From assembly GCF_014349155.1 (NCBI RefSeq), contig NZ_JACSIT010000066.1, positions 1 to 51,816 of the forward strand: 51,816 nucleotides of DNA, written 5' to 3'. Position 1 is the first letter of the stretch; every line of letters begins with the position of its first letter. Made by a program: the position numbers and the translations under genes. This document shows positions 1 through 51,816 of this stretch, one piece after another. Origin of the DNA: Neolewinella lacunae (GTDB lineage Bacteria > Bacteroidota > Bacteroidia > Chitinophagales > Saprospiraceae). Under the pieces are notes generated by a model that searched no databases, was not told where the DNA came from, and saw only the letters and a list, made by a program, of their open reading frames with translations.

Positions 1-270
1 GCCACGGGCCTGAACGCCCTGCTGCAGAACACGCCGAACCCGGTACGCGGTGAGACGGTGATCCGCTACGAGCTGGCCGTTGCCGGTGCAGCGACGCTGA
101 CGGTACAGGATGCCGCTGGCCGCCTGCTGCTGACGCGCAAGCTGGAGGCTACGGCTGGCCGCAACCAGGTGACGCTGACGGCAGCGGAACTGGGCGCGGC
201 GGGTGTACTGACGTACACGCTGACGGCCGGCGACTTTACCGCTACCCGTAAGATGGTGGTGGTTCGGTAG
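1..270 (+). CDS. C-terminal end of a T9SS-secreted protein (start outside window)
   Basis: The window opens inside an open frame read from base 1 that stops at the TAG ending at 270. The 89 visible residues start ATGLNALLQNTPNPVRGETV. The LLQNTPNPxxGxTxIxYxL motif, followed by short alternating beta-strands (VQDAAGRLLL, YTLTAGDF, TRKMVVVR), is the type A C-terminal sorting domain of the type IX secretion system. This domain directs cargo across the outer membrane and is then removed. The catalytic or adhesive part of the protein lies upstream of the window, so its activity cannot be named. Transcription runs towards the glucan locus, which is on the other strand, so the two are convergent. 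Confidence 0.85.
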   Translation, partial: ATGLNALLQNTPNPVRGETVIRYELAVAGAATLTVQDAAGRLLLTRKLEATAGRNQVTLTAAELGAAGVLTYTLTAGDFTATRKMVVVR

Positions 271-402
271 GACCAAATAGGCATTGCCCTGATGGGCGAC
301 AAGTTTAGTCGGGTTTACAGCCGCGACAGTACAGGCCCCGCTGCTCCCTGGTTGGAGTGGTGGGGCTTTTCTCTTTTGGTGGTGGGACCTGCGGTCCTGG
401 TG

Positions 403-633
403 GTCGGGCTGAAGCCGCGACAATACCTGGTGGGTCGGGCTGGAGCCGCGACAATACCTTTAGCGACCTGCGGTCTTGGGGGGCGGGCTGAAGCCGCGAC
501 AATACCTTGGTGGTCGGGCTAAAGCCGCGACAATACCTTTAGCGACCTGCGGGCTTGTGGGTCGGGCTGAAGCCGCGACAATACCTTTAGCGACCTTCGG
601 TCTTGGGGGTCGGGCTGAAGCCGCGACAATACC
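403..633 (+). repeat. Six-copy array of a 25-bp GC-rich repeat
   Basis: The 445-bp gap between the convergent genes ending at 270 and 716 holds six copies of a 25-mer beginning GTCGGGCTGAAGCCGCGACA. They start at 403, 434, 482, 513, 561 and 609. The spacers between copies are themselves related (TTTAGCGACCTGCGGTCTTG). Copies of the same family occur at 28351-28375 and 39773-39907. It codes for nothing convincing in any frame. The position between two 3' ends is typical of dispersed Bacteroidota intergenic repeats. Confidence 0.85.
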
Positions 634-655
634 TTGCTCTCTTTTTCCTTGCACA

Positions 656-673
656 GCACCTGCGGCCGCGCCC
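656..673 (+). repeat. NotI-containing 18-bp dispersed repeat, forward copy
   Basis: This is an exact copy of GCACCTGCGGCCGCGCCC, the reference form of a repeat seen about a dozen times in the window. It lies 43 bp beyond the 3' end of the regulator gene and has no inverted partner nearby. Confidence 0.8.
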
Positions 674-715
674 GAAAAAAGGAGATGAGGATTTGTATTT
701 GATGGGATGGAAAAG

Positions 716-3424
716 TTATTCCACGCTATTCAGGAATTTATAAAGATCGTCTTTGGTTCCCAAATCTAATTTTTTGCGTAGTCGGGAGCGGCTGACGTTT
801 ACGCTGGAGGCCAGAACGTTCATTAATTCGGCAATTTCGCGGGTGCTTAAACCTGATTTCAGGTAAACGCAAAGTCTTAAATCGTAATGGGTTAATTCCG
901 GGAAGCGCTCGCTGAGGCGATTGAGAAAATCCTGGTGTAGTTCCTCCATTTGCAGGCTGAAGCTATTGTCTTCGGTTTCTTCGTAGTTATCGAGGACGCG
1001 GCTGAGCTGGGTCAACTGAAATTTAATGGCCGGAGTCTGTTGGGTGAGGCTATCGAGTTTTTCCTTCAGAATTTGCAATACCCGGCCTTTTTCGTCACTT
1101 TCTTTAGCTTTCCTGGCCAGTTCGATGGTTTTGCCGCGCAACTGTTTTTTGATTTCGGAGAGGGCTTCTTCGAGCTGGGCGTATTTCTTTAGCAAGTTGT
1201 TTTTCTCTTCGGCGGCGGCCTGGAGCCGGGCGTTTACTTTATCCCGGACCTGGAGCTGCCGGCTTTGCTCCCGCAGTTTCCTGCTTTGCCACAGATGGTT
1301 GAGCCCGAGAAGCAGGAAGAAAACCACCGCGTAGAGCAGGTAAGCCCAGTACGAGGTATGCCACGGTCCTCCTACGGAAAATGAGAAGGTTGCCTCGGAA
1401 AGTTGGCCTTCCGGCCCGTTTGCCCGCACGCGCAGGGTGTATGCTCCTGCTGCCAGATTGACGAATTCGGCCTCGGTGGTTTCCGCCCAGTCACTCCACT
1501 GGTCCGAAATCGGATCAAGGGTATACTGGTAGCTTACCCGGTCTTGTTGGGGGACGCTAAAGTTAGCCCGGAGGTGATTGAGGTAGTGCGGAATTTCGTC
1601 TCCCTCGGCCAGTATTTGCGTAGTGTCGTTATTGAATGCTACAACACGACGAATGGAAAGTGGCGGGATGACGGCGGGTTCCGCCCGGAACTTCCGGTTG
1701 ATTAAAGCGAAGCCATTATACACCGGAAAAAAACCGTAAACCGAATCCAGTGGAGTGGGGTAGAGGGTTCCCGCCAAGGGGTTTTTAATATGGACGGTCT
1801 GGGCTGGCGCGGGTCCTTTGCTGAAGTCCATTTCCGCTTGCTGGAAGGTATAAACGGCCCCGGTGGTAATGGCCTGTATGGCTCCGTCCGTCTTTTGCAG
1901 GTGAATTGTTTCGTTATTGAATTGGGCGGCGGGAAAAATTTTCTGTGCCTCGACTCCCAGGTCCTGGTCCAGGCTGGCGCGGAGGAGGCCGTAATTGGGT
2001 AAATTGATCCAAAGGGTCTCCGCATCCTCCAGCAAGAGGGCACTGCAGGCTCCCTGGATGGGGGCTATTTTGCGGACATATTGCCATGCACCGTTTATTT
2101 TTTCGAATAGGGCGATTCCGTTGTAAGTGCCGGCCAGCAACTGCCCTTCCGCTATTTTCAGGATACCGAGCGTTCCCTCCTGGCTGCCCAACCACTCGAG
2201 GGTTTCCCCGTTGAGTTGAAAAAGGCCCCGGTCGTGGCCCCCCAGTACTTTGCCGTCGATAATCCTGAGGTCCCATACCTGCCCTGATGACCCCGCAAGC
2301 AGCTTGAATGCAGGAAGGGCAGCGCGGTTATTGAGCATTTCCCAGTCGGCGTAATATAGCCCCTGGTTGGTGCCCAGGTAAAAAATGCCCCCGTGAAGAA
2401 GGCCCGTGTGGCCAGTCCCCACCTTGCCTGGGACGTCCAGGAAATACGCCACTCCGCTCCAGAGTTGGACGGAAGAAATGCCAAAGTCCATGCTCAGCCA
2501 GAGTTTGCCCTGGGGACTGTAGTGGGCGGCCAGGATGGTATTGTTGAGCAGGCCCTTTTGGCGATTGATGTGCTGGGTGATGTTTCCGGCCAGGTCGCTG
2601 ATGTAGATGCCATTGAGCACGGTGCCAAAAGCGTAGTGGGTGCCGTCTACGGGGGTGAAGGAAAAGACCTGGTCTTGTTGCAGGTAAGGATTGATGGGGG
2701 CATCCACGGCAGTCAATTGCCCGGTGGCAAAACGGAACAGGCCTTGGTTGCGGGTGACGATCAGTAGTCCGTTCCCCGTTTCCTGGACACCCACGATGCG
2801 GGGCGTTTGGCCAGACGATGGCGGAAATCGGACTACGGGCTTCAGGCTCAGTCCGTCGAAAGCAAATAAGCCGTCCAATTCGTCGAAGAGATAAATCAGT
2901 TCTCCGCTGGCACAACTGCCCGTAAACCGGTGGGGGGCGGCAATTTTGGTGAGTTGCGCTTCGGCGTAGACGTAGATATTGTCAAAGGAAACGAAAACGG
3001 GGTAATCTTTGATTTTGTAGGTAGCCCAGAACTCCTCGTTTAAGCCATCGTTGCTGTCGCGGAAAGGATAGAGGGAGGTGAAGGTGAAGCTGCCCTGCGG
3101 GGTGCGCTGCCAGCGACCGAAGTCTTTGTCGGAACCCGAGTAAAGCACCGAGTCTGACTCGATCAGCACCGAGCGGGTAAATCCCCTGCTGCCCGAAAAG
3201 CGCTGCCACTGCTGCCCGTCGAATTCCAGCAGTCCTTTGTCGGTAGCAAAATAGACCAATCCGTTAGGAGCCGAGGCGATGTCCCAGGCTTTTCCTGCCC
3301 GGTCGTAAGTTTCGGGTGGGTAGTGTTGGAGCAGGGGAACGCCCTTGGTAGGAAATTTCTGGCCGCAGCATAAGGCGGCCGCCGCCAGGCAAATCCCCAG
3401 AGTCCAGGTCCTTAGTCTTCCCAT
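716..3424 (-). CDS. SusR-like membrane sensor/transcription regulator (Reg_prop, Y_Y_Y, LuxR-type HTH)
   Basis: This 902-residue protein has the architecture of Bacteroidota transmembrane regulators of glycan loci such as SusR. It has a signal/anchor at the N-terminus (WTLGICLAAAALCCGQ). A long periplasmic beta-propeller region follows, with two-component-regulator-propeller-like blades (NGLVYFATDKGLLEFDGQQW near residue 55). Next come a Y_Y_Y-type beta-sandwich (around 600-685), a single membrane helix (about 690-712), a coiled coil (about 720-800) and a C-terminal LuxR-like helix-turn-helix (HYDLRLCVYLKSGLSTREIAELM). There is no histidine kinase or receiver domain, so it probably binds a released oligosaccharide outside and DNA inside. 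It lies 42 bp after the stop of the GH17 gene on the same strand and is the likely local regulator. ATG at 3424 directly precedes the hydrophobic segment. Confidence 0.85.
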   Translation of the reverse strand: MGRLRTWTLGICLAAAALCCGQKFPTKGVPLLQHYPPETYDRAGKAWDIASAPNGLVYFATDKGLLEFDGQQWQRFSGSRGFTRSVLIESDSVLYSGSDKDFGRWQRTPQGSFTFTSLYPFRDSNDGLNEEFWATYKIKDYPVFVSFDNIYVYAEAQLTKIAAPHRFTGSCASGELIYLFDELDGLFAFDGLSLKPVVRFPPSSGQTPRIVGVQETGNGLLIVTRNQGLFRFATGQLTAVDAPINPYLQQDQVFSFTPVDGTHYAFGTVLNGIYISDLAGNITQHINRQKGLLNNTILAAHYSPQGKLWLSMDFGISSVQLWSGVAYFLDVPGKVGTGHTGLLHGGIFYLGTNQGLYYADWEMLNNRAALPAFKLLAGSSGQVWDLRIIDGKVLGGHDRGLFQLNGETLEWLGSQEGTLGILKIAEGQLLAGTYNGIALFEKINGAWQYVRKIAPIQGACSALLLEDAETLWINLPNYGLLRASLDQDLGVEAQKIFPAAQFNNETIHLQKTDGAIQAITTGAVYTFQQAEMDFSKGPAPAQTVHIKNPLAGTLYPTPLDSVYGFFPVYNGFALINRKFRAEPAVIPPLSIRRVVAFNNDTTQILAEGDEIPHYLNHLRANFSVPQQDRVSYQYTLDPISDQWSDWAETTEAEFVNLAAGAYTLRVRANGPEGQLSEATFSFSVGGPWHTSYWAYLLYAVVFFLLLGLNHLWQSRKLREQSRQLQVRDKVNARLQAAAEEKNNLLKKYAQLEEALSEIKKQLRGKTIELARKAKESDEKGRVLQILKEKLDSLTQQTPAIKFQLTQLSRVLDNYEETEDNSFSLQMEELHQDFLNRLSERFPELTHYDLRLCVYLKSGLSTREIAELMNVLASSVNVSRSRLRKKLDLGTKDDLYKFLNSVE

Positions 3425-3466
3425 TGCCCCCCAAGGTAGTCATTCCGCGAAAATGCGTTGGGGCAG

Positions 3467-4357
3467 CTAGACATACTTGAGTTCTTCGTTTTTGTCCCAG
3501 ATGCCCCAGTAGGCTCCAACGTCACCTTCGGCGCCCACCTTCCACGACTCGTCGAAGGAAGAAAAATAGAAGAGATCAATTTGTTCTTCGGCCGACCACC
3601 GCTGGGCATTGATGAAGTATTTCATGGCATTGAGCTCGGAGGGGTGAGCCCCGTCCAATCCCTTTCCCTGGCTGGGCCAGCCGGTTTCGGTTACGATTAC
3701 CTTTTTGCCTTTGGCGGCCTTGAGCGCTTGCTGGTACATGTCTTTCATATAGACCAGGGAGTATTCCAGGGCGCAGCCTTCCCAGTAGGGATAGCAGTTG
3801 GCCAGGATCAGGTCGCAGGCATCGGCCACCTGGGGATGGTCCCGGAATTCGTAGTAAGCATCGACGTAGCCTACGGGCACCCCGGCTGGTACGGCTGCCC
3901 GGACCCGCTGGATGGCGGCCAGGAGCGTTGCCTCATCCAAGTCGTTGCGGTAGAGGACTTCGTTGCCTACGGCCGCGATATCCACCAAGCCTTCCTGGGC
4001 CAGTTCGATGAGGCCGGCGATTTCGGCTTCGTTTTTTTCGGCGTCTTTCCCGAGCCAAGCCCCGACCAGCGTTTTGAGGCCCATTTCCCGGGCTATTTTA
4101 GGGATCAGTTCATTGCCTTCGGTGCAGGAGAACGAGCGAATCCAGTTGGAGAAAGGCTGGATGATTTTTAGCCTTCGGCGGACTTGCTCTTCGGTGAGCT
4201 GGTCGCCCGGCTGCTGTCCTTCCTCATAGGGGCTCATGCAAATACCGTGCATCCCCCTTTCCAACGTGCCCAAAAACTGGTTAGCTATTTCGGTTCGGCT
4301 CTGGTCGGTAAAGTCCAGTCCGGAAAGCGCTAATCTGTTGCCTGATTTATACGACAT
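3467..4357 (-). CDS. GH17 family exo-beta-1,3-glucanase, cytoplasmic
   Basis: The 296-residue protein is a complete GH17 TIM barrel. The acid/base is Glu133 in AAVGNEVLYR, and the nucleophile is Glu224 in VIVTETGWPSQ, the GH17 signature. FYFSSFDESWK near the C-terminus is also typical. No signal peptide is visible (starts MSYKSGNRLALSG), so it should act in the cytoplasm on imported laminari-oligosaccharides. It is clearly paralogous to the GH17 domain fused to the transporter encoded just upstream; shared strings include IRSFSC, GNELIPK, VGAW and NAMKYFIN. Only 13 bp separate it from that gene, so they are cotranscribed. Exact specificity (exo-glucosidase versus transglycosylase) cannot be read from sequence. 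Confidence 0.9.
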   Translation of the reverse strand: MSYKSGNRLALSGLDFTDQSRTEIANQFLGTLERGMHGICMSPYEEGQQPGDQLTEEQVRRRLKIIQPFSNWIRSFSCTEGNELIPKIAREMGLKTLVGAWLGKDAEKNEAEIAGLIELAQEGLVDIAAVGNEVLYRNDLDEATLLAAIQRVRAAVPAGVPVGYVDAYYEFRDHPQVADACDLILANCYPYWEGCALEYSLVYMKDMYQQALKAAKGKKVIVTETGWPSQGKGLDGAHPSELNAMKYFINAQRWSAEEQIDLFYFSSFDESWKVGAEGDVGAYWGIWDKNEELKYV

Positions 4358-4370
4358 GTTTGCGGAATGT

Positions 4371-6764
4371 TTAGATTAATTTACCTGCTGTGCCATACTT
4401 CAAAACACCGTCCTTATCCCACAGCCCCCAGCGGGAGCCCACGGCTCCTTCCTGCTGTACTTTCCAGATTTCGTCAAAGGAGGAGAAGTAAAAGACTTTA
4501 ACGTCTTTTTCCCGCGCCCATTCCTGCACGTTGATGAAGTATTTCATGGCATTTTCGGCGGAGGGTTTAGCGGCTGCTACTTCCTGGCCTTCACTGGGCC
4601 AGCCCGTCTCGGTAACCATTACCTCCTTATTACCAGCAATGGCCTTTACCAAGTCGTACATGCGCTCGAAGTAGGCCAAAGAGTGGGCAATGTCGGCACC
4701 TTCCCAGAATGGATAGCAGTTGATCAATACCACGTCGCAGTATTCGATCAGTTCGGGGTGACTCAGGAACTGGTAGTAGGTATCGACGTAGCCCAGTTGG
4801 ACGCCGGCGGGGAGCAAAGCCCGGACGCGCTGCAGGTAGGCGATGATTTCGCCTACGGATAATTCGTTCCGCAACAATACTTCGTTGCCTACCGTGGCAA
4901 TATGCACTACTCCGTCCTGGGCAAGCCCGACCAACGCATTGATCTCTTTTTCATTGCGGACTTTGTCTCTGCTGATCCAGGCCCCGACCACCGTACGCAA
5001 GCCTTTTTCCCGGGCGAGTTTCGGAATCAGTTCGTTGCCGCCCGTACAGGAGAAGGAGCGAATGGCGTGGGTAAAGGGCTGTACCGTTTGCAGGCGGTCC
5101 AAAATCTGGACCTCGGAGAGCACGTCACTGGGATCCTGACGCTCCAGGTATGGGCTGAAGCACAAGCCGGGAAGCTTATTTTCGAGGGTTTCCGCAAACA
5201 ATTGCTGCAACTCAGCTTTGGAGGCGCGGCTGAAATCCCGCCCGATTGTGGTGGAGTGAATGCTTTTCCCCGCCAAAGATTCCAGTTTTCCTTTCTGGTA
5301 CGCTGAAGAAGTGCCCAGGCCCAGTTTTTTCAGGTTAATGGCCTGCCGCACTTCGTTGGCGCGCATCTCCGTCAGGTCGTACTTCCGCATGACGAACAGG
5401 GCAATCAACGTACCGGCAATGGGCACGCCCGAAAAGAAAGCTCTTAAACCCGTGATGGATTCTTCGGTATACGACTCCGGGCTGAAGCCCACAAAACTCA
5501 GGATGACGCCACTCAATCCACCGGCGATGGCGAAACCGAATTTTACCATCCACCAGTAAATGGCCCCGAAAATTCCTTCCCGGCGCTTCCCGGTGTTTAA
5601 TTCGTCGAGATCAATGACGTCGGCAGTCATGGACATCATCAAGGTAAACAAACTGCCGATGCCAAAGGAAAAGAACGGAAGGGCAAATAAGAACAGGTAG
5701 GGTTTACCCGGTATGAAAAGAAACCAAAGGAGGATGTAGCCGAAGACAGAAATGCCCTGGGCTACCATAAAGGCTTTTTTCTTTCCCATTTTTCTGGACA
5801 TCCACGCCACCGTCGGGATAACTGCGAAGGTGGTCACCAGCGCCCCAACGCTGCCAAACAGCGTTGGCCACAAGCCCGCCGCCGCCGAGTCTCCGCTGAA
5901 GAGGTAGTAAACGACGATGAAAAAGGAGAAGGCTGCTACGGTATTGAAGGCGTTGAAAATGAAGAAGGTAGCGATACACATCCGCCGGAAGGGAACAATC
6001 TTGAAGGCCTCTACGAAACCATAGAAAATCTCATTCAGGCTGCCGCCGATGTTTTTAAAATTTAGGGGCGCCAGACTTTCGTCGTTTTTGGTGGATTCGC
6101 TCTTGATAAAAATGGCGGGCATCATGGCCAGAATCATGCAGGAAATACCGACCCAAATCGATAGATTTCTGGTGGCTGCATCTGCATTTTCAAACCAGGC
6201 GGGATCGTACATAATTACCCAGAACCAGGGCGCGATAACCCAGGCCCACTGCCCGATCCATTGGGCGGTGGCCATGATGCTCGTCCGCTCGTGAAAGTCG
6301 TCGCTCATCTCGTAGCCCATGGCCACGTAGGGCACGCTAAAGATGGTCAGGCCGAGGTAGAAGATGAAGGACCAGACGAGGAAGTAGGTGAAATTGTATT
6401 CGAGGCTGTTTTCCCGGTACACCTGCCACATGATGATGAAGGAAATACCCATGATGATGGCCCCCAGAAAAACGTACTGGCGGCGGCGGCCCCAAACGGA
6501 GCGGGTATTATCGGAGATGAATCCCATGATGGGGTCCGAAAAAGCGTCGAAGATCCGGGGCAGGAAGTAGATCAGGCCCCACATCCAGCCGGGGAAGCCC
6601 AGGTCTTGCACCAACACCACCATGAAAATCCCCAGCGCGGCAGGGAACATCTGGTTGGCCAGCATTCCCAGGCCAAAGGCTACTTTTTGGCCGAAAGGGA
6701 CTTTGCTACTTGCTTTTCCGTCTATGGCAGGAATATCAATTACTTCGTTATTGACTTTAGACAT
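4371..6764 (-). CDS. MFS (GPH-type) sugar transporter fused to a GH17 glucanase domain
   Basis: The 797-residue protein joins two complete domains in one open frame. Residues about 25-465 are a 12-helix glycoside-pentoside-hexuronide type symporter, with DAFSDPIMGFISD followed by WGRRRQY at about 73-97. After a linker of about 45 residues, 510-790 form a GH17 barrel with Glu628 (TVGNEVLLR) and Glu719 (MVTETGWPSEG) as the expected catalytic pair. With an even helix number both ends should lie in the cytoplasm, so the enzyme would meet sugars as they enter. The frame could begin upstream, but ATG 6764 (MSKVNNEVIDIP) fits the family start. No frameshift or stop lies near the junction. The gene sits between two other GH17-type genes. 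Substrate is inferred to be beta-1,3-gluco-oligosaccharides. Confidence 0.9.
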   Translation of the reverse strand: MSKVNNEVIDIPAIDGKASSKVPFGQKVAFGLGMLANQMFPAALGIFMVVLVQDLGFPGWMWGLIYFLPRIFDAFSDPIMGFISDNTRSVWGRRRQYVFLGAIIMGISFIIMWQVYRENSLEYNFTYFLVWSFIFYLGLTIFSVPYVAMGYEMSDDFHERTSIMATAQWIGQWAWVIAPWFWVIMYDPAWFENADAATRNLSIWVGISCMILAMMPAIFIKSESTKNDESLAPLNFKNIGGSLNEIFYGFVEAFKIVPFRRMCIATFFIFNAFNTVAAFSFFIVVYYLFSGDSAAAGLWPTLFGSVGALVTTFAVIPTVAWMSRKMGKKKAFMVAQGISVFGYILLWFLFIPGKPYLFLFALPFFSFGIGSLFTLMMSMTADVIDLDELNTGKRREGIFGAIYWWMVKFGFAIAGGLSGVILSFVGFSPESYTEESITGLRAFFSGVPIAGTLIALFVMRKYDLTEMRANEVRQAINLKKLGLGTSSAYQKGKLESLAGKSIHSTTIGRDFSRASKAELQQLFAETLENKLPGLCFSPYLERQDPSDVLSEVQILDRLQTVQPFTHAIRSFSCTGGNELIPKLAREKGLRTVVGAWISRDKVRNEKEINALVGLAQDGVVHIATVGNEVLLRNELSVGEIIAYLQRVRALLPAGVQLGYVDTYYQFLSHPELIEYCDVVLINCYPFWEGADIAHSLAYFERMYDLVKAIAGNKEVMVTETGWPSEGQEVAAAKPSAENAMKYFINVQEWAREKDVKVFYFSSFDEIWKVQQEGAVGSRWGLWDKDGVLKYGTAGKLI

Positions 6765-6831
6765 GATCTTAACTTTAAACTGAGTGAGTAGTGAAATACG
6801 GGTACAGTGGGGGAGCCTGCCGGTGGTGCCT

Positions 6832-8145
6832 TTAGCGTTCCTGGAGGGTATCAACCGGTGGAAGCGCTACGCTGGCCAGCAGGCTGGTGGTATCCCCGCC
6901 GAATGTTTTAGTGATGGGGTTGCCGTCGCGGGTCAGGCCCGCAAAAACGCCGGCGTCAACCAGTGGCCAGAGGGCGTGTTTGGCCTGCCCGCGGAGGTTG
7001 ATCAATCCGAAGTGGTTCTCGGAACCCCCGGGGTTTTGGGCGTCTTTCCAAGGCTCATCAAAGGCTTCAAAGTAGAAGCAGGCGATGTTTTTTTCGTCTG
7101 TCCAACTGCGGATATGGTGGTAGAAGAGGCTTTGCTTGTATTCGTCGGTGGCCCGGGAGCCCTCCGCGCCGTACAGGCTGTTGTCGTTGCTGGCCCAGCC
7201 GGTTTCGCCAATGTGGATGGGTTTATCCACTCCCAGACTTTGCATATAGTGGGCAACGGAGTCATATTGGCTGATGGCGTAGGCTTTGGCGCGCAACATG
7301 GCCGCTTCGATCATGGCTTTTTTGTCTTTTCCCGGCCCCTGCGACCGCGCGCCCCAGAACTGCGGATTGTAGTGCGTATCGTGCATGGGGTAGGTATGCA
7401 TGGAAATGTAATCCACGGCGTGAATCAGCTTATTGAGGTCCTCTACGTGGTATTCACTGCCGCCACCGCCCCAGGACGCGAAATTATCGGAACTGGTGAT
7501 CCAGAGGTCTTTGGGTAATTCCCCCTTTTGCTTGAGCGCCTGCAAATGATTTACCCATTTCAGGATCACGCCCGGCTGCACATAATAGCTGGTCGCCCAT
7601 TTTACCATGGCTTCGTTGCCCACGGCAATAACCTTTACAATGTCGGGATGTTGCTGCGCGAGGGCGACGGCCCGGTCAATTTCCGCAGCATTTCTTTCGC
7701 TCTCCGCGTTATGGTCTGGTGGGAGGTCCGTCCAGGCATTTTTACAGTCAATCCAGGCACCCAGCATGACGTACATTTCAAAGCCGGGGTCTTCCTTTTT
7801 CAGGGCTTCGATGGCGAGCAAAACATTCGGTGCGTGGGGCAGGTGAACGTTGTAGGTACGAATAATCCGGACGCCCATTGCCGCCAGGATTTTCATATCT
7901 TCCTTTAATTGCTGCAGGCTGGGTTGGGTATCCCGCGTCACACTGCGGTAACCTCCGTACGATATGGCGTGATAACCCGGTTTTCCCAGTATTTCGGCAG
8001 CGGTGAGGTGGGGTGCTTCCATGGGTGTTTGATTTTCCGAAGAACAGGTGTGTAGCGAACAGAATGCACCGAATATCAGGGCGGCTAAGCGTAGAATACC
8101 CATTTTTCGGCAGTTTCCGCTGCGGGTGGCTCCCAGGTACTTCAT
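6832..8145 (-). CDS. GH17-like beta-glucanase lipoprotein
   Basis: The 437-residue protein starts at ATG 8145, which overlaps the TGA of the preceding gene by four bases (ATGA), a sign of translational coupling. A hydrophobic segment ends in a lipobox (FCSLHTC, Cys34), so it is probably membrane-anchored in the periplasm or on the surface. The catalytic barrel has a GNE acid/base (Glu178 in AVGNEAMVKW) and a nucleophile (Glu314 in HIGETGWASN), and ends with FYFEAFDEPWK, as in GH17 and related clan GH-A enzymes. It is more divergent than the two other GH17 domains of this locus and about 140 residues longer. A later ATG at 8103 is an alternative start. It probably trims beta-1,3-glucan fragments before uptake. 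Confidence 0.85.
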   Translation of the reverse strand: MKYLGATRSGNCRKMGILRLAALIFGAFCSLHTCSSENQTPMEAPHLTAAEILGKPGYHAISYGGYRSVTRDTQPSLQQLKEDMKILAAMGVRIIRTYNVHLPHAPNVLLAIEALKKEDPGFEMYVMLGAWIDCKNAWTDLPPDHNAESERNAAEIDRAVALAQQHPDIVKVIAVGNEAMVKWATSYYVQPGVILKWVNHLQALKQKGELPKDLWITSSDNFASWGGGGSEYHVEDLNKLIHAVDYISMHTYPMHDTHYNPQFWGARSQGPGKDKKAMIEAAMLRAKAYAISQYDSVAHYMQSLGVDKPIHIGETGWASNDNSLYGAEGSRATDEYKQSLFYHHIRSWTDEKNIACFYFEAFDEPWKDAQNPGGSENHFGLINLRGQAKHALWPLVDAGVFAGLTRDGNPITKTFGGDTTSLLASVALPPVDTLQER

Positions 8146-11100
8146 TCGTTTTGAATTGGCAGTGCAACCAAAATCTCGCGTACCGCTCCGGTGCGTGCAA
8201 AGATTTTTTTGCTGGTTTCGGGATCTAATTTCAGGTTGGGATTTTTTTGCAGGGCGCCATCGGCGTATATGATTTCTACCCCGGTATTTTCCGCCCGCCG
8301 GTAGGTAATTGGTACCTGGCAGTAAGTGAAACACAGGGCCCCGGCGGGCACATGCTTGCTTTGGGCTTGGCCACTTAGGTCAATATAATCAAATACGCTG
8401 CCGGTAGAAAGAAACTCCTGTGCCCGGAGCAAATCGGGCTTGAAATGCAATTCTCCCCCGGCTACTACCAGGCCCAATTCGCCAAAGCGACTGATGATGT
8501 CTTCTTTGACTTGCCCGGTCATGCCCGGCTGTTGGGCGCCCTTTCCCTTCGGAGTGTGGGAATAGGGATCGGTGGGGAAAGCACCGTAATGCGCCGGGGA
8601 TTTATGTACCCCAATCCCTTCGTTAATTGCGTAATAATGGGCTGCCAGCCGCCCGGTAATTTCCTGCGGAGCCCCCGCCGCAATGGCCTGCAGGCAACAT
8701 TCCTGCACCGCCAGTTGCAATTTCGATACCATATGCCAGTAAATAGACCCCAGGCCTTCGTAACCAAAAAAGGTACCCGAGCGGCCGGTAAATTCCCGGT
8801 GATTAAACACTTCCTCGAAAATGCCCAGGACCTGCTTTTTATTTTCTGGCGTCAGGCTGTCATAACGGCCCGGATCGATGGCGTTCAGGGCTTTACTGAC
8901 GTCGCCGCTGTTTTTAAAATTGCCGTTAAAGTGGAATGCTCCCGTGACGTCTTCGGTAATAATGCGCGTATCTTTTTGCTGCAACATTTCCCGCAGCAGG
9001 GGGGATGCTTTCAGCGCGGCCGCAGGTACCGTGTTTTTCCTTAAAAAGCCGGGGAGGTCTTTATCGGGGTAGAGGATATAGCTGTTTTGGTCTTTCCGGT
9101 AAAGCGAGCTGTTTTTCAGCGCGTCCAGCACTTCCAGGCAGTCGGCCGGGGCCAGTACCCCAGCACTTAAAACCGCCACCTGCCCCTCCAGCATTTCGCT
9201 CAAATGACCGACGGAAAGCCCTGCCGCATCAATACCGACCAGGTTGTAGGCGTGGTACAAGCCGTCGGCACGTTTATTCGCCCGGATGCTGTGGTCGATG
9301 AAGGCCAGGCTGGTGTGCAGCAGTTGGCGAATGTCCTTGCTCAGGATGAGTTGGGTGTTGCCGCTGAATCCTTGCGCGTAAATCCGCTGGCGAAAAGCGT
9401 GGGCAGCCGTTCCCAGGGCGTCCAGCATTTGCTTGCGGCTCCGGTCGTCCAGGCCCGCGCTGAGCAAGGAGGTATGCGCCTGGAAGCCCGCAAAAATGCC
9501 GTCGAAAAGCCCTTTTAACTCCTCGGAAATGGCCATTTCCTGTTCCGCCCCGTGGTCCAGCACCTGATCAAAAAAGACAATGAAACGGCGCAGGTAATAG
9601 AGCGTCACCATGGAGACGCCGTTGCCCACCAGGGCATTGTTGGCGTCGTTCCATTCGGGGCGCTGGGTATTCATCCAAATGCCGCCTTCGGGGATGAAAT
9701 TGGCGAGTTTTGCCAGCAGGGTAGCCAGTAATTTTTCCAGAAATCCTACGCGGTGGATACTCCCCGTTCGGTCGCGCAGCAGGGCACCGTCGGCCCCCAT
9801 TTGCTCTTTTCTGGCGTGAATCTCCCGGTCCAGCGCCGCGTCAAAGTCAATGGTGTCTTTGGGGTTGTCCAGGATGGCTTCGTAGGATTTAATGCGGTAG
9901 GGTACGTTGGCGTAAACGAAGAAGGATTTGCCAAAGAGATCAGCCACACTGCCCGGCTGGTGTTTTTCGAGCAATTCCAGCAGCTTCAGTAGATAGATGA
10001 TCTGGTGGTCGCCCCAGTAGCCGATGTAAGACCAGGGATCATCGGGCTCGATGGTCTCCCAGTCGAAGCCGTCTTTGGTAACCCGGTAGGGGTTGTAGCC
10101 ATCGAAGGTACTGGCGTTGACGAATTTAAAAATCATCCCCCGCAGGAAATCGGGGTAACTGTGGGCGAGCGCTTCCCAGTTCTGGAAAATATCGCGCCAG
10201 TTGCCCTCGTAATCCAGGATTTTGCTCCCATCGGACTCGTTATGGGTGTTAATCGAGAAGCGGTTCCACGGCCGGCTGGGATCCCCGTGCCGGCGGCTGA
10301 ATTTCAGGGGCAGATATTCCAGACAGAGGCGCTGAAAATCGGGGTCGGGAGTGGCTTCGGCCAGCGCCGTGAGCTCGTGCAGGGAGCATTTTTCGGGAAG
10401 CTGCTGCAAGACTTCTCTTTGGTTTTTGCTGACCTGGTGATTGGCCTTGGCCAGGTAATTCAGGAGGTCCTGCCGTTCAATGTTGTAATTGTCGTCAAAA
10501 ATCCCTCCGCGCATAATGTTGAACAGCACGTTGGCGAAGTGGCGCGTATCCCGCAGCGGATCGGCGGTACACTGCAGGGCATCGGCCGCCGCGCAGAGGG
10601 CCAGAAGGTTTTGGGTGCCCAGGTCGGTTTCCCTGGCAACCTCCGCCGCCAATGGCTCGGGTTCGGTTAGCAATTGGATCAATCGGGCCAGCGCCGCGTG
10701 GTCCTGGTTGACGTTCGCGCCAATGGTCCACGTCCGCGTAGCCTGAGCGGGCAGGACCAGGGTAGCGTGCACGAAATAGGCACCTTTTTCTCCTTTTACG
10801 TCGGTTTCCGGAGTAATTCCCTCGCCCCGCCGGAAATTGCCCAGTTGGCGGGCGGAGAGCAGGTGGCCGCGGGCATCCAGCCCCAGAGACCAGACTACGT
10901 TGGCTTTCAGCGCTTCGCTGGGCTCGGCTTTGTCCACGATGATGGCGCTGAGTGCGTAAATACCAAGGCCGGTTGCCGCGTGGAGTTCACTTCTTTTGTA
11001 GGCATCCACCAAATTGCTGGTGCGGTTTTGCAAATCACTGGGGACGCCGGCGGGAAGGATGTTTTGCAAGCCGTCCAATAATTCCACGGAAATTTCTTCT

Positions 11101-11558
11101 GCCGAATCATTTTTTAAGGTGGCCGTACGAATGAAGCCGAACTGGTTGGAAGAACTCCACTGGTATTGGAAGGACAGCTGAAAATCGTGGTTGATTTCCT
11201 CGAAAATTATTTTATTGCCATAAATGCTCTTGTAAAGGTTACGGCTGGTGCGAAAGCGGCCTTCCCCGCGGATGGAAAAGGGCTCCCAGGTGCCCCGGTC
11301 AGCACCATTTACGCGGATCCGGAAAATGGATTTACTGCCCGTAATTTCTGCCGATTCGGTAATTTTATCGTCGGTGTAATAGGGGAATAAGGCGTATTCT
11401 GCATTTTTCCTGCCGGCAGAAATACCCCCGTTGCTGGCCACAAACATCCAGTGGTTGCCGTCACTGACGACGCTCATGAAAAATGGACGAAACGTATCCA
11501 CATTTGAGATCTTATAAAAATGCTCATTGTTCCACTCAATTCGCTGGAGATCTTCCAT
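8142..11558 (-). CDS. Probable GH149 beta-1,3-glucan phosphorylase
   Basis: This 1138-residue protein has no signal peptide and begins MEDLQRIEWNNEHFYKISN. It has the size and layout of inverting disaccharide/oligosaccharide phosphorylases: an N-terminal beta-sandwich (DGNHWMFVASNGGISAGRKN, ALFPYYTDDKI) and a central (alpha/alpha)6 barrel (RHGDPSRPWNRFSIN, LDYEGNWRDIFQNWEA, FDGYNPYRVTKDGFDWE, YIGYWGDHQ). I assign it to GH149, whose characterised members phosphorolyse beta-1,3-glucan to glucose-1-phosphate and are of similar length. This rests on remembered family features plus the GH16/GH17 neighbourhood, not on a database search. GH94 and GH161 are the alternatives. Its cytoplasmic location fits a phosphorylase, because phosphorolysis conserves energy inside the cell. 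It is coupled to the downstream GH17-like lipoprotein by a 4-bp overlap. Confidence 0.7.
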   Translation of the reverse strand: MEDLQRIEWNNEHFYKISNVDTFRPFFMSVVSDGNHWMFVASNGGISAGRKNAEYALFPYYTDDKITESAEITGSKSIFRIRVNGADRGTWEPFSIRGEGRFRTSRNLYKSIYGNKIIFEEINHDFQLSFQYQWSSSNQFGFIRTATLKNDSAEEISVELLDGLQNILPAGVPSDLQNRTSNLVDAYKRSELHAATGLGIYALSAIIVDKAEPSEALKANVVWSLGLDARGHLLSARQLGNFRRGEGITPETDVKGEKGAYFVHATLVLPAQATRTWTIGANVNQDHAALARLIQLLTEPEPLAAEVARETDLGTQNLLALCAAADALQCTADPLRDTRHFANVLFNIMRGGIFDDNYNIERQDLLNYLAKANHQVSKNQREVLQQLPEKCSLHELTALAEATPDPDFQRLCLEYLPLKFSRRHGDPSRPWNRFSINTHNESDGSKILDYEGNWRDIFQNWEALAHSYPDFLRGMIFKFVNASTFDGYNPYRVTKDGFDWETIEPDDPWSYIGYWGDHQIIYLLKLLELLEKHQPGSVADLFGKSFFVYANVPYRIKSYEAILDNPKDTIDFDAALDREIHARKEQMGADGALLRDRTGSIHRVGFLEKLLATLLAKLANFIPEGGIWMNTQRPEWNDANNALVGNGVSMVTLYYLRRFIVFFDQVLDHGAEQEMAISEELKGLFDGIFAGFQAHTSLLSAGLDDRSRKQMLDALGTAAHAFRQRIYAQGFSGNTQLILSKDIRQLLHTSLAFIDHSIRANKRADGLYHAYNLVGIDAAGLSVGHLSEMLEGQVAVLSAGVLAPADCLEVLDALKNSSLYRKDQNSYILYPDKDLPGFLRKNTVPAAALKASPLLREMLQQKDTRIITEDVTGAFHFNGNFKNSGDVSKALNAIDPGRYDSLTPENKKQVLGIFEEVFNHREFTGRSGTFFGYEGLGSIYWHMVSKLQLAVQECCLQAIAAGAPQEITGRLAAHYYAINEGIGVHKSPAHYGAFPTDPYSHTPKGKGAQQPGMTGQVKEDIISRFGELGLVVAGGELHFKPDLLRAQEFLSTGSVFDYIDLSGQAQSKHVPAGALCFTYCQVPITYRRAENTGVEIIYADGALQKNPNLKLDPETSKKIFARTGAVREILVALPIQNE

Positions 11559-11725
11559 GAAATTTTATTTTATTTTAAGGCATAAAACAACACTACGGAA
11601 CGGCGTTCGCGCGCTTGGCTTATTGCGTAGTATCAGTTTGCTAATGCACTGGCGTTCAGCTTTTTCCGCCTTCTTTGCCCGTCCTGGCCGCGGGGGCATC
11701 TATTCGCCTATTCGCTTTATTCGGA

Positions 11726-11816
11726 GTGCGCGGCCGCAGGTGCCAGGGAAGGGATAAGGAGCAACGGAGGCATTCCCTTCGCTCCCTCAACTTACCCGGC
11801 ACCTGCGTCCGCGCCC
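11726..11816. repeat. Inverted pair of the NotI-type 18-bp repeat (REPIN-like)
   Basis: The 315-bp gap between the GH16 and phosphorylase genes carries a reverse copy at 11726-11743 and a forward copy at 11799-11816. Each has one base changed from the reference form. The arms can pair as a long hairpin, helped by AAGGGA and TCCCTT inside. The forward copy has lost the NotI site (GCGTCCGC). As mRNA this would be a strong stem between two genes of the operon. Confidence 0.75.
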
Positions 11817-11873
11817 TTGGTAATATATCCTTGCGAAAAGAAGTATCCAGCGCAGGGATAATTTAAGCCGCGA

Positions 11874-12716
11874 TTAATTGGTGCGCTCCGATACGCGCAC
11901 GTAGTCGATGACCATGGGCTGCGGGAAGGGCGTCTGGCTGGTAGGGAAACCGACGTAATTTCCGCCCACGGCAACGTTGAGGATCATAAAGAAGGGCTGG
12001 TTGTATACCCACTCTCCCGGAACGTCTTTTTTCTCGATGCGCTGGTAAAGGAAATCGTCTACGAAGTAGTCGATATAATCCTGGCCCCACTCAATGGCAA
12101 ATACGTGGTATTCGCTGTCGAAGCGGCCATTTTCCAGGGCAAAATCGGAAGTGATGGCATTGCCTCCCGAGTAGCCAGGGCCGTGGAGGCTGCCGGCAAT
12201 TTTATCGGGGATTTGCCCGCGCAATTCCATGACGTCAATCTCGCCGCACTGGGGCCAGGTGACTTCATCGATGTTGGCCCCCAGCAACCAGAACGCCGGC
12301 CACAGGCCCGGTCCGTAGGGCGTTTTCATCCGCGCTTCGAAGCGCCCGTAGGCCTGCTCGAAAATGCCCTGGGTTTTGATGCGCGCCGAGGTAAAAGAAT
12401 TGCCGTTTCGGCGGGCGGTAATCTGCAGGTTGCCGTTACCGTCGAGGGACACGTTTTCGGGATTGCTCGTGTAGGACTGCAATTCCGCGTTGCCCCAGCC
12501 ATTGTCGCCCGTGCCGAGGTCGTAGGTCCATTTTCCGGGGTCGGGGAGTTGGCCAGCGGCACCGTCGAATTCATCGCTCCAGACTACGCGCCAGGTACGC
12601 TCTTCCAGGTTTTGGGTTTGGTCCGCTTCGCAGCTGCTCAGGCCAAGGGCCAGGCTGGTCATCACTACCAGAAGGAGGAGGTAAAACCCGCGGATCGTTT
12701 TATTGGATAGTTTCAT
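11874..12716 (-). CDS. GH16 endo-beta-1,3-glucanase (laminarinase) lipoprotein
   Basis: The 280-residue protein starts at ATG 12716 (MKLSNKTIRGF) and has a lipoprotein signal (LALGLSSC, Cys29). The rest is a single GH16 jelly-roll. TWRVVWSDEFDG opens the domain, KTPYGPGLWPAFWLLG forms the substrate cleft, and the GH16 signature CGEIDVMELRG holds Glu159 (nucleophile), Asp161 and Glu164 (acid/base). The extra residue in ExDxxE (EIDVME) is the laminarinase/lichenase-type bulge. It should cut internal beta-1,3 bonds of laminarin at the cell surface or in the periplasm. It is encoded 78 bp after the binding-module lipoprotein on the same strand. Confidence 0.93.
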   Translation of the reverse strand: MKLSNKTIRGFYLLLLVVMTSLALGLSSCEADQTQNLEERTWRVVWSDEFDGAAGQLPDPGKWTYDLGTGDNGWGNAELQSYTSNPENVSLDGNGNLQITARRNGNSFTSARIKTQGIFEQAYGRFEARMKTPYGPGLWPAFWLLGANIDEVTWPQCGEIDVMELRGQIPDKIAGSLHGPGYSGGNAITSDFALENGRFDSEYHVFAIEWGQDYIDYFVDDFLYQRIEKKDVPGEWVYNQPFFMILNVAVGGNYVGFPTSQTPFPQPMVIDYVRVSERTN

Positions 12717-12794
12717 GCTGAAATGTATTTTGGTGGATGGAGCAGGGGAGTTGACCCGCATTTAGTTTGCGGTAGTCAACTCCCACTGCGGGGT

Positions 12795-15755
12795 TTAATT
12801 TCGGAAATACACGTTATCTACGAAAATGGTGGTGGCTCCGGTTGGTTGGCCCACCAGAATATACTGGGCGATGTTGGCTCGCCGGGTCAGTCCCGTAAAA
12901 TCGCTCAGAGGAATGTCATAGCTGATCCATTGCCGCTGGGCGGGGGTGGTGAAATTGACCTGGTGCTCCACGTCGTCGCCGCCACCGAAGGCACCGTCGG
13001 GCCCAAAGTCAACGAGCTTGATGCCGAAGGTGGTGAAGTCTGCCGACCACACGTCGATCCGGAAGTGGGTCATGGCCGTAGCGTCCACCTGATTGGCCAC
13101 CGTTTCGATGCCCACAAAATCGAGCATGCTGTATTTCTTAGTGGCGTTGCCCGCTACATTGATGTCTTCCAGTACGGCCGCCGACCAATCGGTGCGCCAG
13201 GTATCTACGGGTACATCGGTATAGGCATCGCTAAAGAGCGAAATGACGTTGGCTGCCGCCGTTGTGGGTGTTGGAGCGGCTGCGACCGGGGAGGTCGGGT
13301 TACCACCACCCCCGCTGCCGTAGAAGTAGAGGTTATCAACAAAAACCGTTGCTCCACCGGATGGCTGGGCTACGAGGATGTATTGGGCAAGATTGGCCCG
13401 CGTGGTCAGGCCGGTAAAGTCGCTCAGGGGAATGTCGTAGCTTACCCACTGGGCCTGGGCAGGCATGGGGAAATCGATCTGGTGCTCTACGTCGTCGCCG
13501 CCGCCAAAACCGCCGTCGGCTCCGAAGTCAACGAGTTTGATGGAGAAGCTGGTGAAATCCGCCGACCAGGCATCGAGGTGGAGGTGGGTCATATCCGTTG
13601 CATCCACCTGGTTGGCTACTGTTTCGATGCCGACAAAATCGAGCATGCTGTATTTCTTAGCGGCGTTGCCAGCTACGGTAACGTCTTCAAAGGTTGCGGC
13701 AGACCAATCGGTGCGCCAGGTGTCTACGGGCACGTCGGTGTAGGCATCGCTGAAGAGGGAGATGACATTGGCTGCCGGGCGCGTGGGCGCAGGCGCTGCG
13801 GTGGCGGGCTCCGTTGGGTTGCCGCCGCCGCCCGTCCGGTAGAAGTAAATGTTGTCGACAAAAACGGTCGTGGCACCCGTCGGTTGACCTACGAGGATGT
13901 ACTGCGCGATGTTGCTGCGGGTAGTCAGGCCGGTGAAGTCGCTCAAGGGGATATCGTAGCTGATCCACTGGCCCTGGGCGGGCGTGGCGAAGTCGATCTG
14001 GTGCTCTACATCGTCGCCGCCGCCAAAACCGCCGTCGGGGCCGAAATCGACGAGCTTGATGGAAAAGCTGGTGAAATCACCGGACCATACATCCAGGTGC
14101 AGGTGGCTCATGTCAGCCGCGTCGACCTGGTTGGCTACCGTTTCGATGCCGACAAAATCGAGCATGCTGTACTTTTTCGTGGCGTTGCCCGCGATGTTTA
14201 CGTCTTCAAAAGTTGCGGCAGACCAATCGGTGCGCCAGGTATCTACCGGTACATCGTTGTAGGCGTCGCTGAACAGAGAAATGACGTTGGCCGCCGGGCG
14301 CGTGGGGGTGGGAGCGGCCATGGTAGGCTCGCTTCCGCCGCCGGATCCGCCGCCGTCTCCGTTGTAGAGGTAGAGGTTGTCCATGAAGACGTTCGGCAGA
14401 TCACCCGAAAGTACGATCTGGGCGAGGTTGGCCCGCGAAGTCAGGCCAGGAAAGGCGCTGAGTGGCAGGTCAATACTTACCCACTGCTGGGTCTGCAGCA
14501 CGGGACTGGTGATGGTTACTTCGTGCGAAACGTCGTCGTTGCCGCCGAAGGCACCGTCGGGCCCCAGGTCTACCAGCAACACCTTGAAGGTTGCGGGCAG
14601 CGCCGTCGGGTCGGGCGTCCAGATGTCCAGGTGGATGCGGTTGACGGCCCGCGCGTCGATGGTGGGGGCGGTAAACTGGATGCCGACGAAATTCAGCTGG
14701 CTGTAGCGGATGATGTCGTCACCCGGAACAACCTGAACGTTGGCAGACTGGGTCGTGGAAAACTGCCAGAAGCCGTTGTAGAAATCGACCGGAACGTTGG
14801 TATAGGCATTGCTGAAGATGGAGATTACGTCGGCCGAGGGCACGGTTGGGGTAGGGGCCGGCGTGGAGGGCAGGATGGGGTCTCCGGTGGAGGTGATGGC
14901 CAGGGAGCCTACCGCTGGCTCCCCACCCAGGGTAGCGGTGATGGTGGCCGTACCGGCGTCCAGCACCGTCACCGCCCCCGTGGCATCTACGCTGGCTACG
15001 GAGGGGTTGGAAGAAGTGTAGGTGAAATAAGAGGGGGCGGCATTGACCCGTTGGTTGATCCCCGTTGGAAGGTTGAACACGGCAAAACCGTCGGCCCGGA
15101 AGGTGGCACCCGTTTCTACGGTCTGCGTCAGGTTTTCGCCGTTGAAGATGCCGGAGTTAACGGCCACCACGGTGCCCAGTTTTTCGAATTTCATCTCGTC
15201 GATCCAGAACGTATAGCCACGGCCGTTTTCTGGTCCTTCGGAATAAAAGAACATGCCGCGCTCCTGGGTGAGTTTGGAAGGGTCGGGGATGGGGATATAG
15301 TATTTCTGCCAGTTGGTATTGATGGCGAGGCCTTCGACGGAGGCTTGAAAATTGTTGCCGCCCAAGTCGTTGCCGATGCCGACGATGTCGATATTGGCCG
15401 CCTGGGTAGCCCGGGCCCAGAAAGTGAGTACGTTGTAGCCGGATAAATCCCGGCCGCCGGTCAGGAAGAAAGCACCACCGGCGTAAGCCCCCGCTGGGTC
15501 TTCAAAGTCGGGTACGGCAAATTTCATGGAAGTGGTGCCGGCGTATTTGACTTCGGTGTCGACGTCAAAAGCGCCCACCGCAGAGCCTCCGAAGGCGGCG
15601 TAGTTCAGGTCGCCGGGAAAGCCATCGATGAAGACTTCGGCGTTGGTGGGGAAGGTGGCCAGTTCGAGTTCCTCCAGTTCCCGTTCGCAACCCATGCCAA
15701 AGAAAAGGGCGGCAAAAAGTAGTGCGGCGCGCAGTTGGTTAAATCGCTTTTTCAT
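12795..15755 (-). CDS. Multimodular glycan-binding surface lipoprotein
   Basis: The 986-residue lipoprotein (lipobox FFGMGC, Cys23) starts at ATG 15755; a TTG two codons earlier is less likely. An N-terminal beta-sandwich resembling CBM11/CIA30-type modules (about 40-185) is followed by a Big_2 Ig-like domain (about 190-285, YTSSNPSVASVDATGAV). Four tandem modules of about 160 residues follow, at roughly 302-463, 478-638, 652-812 and 822-986. Each module carries FSDAY-x-DVPVD, LDFVGIE, (F/L)xGGDDVEH and VDNxYF motifs. Modules 2-4 are nearly identical and module 1 is diverged. No catalytic motif is visible. Such modules also occur on Bacteroidota laminarinases, so I infer a surface binding protein for beta-1,3-glucan that does the capturing job usually given to SusD/E/F. 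Confidence 0.8.
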   Translation of the reverse strand: MKKRFNQLRAALLFAALFFGMGCERELEELELATFPTNAEVFIDGFPGDLNYAAFGGSAVGAFDVDTEVKYAGTTSMKFAVPDFEDPAGAYAGGAFFLTGGRDLSGYNVLTFWARATQAANIDIVGIGNDLGGNNFQASVEGLAINTNWQKYYIPIPDPSKLTQERGMFFYSEGPENGRGYTFWIDEMKFEKLGTVVAVNSGIFNGENLTQTVETGATFRADGFAVFNLPTGINQRVNAAPSYFTYTSSNPSVASVDATGAVTVLDAGTATITATLGGEPAVGSLAITSTGDPILPSTPAPTPTVPSADVISIFSNAYTNVPVDFYNGFWQFSTTQSANVQVVPGDDIIRYSQLNFVGIQFTAPTIDARAVNRIHLDIWTPDPTALPATFKVLLVDLGPDGAFGGNDDVSHEVTITSPVLQTQQWVSIDLPLSAFPGLTSRANLAQIVLSGDLPNVFMDNLYLYNGDGGGSGGGSEPTMAAPTPTRPAANVISLFSDAYNDVPVDTWRTDWSAATFEDVNIAGNATKKYSMLDFVGIETVANQVDAADMSHLHLDVWSGDFTSFSIKLVDFGPDGGFGGGDDVEHQIDFATPAQGQWISYDIPLSDFTGLTTRSNIAQYILVGQPTGATTVFVDNIYFYRTGGGGNPTEPATAAPAPTRPAANVISLFSDAYTDVPVDTWRTDWSAATFEDVTVAGNAAKKYSMLDFVGIETVANQVDATDMTHLHLDAWSADFTSFSIKLVDFGADGGFGGGDDVEHQIDFPMPAQAQWVSYDIPLSDFTGLTTRANLAQYILVAQPSGGATVFVDNLYFYGSGGGGNPTSPVAAAPTPTTAAANVISLFSDAYTDVPVDTWRTDWSAAVLEDINVAGNATKKYSMLDFVGIETVANQVDATAMTHFRIDVWSADFTTFGIKLVDFGPDGAFGGGDDVEHQVNFTTPAQRQWISYDIPLSDFTGLTRRANIAQYILVGQPTGATTIFVDNVYFRN

Positions 15756-15776
15756 TTTCAATTAATTTTTCGCGGG

Positions 15777-18700
15777 TTACTTGAAGATGTTGATGTGGAG
15801 GTAAGTGCGGATTTCCCACTCGTTACCATTGTCGAAGCCAATCGCCGTTGGGGCGCAGGCCAGCGTTCCGTCGGGCATCGGTGCACGCGTTGGGCAGTAG
15901 CGGGGGGAGAATTGGTCGAGCGTACGGTAGATGCCCATCACGCCGATCTTCGTTTCCGGGAGACTGAACCAGCTGGGCCTGCCCAGGGTGGTGGAGAGGT
16001 CGAGTTGCAGCTGGGTCGGGAAGGTGAGGTTAAAGTCGCGGTGGTAGTCAAATGGCCCCCAGTCGTTGAATTTGATGGAGGAGATGAGTTTCATGTGCTT
16101 GTAAATCAGGCGCACGTCGGTACCGAAGCGTTGGATTTTGCGGGGGTCGGAGCCGTTGGCCTGGGCGGTGCCGGTATAGACGTTGGCGACGAGGCCAAGG
16201 TCGGTATTGACCTTCGAGACAATGCGGGCGTGGGCCTCCCAGAGGTCGGCAGCCGGGGCAGCGCCGGGGAAGGCAAAGAAGGTTCGGCCGTCTGGCAGAA
16301 TACCGATGGCGGCATCCTGGGTGGTGGGCAGGTGGCGGAAAACGAAGCCGGCGGCAACGGCCAGTTTGGCGTCTTCGGCCCGGTCGTTGTCCCACTGGTG
16401 CATGTAAGTGGCCGGCGTGGGGTCGAAGGTGAAGAGGATTTCCCCCGCCACCGTCTCCCGGTTGGCGCGAACGGAGAAGGGATCGGCCAGGATGTTGCGC
16501 GGGCGGCCCGGGGCAGTTACGTCGCCCGGGATCGGCCCCTCAATCGGGCGCTGCCAGAGGAAGTTGGGCGCAATCTGCAGGTTGCCCACCAGGTAGGTGA
16601 AGCCACTCAGGAAGTTGTACTGGTTGCCACTGCCGCTGTCTTTCAGGCGCCAGCCGGTGAAGGTCAGCGTCGGGTCGGCGCTGCCGCCAGCCACCAAGCC
16701 CTGGGCTGCGGCCTGGGCGTACCAGTTGATGCGGCCTTTGGAGTAGGTCAGTTTTACTTTACCGCCCCAGTTGTCGGAAGACTTGATTTCGTCCTGGTAG
16801 ACCGTGTAGTCGCCACTTTCCCCTTCCACCAGTTGGAAGGAACGGCCAATGAGGGGAGACCCACCCCAGATACCACCCAGCTGGATGCCCAGGTTGCCCA
16901 TTTCTTTTTCAATCTGCAGGGTGGCCCGGCGGGTGCGGGGCATGGGGATGGCGAAGGAGCTTTCCGTCTGTCCCCGCTCTTCGAGGTCTTCGTGGAAAAT
17001 GCCGGTTACTTCCATGCCCATCAGCTCACGGCGGTACTTGGCCAGTATGGCGGGGTTGGCTCCCCACCAGAGTTCAGGGCCCATGGCCAGGGTGAGTCCC
17101 TTCAGCTCTTTTTTGCCTTCGATCTCTACGCCCAGGGGAGCCTGGCCGTTGTAGATGTCGATGTTCGGCCCGTAGTTGGCTTCGGGGTAGAGCCCGAAAA
17201 AGTCGCCTTCGTAGCCCCAGTGGTAGTGGCCCGTACGGTAGAAGGCGGTGAGGTCAAATTTATCGTGGGTCCAGTTGATGTCGGCGCGGTAGAGGGCGAT
17301 GCGGTTAACATCCGCCTGCGTCACCTGCCCGTTGGTGGAGTTGAAGGTAACGGGGCGGCCGCGGTTTTCGTAGAAGACTTCGTTGATGGGGTTTTGCGCC
17401 ACGTTGCCCAGGATGTTGAATTCCACGTTGGCCCGCAGGCTGGGGTTGGGGTTGGCCGAGACGCCCACGAAGATGGACTGCATGTGGTCAAAGCCGAGCT
17501 GGTTGGGGAAGACGTTGTCCGTCGGGTCGTCTTCCTGCGGCGTAGCGATGAGGCTGCCGCCGGTGTTGAAGGAGGTCAGTTCAGCGCTCAGGCGGCTCAG
17601 TTGGATTTTTCCCGCCCGCTCGCTTTCCATGGCCGCCTGGTCGCCCCGGGCCCGGGTGACGGCATCCATCAGCTGGATGTTGTCGAAGTAATTGTCCAGA
17701 TCGGCGTTGCTGCTGCCGTTGGCGTAGGGATCGTAGCGGTGGGCTTCTTTCAGGGCGTAGTAGGCAGCCCGGGGGTAGAGGCTGTAGAGGCCGCGTTCGT
17801 TGGTCGGGCCTTTGGCCGTTACCCCAAACCACTCTTCGTTCATGTTGTTTTCGCCCGGGACGTAGTCGCGGTCGTAGCCCCCGTTAGACCAGGAGGCGTT
17901 GTTGTCGTGGACATCCAGGTTGTCCGTCTGCCCAAACTTCCACCAACCATCACTGAACTGGAAGGTGAAGCCACCCAGCGAGTTATCGGCCCCGCCCATG
18001 CCAGCGGCGTTGGCGTAAATTTCTTTCCAGTTGCCTACCATGTAGTAGGCCTGGGCAAGTTGGTCTTCGCGGTTGGATTGGGCGTTGAAGGCGTCGGCTC
18101 CGAATTCGGTGAACAGGATGGGCTTACCGTATTCCTGCCGGACCCGGGTAAATGCGTCGCCGAAGGAGACGCCACGGTACATGTTGGTGCCGAAAATGTC
18201 GATGGCCGGGCACTCACGGGCGATGATGTCCAGGAACAGGAGATCGCCGTTGCACATCGCTACGGGGTGGGATTGGTCAATGCCCTTCATCGCCACCGTC
18301 GCTTCGTTGAACAGCTTGTACATGGCTTCGGCCCGGATGGTGGATTTGCGGTCCTGGATCGGGATGTCTTCCGTTTCCGCCCCGCCCCAGAAAAGGCCGT
18401 AGTTGTTTTCGTTGCCCAGCAGGTACATCAGCAGGCCAGGGGTATTTTGGTACTCCTCGGTCATTTTGCGCACCTCATCGAGCAGCAGTGCCCGCACCCG
18501 GGGGTCGGAGTACTCGGTGTTGGCCATCCAGCCACCGTCTATCGTAAGTCCGTACCGGCCAAAGGAGTGGTTGAGCATCGTGTAGATGCCGTATTTCTCG
18601 TAGATGTAAGTGATCCAGCGGGCGGGAACGCCAGTGTACTGCCGGATGGCGTTGACGCCCATGTTGCGCAGCAGAGACATCTCTTCGTCCAGGGCCGCCC

Positions 18701-18911
18701 GGATGATGTCGTCGGGTTGCGTCCATAAACTGTAGGAATAGTTGGTGCCGATGGGGAAGTAATCCCAGTTCATCCCGTTAACCATGAAATCGGCACCGTT
18801 GACGGTCAGTTTCGTCCCCTCCGGGCCTTGCACTACGCGCACCTGATTGGGTTGGGCCCACAGTCCGGCAGCAGCAAGCACCAGAAGCAGGGGTAGAATT
18901 AAGCTTTTCAT
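15777..18911 (-). CDS. Glycosidase (clan GH-A, GH2-like barrel) fused to an outer-membrane beta-barrel
   Basis: The 1044-residue protein starts at ATG 18911 with a Sec signal (MKSLILPLLLVLAAAGLWAQ). Residues about 28-430 form a TIM-barrel glycosidase: GADFMVNGMNWDYFP, NMGVNAIRQYTG, acid/base Glu168 in YLLGNENNYG and nucleophile Glu269 in ILFTEFGADAF. It resembles the catalytic part of GH2 or a glucanosyltransferase-like clan-A enzyme. From about 480 to the end the sequence turns into amphipathic beta-strands with aromatic girdles (FDLTAFYRTGHYHWGYEG, GRINWYAQAAAQGL, GTDVRLIYKHMKLISSIKFN) and ends IRTYLHINIFK, like an outer-membrane porin. It is the first gene of the locus. An enzyme held on its own pore would explain the absence of SusC nearby. 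The family of the catalytic part is uncertain. Confidence 0.8.
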   Translation of the reverse strand: MKSLILPLLLVLAAAGLWAQPNQVRVVQGPEGTKLTVNGADFMVNGMNWDYFPIGTNYSYSLWTQPDDIIRAALDEEMSLLRNMGVNAIRQYTGVPARWITYIYEKYGIYTMLNHSFGRYGLTIDGGWMANTEYSDPRVRALLLDEVRKMTEEYQNTPGLLMYLLGNENNYGLFWGGAETEDIPIQDRKSTIRAEAMYKLFNEATVAMKGIDQSHPVAMCNGDLLFLDIIARECPAIDIFGTNMYRGVSFGDAFTRVRQEYGKPILFTEFGADAFNAQSNREDQLAQAYYMVGNWKEIYANAAGMGGADNSLGGFTFQFSDGWWKFGQTDNLDVHDNNASWSNGGYDRDYVPGENNMNEEWFGVTAKGPTNERGLYSLYPRAAYYALKEAHRYDPYANGSSNADLDNYFDNIQLMDAVTRARGDQAAMESERAGKIQLSRLSAELTSFNTGGSLIATPQEDDPTDNVFPNQLGFDHMQSIFVGVSANPNPSLRANVEFNILGNVAQNPINEVFYENRGRPVTFNSTNGQVTQADVNRIALYRADINWTHDKFDLTAFYRTGHYHWGYEGDFFGLYPEANYGPNIDIYNGQAPLGVEIEGKKELKGLTLAMGPELWWGANPAILAKYRRELMGMEVTGIFHEDLEERGQTESSFAIPMPRTRRATLQIEKEMGNLGIQLGGIWGGSPLIGRSFQLVEGESGDYTVYQDEIKSSDNWGGKVKLTYSKGRINWYAQAAAQGLVAGGSADPTLTFTGWRLKDSGSGNQYNFLSGFTYLVGNLQIAPNFLWQRPIEGPIPGDVTAPGRPRNILADPFSVRANRETVAGEILFTFDPTPATYMHQWDNDRAEDAKLAVAAGFVFRHLPTTQDAAIGILPDGRTFFAFPGAAPAADLWEAHARIVSKVNTDLGLVANVYTGTAQANGSDPRKIQRFGTDVRLIYKHMKLISSIKFNDWGPFDYHRDFNLTFPTQLQLDLSTTLGRPSWFSLPETKIGVMGIYRTLDQFSPRYCPTRAPMPDGTLACAPTAIGFDNGNEWEIRTYLHINIFK

Positions 18912-18956
18912 ACGATCGACTATTACTGTGAGTAAATTCTGAAAAGAGTCAGAATG

Positions 18957-18964
18957 CAAAATTA
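18957..18964 (-). promoter_or_regulatory. Bacteroidota -7 element for the glucan locus
   Basis: The minus strand reads TAATTTTG, a perfect TAnnTTTG box, 45 bases upstream of the ATG at 18911. No clear -33 TTG was found at the usual distance. It is the only good match ahead of the first gene of the locus. Confidence 0.5.
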
Positions 18965-19350
18965 AATTCGCTTTAACGCCTTGAAACTATTGGTTACTTC
19001 CGATTTGCAAGATATATACAATTGCTATACAGTCGGGTGATACTTTGTGGAAAAGAGACAAACCAGTTTCTAAAATGTTCAAAATCAGCGTCTTATGATT
19101 GTGCCATTTTTCATACCCGCATACTGTCTGTATAGTGGTTTTATAGGTGCTGGGTGGGAAATTACCCCGGCTCAGGAAGGTCAGGGGAGCTGGGTTGTGC
19201 TGGGCGCGGCCGCAGGTGCAGGGGAAGTTGAAGGAGCAAGGTGAGGCTGGATGGGGTAGGCACCCCGGATTCCGGAAGCGTTGCATTCTCCATCCGGGGT
19301 TATTAAGGTTGGACCCTCCGGGGTCGGTCGAGTCAAGCCCCAGCTTCGTA

Positions 19351-19370
19351 CATTCGAACATGTTCGAATG
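19351..19370. repeat. Perfect 20-bp palindrome (first copy)
   Basis: CATTCGAACATGTTCGAATG is a perfect 20-bp dyad. Its 16-bp core TTCGAACATGTTCGAA recurs at 19426-19441. It could be an operator for a dimeric regulator or simply part of the folded repeat element. Confidence 0.7.
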
Positions 19371-19425
19371 ATGGTGGGAGTTGTTCGCTGCCGCCGCCCG
19401 TCCCCCTGCACCCCCGGTTCGCACT

Positions 19426-19441
19426 TTCGAACATGTTCGAA
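19426..19441. repeat. Perfect 16-bp palindrome (second copy)
   Basis: This is an exact second copy of TTCGAACATGTTCGAA, 75 bp from the first. It lies beside the right arm of the inverted-repeat element. Confidence 0.7.
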
Positions 19442-19482
19442 TGTTCAACGTCCCCTGCACCTGCGGCCGCGCCCAAAATTGT

Positions 19483-21198
19483 CTAATGCAGGTGTGCCTC
19501 CCCAGCGCCACGGGGGATGCGGATGTCCTCGACGATGTCCTGAACCGCCTGCGGGGGCGGGGTGGTGAGGCGACTGACGACCAACGATACTGCAAAGTTG
19601 ACCAGCATGGCCACCGTGCCGAAGCCCTCCGGCGAGATGCCGAACCACCAGCTGCTGGCCGGTGGCACCTCGGCGACAAACCAGCCCAGTTTATAGACGG
19701 CCATGTAGCCGAACATGAGCAGGATGCCGACGACCATGCCCGCCACGGCGCCCTCGCGGTTCATCCGTTTATCGAAGATGCCGAGTACGATGGCCGGAAA
19801 GAAACTCGCCGCCGCCAGGCCAAAGGCCAGGGCCACCGTAGCCGCCACGAAGCCCGGCGGATGAATACCGAAATAGGCCGCTACCACCACCGCGCCCGCC
19901 GCACCTCCGCGCGCCCACCAGAGCTCCTCGCGGTCGCTCATGCTGGGCTTGATTTGCATCTTCATCAGGTCGCGCGAAAGGGCCGTGGAAATAACCAGCA
20001 ACAGCCCCGCCGCAGTGGAAAGCGCCGCCGCCAGGCCGCCCGCCGCCACCAGGGCAATGACCCAGTTGGGCAGGCCCGCAATTTCGGGGTTGGCCAGCAC
20101 CATGATGTCGTTATCGATGTACAATTCATTGGTTACGCCTGGGTTACTCGCCAGGCCCGGACCGTAAGTGATGATGCCATCGGCGTTTTTGTCGGTCCAG
20201 GCAATCAAGCCAGTCGTCTCCCACTTCGTAAACCACTCGGGGATTTCGGCGTAGGGCTGGTTGTGGATCGTGTCGATCAGGTTGGTGCGGGCGAAGGCCG
20301 CGATGGCCGGTGCCGTAGTGTAGAGGATGGCGATGAACAGCAGCGCCCAGCCGGCCGAAATCCGGGCGTCTTTGACCTTCGGTACCGTGAAAAACCGGAC
20401 GATGACGTGGGGCAAACCCGCCGTACCCACCATGAGCGCGAAAGTGATGGCAAATACGTCGATGGTCGACTTCTGCCCGCTGGTGTACTCCGCAAAACCG
20501 AGGTCGCGGTGCAGCCCATCCAATTTATCCAGCAGCGCCACGCCGCTGCCGTCGCTGACTTCCCCGATAAAGCCAAGCTGGGGCAAGAAATGCCCCGTCA
20601 TGTTGAGCGAAATGAAAATGGCGGGCACCATGAAGGCAAAAATGAGCACGCAGTACTGGGCCACCTGCGTGTAGGTAATGCCCTTCATGCCGCCCATGAT
20701 GGCGTAGAAAAAGACGATGGCCGTGCCGATGTACACGCCGGTATCGATTTCCACCTCCAGAAAGCGACTGAACACCAGGCCCACGCCCCGCATCTGCCCG
20801 GCCACGTAGGTGAAGCTAATCACGATGGCGCAAACGACGGCCACGCTGCGGGCGGTGTTGGAATAATAGCGATCCCCGATGAAGTCGGGCACGGTGAATT
20901 TACCAAACTTACGTAGGTAGGGCGCCAGCAGGAGCGCCAGCAAAACGTAGCCGCCCGTCCAGCCCATCAGGTACACCGAACCGTCGTAACCCGCAAAGCT
21001 GATGATGCCGGCCATGGAAAGGAAAGAGGCCGCGCTCATCCAGTCGGCCGCCGTCGCCAGTCCGTTGGCCACGGGGTGGACGCCGCCGCCGGCCACGTAG
21101 AACTCGTGGGTGGAGCCCGCCCGGGCCCAAATGGCGATGCCGATGTAGAGGGCGAAGGTGAGGCCGACGATGAGGAAGGTCCAGGTTTGTACGGTCAT
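19483..21198 (-). CDS. Sodium:solute symporter, VC_2705/ActP-like large subunit
   Basis: The 571-residue, roughly 13-helix membrane protein belongs to the SSS family. Recognisable segments are EFYVAGGGVHPVANGLATAADWMSAASFLS, the Na+-site region of helix 1-2 as in acetate permease ActP, then YVAGQMRGVGLVFSRFLEV, TAGLPHVIVRFFTV and AAALSTAAGLLLVISTALSRDL. Its usual small partner, a DUF4212 protein, is encoded upstream at 21923-22201, but a third gene lies between them. The likely substrate is acetate or another short organic acid. The ATG at 21198 is followed directly by helix 1. Gene order suggests it was once directly cotranscribed with the DUF4212 gene. Confidence 0.9.
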   Translation of the reverse strand: MTVQTWTFLIVGLTFALYIGIAIWARAGSTHEFYVAGGGVHPVANGLATAADWMSAASFLSMAGIISFAGYDGSVYLMGWTGGYVLLALLLAPYLRKFGKFTVPDFIGDRYYSNTARSVAVVCAIVISFTYVAGQMRGVGLVFSRFLEVEIDTGVYIGTAIVFFYAIMGGMKGITYTQVAQYCVLIFAFMVPAIFISLNMTGHFLPQLGFIGEVSDGSGVALLDKLDGLHRDLGFAEYTSGQKSTIDVFAITFALMVGTAGLPHVIVRFFTVPKVKDARISAGWALLFIAILYTTAPAIAAFARTNLIDTIHNQPYAEIPEWFTKWETTGLIAWTDKNADGIITYGPGLASNPGVTNELYIDNDIMVLANPEIAGLPNWVIALVAAGGLAAALSTAAGLLLVISTALSRDLMKMQIKPSMSDREELWWARGGAAGAVVVAAYFGIHPPGFVAATVALAFGLAAASFFPAIVLGIFDKRMNREGAVAGMVVGILLMFGYMAVYKLGWFVAEVPPASSWWFGISPEGFGTVAMLVNFAVSLVVSRLTTPPPQAVQDIVEDIRIPRGAGEAHLH

Positions 21199-21200
21199 GG

Positions 21201-21240
21201 GTGAGTTGGTGAGTTGGTGAGTTGGGGAGTTGGGGAGTGG
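21201..21240 (+). repeat. GTGAGTTG-type short tandem repeat, left arm
   Basis: A run of 8- to 9-base units (GTGAGTTG, GGGAGTTG) starts three bases upstream of the symporter ATG. Its reverse complement occurs at 21893-21926, so the two runs bracket the four-helix-bundle gene in inverted orientation. Confidence 0.75.
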
Positions 21241-21345
21241 TGAGGCTAAAAACTAAATAGGGTAATGCGTTTCTCCTGTACCGAAATATGGGTGAGTGAT
21301 AATCACTAGCACCATAAGTTTCGGATACTGCGCTGGAAAAGCTGA

Positions 21346-21786
21346 TTACTTTTTTACGTTTGAACGGGATTTGGCCATGATCATTAAAATTTCCTGCCAC
21401 TCTTTACCAAGTAGTGTGACTGCAGCTTTGTCGATTGGTATTTCAGAATCGTGCAGCATTTCGAGCCAGAATAGGGTTTCATCGGTTTCTTCCACCACAA
21501 TCGACATTTTGGCGTAAAACTCATTCGTTGACCTTGCGCGGCAAGCTGCTCGATAGTTCGCCGCAGCTGAAGTTGCTGATTTAAGGAGCTGAAAACTAAT
21601 CACTCTTAGTACAGGGGTTTCTTTTTGCTTACCCATTAGGTTGACTATAGCAATTGCTGCAGCCTTAGTCCGCTGCCGCATTTTTGCAGCAAACTCAACG
21701 TTGCTATCTCTCTGCTTATACGGGGATTTAGGTTCCGCTACTTCAAAATGATCATCAATTGGCAGATAGGTATCTAAGTAATTCAT
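21346..21786 (-). CDS. Four-helix-bundle protein of the S23/IVP family
   Basis: The 146-residue all-helical protein has the family hallmarks: RVISFQLLKSATSAAANYRAACRARSTNEFYAKMSIVVEETDETLFWLEML. This matches the LxxxxxSxxANxxEA-type core helix and the ExxExxxWLE helix of 23S rRNA intervening-sequence proteins. Relatives are encoded in rRNA intervening sequences or work as accessory proteins (Avd) of diversity-generating retroelements; most are of unknown role. No reverse transcriptase or variable repeat is nearby. The gene is visibly lower in GC than its neighbours and sits between the two subunits of a symporter, flanked by inverted short repeats, which suggests insertion. ATG at 21786. Confidence 0.85.
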   Translation of the reverse strand: MNYLDTYLPIDDHFEVAEPKSPYKQRDSNVEFAAKMRQRTKAAAIAIVNLMGKQKETPVLRVISFQLLKSATSAAANYRAACRARSTNEFYAKMSIVVEETDETLFWLEMLHDSEIPIDKAAVTLLGKEWQEILMIMAKSRSNVKK

Positions 21787-21892
21787 ACTTTACTTTTTTG
21801 TCGATTGAAATTCAGTGAAAGGGATAAGACGGCGCTTTACTAAGAAAACGCCATCACCCCCAAAATATATGCGGCAGCCTTTCCAGTGCGGC

Positions 21893-21926
21893 AGCCAACT
21901 CACCAACTCACCACTCACCAACTCAC
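21893..21926 (-). repeat. GTGAGTTG-type short tandem repeat, right arm
   Basis: AACTCACC-type units form the inverse of the run at 21201-21240. The run ends on the stop codon of the DUF4212 gene (21923-21925), so the repeat meets both symporter genes at their edges. Confidence 0.75.
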
Positions 21927-22201
21927 TCCCCGAAACCATACTTCCCATCCAAGCGGTTCATCAACCAAACGTAGACAAAAATGAGGACGACAAAAACGTA
22001 AATAGAACCCTGCTGGGCAAACCAGAAACCGAGCCTGGCCCCGCCGATGCGGTAGTGGTTGAGGGGTTCGGCCAGGAGGATACCGAAGCCGTAGCTGACC
22101 ACAAACCAGATGCTGAGCAGAATCACCAGATAGCGCAGGTTCTCGCGCCAGTAGGCGGTGCGGCGGTCTTGAGAAGTAGGGTGGGGCGGGGGAGATGGCA
22201 T
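21923..22201 (-). CDS. DUF4212 small subunit of sodium/solute symporter
   Basis: The 92-residue protein has two membrane helices (LRYLVILLSIWFVVSYGFGI and IYVFVVLIFVYVWLMNRLD) preceded by the family motif TAYWRENLRYL. DUF4212 proteins are almost always encoded next to a VC_2705-type SSS permease and are thought to be its small subunit; that permease is at 19483-21198. ATG 22201 gives the usual family length; longer frames upstream run through the promoter. Here the pair is split by an unrelated gene. Confidence 0.88.
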   Translation of the reverse strand: MPSPPPHPTSQDRRTAYWRENLRYLVILLSIWFVVSYGFGILLAEPLNHYRIGGARLGFWFAQQGSIYVFVVLIFVYVWLMNRLDGKYGFGE

Positions 22202-22275
22202 GATCTTGTAGGACTTGAGTAGGAGAGGGGCGGGAAGATCGGCATTTCTGCGGGTGTTGCAACAACGCGGTGGAC

Positions 22276-22283
22276 CAAATTTA
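22276..22283 (-). promoter_or_regulatory. Bacteroidota -7 element for the DUF4212/symporter genes
   Basis: The minus strand reads TAAATTTG, a perfect TAnnTTTG match, 74 bases upstream of the DUF4212 start. Confidence 0.5.
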
Positions 22284-22422
22284 CCGATCGGGCGAAAAGC
22301 TGCGTGAGGATGCCTCCCTCTTGCTGGAAATAGCCTGGCACTTTGCCTGCTGCGCAAGGCGGCGGATTCCCGCAAGACTTTGGAAGGTGGCGCAGGGTAG
22401 CCTCGGCTAAGGGCGTGTGCCC

Positions 22423-22430
22423 TACCTTTG
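22423..22430 (+). promoter_or_regulatory. Bacteroidota -7 element for the pseudouridine synthase
   Basis: TACCTTTG lies 20 bases before the TTG start at 22451. It decides the start codon: the longer open frame upstream would begin before the promoter. Confidence 0.55.
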
Positions 22431-22450
22431 CGCGTTCAATTCCGTCTGCC

Positions 22451-23182
22451 TTGAAATTCGACGTACTTTACCAGGACGAGCACCTAATTGTTGTCAACAA
22501 GCCTTCGGGCCTGCTGACCATCCCCGATCGCTACGACCCCGACATTCCCAACCTGATGCATTTGCTCGGCGCGCAGTTTGGCGACCCCATCCTTGCGGTG
22601 CACCGCCTGGACCGCCCCACGAGCGGCGTGCTGGTGGTCGCCCGCAACGCCGAAACCCACCGGGAGCTGAACCGGCAGTTTGAGGAACGTGAAGTGGACA
22701 AGATCTACCACGCCATTGTAGAAGGGCAGCCCGGCGAAGCGGAAGTAGAAGTGGATGAGCCCATTGCCAACAACCCCGGACAGACGGGCCGGATGATGGT
22801 CTCCAATAAAGGCAAATACGCCTTCACCATCTTCAAACAGCTGGAAAGCCTGGGCCACCAGTTCAGCCTCCTCGGCGTGCAGATCTTTACCGGCCGTACG
22901 CACCAGATCCGCGTCCACCTGGCATACGCCGGTTTCCCCCTGTTGGTGGACCCCTTCTACGGCAAACGGGACGCCTTCCGGCTCTCGGAGATCAAAGGGC
23001 GGCGCTACAACCTAGGTAACGACCAGGAAGAACGTCCGCTGCTGGACCGCGTCCCCCTCCACGCCGCTCGCCTGGCCTTCGATCATCCCGCTACCGGCGA
23101 GCGGATGCAGTTTGAAGCGGAAATGCCGAAAGATATGCGGGCGGTGTTGAACCAGTTGCGGAAGTTGAATAAGGGGAAATAG
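22451..23182 (+). CDS. RluA-family RNA pseudouridine synthase
   Basis: The 244-residue protein converts uridine to pseudouridine in RNA. It shows the RluA catalytic motif HRLDRPTSGVLVVARN with the nucleophilic Asp, the N-terminal strand YQDEHLIVVNKPSGLLT, and the C-terminal GRTHQIRVHLAYAGFPLLVDPFYG. No S4 domain is present, as in the RluA/TruC type rather than RluD. The target base (rRNA or tRNA) cannot be told. I choose TTG at 22451 (LKFDVLYQDEHL). No in-frame ATG precedes the conserved domain after the promoter, and the next ATG (PNLMHLL) would remove the first conserved strands. It is a single gene with no clear partner. Confidence 0.87.
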   Translation: MKFDVLYQDEHLIVVNKPSGLLTIPDRYDPDIPNLMHLLGAQFGDPILAVHRLDRPTSGVLVVARNAETHRELNRQFEEREVDKIYHAIVEGQPGEAEVEVDEPIANNPGQTGRMMVSNKGKYAFTIFKQLESLGHQFSLLGVQIFTGRTHQIRVHLAYAGFPLLVDPFYGKRDAFRLSEIKGRRYNLGNDQEERPLLDRVPLHAARLAFDHPATGERMQFEAEMPKDMRAVLNQLRKLNKGK

Positions 23183-23240
23183 TGTGTTGGGGCCTGCTGC
23201 GCAGACTTTTTTGAAGCACTTTGATTTGGCCTGCTGTGCA

Positions 23241-24060
23241 GTCCTTTTTTGAACCACTAAGTTCACGAAGCGGGACTAAGATATGGAAGATAAACCTGGT
23301 GTAGAATGTCCCCAGTCAAATAGAAAGAACCCGGTTGAGGGTGTCCCCACCCGAATATCCACGTTTCGGGTTAGGACAACTTATCTACCGCACATTTTGC
23401 GCTTATCGAGCCACTTGATGGAGCTTCGCTCTTTTTTGAACCACTAAGAACACGAAGAGGGGCTAAGGTATGGCAGGAAAACCTGGCTGAGAGAGTCCCC
23501 ACTCAAATAGGAAAACCCGGTTGAGGGTGTCCCCACCCGAACATCCACGTTTCGGGTAGGGCCATCTTACATACCGCACATTTTACGTTTTGAACCACTT
23601 GTTAGAGCTTCGCTCTTTTTTTGAACCACCAAGAACACGAAGAGAGACTAAGGTATGGCAGGAAAACCTGGCTGAGAGAGTCCCCACTCAAATAGGAAAA
23701 CCCGGTTGAGAATGTCCCCACCCGAACATCCACGTTTCGGGTAGGGCCATCTTACATATCGCACATTTTACGTTTTGAACCACTTGTTAGAGCTTCGCTC
23801 TTTTTTTGAACCACCAAGAACACGAAGAGAGACTAAGGTATGGCAGGAAAACCTGGCTGAGAGAGTCCACACTCAAATAGGAAAACCCGGTTGAGGGTGT
23901 CCCCACCCGAACATCCACGTTTCGGGTTAGGACAACCTCTCTACCGCACATTTTACGCTTATCGAGCCACTTGATGGAGATTCGCTCTTTTTTTGAACCA
24001 CTAAGGACACGAAGAGAGACTAAGGTTGAACCACTGAGGGCACTAAGCGGGACTAAGTTT
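23241..24060 (+). repeat. Tandem array of a ~185-bp repeat (forward arm)
   Basis: Four full units start near 23245, 23432, 23616 and 23801, with a partial fifth at about 23988. Each unit runs from TTTTTTTGAACCACYAAG through ACTAAGGTATGGCAGGAAAA, a CCCACTCAAATAGG / CGGTTGAGGGTGTCCCCACC section and an ATCCACGTTTCGGGT stem to GAGCTTCGCTC. The units contain stops in all frames and no gene. The 1.1-kb gap from 23183 to 24304 is essentially this array, with GGCCTGCTGTGCAG-type fragments at both ends. The same unit appears in reverse at 26396-26866. Confidence 0.9.
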
Positions 24061-24304
24061 GGGCCTGCTGTGCGGACTGTTGAAATTGCGGATTTCTTTG
24101 CAAATTCGGCGAAGGCGTTATATTTGCTTAGTATGGCGCAAGTCACTTCGCCGTTTCACTACGGCATGATACCGTAAACCTGCTCTTTTAACGAATAAAG
24201 CCCTCGTGGTTACAATGCTAGTTTTCGAAGAAGCCCATTGCTCCACCGTTCCAGGAATTAAACTTCCCTGGGCGCAGTACCACAAATCAAAACCCTTCCC
24301 CACC

Positions 24305-25003
24305 ATGCCCGCATCCTTCACTCGTCTTTGCCTGCTGCTTTTCTGCGCCGCCGCTTTATTCGCCTGCGGAGGCGAAACGCCCGCATCCGAACCTGCCCCC
24401 GGCGCCCCGGCCAGCAGTAGCCCTCCGGCGAATGGGCCACAGGTGGAAGTACTGGAGAGCATCCCTACGTCCACCGGAACTTCGACGGGGGAACGCCTCT
24501 GGGAATTCAACGGATATCCCCTGAGCAAGGTGCTGACGGAAATTACCGGCGAACGTATGCGCATCCCCACCGCAGCGGATCAATACCTCAACTTTCGCTA
24601 CTACTTTCCGGATACCAGTCGGGCGGCGGCGCAGCAAATTGCCGTCCGGGCCATCTTGGCAGCTACCGGGCACGCTACTTTAGATACCGCCTACGTACGT
24701 CAGTTGGTCACCGTACTGGATTGCGGCGGGAGCCTCTCCAACACCGTAACCGTACCCGAAGGCGTAGCACGGCAATACGAAAACGGAGTACTTACCGTAC
24801 ACGAGCAGGATTTGCAGACTTTGGTATCCGACCTGAACCGCTGGCAGACCGCAAGCTTTGTCGCCGCAAGCCCAGGGTGTAAAGTCTCCGGCAACTTCCC
24901 CCTGACCGAGGGCCTGCCCGCCCTAGAAAAAGCCCTGACCGCCAGAGGACTCACTACGCACCGGGAAGAAAGACCCGTGCGGATGCTGAGTTTGGGGGAG
25001 TGA
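24305..25003 (+). CDS. Lipoprotein of unknown function
   Basis: The 232-residue protein starts at ATG 24305 and has a lipobox (CAAALFAC, Cys21) and a short Pro/Ala/Ser-rich linker. The first folded part is LWEFNGYPLSKVLTEITGERMRIPT, with IAVRAILAATGHATLDTAYV shortly after. This resembles the secretin/TonB N-terminal (STN)-like or FecR C-terminal fold, which uses the same G-x-P-L-x-x-V-L start. The second part (LTEGLPALEKALTARGLTTHREERPVRML) has a similar pattern, so it may hold two such small domains. I do not recognise a named family. It lies between inverted 185-bp repeat arrays together with the next gene. Confidence 0.6.
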   Translation: MPASFTRLCLLLFCAAALFACGGETPASEPAPGAPASSSPPANGPQVEVLESIPTSTGTSTGERLWEFNGYPLSKVLTEITGERMRIPTAADQYLNFRYYFPDTSRAAAQQIAVRAILAATGHATLDTAYVRQLVTVLDCGGSLSNTVTVPEGVARQYENGVLTVHEQDLQTLVSDLNRWQTASFVAASPGCKVSGNFPLTEGLPALEKALTARGLTTHREERPVRMLSLGE

Positions 25004-25132
25004 GGGACTGGATCTTTATCGTATCGTTAGGTTTCCTTTTAGAAGGTCAGCTTGCAGCAGTGACGGGCTCTCAAGATTTATAACTCAAATTAACGATAAC
25101 GGCCTATTCCAAGGCTCCAAACCCTCGAATGT

Positions 25133-26278
25133 ATGCTGATACACAAGGCTCGCGTATTTACTTTTTTGCTTGCCCTATCTTGCGTGACAACCGCGTGTCA
25201 GCCAGAAAGTGAGAGTGATCATTCCAAAGTTCCTCCGCACGGAGATATAGAAATGTTTAAAATAGGGGAAGCTAAAATTCCCGTAGGCCTTAGCTACAAT
25301 TACGATAACTTCGCTGGACTTACCCAGCAAGCGTCCAGCCAAAGGAACAGGATTCTGCATTTGTCGAACGGGCAAATTTATGATTTTGACCCCATTGGGG
25401 AGAAAATCAATAACTACTACCCGCTGCCAAAGGATGGGCCAAAGAAAATAAAGCCCCAATCAGACTTCGACGGAATTGCGGCGGTAAATGAAAATACTTA
25501 CCTGTACGCAGCAAATATGCTCAATCGGCTGCTCTTAGTTTCGCCGGAGCGCGTTGAAACCGTGGTGGACTTTAAAGGCCGCGAAGATGTTTACCTGGTC
25601 AGTTCAGCTCAAAACCGGCCCCTGCAAACGCCCGCCGGGGATTTCCTTTTTGGCATCTCCCCCGATCCTACCAACGATTTGGCCCAGCATTTTGCTTTTC
25701 TCCAGTTCAATATGCAGGACCGGTCCACTTCGTACGTAATTCCTTTCCCGGAAGAATACGGCCAAAATTTTTACAGCACAACGCCGTATCTCTACTGGCC
25801 TTCCATCGGGTTTAACAGTAAAAATAAAGAGTACGTGGTCTCTTTTCCGGTGAGTAATTACCTGTACGCTTACGACGAAAATTTCAAGTTTAAAAAGAAA
25901 TACCCCGTCGTCACCAATAAATTTAGGGAAGTAGAACCCTTCTCACCCCCCGTCAAATTTGGTGAATACCCAGACATGGAAAAGGAGGATAAGTATTTCA
26001 GAGAGCTGTCTTATTACTTCAGTTTGTACGTTGACAACCAGAACGGATATATGTACCGAGAGGTCAAAGTAAGAAACCCGGTTGCCGCCCTGGGCTTCGA
26101 CTACTACCTGCTGGTCCTAAACTTGGATTACCAGGTGTTGGGAGAATGGAAAATTCCCGAGTACCTCCGCCCTTTCAACATGTTCTGCAGCGAAAAAGGC
26201 TTGAATATCTACGACGTGGGGGCGCTCGGTGTCACGGAAGCCGGAACCGCTACCTTCTCCATTTACAAGCCTAACTGA
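25133..26278 (+). CDS. DUF4221-like beta-propeller lipoprotein
   Basis: The 381-residue lipoprotein (SCVTTAC, Cys22) fits the DUF4221 family of Bacteroidota six-bladed propeller proteins: ILHLSNGQIYDFDPIGEKI, RPLQTPAGDFLFGISPDP, YWPSIGFNSKNKEYVVSFPV, YLYAYDENFKFKKKYPV and VLNLDYQVLGEWKIPEYL. Function is unknown in the family; most are exported. The last residues TATFSIYKPN close a blade. Base composition is lower in GC than the surrounding core genes. It follows the unknown lipoprotein by 129 bp on the same strand, but no promoter could be assigned. Confidence 0.72.
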   Translation: MLIHKARVFTFLLALSCVTTACQPESESDHSKVPPHGDIEMFKIGEAKIPVGLSYNYDNFAGLTQQASSQRNRILHLSNGQIYDFDPIGEKINNYYPLPKDGPKKIKPQSDFDGIAAVNENTYLYAANMLNRLLLVSPERVETVVDFKGREDVYLVSSAQNRPLQTPAGDFLFGISPDPTNDLAQHFAFLQFNMQDRSTSYVIPFPEEYGQNFYSTTPYLYWPSIGFNSKNKEYVVSFPVSNYLYAYDENFKFKKKYPVVTNKFREVEPFSPPVKFGEYPDMEKEDKYFRELSYYFSLYVDNQNGYMYREVKVRNPVAALGFDYYLLVLNLDYQVLGEWKIPEYLRPFNMFCSEKGLNIYDVGALGVTEAGTATFSIYKPN

Positions 26279-26395
26279 GGCTACGTAGTTTTAGCCCACG
26301 GAGTTTTGCTTCGCAGTATTTCATGCTCATGGAGTAAAGCATGGAGTTACTTGGAGCGTGATGTGGTAGAGCCGTTATACGGCGACTATCTAATC

Positions 26396-26866
26396 TTAGC
26401 CCCTCTTAGTGTCCTTAGTGGTTCAAGAAAGGAGCGAAGCTCCAAACAAGTGGTTCAAAAAACGCAAAATGTGCGGGATGTAGGGTGTCCCTACCCGAAT
26501 CGTGGATGTTCGGGTGGGGACACCCTCAACCGGGTCTTCCTATTTGAGTGGGGGCACCTTCAACCAGGTTTTCCTGCTATACCTTAGCCCCTCTTCGTGT
26601 CCTTAGTGGTTCAAAAATAAGAGCGAAGCTCCAACAAGTGGTTCAAAAAACGCAAAATGTGCGGGATGTAGGGTGTCCCTACCCGAATCGTGGATGTTCG
26701 GGTGGGGACACCCTCAACCGGGTCTTCCTATTTGAGTGGGGGCACCTTCAACCAGGTTTTCCTGCTATACCTTAGCCCCTCTTCGTGTCCTTAGTGGTTC
26801 AAAAATAAGAGCGAAGCTCTTCTCTCAAGGAACTCAGTGGTTCAAAAAAAAGAGCGAAGCTCATTC
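26396..26866 (-). repeat. Array of the ~185-bp repeat (inverted arm)
   Basis: These are reverse-orientation copies of the 23.2-24.1 kb unit. Two complete units 188 bp apart are almost identical to each other (both encode the same spurious peptide, VFLFEWGHLQPGFPAIP), and partial units follow on the right up to the ffh stop codon. Together with the left array it flanks the two lipoprotein genes as a 3.6-kb inverted structure. The gap 26279-26395 also has a CATGGAGTAAAGCATGGAGT motif related to 28402-28425. Confidence 0.9.
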
Positions 26867-26870
26867 ACAA

Positions 26871-28214
26871 CTACCGCCGCCGCTTAGGCCCTTTAAAATT
26901 CCCCCCCATGCCCGCCATCGCCGGGTTGTTCGACATTTTGTGCATCATCGTGCGCATCTGATCGAACTGCTTGATGAAGCGGTTCACATCGTCCATGCTC
27001 TGCCCACAGCCGCGGGCAATGCGCTGCTTGCGGCTCATGCTCATCAGTTCGGGGTTGGCACGCTCTTTGGGGGTCATGGACTGAATGATGGCCTCCACTT
27101 TGGAGAAGGCGGAGTTGTCGATGTCGACCCCGTTGAGGGCCTTTTTCATGCCGGGAATCATGTTGAGGAGGGATTTGATGTCCCCCATTTTCTTGAGCTG
27201 GTTGAGCTGGCCGAGGAAGTCGTTGAAGTCGAACTTGTTCTTCTTCATTTTCTTCTCCAGGCGCTTGGCCTCTTCTTCGTCGAACTGGTCCTGGGCCCGT
27301 TCTACGAAGGAAATGATGTCCCCCATGCCCAGAATGCGCTGGGCCATCCGGTCGGGGTGGAACACGTCCATGGCCTCCATCTTTTCACCGGTAGAGACGA
27401 ATTTGATGGGCTTTTCAACGGTGTACTTCACCGAAAGGGCCGCACCGCCGCGGGTATCACCGTCGAGTTTGGTGAGCACCACGCCATCGAAGTTGAGGCG
27501 GTCGTTGAAGACTTTGGCGGTGTTGACGGCGTCCTGGCCCGTCATGGAGTCCACTACGAAGAGCGTCTCGTTGGGGCTGATCGCGTCGCGCACGTCGCTG
27601 ATCTCCTGCATCATCTTTTCGTCGACCGAAAGGCGGCCGGCCGTGTCGACGATGACGACGTCGTACTTATTGTCCTGGGCGTAAGCGATGGCATTGAGGG
27701 CAATCTCCACCGGGTTTTTGTTCTCCGGCTCTTTGTAGATGCCCGCGCCGACCTGCCCGGCCAGTACCGTCAGCTGGTCAATGGCTGCGGGGCGGTAAAC
27801 GTCGCAGGCCGTCAGCAAGACCTTCAGCTTGCGCTTGTCTTTCAGGTAGTTGGCCAGCTTGCCCGAGAAGGTCGTTTTGCCCGAACCCTGGAGGCCCGCA
27901 ATGAGGACTACACCCGGCTCGCCCTTGATGTTGATGCCCACCGATTGGCCACCCATCAGCTCGGTCAGTTCGTCCTGGACGATCTTGACCATCAATTGCC
28001 CGGGCTTGACGGCCTTAAGGACGTTTTCGGTGCCCAGGGCTTTTTCCTTCACGTTGTCCGTGAATTCCTTGGCAATTTTATAGTTCACGTCGGCCGCAAC
28101 CAGGGCGCGGCGGATCTCCTTCAAACTGGTGGCGACGTTGATTTCGGTGATCTTGTTGTCACCGGTCAGGCTTTTAAAGGCACCTTCCAGGCGGTCGCTT
28201 AAGTTATCAAACAT
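26871..28214 (-). CDS. ffh: Signal recognition particle GTPase Ffh
   Basis: This is a complete 447-residue SRP54/Ffh. It has an N domain (MFDNLSDRLEGAFKSLTG, ALVAADVNYKIAKEF) and a G domain with GLQGSGKTT, DVYRPAAIDQL, VDTAGRL, TKLDGDTRGGAALS and GEKMEAMDVFHPDR. The methionine-rich M domain (NMIPGMKKALNG, SRKQRIARGCG, KQFDQMRTMMHKMS) ends MAGMGGNFKGPKRRR. It binds 4.5S RNA and signal sequences and delivers ribosomes to FtsY. ATG 28214 is chosen over a TTG three codons upstream. It is an ordinary core gene except that a repeat array reaches within five bases of its stop. Confidence 0.97.
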   Translation of the reverse strand: MFDNLSDRLEGAFKSLTGDNKITEINVATSLKEIRRALVAADVNYKIAKEFTDNVKEKALGTENVLKAVKPGQLMVKIVQDELTELMGGQSVGINIKGEPGVVLIAGLQGSGKTTFSGKLANYLKDKRKLKVLLTACDVYRPAAIDQLTVLAGQVGAGIYKEPENKNPVEIALNAIAYAQDNKYDVVIVDTAGRLSVDEKMMQEISDVRDAISPNETLFVVDSMTGQDAVNTAKVFNDRLNFDGVVLTKLDGDTRGGAALSVKYTVEKPIKFVSTGEKMEAMDVFHPDRMAQRILGMGDIISFVERAQDQFDEEEAKRLEKKMKKNKFDFNDFLGQLNQLKKMGDIKSLLNMIPGMKKALNGVDIDNSAFSKVEAIIQSMTPKERANPELMSMSRKQRIARGCGQSMDDVNRFIKQFDQMRTMMHKMSNNPAMAGMGGNFKGPKRRR

Positions 28215-28237
28215 GCGGGGCAAAATTTATCGGGCGG

Positions 28238-28245
28238 CAAATATA
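28238..28245 (-). promoter_or_regulatory. Bacteroidota -7 element for ffh
   Basis: The minus strand reads TATATTTG, a perfect TAnnTTTG box, 23 bases upstream of the ffh ATG, giving a short leader. Confidence 0.6.
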
Positions 28246-28304
28246 CAAAAACGCGGCGTCCACGGCGGTGGTTGCCTTTCGCGGTGCCTGATTTTTGCGG
28301 ATCC

Positions 28305-28494
28305 GGGCGCGGCCGCAGGTGCAATGCCCCGTTGAAGAAGCAAAGCCCAAGATATTGTCGCGGCTTTAGCCCGACCCCGAGGCCGAAGGCCCTTTTTTTG
28401 CCCATGGAGTAGCATGGAGTTCCTTGTCCAGGCAGCTACGGCGAAATCGACCTCCTCCGCTCCTTAACCCTCCACTGCACCTGCGGCCGCGCCC
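28305..28494. repeat. 190-bp inverted-repeat element with NotI-type ends
   Basis: A reverse 18-mer at 28305-28322 and a forward 18-mer at 28477-28494 are both exact copies, and the match continues inward as GCAGGTGCARTG. Inside lie a copy of the GTCGGGCT-type 25-mer (28351-28375, reverse) and a CCATGGAGTAGCATGGAGTT motif (28402-28425), so repeat families are nested. The element fills the gap between the divergent ends of ffh and the GNAT gene and stops 4 bp from the GNAT stop codon. Confidence 0.8.
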
Positions 28495-28498
28495 CCAA

Positions 28499-28984
28499 TC
28501 ACGGCATCACGAGCTCCATCAACACCACATCCACCACCTGCCCGTCCACCCGGCCAATGGCGTGCTGGGTACCCACCAGCCGGAAACCCAGCCGCGTGTG
28601 GAAGCGGATGCTGCCCGCGTTCGTCGCCCAAATCCGGGCCGTCAGGTGCCGGTAGCCCAGGGCGTAGGCCGCCGCCAGCAAGGCCCGGTAGAGCCGCTCT
28701 CCTTCGCCCGTTCCCGTGTGTCCCGGCCGGAAAAAGGTCGAACTTTCCCCCGCCACCGCGTAGCCGCCGCGGGGGCTGTAGGGCTTCACCCCCGCGTAGC
28801 CCAGTACCCCGGCTGCACCTTCGGCCACCAGCAAGGCCGCCCGCGGGTCATCCAGCACTGCCAGATAATCCACCTCGCCGAGCGGCTCCAACGCCAGGGT
28901 TGCCTTTCCCAGGTAGGCGTTGAAAATGGCCGCCAGGGCGGCTGCATCGAAGGGCCCGGCGGGACGGATACGGACAGAAAGCAT
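28499..28984 (-). CDS. GNAT family N-acetyltransferase (PAT-like)
   Basis: The 161-residue acetyl-CoA-dependent acyltransferase has SVRIRPAGPFDAAALAAIFN at the start, SSTFFRPGHTGTGEGERLYRALLAAA as the acetyl-CoA-binding loop (a relaxed Q/RxxGxG/A) and ATNAGSIRFHTRLGFRLVGT as the NxxSxxxHxxxGF motif. These are typical of phosphinothricin acetyltransferase-type members. The small-molecule substrate is unknown. ATG 28984 gives the usual family length. It is divergent from the DUF4856 gene to its right. Confidence 0.85.
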   Translation of the reverse strand: MLSVRIRPAGPFDAAALAAIFNAYLGKATLALEPLGEVDYLAVLDDPRAALLVAEGAAGVLGYAGVKPYSPRGGYAVAGESSTFFRPGHTGTGEGERLYRALLAAAYALGYRHLTARIWATNAGSIRFHTRLGFRLVGTQHAIGRVDGQVVDVVLMELVMP

Positions 28985-29203
28985 ACTAATTCCCGGCAGT
29001 TTTGCTGAAGAAAGTTCCCACTCTCCCCAGCCTGAACCGGCCCCACAAAAATAGTGGGCCAACCAGTGATTTCTACGTCCGATGGCACGCATACCTCAGA
29101 TGATTGCTTGGGGAAAACCCGGAAGACAGTCCCGATACATTTCCCCGGGAACAGGACTTAACCTAAATTTAATTAGATTCATTCAAGATAATGGGCAAGT
29201 CGC

Positions 29204-29235
29204 TTGCAGGGGTCGATTGGCTGTGCCTACCTTTG
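29204..29235 (+). promoter_or_regulatory. Bacteroidota promoter for the DUF4856-imelysin operon
   Basis: A -33 TTG at 29204-29206 and a perfect -7 TACCTTTG at 29228-29235 are 21 bases apart. The box ends 38 bases before the ATG at 29274. No Fur-like palindrome is obvious around it. Confidence 0.6.
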
Positions 29236-29273
29236 CGCTATTAAGAATTGGTACAGATAAAAATAACTCCTCA

Positions 29274-30476
29274 ATGAGCCGTTTTTTACCCTTCCTGCTG
29301 GCCTTTGCCGGCACCTTTTTCTTCGCCGCCTGCGTAGACGATGACGATGACCTCAGCCCCGACTTCACCATCCCCACCACCTATGACTTCAGTCGCGCTG
29401 GCAACTCCACCGTTTCTTTCACCGGCCAGACCGAGCGCATTGGGATGGCTAGTGAGTTGTTTGCTGCCTTCCTCAACTTCTCCCGTACCGAGACCGACCT
29501 GAACAACATGTTCCGCAACCCCGAGGGCGTTGATCCTTTCGCCAGTGCGGCGCTCAATGCGGCTACCAAGTCCGTCCGGTCCAAAGTCGCCGATAGCCAG
29601 GCCCTTTTTGCTGCCAACAGCGTAGCGGCGGCGGCCATCAAGGCCGATTTTGACGGCTGGATCACCGCCCAGGTCGCCGAAGTTTTCCCCAACCGCGAGC
29701 AGCTCGCCTCCGCTGGCCAACCCGGACAAATTGCCGACGGCAGCGCCGTTCGCTACGTCAATGCCTGGGGACTGGAGTACAACCAGGCCTTCGGCAAATC
29801 CCTGATCGGCGCGATGATGTACGACCAGATTGCCAACCACTACCTGACGCCAGCCGTGCTCGATGCGGGCAGTAGCCGGGCCGACAACGACGCGGGCATC
29901 ACCGAAGGCAGCAGCCCCTACACCTACATGGAGCACCGTTGGGACGAAGCCTTTGGCTACCTCTTCGGCGCTTCCGCCACCCCCGCCACGCCGCTGCTCG
30001 ACCTGGGGGATACGAACGATAGTTTCCTCGGGGAATACGCCGATCGGGTCGACCAAGACAGCGACTTCGCAGGCCTCGCCGCCGAGCTCGAAACGGCCTT
30101 CCGCACGGGCCGCGCCGCCATCGTTGCGGGCGACTACGCCGAGCGCGACCGCCAGGCCGAAATCATCCGCAGTGCCCTGGAGAAGGTCATCGTCGTCCGC
30201 GCCATCTTCTACCTCAAGCAGGCGGAAATTGGCCTGCGGGCCCAGCCTGCCGACTTCGGTGGCGCCTTCCACGACCTGAGCGAAGCCTACGGTTTCATCT
30301 ACAGCCTGCGCTTCATCGATACGGCCGATGCCGCCACCAACTCCGCCAACTACCTGACCACCCTGCGCAACGCCGGCGGCAACGGCTTCTGGGACCTGAG
30401 CCCCGATGCCCTCGCCAGCCTCGCCGACGCCATCGGTGCGGAGTACGGCGTTTCCGTCAGCCAGGCCGCCAACTAA
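29274..30476 (+). CDS. DUF4856 lipoprotein, imelysin-like
   Basis: The 400-residue lipoprotein (TFFFAAC, Cys20, followed by an acidic DDDDD stretch as in surface-exported lipoproteins) begins its domain with FTIPTTYDFSRAGNSTVSFTGQTERI. This is the start of DUF4856, a Bacteroidota family related to imelysins. Helical segments such as VNAWGLEYNQAFGKSLIGAMMYDQIANHYL and YMEHRWDEAFGYLFG follow. Families of this kind sit next to imelysin and TonB receptor genes and are thought to bind a metal, probably iron, outside the cell; that role is inferred. It is first in a four-gene run on the plus strand. Confidence 0.82.
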   Translation: MSRFLPFLLAFAGTFFFAACVDDDDDLSPDFTIPTTYDFSRAGNSTVSFTGQTERIGMASELFAAFLNFSRTETDLNNMFRNPEGVDPFASAALNAATKSVRSKVADSQALFAANSVAAAAIKADFDGWITAQVAEVFPNREQLASAGQPGQIADGSAVRYVNAWGLEYNQAFGKSLIGAMMYDQIANHYLTPAVLDAGSSRADNDAGITEGSSPYTYMEHRWDEAFGYLFGASATPATPLLDLGDTNDSFLGEYADRVDQDSDFAGLAAELETAFRTGRAAIVAGDYAERDRQAEIIRSALEKVIVVRAIFYLKQAEIGLRAQPADFGGAFHDLSEAYGFIYSLRFIDTADAATNSANYLTTLRNAGGNGFWDLSPDALASLADAIGAEYGVSVSQAAN

Positions 30477-30504
30477 GACAACACTTTGAACAATGGATTT
30501 TAAA

Positions 30505-30543
30505 GGCTCCGGGAAGTCGCCACGAAAATGGCGCCCCGGAGCC
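30505..30543 (+). terminator. Intercistronic hairpin after the DUF4856 gene
   Basis: GGCTCCGGG at 30505-30513 pairs perfectly with 30535-30543, with an inner 5-bp CGCCA/TGGCG stem. It lies in the 167-bp gap before the imelysin gene. There is no T-run after it, so it may stabilise or attenuate the transcript rather than end it. Confidence 0.5.
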
Positions 30544-30643
30544 CACGTTGGGCCGGGCGGCGGCGTTCGGAATCCCTTCAAAAATTGCTCAAAACAGCTA
30601 ACCTGCCACGCAGGCCCTCCTCAGCCACCAAGTAACCATTACG

Positions 30644-31720
30644 ATGCGACTGACTTATCCTTTCCTTTTCCTCGTTGCCGTGCTGCTTTTGGCGGGTTGT
30701 GGTCCCGATGGCGCGGACGACGACGGCCCCGTACTGCCTTCCTTCGACCGCCGCGGCATGCTGACCGAATGGGCCGATGAAGTGGTGATCCCCAACCTGA
30801 CCGACCTGGAAAGCCGGCTCTCGACGTTGGTCGCCGCCCAGGACACTTTTGCCAGCGCAGCCAATCCGGCCAACCTCACCGCGCTGCGGGATGCCTTCAC
30901 CCAGGCCTACCTCAGCTGGCAGCGACTCAGCCCCCTGGTGATTGGCAAGGCCGAAGAAATCCGCCTCCGCGAGCAGCTCAACACTTACCCGGCCAACGTC
31001 GTGAAGATCGAAGAGAACGCGCTCGCCACCACTCCCGCCAACCTCGACCTGCCCTCCAATACCGCCGCCCAGGGCTTCCCCGCCGTCGAATACCTGCTCT
31101 ACGGCTTGGAAGAAGGAGCACTGACTACCGGACCGCAGCATACCGCTTACCAGGCTTACCTGACGCAACTGGCCAACCGCATGCTCGCGCTGACGACCAC
31201 AGCCCTGGCCGATTGGAACAACGGCTACCGTGCCGTCTTCATCCAAAACGACGGCAACAGCGCCACGGCCAGCATTGACCGGACGGTGAACGACTACATC
31301 TTTTACTACGAGAAATTCCTGCGCGCGGGCAAAGTCGGCATCCCCGCCGGCATCTTCAGCGATGACCCCTTACCCGACCGCGCCGAGGGCCTCTACGCGG
31401 GCAATTCCCTGCCCCTGTTCCTGGAGGCACTGGCCAGCTCCCGGGATTTCTTTGCCGACCGCGGCCTGGCCCGTTACCTCGACGCGCTGGACGTCCGTCG
31501 CGACGGCGAGTTGCTCAGCGCCCGCATCATCCGGCAGTTTGAGGTGGTTCGGACCACCACGGCGGGCCTCGACAGCAGCTTTGCCGACCAGGTAACGAAC
31601 GACAACCAACGCATGCTGGCCCTCTACGATGAAATGCAAAAGCTCGTCGTGCTTCTCAAGGTCGATATGCTCCAGGCCCTGAGCATCAACGTCGATTACG
31701 TCGACGCCGACGGTGACTGA
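30644..31720 (+). CDS. Imelysin family lipoprotein
   Basis: The 358-residue lipoprotein (LLLAGC, Cys19) has an imelysin/peptidase M75 fold: ANLTALRDAFTQAYLSWQRLSPL, QGFPAVEYLLYG and AGIFSDDPLPDRAEGLYAGNSLPLFLEAL. The family's GxHxxE metal-site motif here reads GFPAVE, so the histidine is replaced by proline; the glutamate is kept. Imelysins are periplasmic or surface iron-related proteins rather than proven peptidases. It follows the DUF4856 gene and precedes the HTTM gene by 44 bp, consistent with one uptake operon. Confidence 0.85.
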   Translation: MRLTYPFLFLVAVLLLAGCGPDGADDDGPVLPSFDRRGMLTEWADEVVIPNLTDLESRLSTLVAAQDTFASAANPANLTALRDAFTQAYLSWQRLSPLVIGKAEEIRLREQLNTYPANVVKIEENALATTPANLDLPSNTAAQGFPAVEYLLYGLEEGALTTGPQHTAYQAYLTQLANRMLALTTTALADWNNGYRAVFIQNDGNSATASIDRTVNDYIFYYEKFLRAGKVGIPAGIFSDDPLPDRAEGLYAGNSLPLFLEALASSRDFFADRGLARYLDALDVRRDGELLSARIIRQFEVVRTTTAGLDSSFADQVTNDNQRMLALYDEMQKLVVLLKVDMLQALSINVDYVDADGD

Positions 31721-31764
31721 GTAACGGGCTTGCCGGATTGACTACGCTCCAAACAAAGTGTTTC

Positions 31765-33096
31765 ATGGGACGACGCTCCCTTTCCGCCGCTCCTTTGGCC
31801 GTGTTCCGTATCGGGTTCGGGCTAATGATGCTGCTCAGCGTCGTCCGCTTCTGGGCCAAGGGATGGATTGAAAAGCTGTACCTGGAGCCGACCTACTTCT
31901 TCAGCTACCGCTACTTCGAGTGGGTCAAGCCGCTGGGCAACTGGACCTACCTGCTCTTCGCCGTCGTGGGACTTTCTGCGCTTGGCATCCTGCTGGGCTG
32001 GAAATACCGCTGGTCAAGCACGGTGTTTTTTCTGAGTTTCACCTACGTGGAGCTGATGGACAAGAGCACCTACCTGAACCATTACTACTTCGTCAGTCTC
32101 CTCAGTTTTCTGCTCATCTGGCTGCCGGCTGCCGACTACTTTTCCCTCGACGCGCGGGGCCGGGAGCGGCCGACGGTGCCGGCCTGGACGATCCACGCCC
32201 TGCAGGTTTTCGTCGGCGTGGTGTACTGCTACGCGGGTCTGGCGAAGCTCAATTCCGATTGGCTCTTGCAGGCCCAGCCGCTGGCCATCTGGCTCCCGGC
32301 CAAGTACAGCCTCCCCGGCCTGGGCGATCTGTTGCAACAGCGCTGGGTGCACTTCGCCTTCGCCTGGCTGGGGGCGGCCTACGACCTGTTCATCCCCTTC
32401 CTCTTGCTCTGGCGGCCCACCCGCTGGCTGGCCTTCGGGGCGGTGGTGGTCTTTCACGTCCTTACCCGCGTCCTCTTTCCCATCGGCATGTTTCCGTACA
32501 TCATGATTGTCAGTGCGCTCATCTTTCTCGATGCGGGCGTCCACGAGCGCATCATCGGGTACCTGCGCACGGGGCTGGGGCGATTGGGGGCGCGGCCGCA
32601 GGTGCCGGGGAAAGTCGTAAGGGAGCGAAATTGGGGCCTGCCCAAGACGGTGGTCTGCGCCGTGCTCGCCTTACACCTCCTGCTGCCGTGGCGGTACCTG
32701 CTGTACCCGGGGGAATTGTTCTGGACCGAATCCGGCTACCGCTTCAGCTGGCGGGTGATGCTCATGGAAAAGGCGGGCTACCTGAGCTACCGCATTGAAG
32801 ACCCCATTACGGGGCGTAGCCGGACGGTAGACCCCAGCCGCTACCTGACGCCGTTGCAGGCCAAGCAACTGGCTACGCAGCCTGATTTCATCCTGGAATT
32901 TGCCCACCACCTGGCCCGGGAATACCAGCAAAGAGGCCAGGCCCCGCCCGCCGTCTACGCCGAGAGCTACGTGGCCCTCAACGGCCGGGGCAGCCGACCC
33001 TACGTAAACCCCAGCGTTGACCTGACGACGGTGACCTGGGCCACGCCGCGCACCGCCTGGCTCTTGCCTTTTGAAGACACTATTTATGGACTGTAA
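31765..33096 (+). CDS. HTTM (vitamin K-dependent carboxylase-like) membrane protein
   Basis: The 443-residue integral membrane protein starts at ATG 31765; a TTG nine codons earlier is possible. It has the HTTM segment (APLAVFRIGFGLMMLLSVVRF), about eight helices, YVELMDKSTYLNHYYFVSLLSFLLIWLPAADYFSLD and VVYCYAGLAKLNSDWLL, and a soluble C-terminal part (FSWRVMLMEKAGYLSYRI, VDPSRYLTPLQAKQL). This is the gamma-glutamyl carboxylase-like fold. Its chemistry in bacteria is unknown; in Bacteroidota such genes recur in imelysin/TonB clusters. An 18-bp NotI-type repeat is embedded in frame at 32588-32605 and encodes GARPQV in a loop. Confidence 0.82.
   Translation: MGRRSLSAAPLAVFRIGFGLMMLLSVVRFWAKGWIEKLYLEPTYFFSYRYFEWVKPLGNWTYLLFAVVGLSALGILLGWKYRWSSTVFFLSFTYVELMDKSTYLNHYYFVSLLSFLLIWLPAADYFSLDARGRERPTVPAWTIHALQVFVGVVYCYAGLAKLNSDWLLQAQPLAIWLPAKYSLPGLGDLLQQRWVHFAFAWLGAAYDLFIPFLLLWRPTRWLAFGAVVVFHVLTRVLFPIGMFPYIMIVSALIFLDAGVHERIIGYLRTGLGRLGARPQVPGKVVRERNWGLPKTVVCAVLALHLLLPWRYLLYPGELFWTESGYRFSWRVMLMEKAGYLSYRIEDPITGRSRTVDPSRYLTPLQAKQLATQPDFILEFAHHLAREYQQRGQAPPAVYAESYVALNGRGSRPYVNPSVDLTTVTWATPRTAWLLPFEDTIYGL
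32588..32605 (-). repeat. NotI-type 18-bp repeat inside the HTTM gene
   Basis: This is an exact reverse-orientation copy, read in frame by the gene as part of GLGARPQVPGKV. It sits in a hydrophilic loop between two helices. Confidence 0.85.
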
Positions 33097-33127
33097 TCCT
33101 TTTCGGACTTTGCTCCGATACCCGTGG

Positions 33128-35641
33128 ATGGGCCGGAGCCGCCTCACCTTGCTCCTCATGATCCTGGCCTGCACCTGCGGCCGCGCCCAGGTGGCTCCCC
33201 CGACGGAACCGAGTGGCGCTGCTCCGCCAAAAACTTTGCTCTTCCGGCTCCTGGACGCGGCCAACGAAAGCCCCCTGGCGGCCGTGGAAATCTTTGCCGC
33301 CGAAACGGGTAAAGTGGTCTTGACCGACCGCCAGGGCGCGGCCGAACTCGCCTTCCCCGCCGGCACGACGGTGGTCAATCTCACGATCTTCACCCCCGGC
33401 TACCGCACCCGCCAGGAGGCCGTCGCGCTGCCCGGCACCCGCACTGCGGTAAGCTTCGCCCTCGAACCCCTACAGCTTGATCTCGACGCCGTAACCATCC
33501 GCGCCGAGGGCGAAAAACGCTTCGCCCTCCAACGCCTGCGGGCCGTGGAGGGGACGGCCATTTACGCCGGAAAAAAGACCGAGGTGGTGCGCCTGGAAGC
33601 CCTCACCGTCAACCTGGCCAGCAACCTCGCGCGGCAGCTCTACGCCCAGGTAGCGGGCCTGAACATCTACGAAAGCGACGACGCGGGCCTCCAGCTTTCC
33701 ATCGGCGGGCGGGGCCTGGACCCCAACCGCTCGGCCAGCTTCAACACCCGACAGAACGGCTACGACATCAGCGCCGACGTACTGGGCTACCCCGAGAGCT
33801 ATTACACGCCGCCGGCCGAGGCCCTGGCCGAAATCCAGGTCGTGCGCGGCGCGGCCAGCCTGCAGTACGGCACCCAGTTTGGCGGCCTGGTCAATTTTGT
33901 CTTCCGCACCCCCAGCCCCCGCAAAAAAATCGAACTGACGAGCCGCCAAACCGTCGGCAGCTTCGGCCTTTTTACCAGTTTCAACGCCCTGAGCGGCACG
34001 GTGGGCAAGCTCGGCTACTACGGCTACTTCAACTACAAGCGCGGCGACGGCTTCCGGGAAAATTCGGGCTTCAACAGCCGCAATGCCTATCTCCACCTGG
34101 GTTACGCCCTGAGCGAAAAGGCCCGGGTGCGCCTGGAGTACACTTACCTGGACTACCTCGCCCAGCAAGCCGGAGGACTAACCGACGCCCAGTTTTACGC
34201 CGACCCGCGGCAGAGCAACCGCAGCCGGAACTGGTTTGCCGTCGACTGGCAACTCTTTAACCTGCGCTACGACCAGAAACTGAACGACCGGACCAATGCC
34301 TCCGTCAGCGTCTTTGGCCTCGCGGCGGGCCGGCAAGCCGTGGGTTTCCGCACCAACCGCGTCTCGCAGGTGGATGACCCCACGGCCCCGCGCGACCTCA
34401 TCAGCGGAGAGTTCAACAACTGGGGCGTGGAGGCCCGCGTGCTGCACCGCTACCAGCTGGCCGGGCGCGCGGCCGTATTCCTGCTCGGCAGCAAATACTA
34501 CCACGCCGAAAACAGCGCCGTACAGGGCCCGGGGACGAACGGGGCCGACGCCGACTTCCGCCTGGCCACCGCCGATTTCCCGGCCTACCCCAACCAGTCG
34601 GCCTTCGCCTTCCCCAACCGCAACCTGGCCTTCTTCGGCGAACACATCCTTTACCTCAACGAGCGGCTCAGCATCACGCCCGGAGCCCGTTTTGAGTACA
34701 TCCGCACTGCCAGTCTGGGCGATTTTCGCCGCATCGACTTTGACCTGGCCGGCAACCCCATCCGCGACGAGACTTTCCCCGACGACCGCGTCTTCGAACG
34801 GCAGCTTTTCCTCCTCGGCATCGGCGTGAGCTACCGCCCGACGGAGCAGCTGGAATTTTTCGGCAACATCAGCCAGAACTACCGTTCGGTGACTTTCAAC
34901 GACATCCGTACGGTCAATCCCTCCTTTCAGGTCGATCCCGATATCCGGGACGAAGACGGATTTACGGCCGACGCCGGGGTGCGGGGCGAAGTGGGCGCAC
35001 TGGCCTACACGGCCAACGTCTTTGCCCTGCGCTACAACGACCGCCTGGGGGAAGTGCTGACCCCCGAAGTGGTCGTGCGGGCCGACGGCACGAGCGGGGA
35101 AACGGGACGGATCATCCGTCGGCGGGGAAACATTGGCGCGGCCTTTCTCTACGGGTTGGAATCTTTGCTGGAGTGGAATGCCCTGGCGGGGAAAAGCCGG
35201 GCCGGCCGACCGTATACCCTGACGGCTTTTGCCAATACCAGCCTGACCGGGTCGCGGTACACCGCCTCCGAAATTGCCGGCGTGGTGGGGAAGGCCGTGG
35301 AGTTTATTCCCCTGCTTAATCTTAAGACGGGCCTGCGTTTTGGCTACGCCGACCTGCTGGGCTCGCTGCAGTACAGCTACCTCTCCCGGCAATTCACCGA
35401 CGCCAGCAATGCGCCCCAGGACCGGCAAGACAACCAGTCGGGCATCGTCGGGGCCATCCCCGCCTACGGGGTGCTCGATCTGTCGCTTTCCTACCAGTGG
35501 AAAAAGCTGAAACTGGAAGCTGGCGTGACCAATTTGCTCGATGAAGTGTATTTCACCCGCCGGGCTACCGGCTACCCCGGGCCGGGCATCATCCCCAGTG
35601 CGCCACGGGGTGGGTATCTGGGGATTGAGCTGGTGTTGTAA
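33128..35641 (+). CDS. TonB-dependent outer-membrane receptor (FecA-like)
   Basis: The 837-residue receptor has a signal peptide MGRSRLTLLLMILACTCGRAQ, a carboxypeptidase-regulatory-like beta-sandwich (about 36-115), a plug domain (RLEALTVNLASNLARQLYAQVAGLNIYES, QLSIGGRGLDPNRSASFNTRQNGYDI, EIQVVRGAASLQYGTQFGGLVNFVFRTP) and a 22-strand barrel ending GGYLGIELVL. The plug and absence of SusC signatures point to ferric-siderophore or ferric-citrate type transport rather than glycan uptake. ATG 33128 puts the signal peptide at the N-terminus; ATG 33086 is an alternative that overlaps the HTTM stop. It is fourth in the imelysin operon. A copy of the NotI-type repeat encodes the end of its signal peptide. 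Confidence 0.9.
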   Translation: MGRSRLTLLLMILACTCGRAQVAPPTEPSGAAPPKTLLFRLLDAANESPLAAVEIFAAETGKVVLTDRQGAAELAFPAGTTVVNLTIFTPGYRTRQEAVALPGTRTAVSFALEPLQLDLDAVTIRAEGEKRFALQRLRAVEGTAIYAGKKTEVVRLEALTVNLASNLARQLYAQVAGLNIYESDDAGLQLSIGGRGLDPNRSASFNTRQNGYDISADVLGYPESYYTPPAEALAEIQVVRGAASLQYGTQFGGLVNFVFRTPSPRKKIELTSRQTVGSFGLFTSFNALSGTVGKLGYYGYFNYKRGDGFRENSGFNSRNAYLHLGYALSEKARVRLEYTYLDYLAQQAGGLTDAQFYADPRQSNRSRNWFAVDWQLFNLRYDQKLNDRTNASVSVFGLAAGRQAVGFRTNRVSQVDDPTAPRDLISGEFNNWGVEARVLHRYQLAGRAAVFLLGSKYYHAENSAVQGPGTNGADADFRLATADFPAYPNQSAFAFPNRNLAFFGEHILYLNERLSITPGARFEYIRTASLGDFRRIDFDLAGNPIRDETFPDDRVFERQLFLLGIGVSYRPTEQLEFFGNISQNYRSVTFNDIRTVNPSFQVDPDIRDEDGFTADAGVRGEVGALAYTANVFALRYNDRLGEVLTPEVVVRADGTSGETGRIIRRRGNIGAAFLYGLESLLEWNALAGKSRAGRPYTLTAFANTSLTGSRYTASEIAGVVGKAVEFIPLLNLKTGLRFGYADLLGSLQYSYLSRQFTDASNAPQDRQDNQSGIVGAIPAYGVLDLSLSYQWKKLKLEAGVTNLLDEVYFTRRATGYPGPGIIPSAPRGGYLGIELVL
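33171..33188 (+). repeat. NotI-type 18-bp repeat forming the end of a signal peptide
   Basis: This exact forward copy is read as CTCGRA, just before the predicted cleavage after Gln21 of the TonB receptor precursor. Confidence 0.85.
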
Positions 35642-35652
35642 GCCGCCCACCG

Positions 35653-35660
35653 TACCTTTG
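35653..35660 (+). promoter_or_regulatory. Bacteroidota -7 element, probably giving a near-leaderless mRNA
   Basis: TACCTTTG ends four bases before the ATG of the Mrp/ApbC gene. The transcript start expected a few bases downstream would fall at or next to the initiation codon. Confidence 0.5.
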
Positions 35661-35664
35661 TGCC

Positions 35665-36777
35665 ATGGAAACCAGTAAAATCGTCAAAGCCTTAGCCACG
35701 GTACAGGACCCTAACACGGGGCAGGACTTGATCACGGCCAATATGGTCTTGCACCTGAAAGTAGAGCCGCCCAACGTTTCCTTCACGCTGCAATTGCCGA
35801 AGTTGGATGCGGACTACAAACAGCAACTCAACTTCGCCTGCCAGGAGGCGATCCTGGCGGTTTACCCCCAGGCGGAGGTCCACGTCCACATGGCCAATCC
35901 CGGGGCTACGGCAAGCGCCGGTCAGGGCGGTGGCCCCCAGAAAAGCAACCCCTTGCCGCACGTGCGCAACATCATTGCCGTCGCCAGTGGGAAGGGTGGG
36001 GTAGGGAAGAGCACCGTTGCCGTCAACCTCGCCCTTGCGCTGCAAGACCTGGGAGCAGTAGTGGGCTTGCTGGATGCGGACGTTTACGGGCCTTCCATTC
36101 CTACGATGCTCGGGCTCCAGGGCCAGAAGCCGACGGTGGAAAAAGTCTACGGCAAGCCCAAGATCAAGCCCCTGTTCGCCTACGGGATGCCCGTGATGAG
36201 CACGGGTTTTGTTGTGGAGCCGGAACAGGCAGTGGTCCTGCGCGGGCCGCGGCTCTCCGGCATCGTCCGGCAGTTTCTCGAAGAGTGCGTCTGGCCGCCA
36301 ATGGATTACCTGATCATCGATTTACCGCCCGGGACAGGAGACGTGCAGCTCTCCCTCGTCCAGACCGTCTCCGTTACCGGCGCAGTACTGGTAACGACCC
36401 CACAGGAGGTGGCCCTGGCCGACGCAATCAAGGCCATGAATATGTTTTTTCTCCCCGATGTCCAGGTACCCGTCCTGGGGGTGGTAGAGAATATGTCGTG
36501 GTTCACGCCCGCAGAATTGCCCGACCACAAGTACTTCCTCTTTGGCAAAGACGGGGGCAAGACGCTGGCCAAAAAATCGAACAGTATGTTGTTGGGGCAG
36601 ATCCCGCTGGTGCAATCCATCCGCGAAGGCGGCGATGCCGGCCTGCCCGCCTACCTCAACAAGGAAGACGCCATCACGCGCGAAGCCTGGATGAAAGTGG
36701 CCAAAAACGTCGCCCGGCAAACGGCGCTGCGCAATGAGTTGCTGGCGGCAACTCCGGTGGTGGAGGTGAAGCGGTAG
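35665..36777 (+). CDS. Mrp/ApbC-type P-loop ATPase, iron-sulfur cluster carrier
   Basis: The 370-residue protein has an N-terminal MIP18/DUF59 domain (about 1-80) and a MinD-like ATPase with the deviant Walker A SGKGGVGKS (108-116), DADVYGPSIPTMLG, IIDLPPGTGD and TTPQEVALADAIKA. Proteins of this type load or transfer Fe-S clusters. The usual C-terminal CxxC that holds the bridging cluster in E. coli Mrp is missing: the matching stretch reads ENMSWFTPAELPDHKYFLFG. Other Bacteroidota members, as far as I recall, look similar. It starts 23 bp after the TonB receptor but probably has its own promoter. Confidence 0.93.
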   Translation: METSKIVKALATVQDPNTGQDLITANMVLHLKVEPPNVSFTLQLPKLDADYKQQLNFACQEAILAVYPQAEVHVHMANPGATASAGQGGGPQKSNPLPHVRNIIAVASGKGGVGKSTVAVNLALALQDLGAVVGLLDADVYGPSIPTMLGLQGQKPTVEKVYGKPKIKPLFAYGMPVMSTGFVVEPEQAVVLRGPRLSGIVRQFLEECVWPPMDYLIIDLPPGTGDVQLSLVQTVSVTGAVLVTTPQEVALADAIKAMNMFFLPDVQVPVLGVVENMSWFTPAELPDHKYFLFGKDGGKTLAKKSNSMLLGQIPLVQSIREGGDAGLPAYLNKEDAITREAWMKVAKNVARQTALRNELLAATPVVEVKR

Positions 36778-36886
36778 TTTTAGTACGGTAGTTCTGTAGT
36801 TCTGTAGTGGACCATTCCCCACTAGGGTACTGCCGTCTAAAGTCCGTTGAAGGCCACTTCGTTGTGATTATTGAAGGGTCTCAACT

Positions 36887-37113
36887 TAGGCTGTTCCCTT
36901 TACTTACTTTTTGTCACTACCAATTTTAGCTCCCCTTTCAAGAATGTCGAGACGAGCTTAGAGCCTCAAAAATGCTTAGTGTAACTTAAAAAGAATGGTG
37001 CTTGGGTCATCCCTCTCCGTTGGACGCGTTTTCTGGGGTAGGGGCCCCAGAAATAAGCCGAGGGAGAGGGCAAAAAGAGTAACGTACAATCATATTCAAA
37101 CGGAACAGCCTAG
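36887..37113. mobile_element. MITE-like non-coding element with target-site duplication
   Basis: The left end TAGGCTGTTCCCTTT (36887-36901) and the right end AAACGGAACAGCCTA (37098-37112) are 15-bp inverted repeats with one mismatch. They are flanked by identical 9-bp direct repeats GTCTCAACT at 36878-36886 and 37114-37122, the expected duplication from insertion. The ~227-bp interior has no gene but can fold: a CCCTCTCC/GGAGAGGG outer pairing surrounds a perfect TTTCTGGGG/CCCCAGAAA stem (37031-37054). It lies between the convergent Mrp and YkgJ-type genes, where the stem may also act as a terminator for both. No related transposase is in the window. Confidence 0.65.
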
Positions 37114-37130
37114 GTCTCAACTCACCTCGG

Positions 37131-37610
37131 TTAGCCCTCCCGCAAACGCCGCACGACCTCCCCGACGGCCGGGCAGACCAGCGTATTGCGCAGGGTGAGG
37201 GGAAGAATCTGGAGCATGTTTTTGCGGTCGGTGTGTGGGTATTCCCGGCAGGCGCGGGGCCGGGCCGTGTAGACGGAGCAGTAGTTATCGGCCCCCAAAA
37301 AAGGGCAAGGTGCGGTGCGGAGGACGTAGTCGCCTTCCTCATCGAGGCGGAGGTAGCGCGTGACCAGTTCGGCTGGCCGGATGCCGAGGTGCTTGGCCAG
37401 GCGGTCGATGTCGACGTCGCGAAAAATGGGGCTGGTGGTTTTGCAACAGTTGGCGCAGTCCAGGCAGTCGATTTCCCGGAAAACGGCGTCGTGCTGGGTT
37501 TGGAACTGCTCGTCGAGGTCCCGCGGCGGGCGGGTGCGCAGCTGGCGGAAGAACTTCTTATTGTCGGCCTGTTCCCGCTCGGCGCGGGCGATGGCTTTGG
37601 GGATGTCCAT
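37131..37610 (-). CDS. YkgJ-family cysteine cluster protein
   Basis: The 159-residue protein has CLDCANCC followed by PCPFLGADNYCSVYTARPRACREYP, the cysteine pattern of the YkgJ/UPF0153 (CxxCxxCC) family, which probably binds zinc or an iron-sulfur cluster. Function is unknown. ATG 37610 (MDIPKAIARAEREQ) is the family-type start. It is encoded 41 bp after the Fic gene on the same strand and may be read through from it. Its stop lies eight bases from the target-site duplication of the MITE-like element. Confidence 0.87.
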   Translation of the reverse strand: MDIPKAIARAEREQADNKKFFRQLRTRPPRDLDEQFQTQHDAVFREIDCLDCANCCKTTSPIFRDVDIDRLAKHLGIRPAELVTRYLRLDEEGDYVLRTAPCPFLGADNYCSVYTARPRACREYPHTDRKNMLQILPLTLRNTLVCPAVGEVVRRLREG

Positions 37611-37651
37611 GGGTTGTTGATTTGAAGGACGATGATCTTTGGCCGGGTGGT

Positions 37652-38707
37652 TTACTCCAGGGCTAGAGAATACCAAGTCCCTTTTCCTACCCCGTTCTGC
37701 TGGAGTTGCTGATTGTGGATAAGCGTTGCAATGTTTTTTCGGAGTGTATTCCGATTGGCACTGGTCAGCCTTTCTAATTCACTCATCGTGGTGCGGCCAC
37801 GCGATTGGATAATCTCGAGAATTTGCTGGGCCAGTTCTGGCATTTGGGTGAGGAGAATGTGTTCCCGGCTGACCTTAATTTCCAGATTATCCTTTTGCCG
37901 CTTAAGCGATTTAAGAAAAAACAGCAACCACGGATGCCAATCGGTCTCCGCGAGGCCCAGGGTAGACTGGGTGCGCCTGAGCGACAAATAATAGGCTTGC
38001 TTTTCTTGTTCGATGATGGCTTCCAAAGAACTGTAGGGCACGTAGCGGTACCCCACTTTCAGCAGCAGGTAGGTGGTAAGCGCCCGTGAAAGGCGGCCAT
38101 TCCCGTCTTGGAAAGGGTGAATGGCCAAAAAGCAGAGGATGAAAATACCGACTACCAAAAGCGGGTGAAAATGCCCGTCGGAAAGCGCCTGCTGCGTCCA
38201 TTCCACCAGTTCCCTCATTTTCTGGGGCGTTTCCCGGGGACTACTTGTTTCAAAGACGATGCCAATTTGTTGCCCCTCTGCATCAGTGGCTACTACGTGG
38301 TTGGGGTGCTGCTTGTACTGGCCTTGGTGCCACTGGTCTTTGTCGCTGTATTTGAGCAACAGGCCGTGCATTTGTTGTATGAAGTTCTCGGAAAGCGGAA
38401 TGTCTGCGAAATGCTGAAAAATCGTATTCATCAATTCGGCGTACCCGGCTACCTCTTGTTCGTCGCGGGTGTTGAAATTGGCGACAGACAGGTTGAGCAG
38501 CAATTGTTCCACCTGTCGGTCAGATAGCTTACTTCCCTCGATACGCGTGCTCGATGCAATACTTTCAATGGTGGCTACTTTCTGGAGCCGGACCAACACC
38601 TCCGGGGCTAAATTTCCGAGGGCACGCCACGCTCCTTTGAACTCATCAATCTCGGCAATGAGGTTGAGGATCTCCGGGGTAATTTCTAGGTTTTGTACGG
38701 ATCGCAT
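37652..38707 (-). CDS. Fic family protein (adenylyltransferase) with winged-helix domain
   Basis: The 351-residue protein has the Fic catalytic motif HPFQDGNGR (His197), so it should transfer AMP from ATP to a hydroxyl side chain. An N-terminal inhibitory helix carries SSTRIEG (Ser53-xxx-Glu57-Gly58), the [ST]xxxE[GN] motif of self-inhibited class II Fic proteins. The C-terminal part (about 300-350, GRTTMSELERLTSANRNTLRKNIATLIHN) is a winged helix that could bind DNA. ATG 38707 is chosen; the ATG nine codons upstream (38734) falls within the repeated operator-like sequence. The target is unknown. Base composition is lower in GC than that of thyA beside it. Confidence 0.92.
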   Translation of the reverse strand: MRSVQNLEITPEILNLIAEIDEFKGAWRALGNLAPEVLVRLQKVATIESIASSTRIEGSKLSDRQVEQLLLNLSVANFNTRDEQEVAGYAELMNTIFQHFADIPLSENFIQQMHGLLLKYSDKDQWHQGQYKQHPNHVVATDAEGQQIGIVFETSSPRETPQKMRELVEWTQQALSDGHFHPLLVVGIFILCFLAIHPFQDGNGRLSRALTTYLLLKVGYRYVPYSSLEAIIEQEKQAYYLSLRRTQSTLGLAETDWHPWLLFFLKSLKRQKDNLEIKVSREHILLTQMPELAQQILEIIQSRGRTTMSELERLTSANRNTLRKNIATLIHNQQLQQNGVGKGTWYSLALE

Positions 38708-38716
38708 GACATAAAA

Positions 38717-38776
38717 GTACGCATAAGTACGCATAAAACCCCCTCTCAGACAAAAAAGTACACATAAATACGCATA
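38717..38776 (-). promoter_or_regulatory. Operator-like repeats ahead of the fic gene
   Basis: On the plus strand GTACGCATA occurs at 38717 and 38727, and the close variants GTACACATA at 38758 and ATACGCATA at 38768. The sites come in pairs with a 10-bp pitch, and the pairs are 41 bp apart, so all four lie on one face of the helix. The nearest pair begins 10 bp upstream of the fic ATG and overlaps a possible -7 box (TACTTTTA on the minus strand). Self-regulation by the Fic winged helix is a reasonable inference. Confidence 0.6.
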
Positions 38777-38798
38777 AAATGGTCTTTCCCCGCAGTCC

Positions 38799-39704
38799 TT
38801 AAATGGCGATGGGCGCGCGGATGGCCGGCAGCGGGTCGTAGTCGAGCAACTGGATGTCTTCGAAACTGAGGTGGAAAATATCCGGGGCACTGGCAGCTAT
38901 TTCCAGGCGGGGTAGGGGACGGGGCTGCCGGCCGAGTTGCTCGCGCGCCTGTTCCACGTGGTTGTTGTAAAGGTGGGCATCGCCGAGGGTGTGGACGAAG
39001 TCGCCCACCCCCAAACCACATTCCCGTGCCACCAGGTGGGTCAGCAGGGCGTAGGAAGCAATGTTGAAGGGAACGCCCAGAAAGACGTCGCCCGAACGCT
39101 GGTAGAGCTGGCAGCTGAGTTTGCCCTCCGCAACGTAAAACTGGAACAGCGTATGGCAGGGCGGCAGTCCGGCTTTGACCATCTCGGGGAGGTCGGCAGG
39201 GTTCCAGGCGCTGACGATGTGCCGCCGCGAATCGGGCTGGTTGCGGAGGTCTTCAATGACTTTCGCCAGCTGGTCTACCCCGTTGAAATTGCGCCACTGC
39301 CGGCCGTAGACCGGCCCCAGTTCGCCCCACTGCGCGGCAAATTCAGCGTCTTCCCTGATGCGATTGACAAAACGTTCCAGTTCCGCCTTCCACTCCCGGC
39401 TGTGCTGGGGGAAGCGCTCGGCCATTCCTTTTTCTTCTAAGTAGTGACGGAAGGGCCACTCGTTCCAGATCTTGACGTTGTTCTGGACCAGATAGCGCAG
39501 GTTCGTATCGCCGCGGATGAACCAGAGCAGTTCGTGGACAATGCTGGGCCAGTGGACCTTCTTGGTCGTCAGCAGCGGAAAACCCGCCGCCAAATCGCAA
39601 CGGAACTGGTAGCCAAACACTGAGCGGGTGCCGGTTCCCGTCCGGTCTTCCTTCAGGGTGCCGTGGTCGAGGATGTGTTGGAGCAGTTTGTGGTAAGCTT
39701 GCAT
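38799..39704 (-). CDS. thyA: Thymidylate synthase
   Basis: The 301-residue folate-dependent ThyA makes dTMP from dUMP. Conserved parts are [50 protein letters not shown], the catalytic cysteine Cys183 in [12 protein letters not shown], and the [20 protein letters not shown] and [11 protein letters not shown] strands. The length exceeds the 264 residues of E. coli ThyA because of an insertion around 85-125 ([23 protein letters not shown]), a common long form. ATG 39704 is the family start. No dihydrofolate reductase gene follows in the window; the fic gene lies downstream. Confidence 0.97.
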
Positions 39705-39772
39705 GGTGGAGCACTTGGCTGGCGGCAAATTATCACTTTTTGCCGTTTTTGTCGGCTTTTGCTGGCGGGCAC

Positions 39773-39907
39773 GGTATTGTCGCGGCTTTAGCCCGACCCC
39801 CTTTCGGGCTTTAGCCCGACTCCCTCAAGGTACTGTCGCGGCTTAAGCCCGACCCTGCTTCGGGCTTAAGCCTGGCACTACTGGTTGGGCTAAAGCCACG
39901 ACATTAC
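39773..39907 (-). repeat. Cluster of the 25-bp GC-rich repeat
   Basis: The gap between the thyA and symporter starts holds reverse copies at 39773-39797 and 39829-39853, a half copy at 39806-39820 and a forward variant at 39884-39907. It belongs to the same family as the six copies at 403-633. It sits between divergent genes, so it is upstream of both. Confidence 0.8.
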
Positions 39908-39915
39908 TTTTTTAC

Positions 39916-39923
39916 TATCTTTC
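39916..39923 (+). promoter_or_regulatory. Near-consensus -7 element for the dicarboxylate symporter
   Basis: TATCTTTC matches TAnnTTTG except at the last base and ends 19 bases before the ATG at 39943. Confidence 0.4.
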
Positions 39924-39942
39924 GCCCAAACCACCGCTACAC

Positions 39943-41250
39943 ATGAAAAAGCTTGCGCTGCATTGGCAAATCCTTCTCGGCATGGCCGCCGGTATCCTTT
40001 TTGGCGTTTTGGCCAGCCAGATGGGCTGGGCCGAGTTTGTCAAAGACTGGATTAAGCCTTTCGGCACCATCTTCATCAACAGCCTCAAGCTGATCGCCAT
40101 TCCGCTCATCGTGGCCAGCCTCATCAAGGGGGTAACGGACCTGAAGGACATCTCGAAACTCTCCCAGATGGGGGGGCGGACGATCGTCATCTACATCGCT
40201 ACCACGGTATTGGCCATCGTCATCGGGCTACTTATCGTCAACCTCATCGGGCCGGGCCGGGGCCTCGACGCCAGTACGCGCGATTCGCTGCTCAACGACT
40301 ACGCCGCCGACGCCGGTGCCCGCATCACCGCCGCTTCGGCCCAGCGCGAATCCGGCCCCTTGCAGGCGCTGGTGGATCTGGTGCCCGAAAACATCGTCGG
40401 GGCAGCCTCCAACAATGGCAATATGTTGCAGGTCATTTTCTTCGTCATTTGCTTCGGCATTGGCCTGATTTTGATCGACCCTAAGAAGGCCCAGCCCGTG
40501 AAAGATTTCTTTGACGGCGTCAATGAAGTGGTCCTCAAACTCATTGACCTCATCATGATTGCGGCGCCTTACGGCGTTTTTGCCCTGCTGGCGGCGCTGG
40601 TGGTGGAGGCACCGAGTACGGATTTATTCCTGGCCCTGTTCTACTACTCGCTGTGCGTACTGGCCGGGCTGGCCATCATGATTTTCATCGTTTACCCCAC
40701 GCTGGTGAAAGTGTTTGCTGGCCGCGGCCCCGCCTTCTTTTTCCGCGGGATCAGTCCGGCGCAACTCCTCGCCTTTTCCACCAGTTCGAGCGCCGCGACG
40801 CTGCCCGTGACGATGGAGCGCGTAGAGGAGCACCTGGGCGTGGATGAGGAAGTGACCAGTTTTGTGTTGCCCATCGGCGCGACCATTAATATGGACGGAA
40901 CCAGCCTTTACCAGGCAGTGGCGGCCGTGTTCATTGCCCAGGCTTACGGTATGGACCTCAGTTTGATGACCCAGCTGGGCATCATCACCACGGCACTGGC
41001 GGCCAGTATCGGCTCGGCGGCGGTGCCCGGTGCGGGGATGGTCATGCTCGTCATCGTACTCGGCCAGGCGGGCATTCCCGAGGCGGGCCTGGCCCTGATT
41101 TTTGCCGTAGACCGGCCCCTGGACATGTGCCGTACCGTGGCCAACGTCACGGGCGATGCCACCGTGGCAATGATTGTGGCCAAATCCGTCGACAAACTCA
41201 ACGACCCCGAAGAGCGGAGGTTGGATGATCATTACGTGGCAGCAGAATAG
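39943..41250 (+). CDS. Dicarboxylate/amino acid:cation symporter (DAACS family)
   Basis: The 435-residue membrane protein of the GltP/DctA type takes up glutamate, aspartate or C4-dicarboxylates with Na+ or H+. The key motifs are the serine-rich hairpin STSSSAATLPVTMERVEE, the helix-7 signature PIGATINMDGTSLYQ and the substrate helix DRPLDMCRTVANVTGDA. The first helix starts WQILLGMAAGILFGVLASQMG. A hydrophilic insert with several acidic residues (about 110-150) is longer than in E. coli GltP. It is a single-gene unit followed directly by a repeat and hairpin. The exact substrate cannot be chosen from sequence. Confidence 0.93.
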   Translation: MKKLALHWQILLGMAAGILFGVLASQMGWAEFVKDWIKPFGTIFINSLKLIAIPLIVASLIKGVTDLKDISKLSQMGGRTIVIYIATTVLAIVIGLLIVNLIGPGRGLDASTRDSLLNDYAADAGARITAASAQRESGPLQALVDLVPENIVGAASNNGNMLQVIFFVICFGIGLILIDPKKAQPVKDFFDGVNEVVLKLIDLIMIAAPYGVFALLAALVVEAPSTDLFLALFYYSLCVLAGLAIMIFIVYPTLVKVFAGRGPAFFFRGISPAQLLAFSTSSSAATLPVTMERVEEHLGVDEEVTSFVLPIGATINMDGTSLYQAVAAVFIAQAYGMDLSLMTQLGIITTALAASIGSAAVPGAGMVMLVIVLGQAGIPEAGLALIFAVDRPLDMCRTVANVTGDATVAMIVAKSVDKLNDPEERRLDDHYVAAE

Positions 41251-41305
41251 TTGGGCGCGGCCGCAGGTGCTCCCCCCCGGCCCCCCGAAGGGGGGAGTTA
41301 GGACA
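41251..41305 (-). repeat. 55-bp duplicated element: NotI repeat plus C6/G6 hairpin (copy 1)
   Basis: It begins right after the symporter stop with an exact reverse 18-mer (41253-41270) and continues into a CCCCCCGAAGGGGGG hairpin and GAGTTAGGACA. The whole 55 bases are identical to 48710-48764. As the first structure after a stop codon it may act as a transcript end. Confidence 0.85.
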
Positions 41306-41415
41306 AGGAGCAAGGCGAATACGTCGGTAACTTACATTTTGCGAGGGAACAGGCGGTAGCAAGGGTACGTTCCCCAGCTAACGGAGGCAGCGATTGCCTT
41401 TCAAAAAAGCAAGGC

Positions 41416-42216
41416 ATGAAGACCTATACCGAAACCGATCAACAGCTGCACTACCTGAGCCAGGTCATTGCCAAAGCCAACCGTACCTACGTGGCGGCCA
41501 AGGACGACGACAGCCACACCAACCTGTATTTTGATCCCTTGGGCGATCGCCTGACCGGGCGCTGGATTGAGGTGCCCGGGGGAAAGCTCCTGCTCACCCT
41601 CAACCTCCCCACCCAGACTTTTGAGCTTGTGGATAAGCGGTCAAAAGTGGTGGGTTCCGTAGCCACCCTGCAAAGGCGCCGCGTGGAGGTGGAGCGGGAA
41701 TTGGCCGACGTTTTTGTCACCCAGGGACTGCCGGTGGAAGGATTGTTGGCCGATATGCACTACGCGATCCCCGAGTATGCTTTTGCGGGGCAGGAAATCG
41801 GGCAGTTGGCACCGGAGGGCCTGCGGACCTGGGAAGAATACCGCGCCCTGGCCAACCAGGCGGCCTTGTTGCTGCTCGGCCACGCCCAGCTTTGGGAGGA
41901 GATCCGAATCTGGCCCCACCACTTCGATACCGGCATTTACCTGAAGGTGAAGGAAGACCTGGGCATTGGCTTCGGCCTGGCCATGGAGGATGATATGATC
42001 GGCGCCCCCTACTTCTACCTGTCCGCTTACCCCGAAGGACGCAGCATCGAGTACCAAGACCTCCCCGCCGGAAAGCATTGGAAATGGGAACTGAATGAAA
42101 ACTGGAAAGGCGCGGTCTTACCCCTCCCGCAGCTCGAGCCCTATCCGCCAGCCGAAAGACTGGATATGCTGGCGCCGTATCTGCGACAGGTTTACGGGTG
42201 GATGATGGGGCAGTGA
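41416..42216 (+). CDS. Conserved-looking hypothetical protein
   Basis: The 266-residue soluble protein starts at ATG 41416. I do not recognise the family. Visible features are a helical first part with many charged residues (QQLHYLSQVIAKANRTYVAAKDDDSHTNLYFD), a strand pair (GRWIEVPGGKLLLTLNLPTQTFELVD), and a second half with IRIWPHHFDTGIYLKVKEDLGIGFGLAMEDDMIGAPYFYLSAYPEG. The last stretch has a pattern seen in small beta-rich DUF families (a DUF5996-like look, not confirmed). No signal peptide or membrane helix is present. Codon use is like the GC-rich core. The neighbour upstream is the 55-bp repeat; downstream the composition drops sharply. Confidence 0.65.
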   Translation: MKTYTETDQQLHYLSQVIAKANRTYVAAKDDDSHTNLYFDPLGDRLTGRWIEVPGGKLLLTLNLPTQTFELVDKRSKVVGSVATLQRRRVEVERELADVFVTQGLPVEGLLADMHYAIPEYAFAGQEIGQLAPEGLRTWEEYRALANQAALLLLGHAQLWEEIRIWPHHFDTGIYLKVKEDLGIGFGLAMEDDMIGAPYFYLSAYPEGRSIEYQDLPAGKHWKWELNENWKGAVLPLPQLEPYPPAERLDMLAPYLRQVYGWMMGQ

Positions 42217-42561
42217 AAGGGAGATTTTGGCTTAAGTATTTAACTTTATGTGAAAATTAGTGGTAAGCTTGTTACCTTAGCCCCTACGCCAATTGCGGGA
42301 CTTAATGGTAGTGGTGGCAGGTAGGCAATTTAGTTGTCAAGCTCTGCAAATCATAATTCATTGTGCTGGCTTTTGTATTAAAGAAAATTTTTGCTTTTTG
42401 AGTGACTTTTTGTTTATTATTGTCTCAGAGTAAGCTGAAATGGCTAGATTCGATATCGGCTGCGTTCATCTCTAACATAGGCGATAAGTTGTTGTGTATT
42501 GGGTTAAATGTATTGTCCTTTGGAGTGGAAATTATAGTTATGAATAATTCAATTTTTTGTT
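42217..42561. other. AT-rich intergenic stretch without a gene
   Basis: These 345 bases are clearly richer in A/T than the left flank and mark the edge of the low-GC island that continues through the next gene. A 73-codon open frame at 42402 has no family-like features and overlaps the next gene out of frame. No repeat of the window families is present. Confidence 0.6.
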
Positions 42562-43359
42562 ATGTATACACTATTTGCTATCGTAATTGCGGCTTTCCTT
42601 TTTGTCTGGGTTTCGCAATTTAGGCTAAGAGAAAAAGGGCCACATCTAAAAAATGATGGACCAAAAAAGCAGTCCGTTTTATCTAGTAGAAGTCACGATA
42701 TTCGCATAAATGTAAAAGCAATTGGTGTGAATAATTACAAAGAGTATAATCTCAAGGCGGGAGACGTAATCAAGTTATGGCCTGAACCTGGATCGAAAAA
42801 TGTATTGATATACCCCGCTGTGAAAAACGTTGGGGACGAATTACCAATTGCTTCTTTCGAATCATCTCTAATTGCCAATGCTTACCCCTCTAAAAAATAT
42901 AGAATATCTGCTACTGTTAAAGAAATTTCTGGTAGCACGTTAATTTTGGATAGAATTCTAGATGTTGTAAGCAAAGACGAAGAGCGAAGGGCTGCCAGCG
43001 AAGATTTTTTTGAAAAAATTAGTAAGCCCACTCAAAAAAGTCTCCAAGCGAATATTAAATTTCTCATGGATGATGAATTTCAATGGAATTCGAAGGTTTA
43101 CCTTGCCTTCGGAGACTTAGAAAGGTGTATCCATAAAAGTAAAGAATTGAATGACTGGGAAGTCGTCAAAGAAGCCTTCTGGATTAATAACGAATTCGGA
43201 CAAAAAGTAAGTTTAAGGAATGGCACTTTGAAGCCAGATGTAATTAAAATTTTGCGAAACTACAAGTCGAATCACGTGATGCATTTAAAATACAGTAAGG
43301 GGCAAAGAGGAGCTGGTTATGGAAGAGGAGGATATTATTCTTGGGATTGCAAAGGGTGA
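42562..43359 (+). CDS. AT-rich membrane-anchored protein with a HIRAN-like region
   Basis: The 265-residue protein starts with one membrane helix (MYTLFAIVIAAFLFVWVSQF). Residues about 45-135 (RINVKAIGVNNYKEYNLKAGDVIKLWPEP, VLIYPAVKNVGDELPIASFES, YRISATVKEISGSTLILDRI) resemble the HIRAN domain, a small beta-fold found with DNA-processing proteins: a V-x-G-x-x-x-Y start, a GDxxxLxPEP strand and a closing strand. The match is by eye only. The remainder (about 140-265) is helical and ends in a Gly/Tyr-rich tail (GQRGAGYGRGGYYSWDC). Its GC content is far below that of its neighbours, suggesting recent transfer. Function is unknown. Confidence 0.6.
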   Translation: MYTLFAIVIAAFLFVWVSQFRLREKGPHLKNDGPKKQSVLSSRSHDIRINVKAIGVNNYKEYNLKAGDVIKLWPEPGSKNVLIYPAVKNVGDELPIASFESSLIANAYPSKKYRISATVKEISGSTLILDRILDVVSKDEERRAASEDFFEKISKPTQKSLQANIKFLMDDEFQWNSKVYLAFGDLERCIHKSKELNDWEVVKEAFWINNEFGQKVSLRNGTLKPDVIKILRNYKSNHVMHLKYSKGQRGAGYGRGGYYSWDCKG

Positions 43360-43429
43360 ACGAATATGAAGGCAGCCTTATTTCTCTCTATTCTAAAAAT
43401 GCGTTTTTGGGAATAGCCAATATTTGCCT

Positions 43430-44527
43430 ATGAAACCTCCAAAATTTTTCTTTTTACTACTACTCGCCACGATATTCGCCTGCCGTGGGCAGAACGCTCC
43501 CGAAGCAGGCGCGGTGCAGCCAGCGCTGGAACTCGGCGATACGGTGCCAGCGCTGAGCAAGGATATATGGTACATTTTCCAGGCGAGCAATGGCGATTAT
43601 TGGTTTGGCAGCGCCAGCGACGGTGCGTACCGGTACGACGGGAAAGTTCTCCTGTATTTTTCTGCGGCGGACGGGTTGGGCAGCGGCGGCATCCGAGGTA
43701 TCCAGGAAGATAAAAAGGGCCAAATCTTTTTCACCACGCTGGCGGGCATTAGTAAGTTTGACGGACAAAGCTTCCAAACGCTGGAACCCGTCATTGCCAA
43801 CGGACCGGAAGAACACTGGGCCTTACAAGCCGACGACTTATGGTTCAGCACCCTCGGGAAAGAAGGAGAGCAGGGGCCTTCCCGCTACGACGGGGAAAAG
43901 CTGTACCAATTGCAATTTCCGAAGCACCACCTGGCGGATGCCTACTTCGCGGAGTTCCCCGACAAACCCTGGAGCCCCTACGATGTGTACAGCATCTACC
44001 GGGATCGTAAAGGACAGGTGTGGTTTGGGACCTCCAACTTCGGCGTCGGCCGCTACGATGGGAAGTCGTTGGGCTGGCTGTACGAGGACCACCTGACGAA
44101 TACGCCCGAGGGGGGCTCCTTTGGCATTCGCTCGATCCTGGAGGACGCGGAGGGTAAGTACTGGTTTTGCAACAACCGTTTCCGTTACGACATCGCGGCG
44201 GGCGTAAGCGACGCGGATGGCAAGGCGCTGCTGGAGTACCGCCGATCCCCCGGAATAAGGGGCTTAAGCACCGCTCGAGGAGCCGATCACATCTACTTTT
44301 TCTCCGTGGTGGAAGACGCCGCTGGCGACCTTTGGATGGTCACTTACGACGAAGGGGTTTGGCGCTACGATGGACAGTCCGTCACCCACTATCCGGTGAA
44401 AAAGGGTACGAAAGACCTAAGCCTCTTTAGCCTCTACCAAGACCGCAAGGGCGAGCTCTGGGTGGGGACCCACGAGGCGGGGGTGTACAAATTTGACGGG
44501 ACAAATTTTGTGCCGTTCGTTCTTTAA
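43430..44527 (+). CDS. Two-component-regulator-propeller lipoprotein
   Basis: The 366-residue lipoprotein (lipobox LLATIFAC) consists of Reg_prop-type propeller blades: DIWYIFQASNGDYWFGSASDGAYRYDG, IRGIQEDKKGQIFFTTLAGISKFDG, VYSIYRDRKGQVWFGTSNFGVGRYDG, FSVVEDAAGDLWMVTYDEGVWRYDG and FSLYQDRKGELWVGTHEAGVYKFDG. No transmembrane segment, kinase or HTH domain follows, unlike the regulator at 716-3424. So it is a free exported propeller, perhaps a binding protein. ATG 43430 is chosen over a TTG two codons earlier. It is a single gene with no clear functional partner. Confidence 0.83.
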   Translation: MKPPKFFFLLLLATIFACRGQNAPEAGAVQPALELGDTVPALSKDIWYIFQASNGDYWFGSASDGAYRYDGKVLLYFSAADGLGSGGIRGIQEDKKGQIFFTTLAGISKFDGQSFQTLEPVIANGPEEHWALQADDLWFSTLGKEGEQGPSRYDGEKLYQLQFPKHHLADAYFAEFPDKPWSPYDVYSIYRDRKGQVWFGTSNFGVGRYDGKSLGWLYEDHLTNTPEGGSFGIRSILEDAEGKYWFCNNRFRYDIAAGVSDADGKALLEYRRSPGIRGLSTARGADHIYFFSVVEDAAGDLWMVTYDEGVWRYDGQSVTHYPVKKGTKDLSLFSLYQDRKGELWVGTHEAGVYKFDGTNFVPFVL

Positions 44528-44683
44528 TCAAGGCCTTAGGTAACGGACGATAACGCAAGCGTTGCCCAGCGCAGCAACGGCCTACGGGCCCAAGGCCGCG
44601 TACGGATTCGGGTGTTTAACCGACTTTTCTGCGCAGTAAATGACCTGGGGCAATTGTCCGGACATTGCTAAAAAAATATCCTT

Positions 44684-44699
44684 GCACCTGCGGCCGCGC
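44684..44699 (+). repeat. NotI-type repeat, truncated forward copy
   Basis: GCACCTGCGGCCGCGC is kept, but the last two bases read AA and run into an A-tract. It lies upstream of the promoter of the DUF3857 pair. The rest of the 278-bp gap 44528-44805 holds no gene; GATAACGCAAGCGTTGCC near 44549 is a short imperfect dyad. Confidence 0.75.
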
Positions 44700-44716
44700 A
44701 AAAAAAATGTCTTATC

Positions 44717-44744
44717 TTGCCATCAGAATGGTCTTATACATTTG
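44717..44744 (+). promoter_or_regulatory. Bacteroidota promoter for the DUF3857 gene pair
   Basis: A -33 TTG at 44717-44719 is followed 17 bases later by a perfect -7 TACATTTG at 44737-44744. The box ends 61 bases before the ATG at 44806. Confidence 0.55.
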
Positions 44745-44805
44745 AATAATCCTATTTTGAGAACGCAGGGTCGTTGCTCTATTTAACATATTTCACTACA
44801 CTCTT

Positions 44806-46773
44806 ATGAAGTCTTTACTCTTTATTGTGATCGTAGCACTGGGGTGCTGCGGCAGCCAGCTTATTGCGCAAGACGACCCGGGAAACGTAAAATTCGGACA
44901 GGTTTCTGAGGAAGATCTGAAATTAACGGTGGCCCCCGGCGACTCTACGGCCGATGCTTACGTCCTTTATGATTTGATGGATATGCGCATCGAGTATACG
45001 TATGAAGGCCGGCCGGGGCTGCGCGAAAGCGTCCATCGCCGGGTAAAACTCCTGCGCGAATCCAGTTTTGACCGGGCGGAGGTGCAGGTCATTTACAGCC
45101 GGCAGCACGAGAAACTGATGGAGACCAGCGCGATGGTCCACCTGCCCAACGGAGAAAAAATCAAGCTGAGGAATTCCGATTTCATCCGCGAGCGCTACGA
45201 CGATGAGCGGGACATTTTCAAGTTTACCTTCCCGGGCCTGACGCCGGGGGCGATCATTGAATACGAATACCAGAAGACGGACGAGTTCATCACCGTGCCT
45301 TCGCGTTACTATTTTCAGGAGTCGGTGCCGGTGCGCTGGACGGAATACCGGGCGTTGATTCCCGCCTATTTCAACTACATCAGCCTGGGCAACGGCGGCA
45401 ATTTCCACATCAACAAAACGGACCGTTTGACGCGGCACTACGGCAGCGAACAGATTGCCCACACCTCTATCCAGTGGGCCTACCGGGATCTGCCCGCCTT
45501 TAAACACCAACCCTACGTTAATAACTTTACGGATTACATCCCGCAGGTCCGTCTGCAACTTCAGTCCGTGCGCTACCCCAACCAGGCGACGGTAAACGTC
45601 TTCAGTACGTGGGGAGAAACGACCAAGGACATCCATACCTGGCCTTCCTTTGGCCTGGCCTACCGCAACCGGGGCAACTACGGCAAAGCCTGGAAGGAAC
45701 TGCAAGCGCAGGTTAACCAACAGGCCACGGACGCGGAAAAAGTGGAATTCCTTTACAACTACGTAGCGGGACGCATTGAGTGGGACGGTTACTTCAGCTG
45801 GACTTCGGAGCACACGCCCAACCAGGTGTTTGACGCCGCCAAGGGCAGCAGCGGGGAAAAGGCCATGCTTTTGCTGGCGCTCCTGCGGGAGGCGGGCTTC
45901 AACGCCCAGCCGGTGCTGGTGCCCTTGCGCGACACGGGCAGCCCCTTGGAGCTTTACCCCTTGATGACCCAGTTCCGGCACCTGATGGTAGTGGTTCAAC
46001 TGGACGGAAAAGAGGTGTTGCTGGATCCCAATGACGTCAGCCGGCCGCCCGGGCTTCCCCGTGTGGTCGCCCTCAACCACCGCGCTTTCGTTGCCGACCC
46101 GGAGAACCCGCACTGGATGGATGTGGACGTACCGTCCGCGAGCCAGGCCGTTATTGCGGAAGTAGTACTGGCCGAAGATGGCCTGGCCGAGGTCAGCATT
46201 CAATCCCGCCTGAACAGCTATTTTGCTTTCGATGGCCGGACCAAGATCAAAGAAAAGAAAGAAGACCTGGAAATGCCGTTGGTAGACGATATCCTCGGTG
46301 CTTTTCCCGAAGCAGAATTGGTGAGTTATAAAGTTAAGGAGGAAGAAACCCTGAGCGGGCCGTTGAGCGTCGATTACCAACTCAAGGTGCCGATGGGGCA
46401 GCCCCTCGACGATTATCTGTACGTGCAGCCCATTCTCTGCCCGATGCTGGATAAAGGGATGGCCGACGTAGAGGAGCGCCTGTACCCCGTGGACTTCAGT
46501 TACCCCTGGCAACGGCGCTACATCACCAACATCAAACTTCCGGAGGGCTACGCCATCGAGGAACTGCCCGAATCCATCCGGCTGATTTCCGAAGACGGAA
46601 GCCTGGTGGCAACGTTTGCCGTGGAAAAAAAGGACGAGCAAACCATTTCCCTCAACTTCACCGTCAATGTGAAACGTACGGTTTACGCCGCCGCCGAATA
46701 CCCTACGGTCCGGGATATGTTCCGGCGCATCATCGACCTGCAGCAGTCTACGCTGGTGCTCAAACGTACGTAA
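44806..46773 (+). CDS. DUF3857/transglutaminase-like protein lacking the catalytic cysteine
   Basis: The 655-residue exported protein (signal MKSLLFIVIVALGCCGSQLIAQ) has a DUF3857 beta-domain (about 50-215, VHLPNGEKIKLRNSDFIRE, TFPGLTPGAIIEYEYQ), a transglutaminase-like domain (about 285-410) and a C-terminal DUF3858-like part. In the usual GDCKDKA active-site motif the cysteine is replaced: the helix reads GSSGEKAMLLLALLREAG with Ser349. The following histidine (FRHLMVVVQLDG) and Asp (VLLDPND) are kept. It is therefore probably a non-catalytic binding or scaffold version. It is encoded two bases ahead of its active-looking paralogue, which suggests joint action. Confidence 0.85.
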   Translation: MKSLLFIVIVALGCCGSQLIAQDDPGNVKFGQVSEEDLKLTVAPGDSTADAYVLYDLMDMRIEYTYEGRPGLRESVHRRVKLLRESSFDRAEVQVIYSRQHEKLMETSAMVHLPNGEKIKLRNSDFIRERYDDERDIFKFTFPGLTPGAIIEYEYQKTDEFITVPSRYYFQESVPVRWTEYRALIPAYFNYISLGNGGNFHINKTDRLTRHYGSEQIAHTSIQWAYRDLPAFKHQPYVNNFTDYIPQVRLQLQSVRYPNQATVNVFSTWGETTKDIHTWPSFGLAYRNRGNYGKAWKELQAQVNQQATDAEKVEFLYNYVAGRIEWDGYFSWTSEHTPNQVFDAAKGSSGEKAMLLLALLREAGFNAQPVLVPLRDTGSPLELYPLMTQFRHLMVVVQLDGKEVLLDPNDVSRPPGLPRVVALNHRAFVADPENPHWMDVDVPSASQAVIAEVVLAEDGLAEVSIQSRLNSYFAFDGRTKIKEKKEDLEMPLVDDILGAFPEAELVSYKVKEEETLSGPLSVDYQLKVPMGQPLDDYLYVQPILCPMLDKGMADVEERLYPVDFSYPWQRRYITNIKLPEGYAIEELPESIRLISEDGSLVATFAVEKKDEQTISLNFTVNVKRTVYAAAEYPTVRDMFRRIIDLQQSTLVLKRT

Positions 46774-46775
46774 TC

Positions 46776-48695
46776 ATGCACCCCATCATGAAAGGTTTCG
46801 CATCTGTTTTTTTCTGCTTGCTCTGCTTTGGCGGGTCGGCCCAGGACCTGGCTATCTCCGCACTCACTGTCCCATCCTCCTTGCGCGAAAATGCGGGTTC
46901 GGTGGTGCGTTCCTACGATATGCGCTACGAGGTGCTCTCCGACAACCAGGCCACGGTTTACGTCCGCAAGGTCGTCACCCTGCTGAACCGCGACCACGAC
47001 GACGAGAACCAACTGGTGGTGTACTACGACAACGACTCCAAAATCACCCGTTTTGCCGCGACGCTTTACGATGCTTTGGGGGCTAAAGTCCGCACGGCGA
47101 AAAAAAGCGAAATCGAAGATTATATGGCCATCAGTGGCGGGCAGTTTTACACCGATAGCCGCGTGCAGGTGACGACCCTTTCGCACCCGACTTACCCCTA
47201 CACCATCGAATTTGAATACGAGAAAAAGCTGAGCAATTTCGGCATCGTTGAATTTCCCCGCTGGTTGCCGATGTATTACGGGCAATCGGTGGAGGCGGCC
47301 AGTTTCGTGGCCGTGGTCCCCAAGAACAATAAGCTGCTGTACCGTTCCAACGAGTTGCCCGCGCCTACGGTGACGGATGAGAGTGGTAAAATGAGTTACA
47401 GCTGGCGGGTGGAAAACCTGCCGGCGCGCAAGCCCGAAGCGCTGGCGCCTCCGATAACGCAAACGATGCCTTACCTGCACACGGGCCTGGAGCGCTTCAA
47501 CGTGGGGAAGTACCAGGGCAGTCTCAACAGCTGGCAAGACTTTGGGGCTTTCATGAACCAGTTGCTGGCGGGCCGCAATGCCTTGCCGGCCGACCTTAAG
47601 CGCCTGGTGGCGGAAACTACGGCGGACCTGACGACGGACCGCGAAAAGATTGCTGCGCTCTACCGCCTGCTGCAGGGGCGCACCCGCTACGTGGGGGTAC
47701 AGCTGGGCATCGGTGGCTGGCAGCCTTTTTCGGCCGAGTACGTGGAGGAAAACCGCTACGGCGACTGCAAGGCACTGAGCAACTACCTCGGCGCGATGCT
47801 CAGTGAAGTGGGCATCCCTTCTTACCCCGTTTTGATCGATTGGAATGACCGGCAATTCTACCCGGTAGAGGAAGACTTTACCACCTCGGCGTTCAACCAC
47901 ATGATCTTGTACGTCCCTTCCGAAGACATGTACCTGGAGTGTACCAGCAGTACTTCGCCGCCGGGCTACCTGGGGGATGGCAAGCAGGACCGCAACGTAC
48001 TCTGGGTCACTCCGGAAGGAGGTTCCCTACAGCGGACGCCGGCATTGGTGCCCGCCGAAAATGGTCACGTGCGCTCCGTTGCGCTGGAACTGGCCCCCAA
48101 CGGCGATGCTGAATTCCGGATGCGGGCGGCTTACTACGGGGTGCCGCACGAAGACTTCCGGGAGCTGCTGCACCATGAGCAAAACCCCACCAAGCAGTTG
48201 GAAATATTACAGGACTGGGCGGATTTGCCCGACGTAACCGGCAGCGGCTACCGCCTGGAATGCGACCCAGACGAGCCCGTGGCGCGCCTGGACTACACCA
48301 CCCGACTCACCGGATACGCCCGCACGCTCGGTGAACGATCCTTCGTACCCCTCAACAAGTACTTCAACTACGATGAGGTGCCGGATAAACTGAGTGCCCG
48401 CCAATTTCCCATCGTGCGCAATGAGGCGCGTTTTTACGTCGATTCGGTCTACCTGAAGGTGCCCAGCGAGCTGGAGGTGGAAAGCCTCGGGGACCCCGTC
48501 ATCACCTACGAACACGCTGCGGGCGAGTACCGCTCGGAGGTGAAAACGGAACCGGGGCAGCTGGTATGGATCCGCACCCTGAAGCTGCTGCCCGTGCAGC
48601 TTCCCGCCACGGACTACGAGGCCTTCCGCCAGTTTTTTGTGGACGTCGCCAAGGCCGATCGCCGGCAGGTGGTGCTGCGCAAGAAGCGGACGTAA
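46776..48695 (+). CDS. DUF3857/transglutaminase-like protein with intact active site
   Basis: The 639-residue exported protein (MKGFASVFFCLLCFGGSAQ) has a DUF3857 domain (about 45-200) and a transglutaminase core with NRYGDCKALSNYLGAMLSEVG (Cys331) and FNHMILYVPSEDMYLECTSS supplying the His. The C-terminal region (about 420-639) is DUF3858-like. Family members are exported proteins of poorly known role, possibly cross-linking or peptidase activity on the cell surface. The ATG at 46776 follows the stop of the previous gene by two bases; ATG 46788 is an alternative that trims four residues. The pair looks like an old duplication in which one copy lost chemistry. Confidence 0.86.
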   Translation: MHPIMKGFASVFFCLLCFGGSAQDLAISALTVPSSLRENAGSVVRSYDMRYEVLSDNQATVYVRKVVTLLNRDHDDENQLVVYYDNDSKITRFAATLYDALGAKVRTAKKSEIEDYMAISGGQFYTDSRVQVTTLSHPTYPYTIEFEYEKKLSNFGIVEFPRWLPMYYGQSVEAASFVAVVPKNNKLLYRSNELPAPTVTDESGKMSYSWRVENLPARKPEALAPPITQTMPYLHTGLERFNVGKYQGSLNSWQDFGAFMNQLLAGRNALPADLKRLVAETTADLTTDREKIAALYRLLQGRTRYVGVQLGIGGWQPFSAEYVEENRYGDCKALSNYLGAMLSEVGIPSYPVLIDWNDRQFYPVEEDFTTSAFNHMILYVPSEDMYLECTSSTSPPGYLGDGKQDRNVLWVTPEGGSLQRTPALVPAENGHVRSVALELAPNGDAEFRMRAAYYGVPHEDFRELLHHEQNPTKQLEILQDWADLPDVTGSGYRLECDPDEPVARLDYTTRLTGYARTLGERSFVPLNKYFNYDEVPDKLSARQFPIVRNEARFYVDSVYLKVPSELEVESLGDPVITYEHAAGEYRSEVKTEPGQLVWIRTLKLLPVQLPATDYEAFRQFFVDVAKADRRQVVLRKKRT

Positions 48696-48709
48696 CAAGG
48701 AAGGTTTTT

Positions 48710-48764
48710 TTGGGCGCGGCCGCAGGTGCTCCCCCCCGGCCCCCCGAAGGGGGGAGTTAGGACA
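48710..48764 (-). repeat. 55-bp duplicated element: NotI repeat plus C6/G6 hairpin (copy 2)
   Basis: The 55 bases are identical to 41251-41305 and again lie just after a stop codon (14 bp). The 18-mer occupies 48712-48729. A CCCCCCAACCCCCAAAGGGGGA stretch follows, so a second G/C-rich hairpin is stacked behind the first. Confidence 0.85.
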
Positions 48765-48858
48765 TCCCCCCAACCCCCAAAGGGGGAGAAGCTGGGGAGG
48801 GACACTAGCCCCGCAAGCTCCGCAAAATCCAGGCTACGGAATCAGGAATTATTGAACC

Positions 48859-49290
48859 TTACTCCAAATGCCGCAATTCCCGCGCTACGTAGTTGTAGAT
48901 GCAGTTTGCTTCGTAGTCGAACCACTGCTGCCGGTACTTGTCTTCCTGATCAATGACGTAGCGGAAGCCGCTGAAGGGTTTTCTATTGTTCAGGGCATTG
49001 AAGAGTTTGGTTTGCAGCTGCGGATTTCCCGTTAGTTGATCGGCGAACGCCTCCCTGCACTTGAAGGCTTCGCTGGAAGTCCATTTGTGGATCTGGACGA
49101 AATCATCCTCCTCGTCTTTCAGCTTTTTCAGGGAGTCGGCGTATTCTTCTTCGAGGCCAAAATCTTCAATATCCTCATCGTCGGCGGGTAAGAAAATGGT
49201 TTCCCCGATGACCTTGTTGTAGAAGGCGCGCATCCCCGTATCGAGGTATTCGGCGATTGTTTCGATGTCTTTTGGCGTTGGTTTTTTCAT
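48859..49290 (-). CDS. UPF0158-like protein
   Basis: The 143-residue acidic soluble protein fits UPF0158: an N-terminal helix (DIETIAEYLDTGMRAFYNKVIGE), an acidic middle (ADDEDIEDFGLEEEYADSLK) and the terminal HKWTSSEAFKCREAFADQL / LFNALNNRKPFSGFRYVID / YRQQWFDYEANCIYNYVARELRHLE pattern of W- and F-containing helices. Function is unknown. Its start overlaps the stop of the gene upstream by four bases (ATGA), so the two proteins are translationally coupled and probably work together. Confidence 0.8.
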   Translation of the reverse strand: MKKPTPKDIETIAEYLDTGMRAFYNKVIGETIFLPADDEDIEDFGLEEEYADSLKKLKDEEDDFVQIHKWTSSEAFKCREAFADQLTGNPQLQTKLFNALNNRKPFSGFRYVIDQEDKYRQQWFDYEANCIYNYVARELRHLE

Positions 49291-49928
49291 TTTCGCGCTT
49301 CGATTTTTTTGAGACGGGAGGTAATGGAGCCTCGGTTTCTTCCGAACAGGAGGGCGAGTTCGTTGATCGATTTTCCTTCGTTGGCGAGTTGCGCCAGTTG
49401 CTCATCAGCTTCGGTGGTCCAGGGTTGGTAAGCGTTCCCGTGGCTCTGTCTGATTTCTTCTACGGAGTAAGCTTTTTCCGACTTTTCCGACTTTCTTTTT
49501 TCGCGAAAATTGTACTTTGGCTGGTATTGCGCTATCAAATGTTCTTCGAGTTCCTTTCTCCCGATGGCAACGGCGATGGCGGCCACTTCGAAGTTGTCTT
49601 CAAAGCGCATGTTCAATTTCTTCTCGAACTCTGGCGGGAACTTTTTACTTGGACTTGCCATTTGGTAGCCTTCCTTATCCGAAAATAAGACAGCGCCGAT
49701 GGTGCGTCTTAGGGAGTGGTGACGCGTATCCAGCAGGTTTTCCATGCTTTTCCGGACATTTTTCGTTTCGCTAATGTAGCAAATGGTTCCTTCCTCGCGT
49801 ATTGCGTATACCCCTGCGGCAGTGTCAAATGACCTTACCCAATCTTCCGAAAATTCGAATATTTTCCACTTTCCGTCAATCAGCTTCAGCGCTAAACCAG
49901 TTAAGTAGGATTCGATTTTTGGGTCCAT
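49287..49928 (-). CDS. GIY-YIG-like nuclease domain with C-terminal helix-turn-helix
   Basis: The 213-residue protein has a degenerate GIY-YIG fold: AAGVYAIREEGTICYIS (39-53) replaces GIYxI...YIG, LDTRHHSLRR follows, ELEEHLIAQYQPKYN (126-140) contains the expected metal-binding Glu and the family PxYN end. The C-terminal 45 residues (PWTTEADEQLAQLANEGKSINELALLFGRNRGSITSRLKKI) form a Myb/SANT-like or resolvase-type HTH of the kind fused to helicases and nucleases. A highly charged linker (KRKSEKSEK) joins them. Whether it still cuts DNA is uncertain because the second motif lacks the canonical YIG glycine. It is the first gene of a coupled pair. Confidence 0.75.
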   Translation of the reverse strand: MDPKIESYLTGLALKLIDGKWKIFEFSEDWVRSFDTAAGVYAIREEGTICYISETKNVRKSMENLLDTRHHSLRRTIGAVLFSDKEGYQMASPSKKFPPEFEKKLNMRFEDNFEVAAIAVAIGRKELEEHLIAQYQPKYNFREKRKSEKSEKAYSVEEIRQSHGNAYQPWTTEADEQLAQLANEGKSINELALLFGRNRGSITSRLKKIEARK

Positions 49929-50140
49929 ATTTGAGTTGCTCTGTTTTCGCAGTTAATCCGTTGGCACCTGTTTGTTCCCTTGCGTAGCCCAATCCTCAGT
50001 CCATGGCTGCTGGCCATTCAAAGCTACAACGGACGGAGAAATTGGGCAAGTGGCGCAGGGAGGAAAATGGTGCCTTCGCGCAAGAGCGGATGTAACCCAC
50101 CCATGAAGGGGCCGCTTTCAAACTCCAGGAACTGCATGAT

Positions 50141-51016
50141 TTATGGCTGCGGATGGATGGTTTGCGCAGGCAGCTCGGCCTGCCCTAAATATCCGTGTTC
50201 TGAGTCATTTCCCAGCAATTCTTCCCGGAGTTCCGTAAGTACGATGCCTAGCCAATTGGTTCCTTCCCAGGTGGTCAGCGACTTTGCCCCGGGGTGCTCT
50301 TCCGCCAGACCGATGCCCCAGATGTTGTCGTCAGGACTTGCCTCGACGATGGTTTTGCCACGGGTGTCCAGAAGATGCTGCAGTAGTTCGGGGTTTTGCT
50401 GGAATTTTTCCTTATTGGCTTGGTAGACGATGGCGGGAGCTTCCTGGGTCCAAACCTGGGGGTCAAACCCCTTCACTTCCCTGCCCAGTTGTTTTTGCTC
50501 GCGGGGGTTGGTCGAACGTAGGATTTTCTCGGCAACCTCCGCGTCGGAAAACAAGGTGGCTTTGCCGTACATCATGTATTGTTCCGCGCAGTTGAAGGCT
50601 TGCCCATCAGCCGTAAAGTTGCACTTATGCCACTGCGAAAAGGGGTGTACGCTCCGCCAAAAATAGGAATAGGATTCCGTCAAAAAATTGGGGGGATATT
50701 TAGCTGCTTCTTCAGCAGACAAGTCCAAAGCCTGCGACCGAGAACCATCATTTTGTGCCTCGAACTTCCTCAGAGGTAACTCTGCTACAGCAACCCATCT
50801 GCTGGAATCCGCATCCCCAAGTTGTAAGCCCCGGTAAATGTGTTTTCGGATGATCGGCGAAAGCTGGTCCGACGTAATGCAACGCAAAATCTGCTCTACG
50901 AAGGGGCTCGCGTCAGCTCCGGGCGCGTCTAAGGCAATGGCGTAGCGATTGGGGTGTCGCTCGCTAGGCAGCCTTTGCGCGGTGCCGAGCCGGTATTGGT
51001 AATATTTCAGTTCCAT
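50141..51016 (-). CDS. NADAR-family protein with N-terminal extension
   Basis: Residues about 115-275 of this 291-residue protein are a NADAR (YbiA-like) domain: FWRSVHPFSQWHKCNFTADGQAFNCAEQYMMYGKATLFSD, IVYQANKEKFQQNPELLQHLLDTRGKTIVEASPDDNIWGIGL and NWLGIVLTELREEL. NADAR proteins cleave N-glycosidic bonds: in riboflavin side-product disposal in some, ADP-ribosyl-guanine removal in others. The first 110 residues (YYQYRLGTAQRLPSERHPNRYAIALDAP, RWVAVAELPLRKFE) form a second small domain I do not recognise. It is a lone gene in the accessory part of the window; the 212-bp gap to its left (49929-50140) holds nothing I recognise. Confidence 0.87.
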   Translation of the reverse strand: MELKYYQYRLGTAQRLPSERHPNRYAIALDAPGADASPFVEQILRCITSDQLSPIIRKHIYRGLQLGDADSSRWVAVAELPLRKFEAQNDGSRSQALDLSAEEAAKYPPNFLTESYSYFWRSVHPFSQWHKCNFTADGQAFNCAEQYMMYGKATLFSDAEVAEKILRSTNPREQKQLGREVKGFDPQVWTQEAPAIVYQANKEKFQQNPELLQHLLDTRGKTIVEASPDDNIWGIGLAEEHPGAKSLTTWEGTNWLGIVLTELREELLGNDSEHGYLGQAELPAQTIHPQP

Positions 51017-51102
51017 TTTTGGGGTATTTGGTAGGGTGTTTTCAGGCGACCCGCGTCAAGGGCTAATAAACGGTTTTTAAAGCATTGGTAGCAACTAGCT
51101 TT

Positions 51103-51473
51103 TCAAATTTCGTAGCGAACGAACTGAATATCTTGAATACGTTCGAAATCTTTGTCTGCAGATATCAAGGGGAGATTCATATAAATTGAAGTAGCGGCAA
51201 TAATAGCGTCGGGGAGCTTTAATCTGTATTTTTGTTTCAGATCTATAGTAATAAGCTTTATCGCCTGATTGAGGTCTACTATAATGCAGTTATCTAAAAA
51301 CTCTCTGATTATAGCACGATTTTCCTCTTTAAGTTCCTGATAGCCTAGCAATTCTAACTCTGTGATAAAAGATACGTGAATATCGCGCCGTTTAAAAGTG
51401 CCGACACTGTTGTGTCTCCATTTAGAAGATACAAGGCTATATTCGTATCTATCAGTAAACTACTTCCACTCAT
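51103..51473 (-). pseudogene. VapC-like PIN toxin gene with a one-base frameshift
   Basis: Reading the minus strand from ATG 51473 gives MSGSSLLIDTNIALYLLNGD, a PIN-domain start with the first catalytic Asp, but the frame stops after 39 codons. From about 51390 downwards the adjacent frame continues the protein as RDIHVSFITELELLGYQELK, then LPDAIIAATSIYMNLPLISADKDF, carrying the other acidic PIN residues. The total is 371 bp, one short of 124 codons, so a single base is missing in the AACGGCGCGAT stretch around 51384-51390. Otherwise it is a full VapC of about 123 residues. It is either a genuine inactivating deletion or a sequencing error. It overlaps the antitoxin gene by 14 bp. Confidence 0.82.
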
Positions 51474-51624
51474 CTCTCATCACCTTTTGGATAGACAGAG
51501 GCGATACACGCAAGGCCAGTACACCACAGAACTTGGCTGCATCAAACCTGTTCAACTTAGGTAAGGTTTCAAGGAGTCTATCCATGCTGGCTTTGTCGGT
51601 GGAATGCTTGATAACTACTGTCAT
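51460..51624 (-). CDS. Small antitoxin partner of the PIN toxin
   Basis: A 54-residue frame starts at ATG 51624: MTVVIKHSTDKASMDRLLET, then KLNRFDAAKFCGVLALRVSP and IQKVMRDEWK. The shape (short, KxxDKxxMxxLL start, FDAxKxCG middle, RDEW end) matches the small antitoxins encoded before VapC toxins in Bacteroidota. They neutralise the PIN ribonuclease and bind their own promoter. The last 14 bases overlap the toxin start, the normal arrangement. If the toxin frameshift is real the antitoxin is now solitary. Confidence 0.78.
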   Translation of the reverse strand: MTVVIKHSTDKASMDRLLETLPKLNRFDAAKFCGVLALRVSPLSIQKVMRDEWK

Positions 51625-51816
51625 GGATCTGGTTTTATAAGGTTACAAATTACAGATGAAAAGATGGCTGGCTTCAGAGGTCATCTTGAAAATGAGTTTT
51701 GTGAATGCTTTGTCAATGGAAGGGAGTGTTCAATAACCTGTGTCTAGGTTAGATAATAGTAAAGCGAAGCTTTACAGCCCGCAGGGCGCGCAGCGTCCCC
51801 GGCTCCTGAGGCCGTA
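51625..51816. other. Window edge without a recognised gene
   Basis: These 192 bases precede the toxin-antitoxin pair and include its promoter, for which no perfect TAnnTTTG box was found (TAATTTG on the minus strand near 51650 is one base short). AGCGAAGCTTTACAGCCCGC near 51761 resembles the AGAGCGAAGCTC stem of the 185-bp repeat. Confidence 0.4.

Follow-up and report, generated by a model that had tools for sequence, protein, structure and literature searches.

Why would a sugar importer carry a glucan-active enzyme on its own polypeptide, with a second enzyme of the same family encoded directly beside it? The question arises at positions 4371-6764 (minus strand) of a 51,816-nucleotide stretch of Neolewinella lacunae DNA, the whole of which we call the window. 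Laminarin ranks among the major carbon stores of algae, and the transporter-enzyme fusions that take part in its uptake have been published but are poorly understood. A sequence-only reading of the locus had drawn attention to the fusion. This kind of protein is not new; it was described in 2018 as FbGH17B from Formosa (Unfried et al., PMC6246565), in a paper whose accessible text already proposes that import and hydrolysis are coupled. According to the accessible text of a 2023 study, at least one GH17-MFS fusion was present in most of the variant-1 laminarin PULs expressed in a North Sea bloom, and such fusions also occur in the gammaproteobacterial SAR92, Luminiphilus and SAR86 (PMC10108472). 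What our analysis adds to the published fusion is the interleaving of fused and unfused importers, an old and non-local origin, a transferase-type free partner and one independent re-joining.

The fusion protein and its topology

The gene comprises 797 codons, starts with ATG and runs as a single open frame through a permease and a GH17 domain with no stop between them, as the sequence-only reading had described. A Pfam profile search places MFS_2 (PF13347; E = 2.4e-64) at residues 30-466 (nt 5367-6677, minus strand) and Glyco_hydro_17 (PF00332; E = 3.7e-11) in the C-terminal domain of residues 511-797 (nt 4374-5234, minus strand), both above their gathering cut-offs. The linker between them, residues 467-510 (nt 5235-5366, minus strand), agrees with the earlier estimate of about 45 residues and is presumably cytoplasmic. 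The proposed catalytic glutamates E628 (nt 4881-4883) and E719 (nt 4608-4610), their codons checked, occupy the two catalytic positions; both are invariant across an alignment of 56 fused proteins, and in larger sets of 102 fused and 102 free GH17 domains the two columns hold Glu without exception. In a protein database search (8000 proteins scored, 6587 past threshold), the two domains occur together in all 120 homologues among the matches listed, and a 787-aa protein from another record is 95% identical over 98% of the query. The fusion is therefore no assembly accident; it is real, well conserved and of an already published kind.

The description of the permease as GPH-type stands at the level of the broader MFS_2 family (PF13347) and falls at that of TIGR00792, the NCBIfam model for GPH cation symporters, against which it scores 177.8 bits, below the curated cut-off of 231.35. 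Residues 26-462, nearly the whole domain, align with MelB (PDB 4m64). We take D55, D59 and K377 of MelB to be cation-site residues and D19 and D124 to be sugar-site acids. The first three align with D73, D77 and K408, positions conserved in all 95 type-1 transporters whether or not they are fused; the fusion has a MelB-type cation site. D19 is replaced by Q38 (Gln in 95 of 95 type-1 transporters) and D124 by S143 (Ser in 94 of 95). The transporter fits a cation-coupled importer, and a sugar other than that of MelB would be expected because both of these acidic positions are replaced.

Averaged over the 56 fused proteins, a simple scripted hydropathy scan, used in place of a dedicated topology predictor, finds 12 TM-like segments and no thirteenth in the linker, where the best score is -0.78. 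The K+R sum is 24.3 for alternate loops counted from the N-terminus, to which the first 45 tail residues add 8.2, and 4.6 for the other loops. A higher cysteine content is expected in cytoplasmic than in exported proteins; the mean is 4.4 in the 102 fused domains and 5.4 in the 102 free ones, whereas 66 exported GH17s average 2.2. The even segment count and the positive-inside charge pattern bear out the earlier proposal that both termini are cytoplasmic, and charge pattern and cysteine content together suggest that the fused GH17 domain lies in the cytoplasm. It might instead be periplasmic and feed the transporter with its products, and a statement in the accessible text of Unfried et al. 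(PMC6246565) can be counted for such a placement. Set against the even number of segments, the linker devoid of a further one, the charge pattern and the high cysteine content, we regard it as very improbable.

The operon and the probable roles of its enzymes

The operon runs, on the minus strand, from a GH2-like protein through a Big_2/CBM11-like protein, GH16, GH149, an exported GH17 and the fusion to a free GH17, with a LuxR/Y_Y_Y-like regulator following. The GH2-like TIM barrel protein (15777-18959; PF02836) has relatives in 32 loci and the Big_2/CBM11-like protein (12795-15761; PF02368 above its cut-off, CBM_11 below its own) in 50, the window included in each case. Then come a GH16 glucanase (11874-12761; PF00722) and a GH149 β-1,3-glucan phosphorylase (8142-11558; NF058639, 1738.9 bits against a cut-off of 1150). 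The exported GH17 (423 aa, 6832-8103) occupies an FbGH17A-like slot; its ATG at 8103 lies inside the frame 6832-8334, its N-terminus is signal-like by eye, and it scores 25.0 bits against PF00332, below the cut-off of 28.2. The operon's last gene, the free GH17 (296 aa, 3467-4357), starts 13 bp past the stop codon of the fusion, as had been noted from the sequence; it has no signal peptide by eye and is presumably cytoplasmic. The adjoining regulator (716-3424, minus strand; Y_Y_Y above cut-off, GerE below) has relatives in 8 loci, window included. GH30 is represented neither by a family member in the operon nor by a PF02055 match in the whole genome, and SusC has no match on the window's contig, with 19 SusC genes past cut-off elsewhere in the genome. 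The enzyme families point to laminarin as the substrate, in line with the context first suggested for the locus.

Elsewhere in the window, genes for a DUF4856 protein, a TonB-dependent receptor and an imelysin (peptidase M75) lie near one another at 29082-35641 and look like a metal-uptake cluster apart from the laminarin operon. A Fic/DOC domain protein is encoded at 37652-38890 (minus strand), and two DUF3857/transglutaminase-like proteins stand in tandem at 44806-48695.

Calling the GH17 enzymes glucanases proved too simple. MlGH17B, a free GH17 of a laminarin PUL, is a glucanosyltransferase for which Tyr136, Trp191 and Glu192 are crucial, Tyr136 being replaced by Met in FbGH17B, according to the accessible text of PMC11005184. 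The window's free GH17 has all three residues (Y136, W192, E193) and is probably a glucanosyltransferase; the fused domain keeps the Trp and Glu and has Leu631 (nt 4872-4874) in place of the Tyr, three residues after the catalytic Glu (E+3). This column was chosen from PMC11005184 and is one of 11 discriminating columns in an open scan. We compared it in 102 fused and 102 free domains, leaving out L001-L004 from the window's own genome, GH17 domains of ≤230 aa, MFS domains of ≤380 aa and identical sequences. Tyr occupies E+3 in 80 of the 102 free enzymes (80 of 84 outside Pseudomonadota) and in 5 of the 102 fused domains, the latter having Leu in 69, Met in 17, Gln in 4, Phe in 4 and His in 3. 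Leu also occurs in 22 of the 102 free enzymes, namely all 18 from Pseudomonadota and 4 others. The marker is not absolute. An 8-member fused subclade on a long branch carries Tyr or Phe at E+3 (L116, L110, L109, L080, L048, L046, L043 and L006) and possibly has a changed activity; outside it, seven fused domains carry Gln or His.

We consider it likely that this is a laminarin operon in which a cation-coupled MFS_2 importer bears an exo-acting GH17 on its cytoplasmic C-terminus, where it trims incoming oligosaccharides. GH16 and the exported GH17 would cut laminarin outside the inner membrane, and the MFS_2 symporter would import the resulting laminari-oligosaccharides. Inside the cell, the tethered GH17 would trim them on arrival, the free GH17, probably a glucanosyltransferase, would rearrange the imported chains, and the GH149 phosphorylase would convert linear chains to glucose-1-phosphate. 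The activities in this model are carried over by analogy from FbGH17B, MlGH17B and characterized GH149 enzymes; in the accessible texts, FbGH17B releases glucose from laminari-oligosaccharides (PMC6246565), and GH149 enzymes phosphorolyze chains down to laminaribiose (PMC6484121). A hydrolase beside GH149 looks wasteful, unless it serves ends or branches beyond the reach of GH149, because GH149 alone can degrade linear oligosaccharides. The exceptions to the E+3 marker and the missing GH30, an enzyme common in such operons, also count against the model.

The fused domain could also be a glucanosyltransferase like the free one, remodeling imported chains instead of hydrolyzing them. It shares 54% identity with the window's free enzyme, in which the crucial MlGH17B residues are complete, and Trp687 and Glu688, two of the three crucial residues, are invariant in the 56 fused proteins. 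However, the position of MlGH17B Tyr136 is Leu here and something other than Tyr in 97 of 102 fused domains, and FbGH17B, with Met at E+3, is reported in the accessible texts to release glucose (PMC6246565, PMC11005184). We judge a transferase role for the fused domain unlikely and prefer the tethered exo-acting hydrolase.

Ancestry and distribution of the fusion

The sequence-only reading had derived the fusion from duplication and joining of the adjacent paralogue. In a 123-row GH17 tree, from which near copies (76% within a type) and all domains under 270 aa other than those of the window were dropped, fused and free domains form two clades, with support of 99 on the separating branch and a single exception, L022. 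The window's fused domain groups with the fusions of L062 and L071 (its nearest rows, L062, L071 and L064, are all fused) and its free GH17 with the free enzyme of L071, and a sister relationship between the window's two GH17s is rejected (AU p = 1.9e-36), which disposes of a local duplication of the neighboring gene. Each copy clusters with counterparts of the same type in other genera; duplication and joining are therefore old, predating these genera. FbGH17B is absent from the trees, and its place in the fused clade is taken from its architecture.

The exception belongs to genome G042, whose fusion (547-3009 in L022, 9381-11843 in L153) combines the importer with a GH17 that falls in the free clade along its entire length. 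A genome-wide search of G042 found no other strong free-type GH17 match. We read this fusion as joined independently; a deletion between tandem copies might have produced it.

With the best 30 loci classified in each survey, the fusion occurs in at least 15 genomes of an even draw of 395 from the phylum and in at least 16 of 150 from the family, this genome included in both. A set of 80 named GTDB loci, all with the fusion because the query favored it, comprises 59 from Bacteroidota, 1 from Balneolota and 20 from Pseudomonadota, the last being 18 Burkholderiales and 2 titled beta proteobacterium. Outside Pseudomonadota there are 61 fused loci (60 of the 80 plus L153). Among the 53 of them with at least 7 kb upstream, a GH149 relative is present in 52, an exported GH17 relative in 53 and GH30, an accessory feature, in 41; a free GH17 lies directly downstream in 53 of the 57 with at least 1.2 kb downstream. 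Because the operon-family count under-counts high-GC loci (under its non-overlap rule, 14 of 20 Pseudomonadota transporters were kept), other tallies were used for Pseudomonadota. There, GH149 is found in 4 of 20 loci and the free gene in 18 of 20, 15 times upstream of the exported GH17 and 3 times on the other strand; in the two loci without it, the contig ends near the fusion. The fused and free genes appear to have been exchanged as a pair between Bacteroidota and Burkholderiales-like bacteria. In 15 Burkholderiales-like loci (L073, L075, L088-L091, L096, L097, L101, L103, L108, L111-L113 and L138), with Rubrivivax, Rhodoferax and Hydrogenophaga among their titles, the free GH17 comes first, followed by the exported GH17 and then the fusion, and our literature search found no mention of this group in the accessible texts.

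Fused and unfused transporters do not separate. On a tree of 21 fused and 19 unfused rows they interleave with 11 changes, at least 9 of which are forced by starred branches, and a single clade of fused transporters is rejected (p-AU = 4.1e-45). This 40-row sample favors interleaving because its fused rows were picked partly as the nearest relatives of unfused ones; an 85-row transporter tree likewise needs 11 changes. Counts of changes cannot separate gain from loss, and we chose repeated loss on the ground that, L022 excepted, the fused GH17 domains fall into a single clade. The simplest reading would be that the GH17 domain has been lost repeatedly with the importer staying in place. Unfused importers occupy the same operon slot many times over, including in a genome of the same genus (G506; 81% identity). 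At L027 and L031, which belong to one genus, a fused-clade GH17 sits on a distant type of permease whose other members are unfused in a transporter tree built without near copies, from which it follows that the transporter part was exchanged at least once, if the trees are right. Read outside any tree, the low-scoring distant permeases of L168-L178 are unfused in 11 of 11 cases, with a free GH17 adjoining in 10; nine of the 11 have 520-524 aa, some 47 residues longer. A literature search, with most subscription journals outside its scope, found no title on the evolution or loss of the fusion. That importers with and without the domain are intermixed on the tree, for which repeated loss is the best reading, may be new.

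These comparisons bear on what the tether does. By bringing permease and enzyme together, the fusion would couple import to hydrolysis. Tethering is not needed for import, because unfused importers fill the same slot so often, and the tether might do no more than place the enzyme at the membrane and fix expression at 1:1, with the domain working on a common pool and no transfer from permease to enzyme. Fused (76) and unfused (19) transporters share the checked cation- and sugar-site residues and differ at >60% in each set in only three columns, all conservative, and the GH17 domain seems dispensable in evolution. Against so simple a function, the spacing from Y462 to Q521 is 59-63 residues in 56 of 56 fused proteins, and the linker, near constant in length, carries a conserved SSAY..GKL stretch at 486-494, more than a loose tether needs, although the argument is weak because the other 55 proteins are 66-77% identical to the window's. 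We give a tether of this purely positional kind a substantial chance, if somewhat less than an even one. Coupled trimming by the tethered hydrolase lends itself to a direct comparison, since some close relatives that share the operon and importer have the tethered enzyme and others lack it; together with the free-type joining of L022/L153, they are natural experiments that make the idea testable without constructing new fusions.

The free GH17 tends to accompany the fusion. Among 95 type-1 transporters outside Pseudomonadota (permeases of the distant type, scoring <560, and the contig-end loci L120, L047 and L013 left out), it is present with 72 of 76 fused and 7 of 19 unfused ones (Fisher p = 1.2e-7, kinship ignored). 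Free-gene status was read genome-wide in 18 genomes (all unfused rows except L025 and L052, plus L022) and otherwise by locus, that of L025 on 4.4 kb only. With kinship allowed for, eight independent pairs on starred branches gave means of 4.8 in agreement, 0.1 in disagreement and 3.1 without difference (median p = 0.0625, range 0.0156-0.688), so that after this correction the link is only suggestive. Genome-wide searches of 17 unfused genomes left 11 with no strong match to the free-type GH17, the weak matches there being 29-36% identical. Unfused loci with at least 7 kb upstream have GH149 in 14 of 14 cases and GH30 in 5 of 14. Lineages without both GH17s could manage because GH149 acts down to laminaribiose. 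We also considered a Tyr in the fused domain as an explanation for an absent free partner and found it unsupported, as only L022 of the four such proteins has Tyr.

One tentative view, to which we give roughly one chance in three, is that the tethered exo-hydrolase and the free glucanosyltransferase form a split module of paired enzymes that travel together and tend to be lost together. The module would be accessory to phosphorolysis by GH149, its tethering optional and dropped repeatedly with the same importer kept. The maltose system pairs a glucanotransferase with a phosphorylase (MalQ/MalP). If the view is right, the paired GH17 module would be the β-1,3-glucan counterpart of MalQ/MalP.

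Comparison with known systems

The melibiose symporter MelB shares the positions of D55, D59 and K377 with the importer and, unlike the fusion, has D19 and D124 and no enzyme domain. Among solved structures, the best match to the fused domain (E = 1.2e-28) is RmBgt17A (PDB 4wtp/4wtr, titled 'beta-1,3-glucanosyltransferase'; the name is from the literature), which differs in being fungal and unfused and in carrying the Tyr (GSEVLYR). The operon's phosphorylase belongs to the family of the GH149 enzyme Pro_7066, and the accessible texts on that family report that some proteobacterial GH149 genes cluster with genes for an MFS protein (pfam13347) and a cytoplasmic GH17, naming no fusion (PMC5827456/PMC6484121). 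MlGH17B of Muricauda lutaonensis resembles the window's free GH17 in having no signal peptide, in the aglycone-site Tyr/Trp/Glu and in its downstream place in a laminarin PUL beside an MFS gene (PMC11005184, PMC13188888; accessible texts). Its MFS transporter is a separate gene, and its transferase activity was measured, whereas that of the window's enzyme is predicted.

The closest counterpart is FbGH17B (FORMB_24740, Formosa sp. Hel1_33_131), for which the accessible sources likewise give an N-terminal MFS and a C-terminal GH17, a laminarin PUL and an adjoining exported-type GH17; GH149 is named among the laminarin PUL enzymes of that genome (PMC6246565). The differences are Met in FbGH17B and Leu in the window's fusion at E+3, and a GH30 that, by the locus tags, stands between the other GH17 and the fusion in Formosa and has no match in the window's genome. 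Apart from this missing GH30 neighbor, the fusion of N. lacunae is of the FbGH17B type in its two-domain order, its fused-clade GH17 and its laminarin-type operon with GH149 and an exported GH17.
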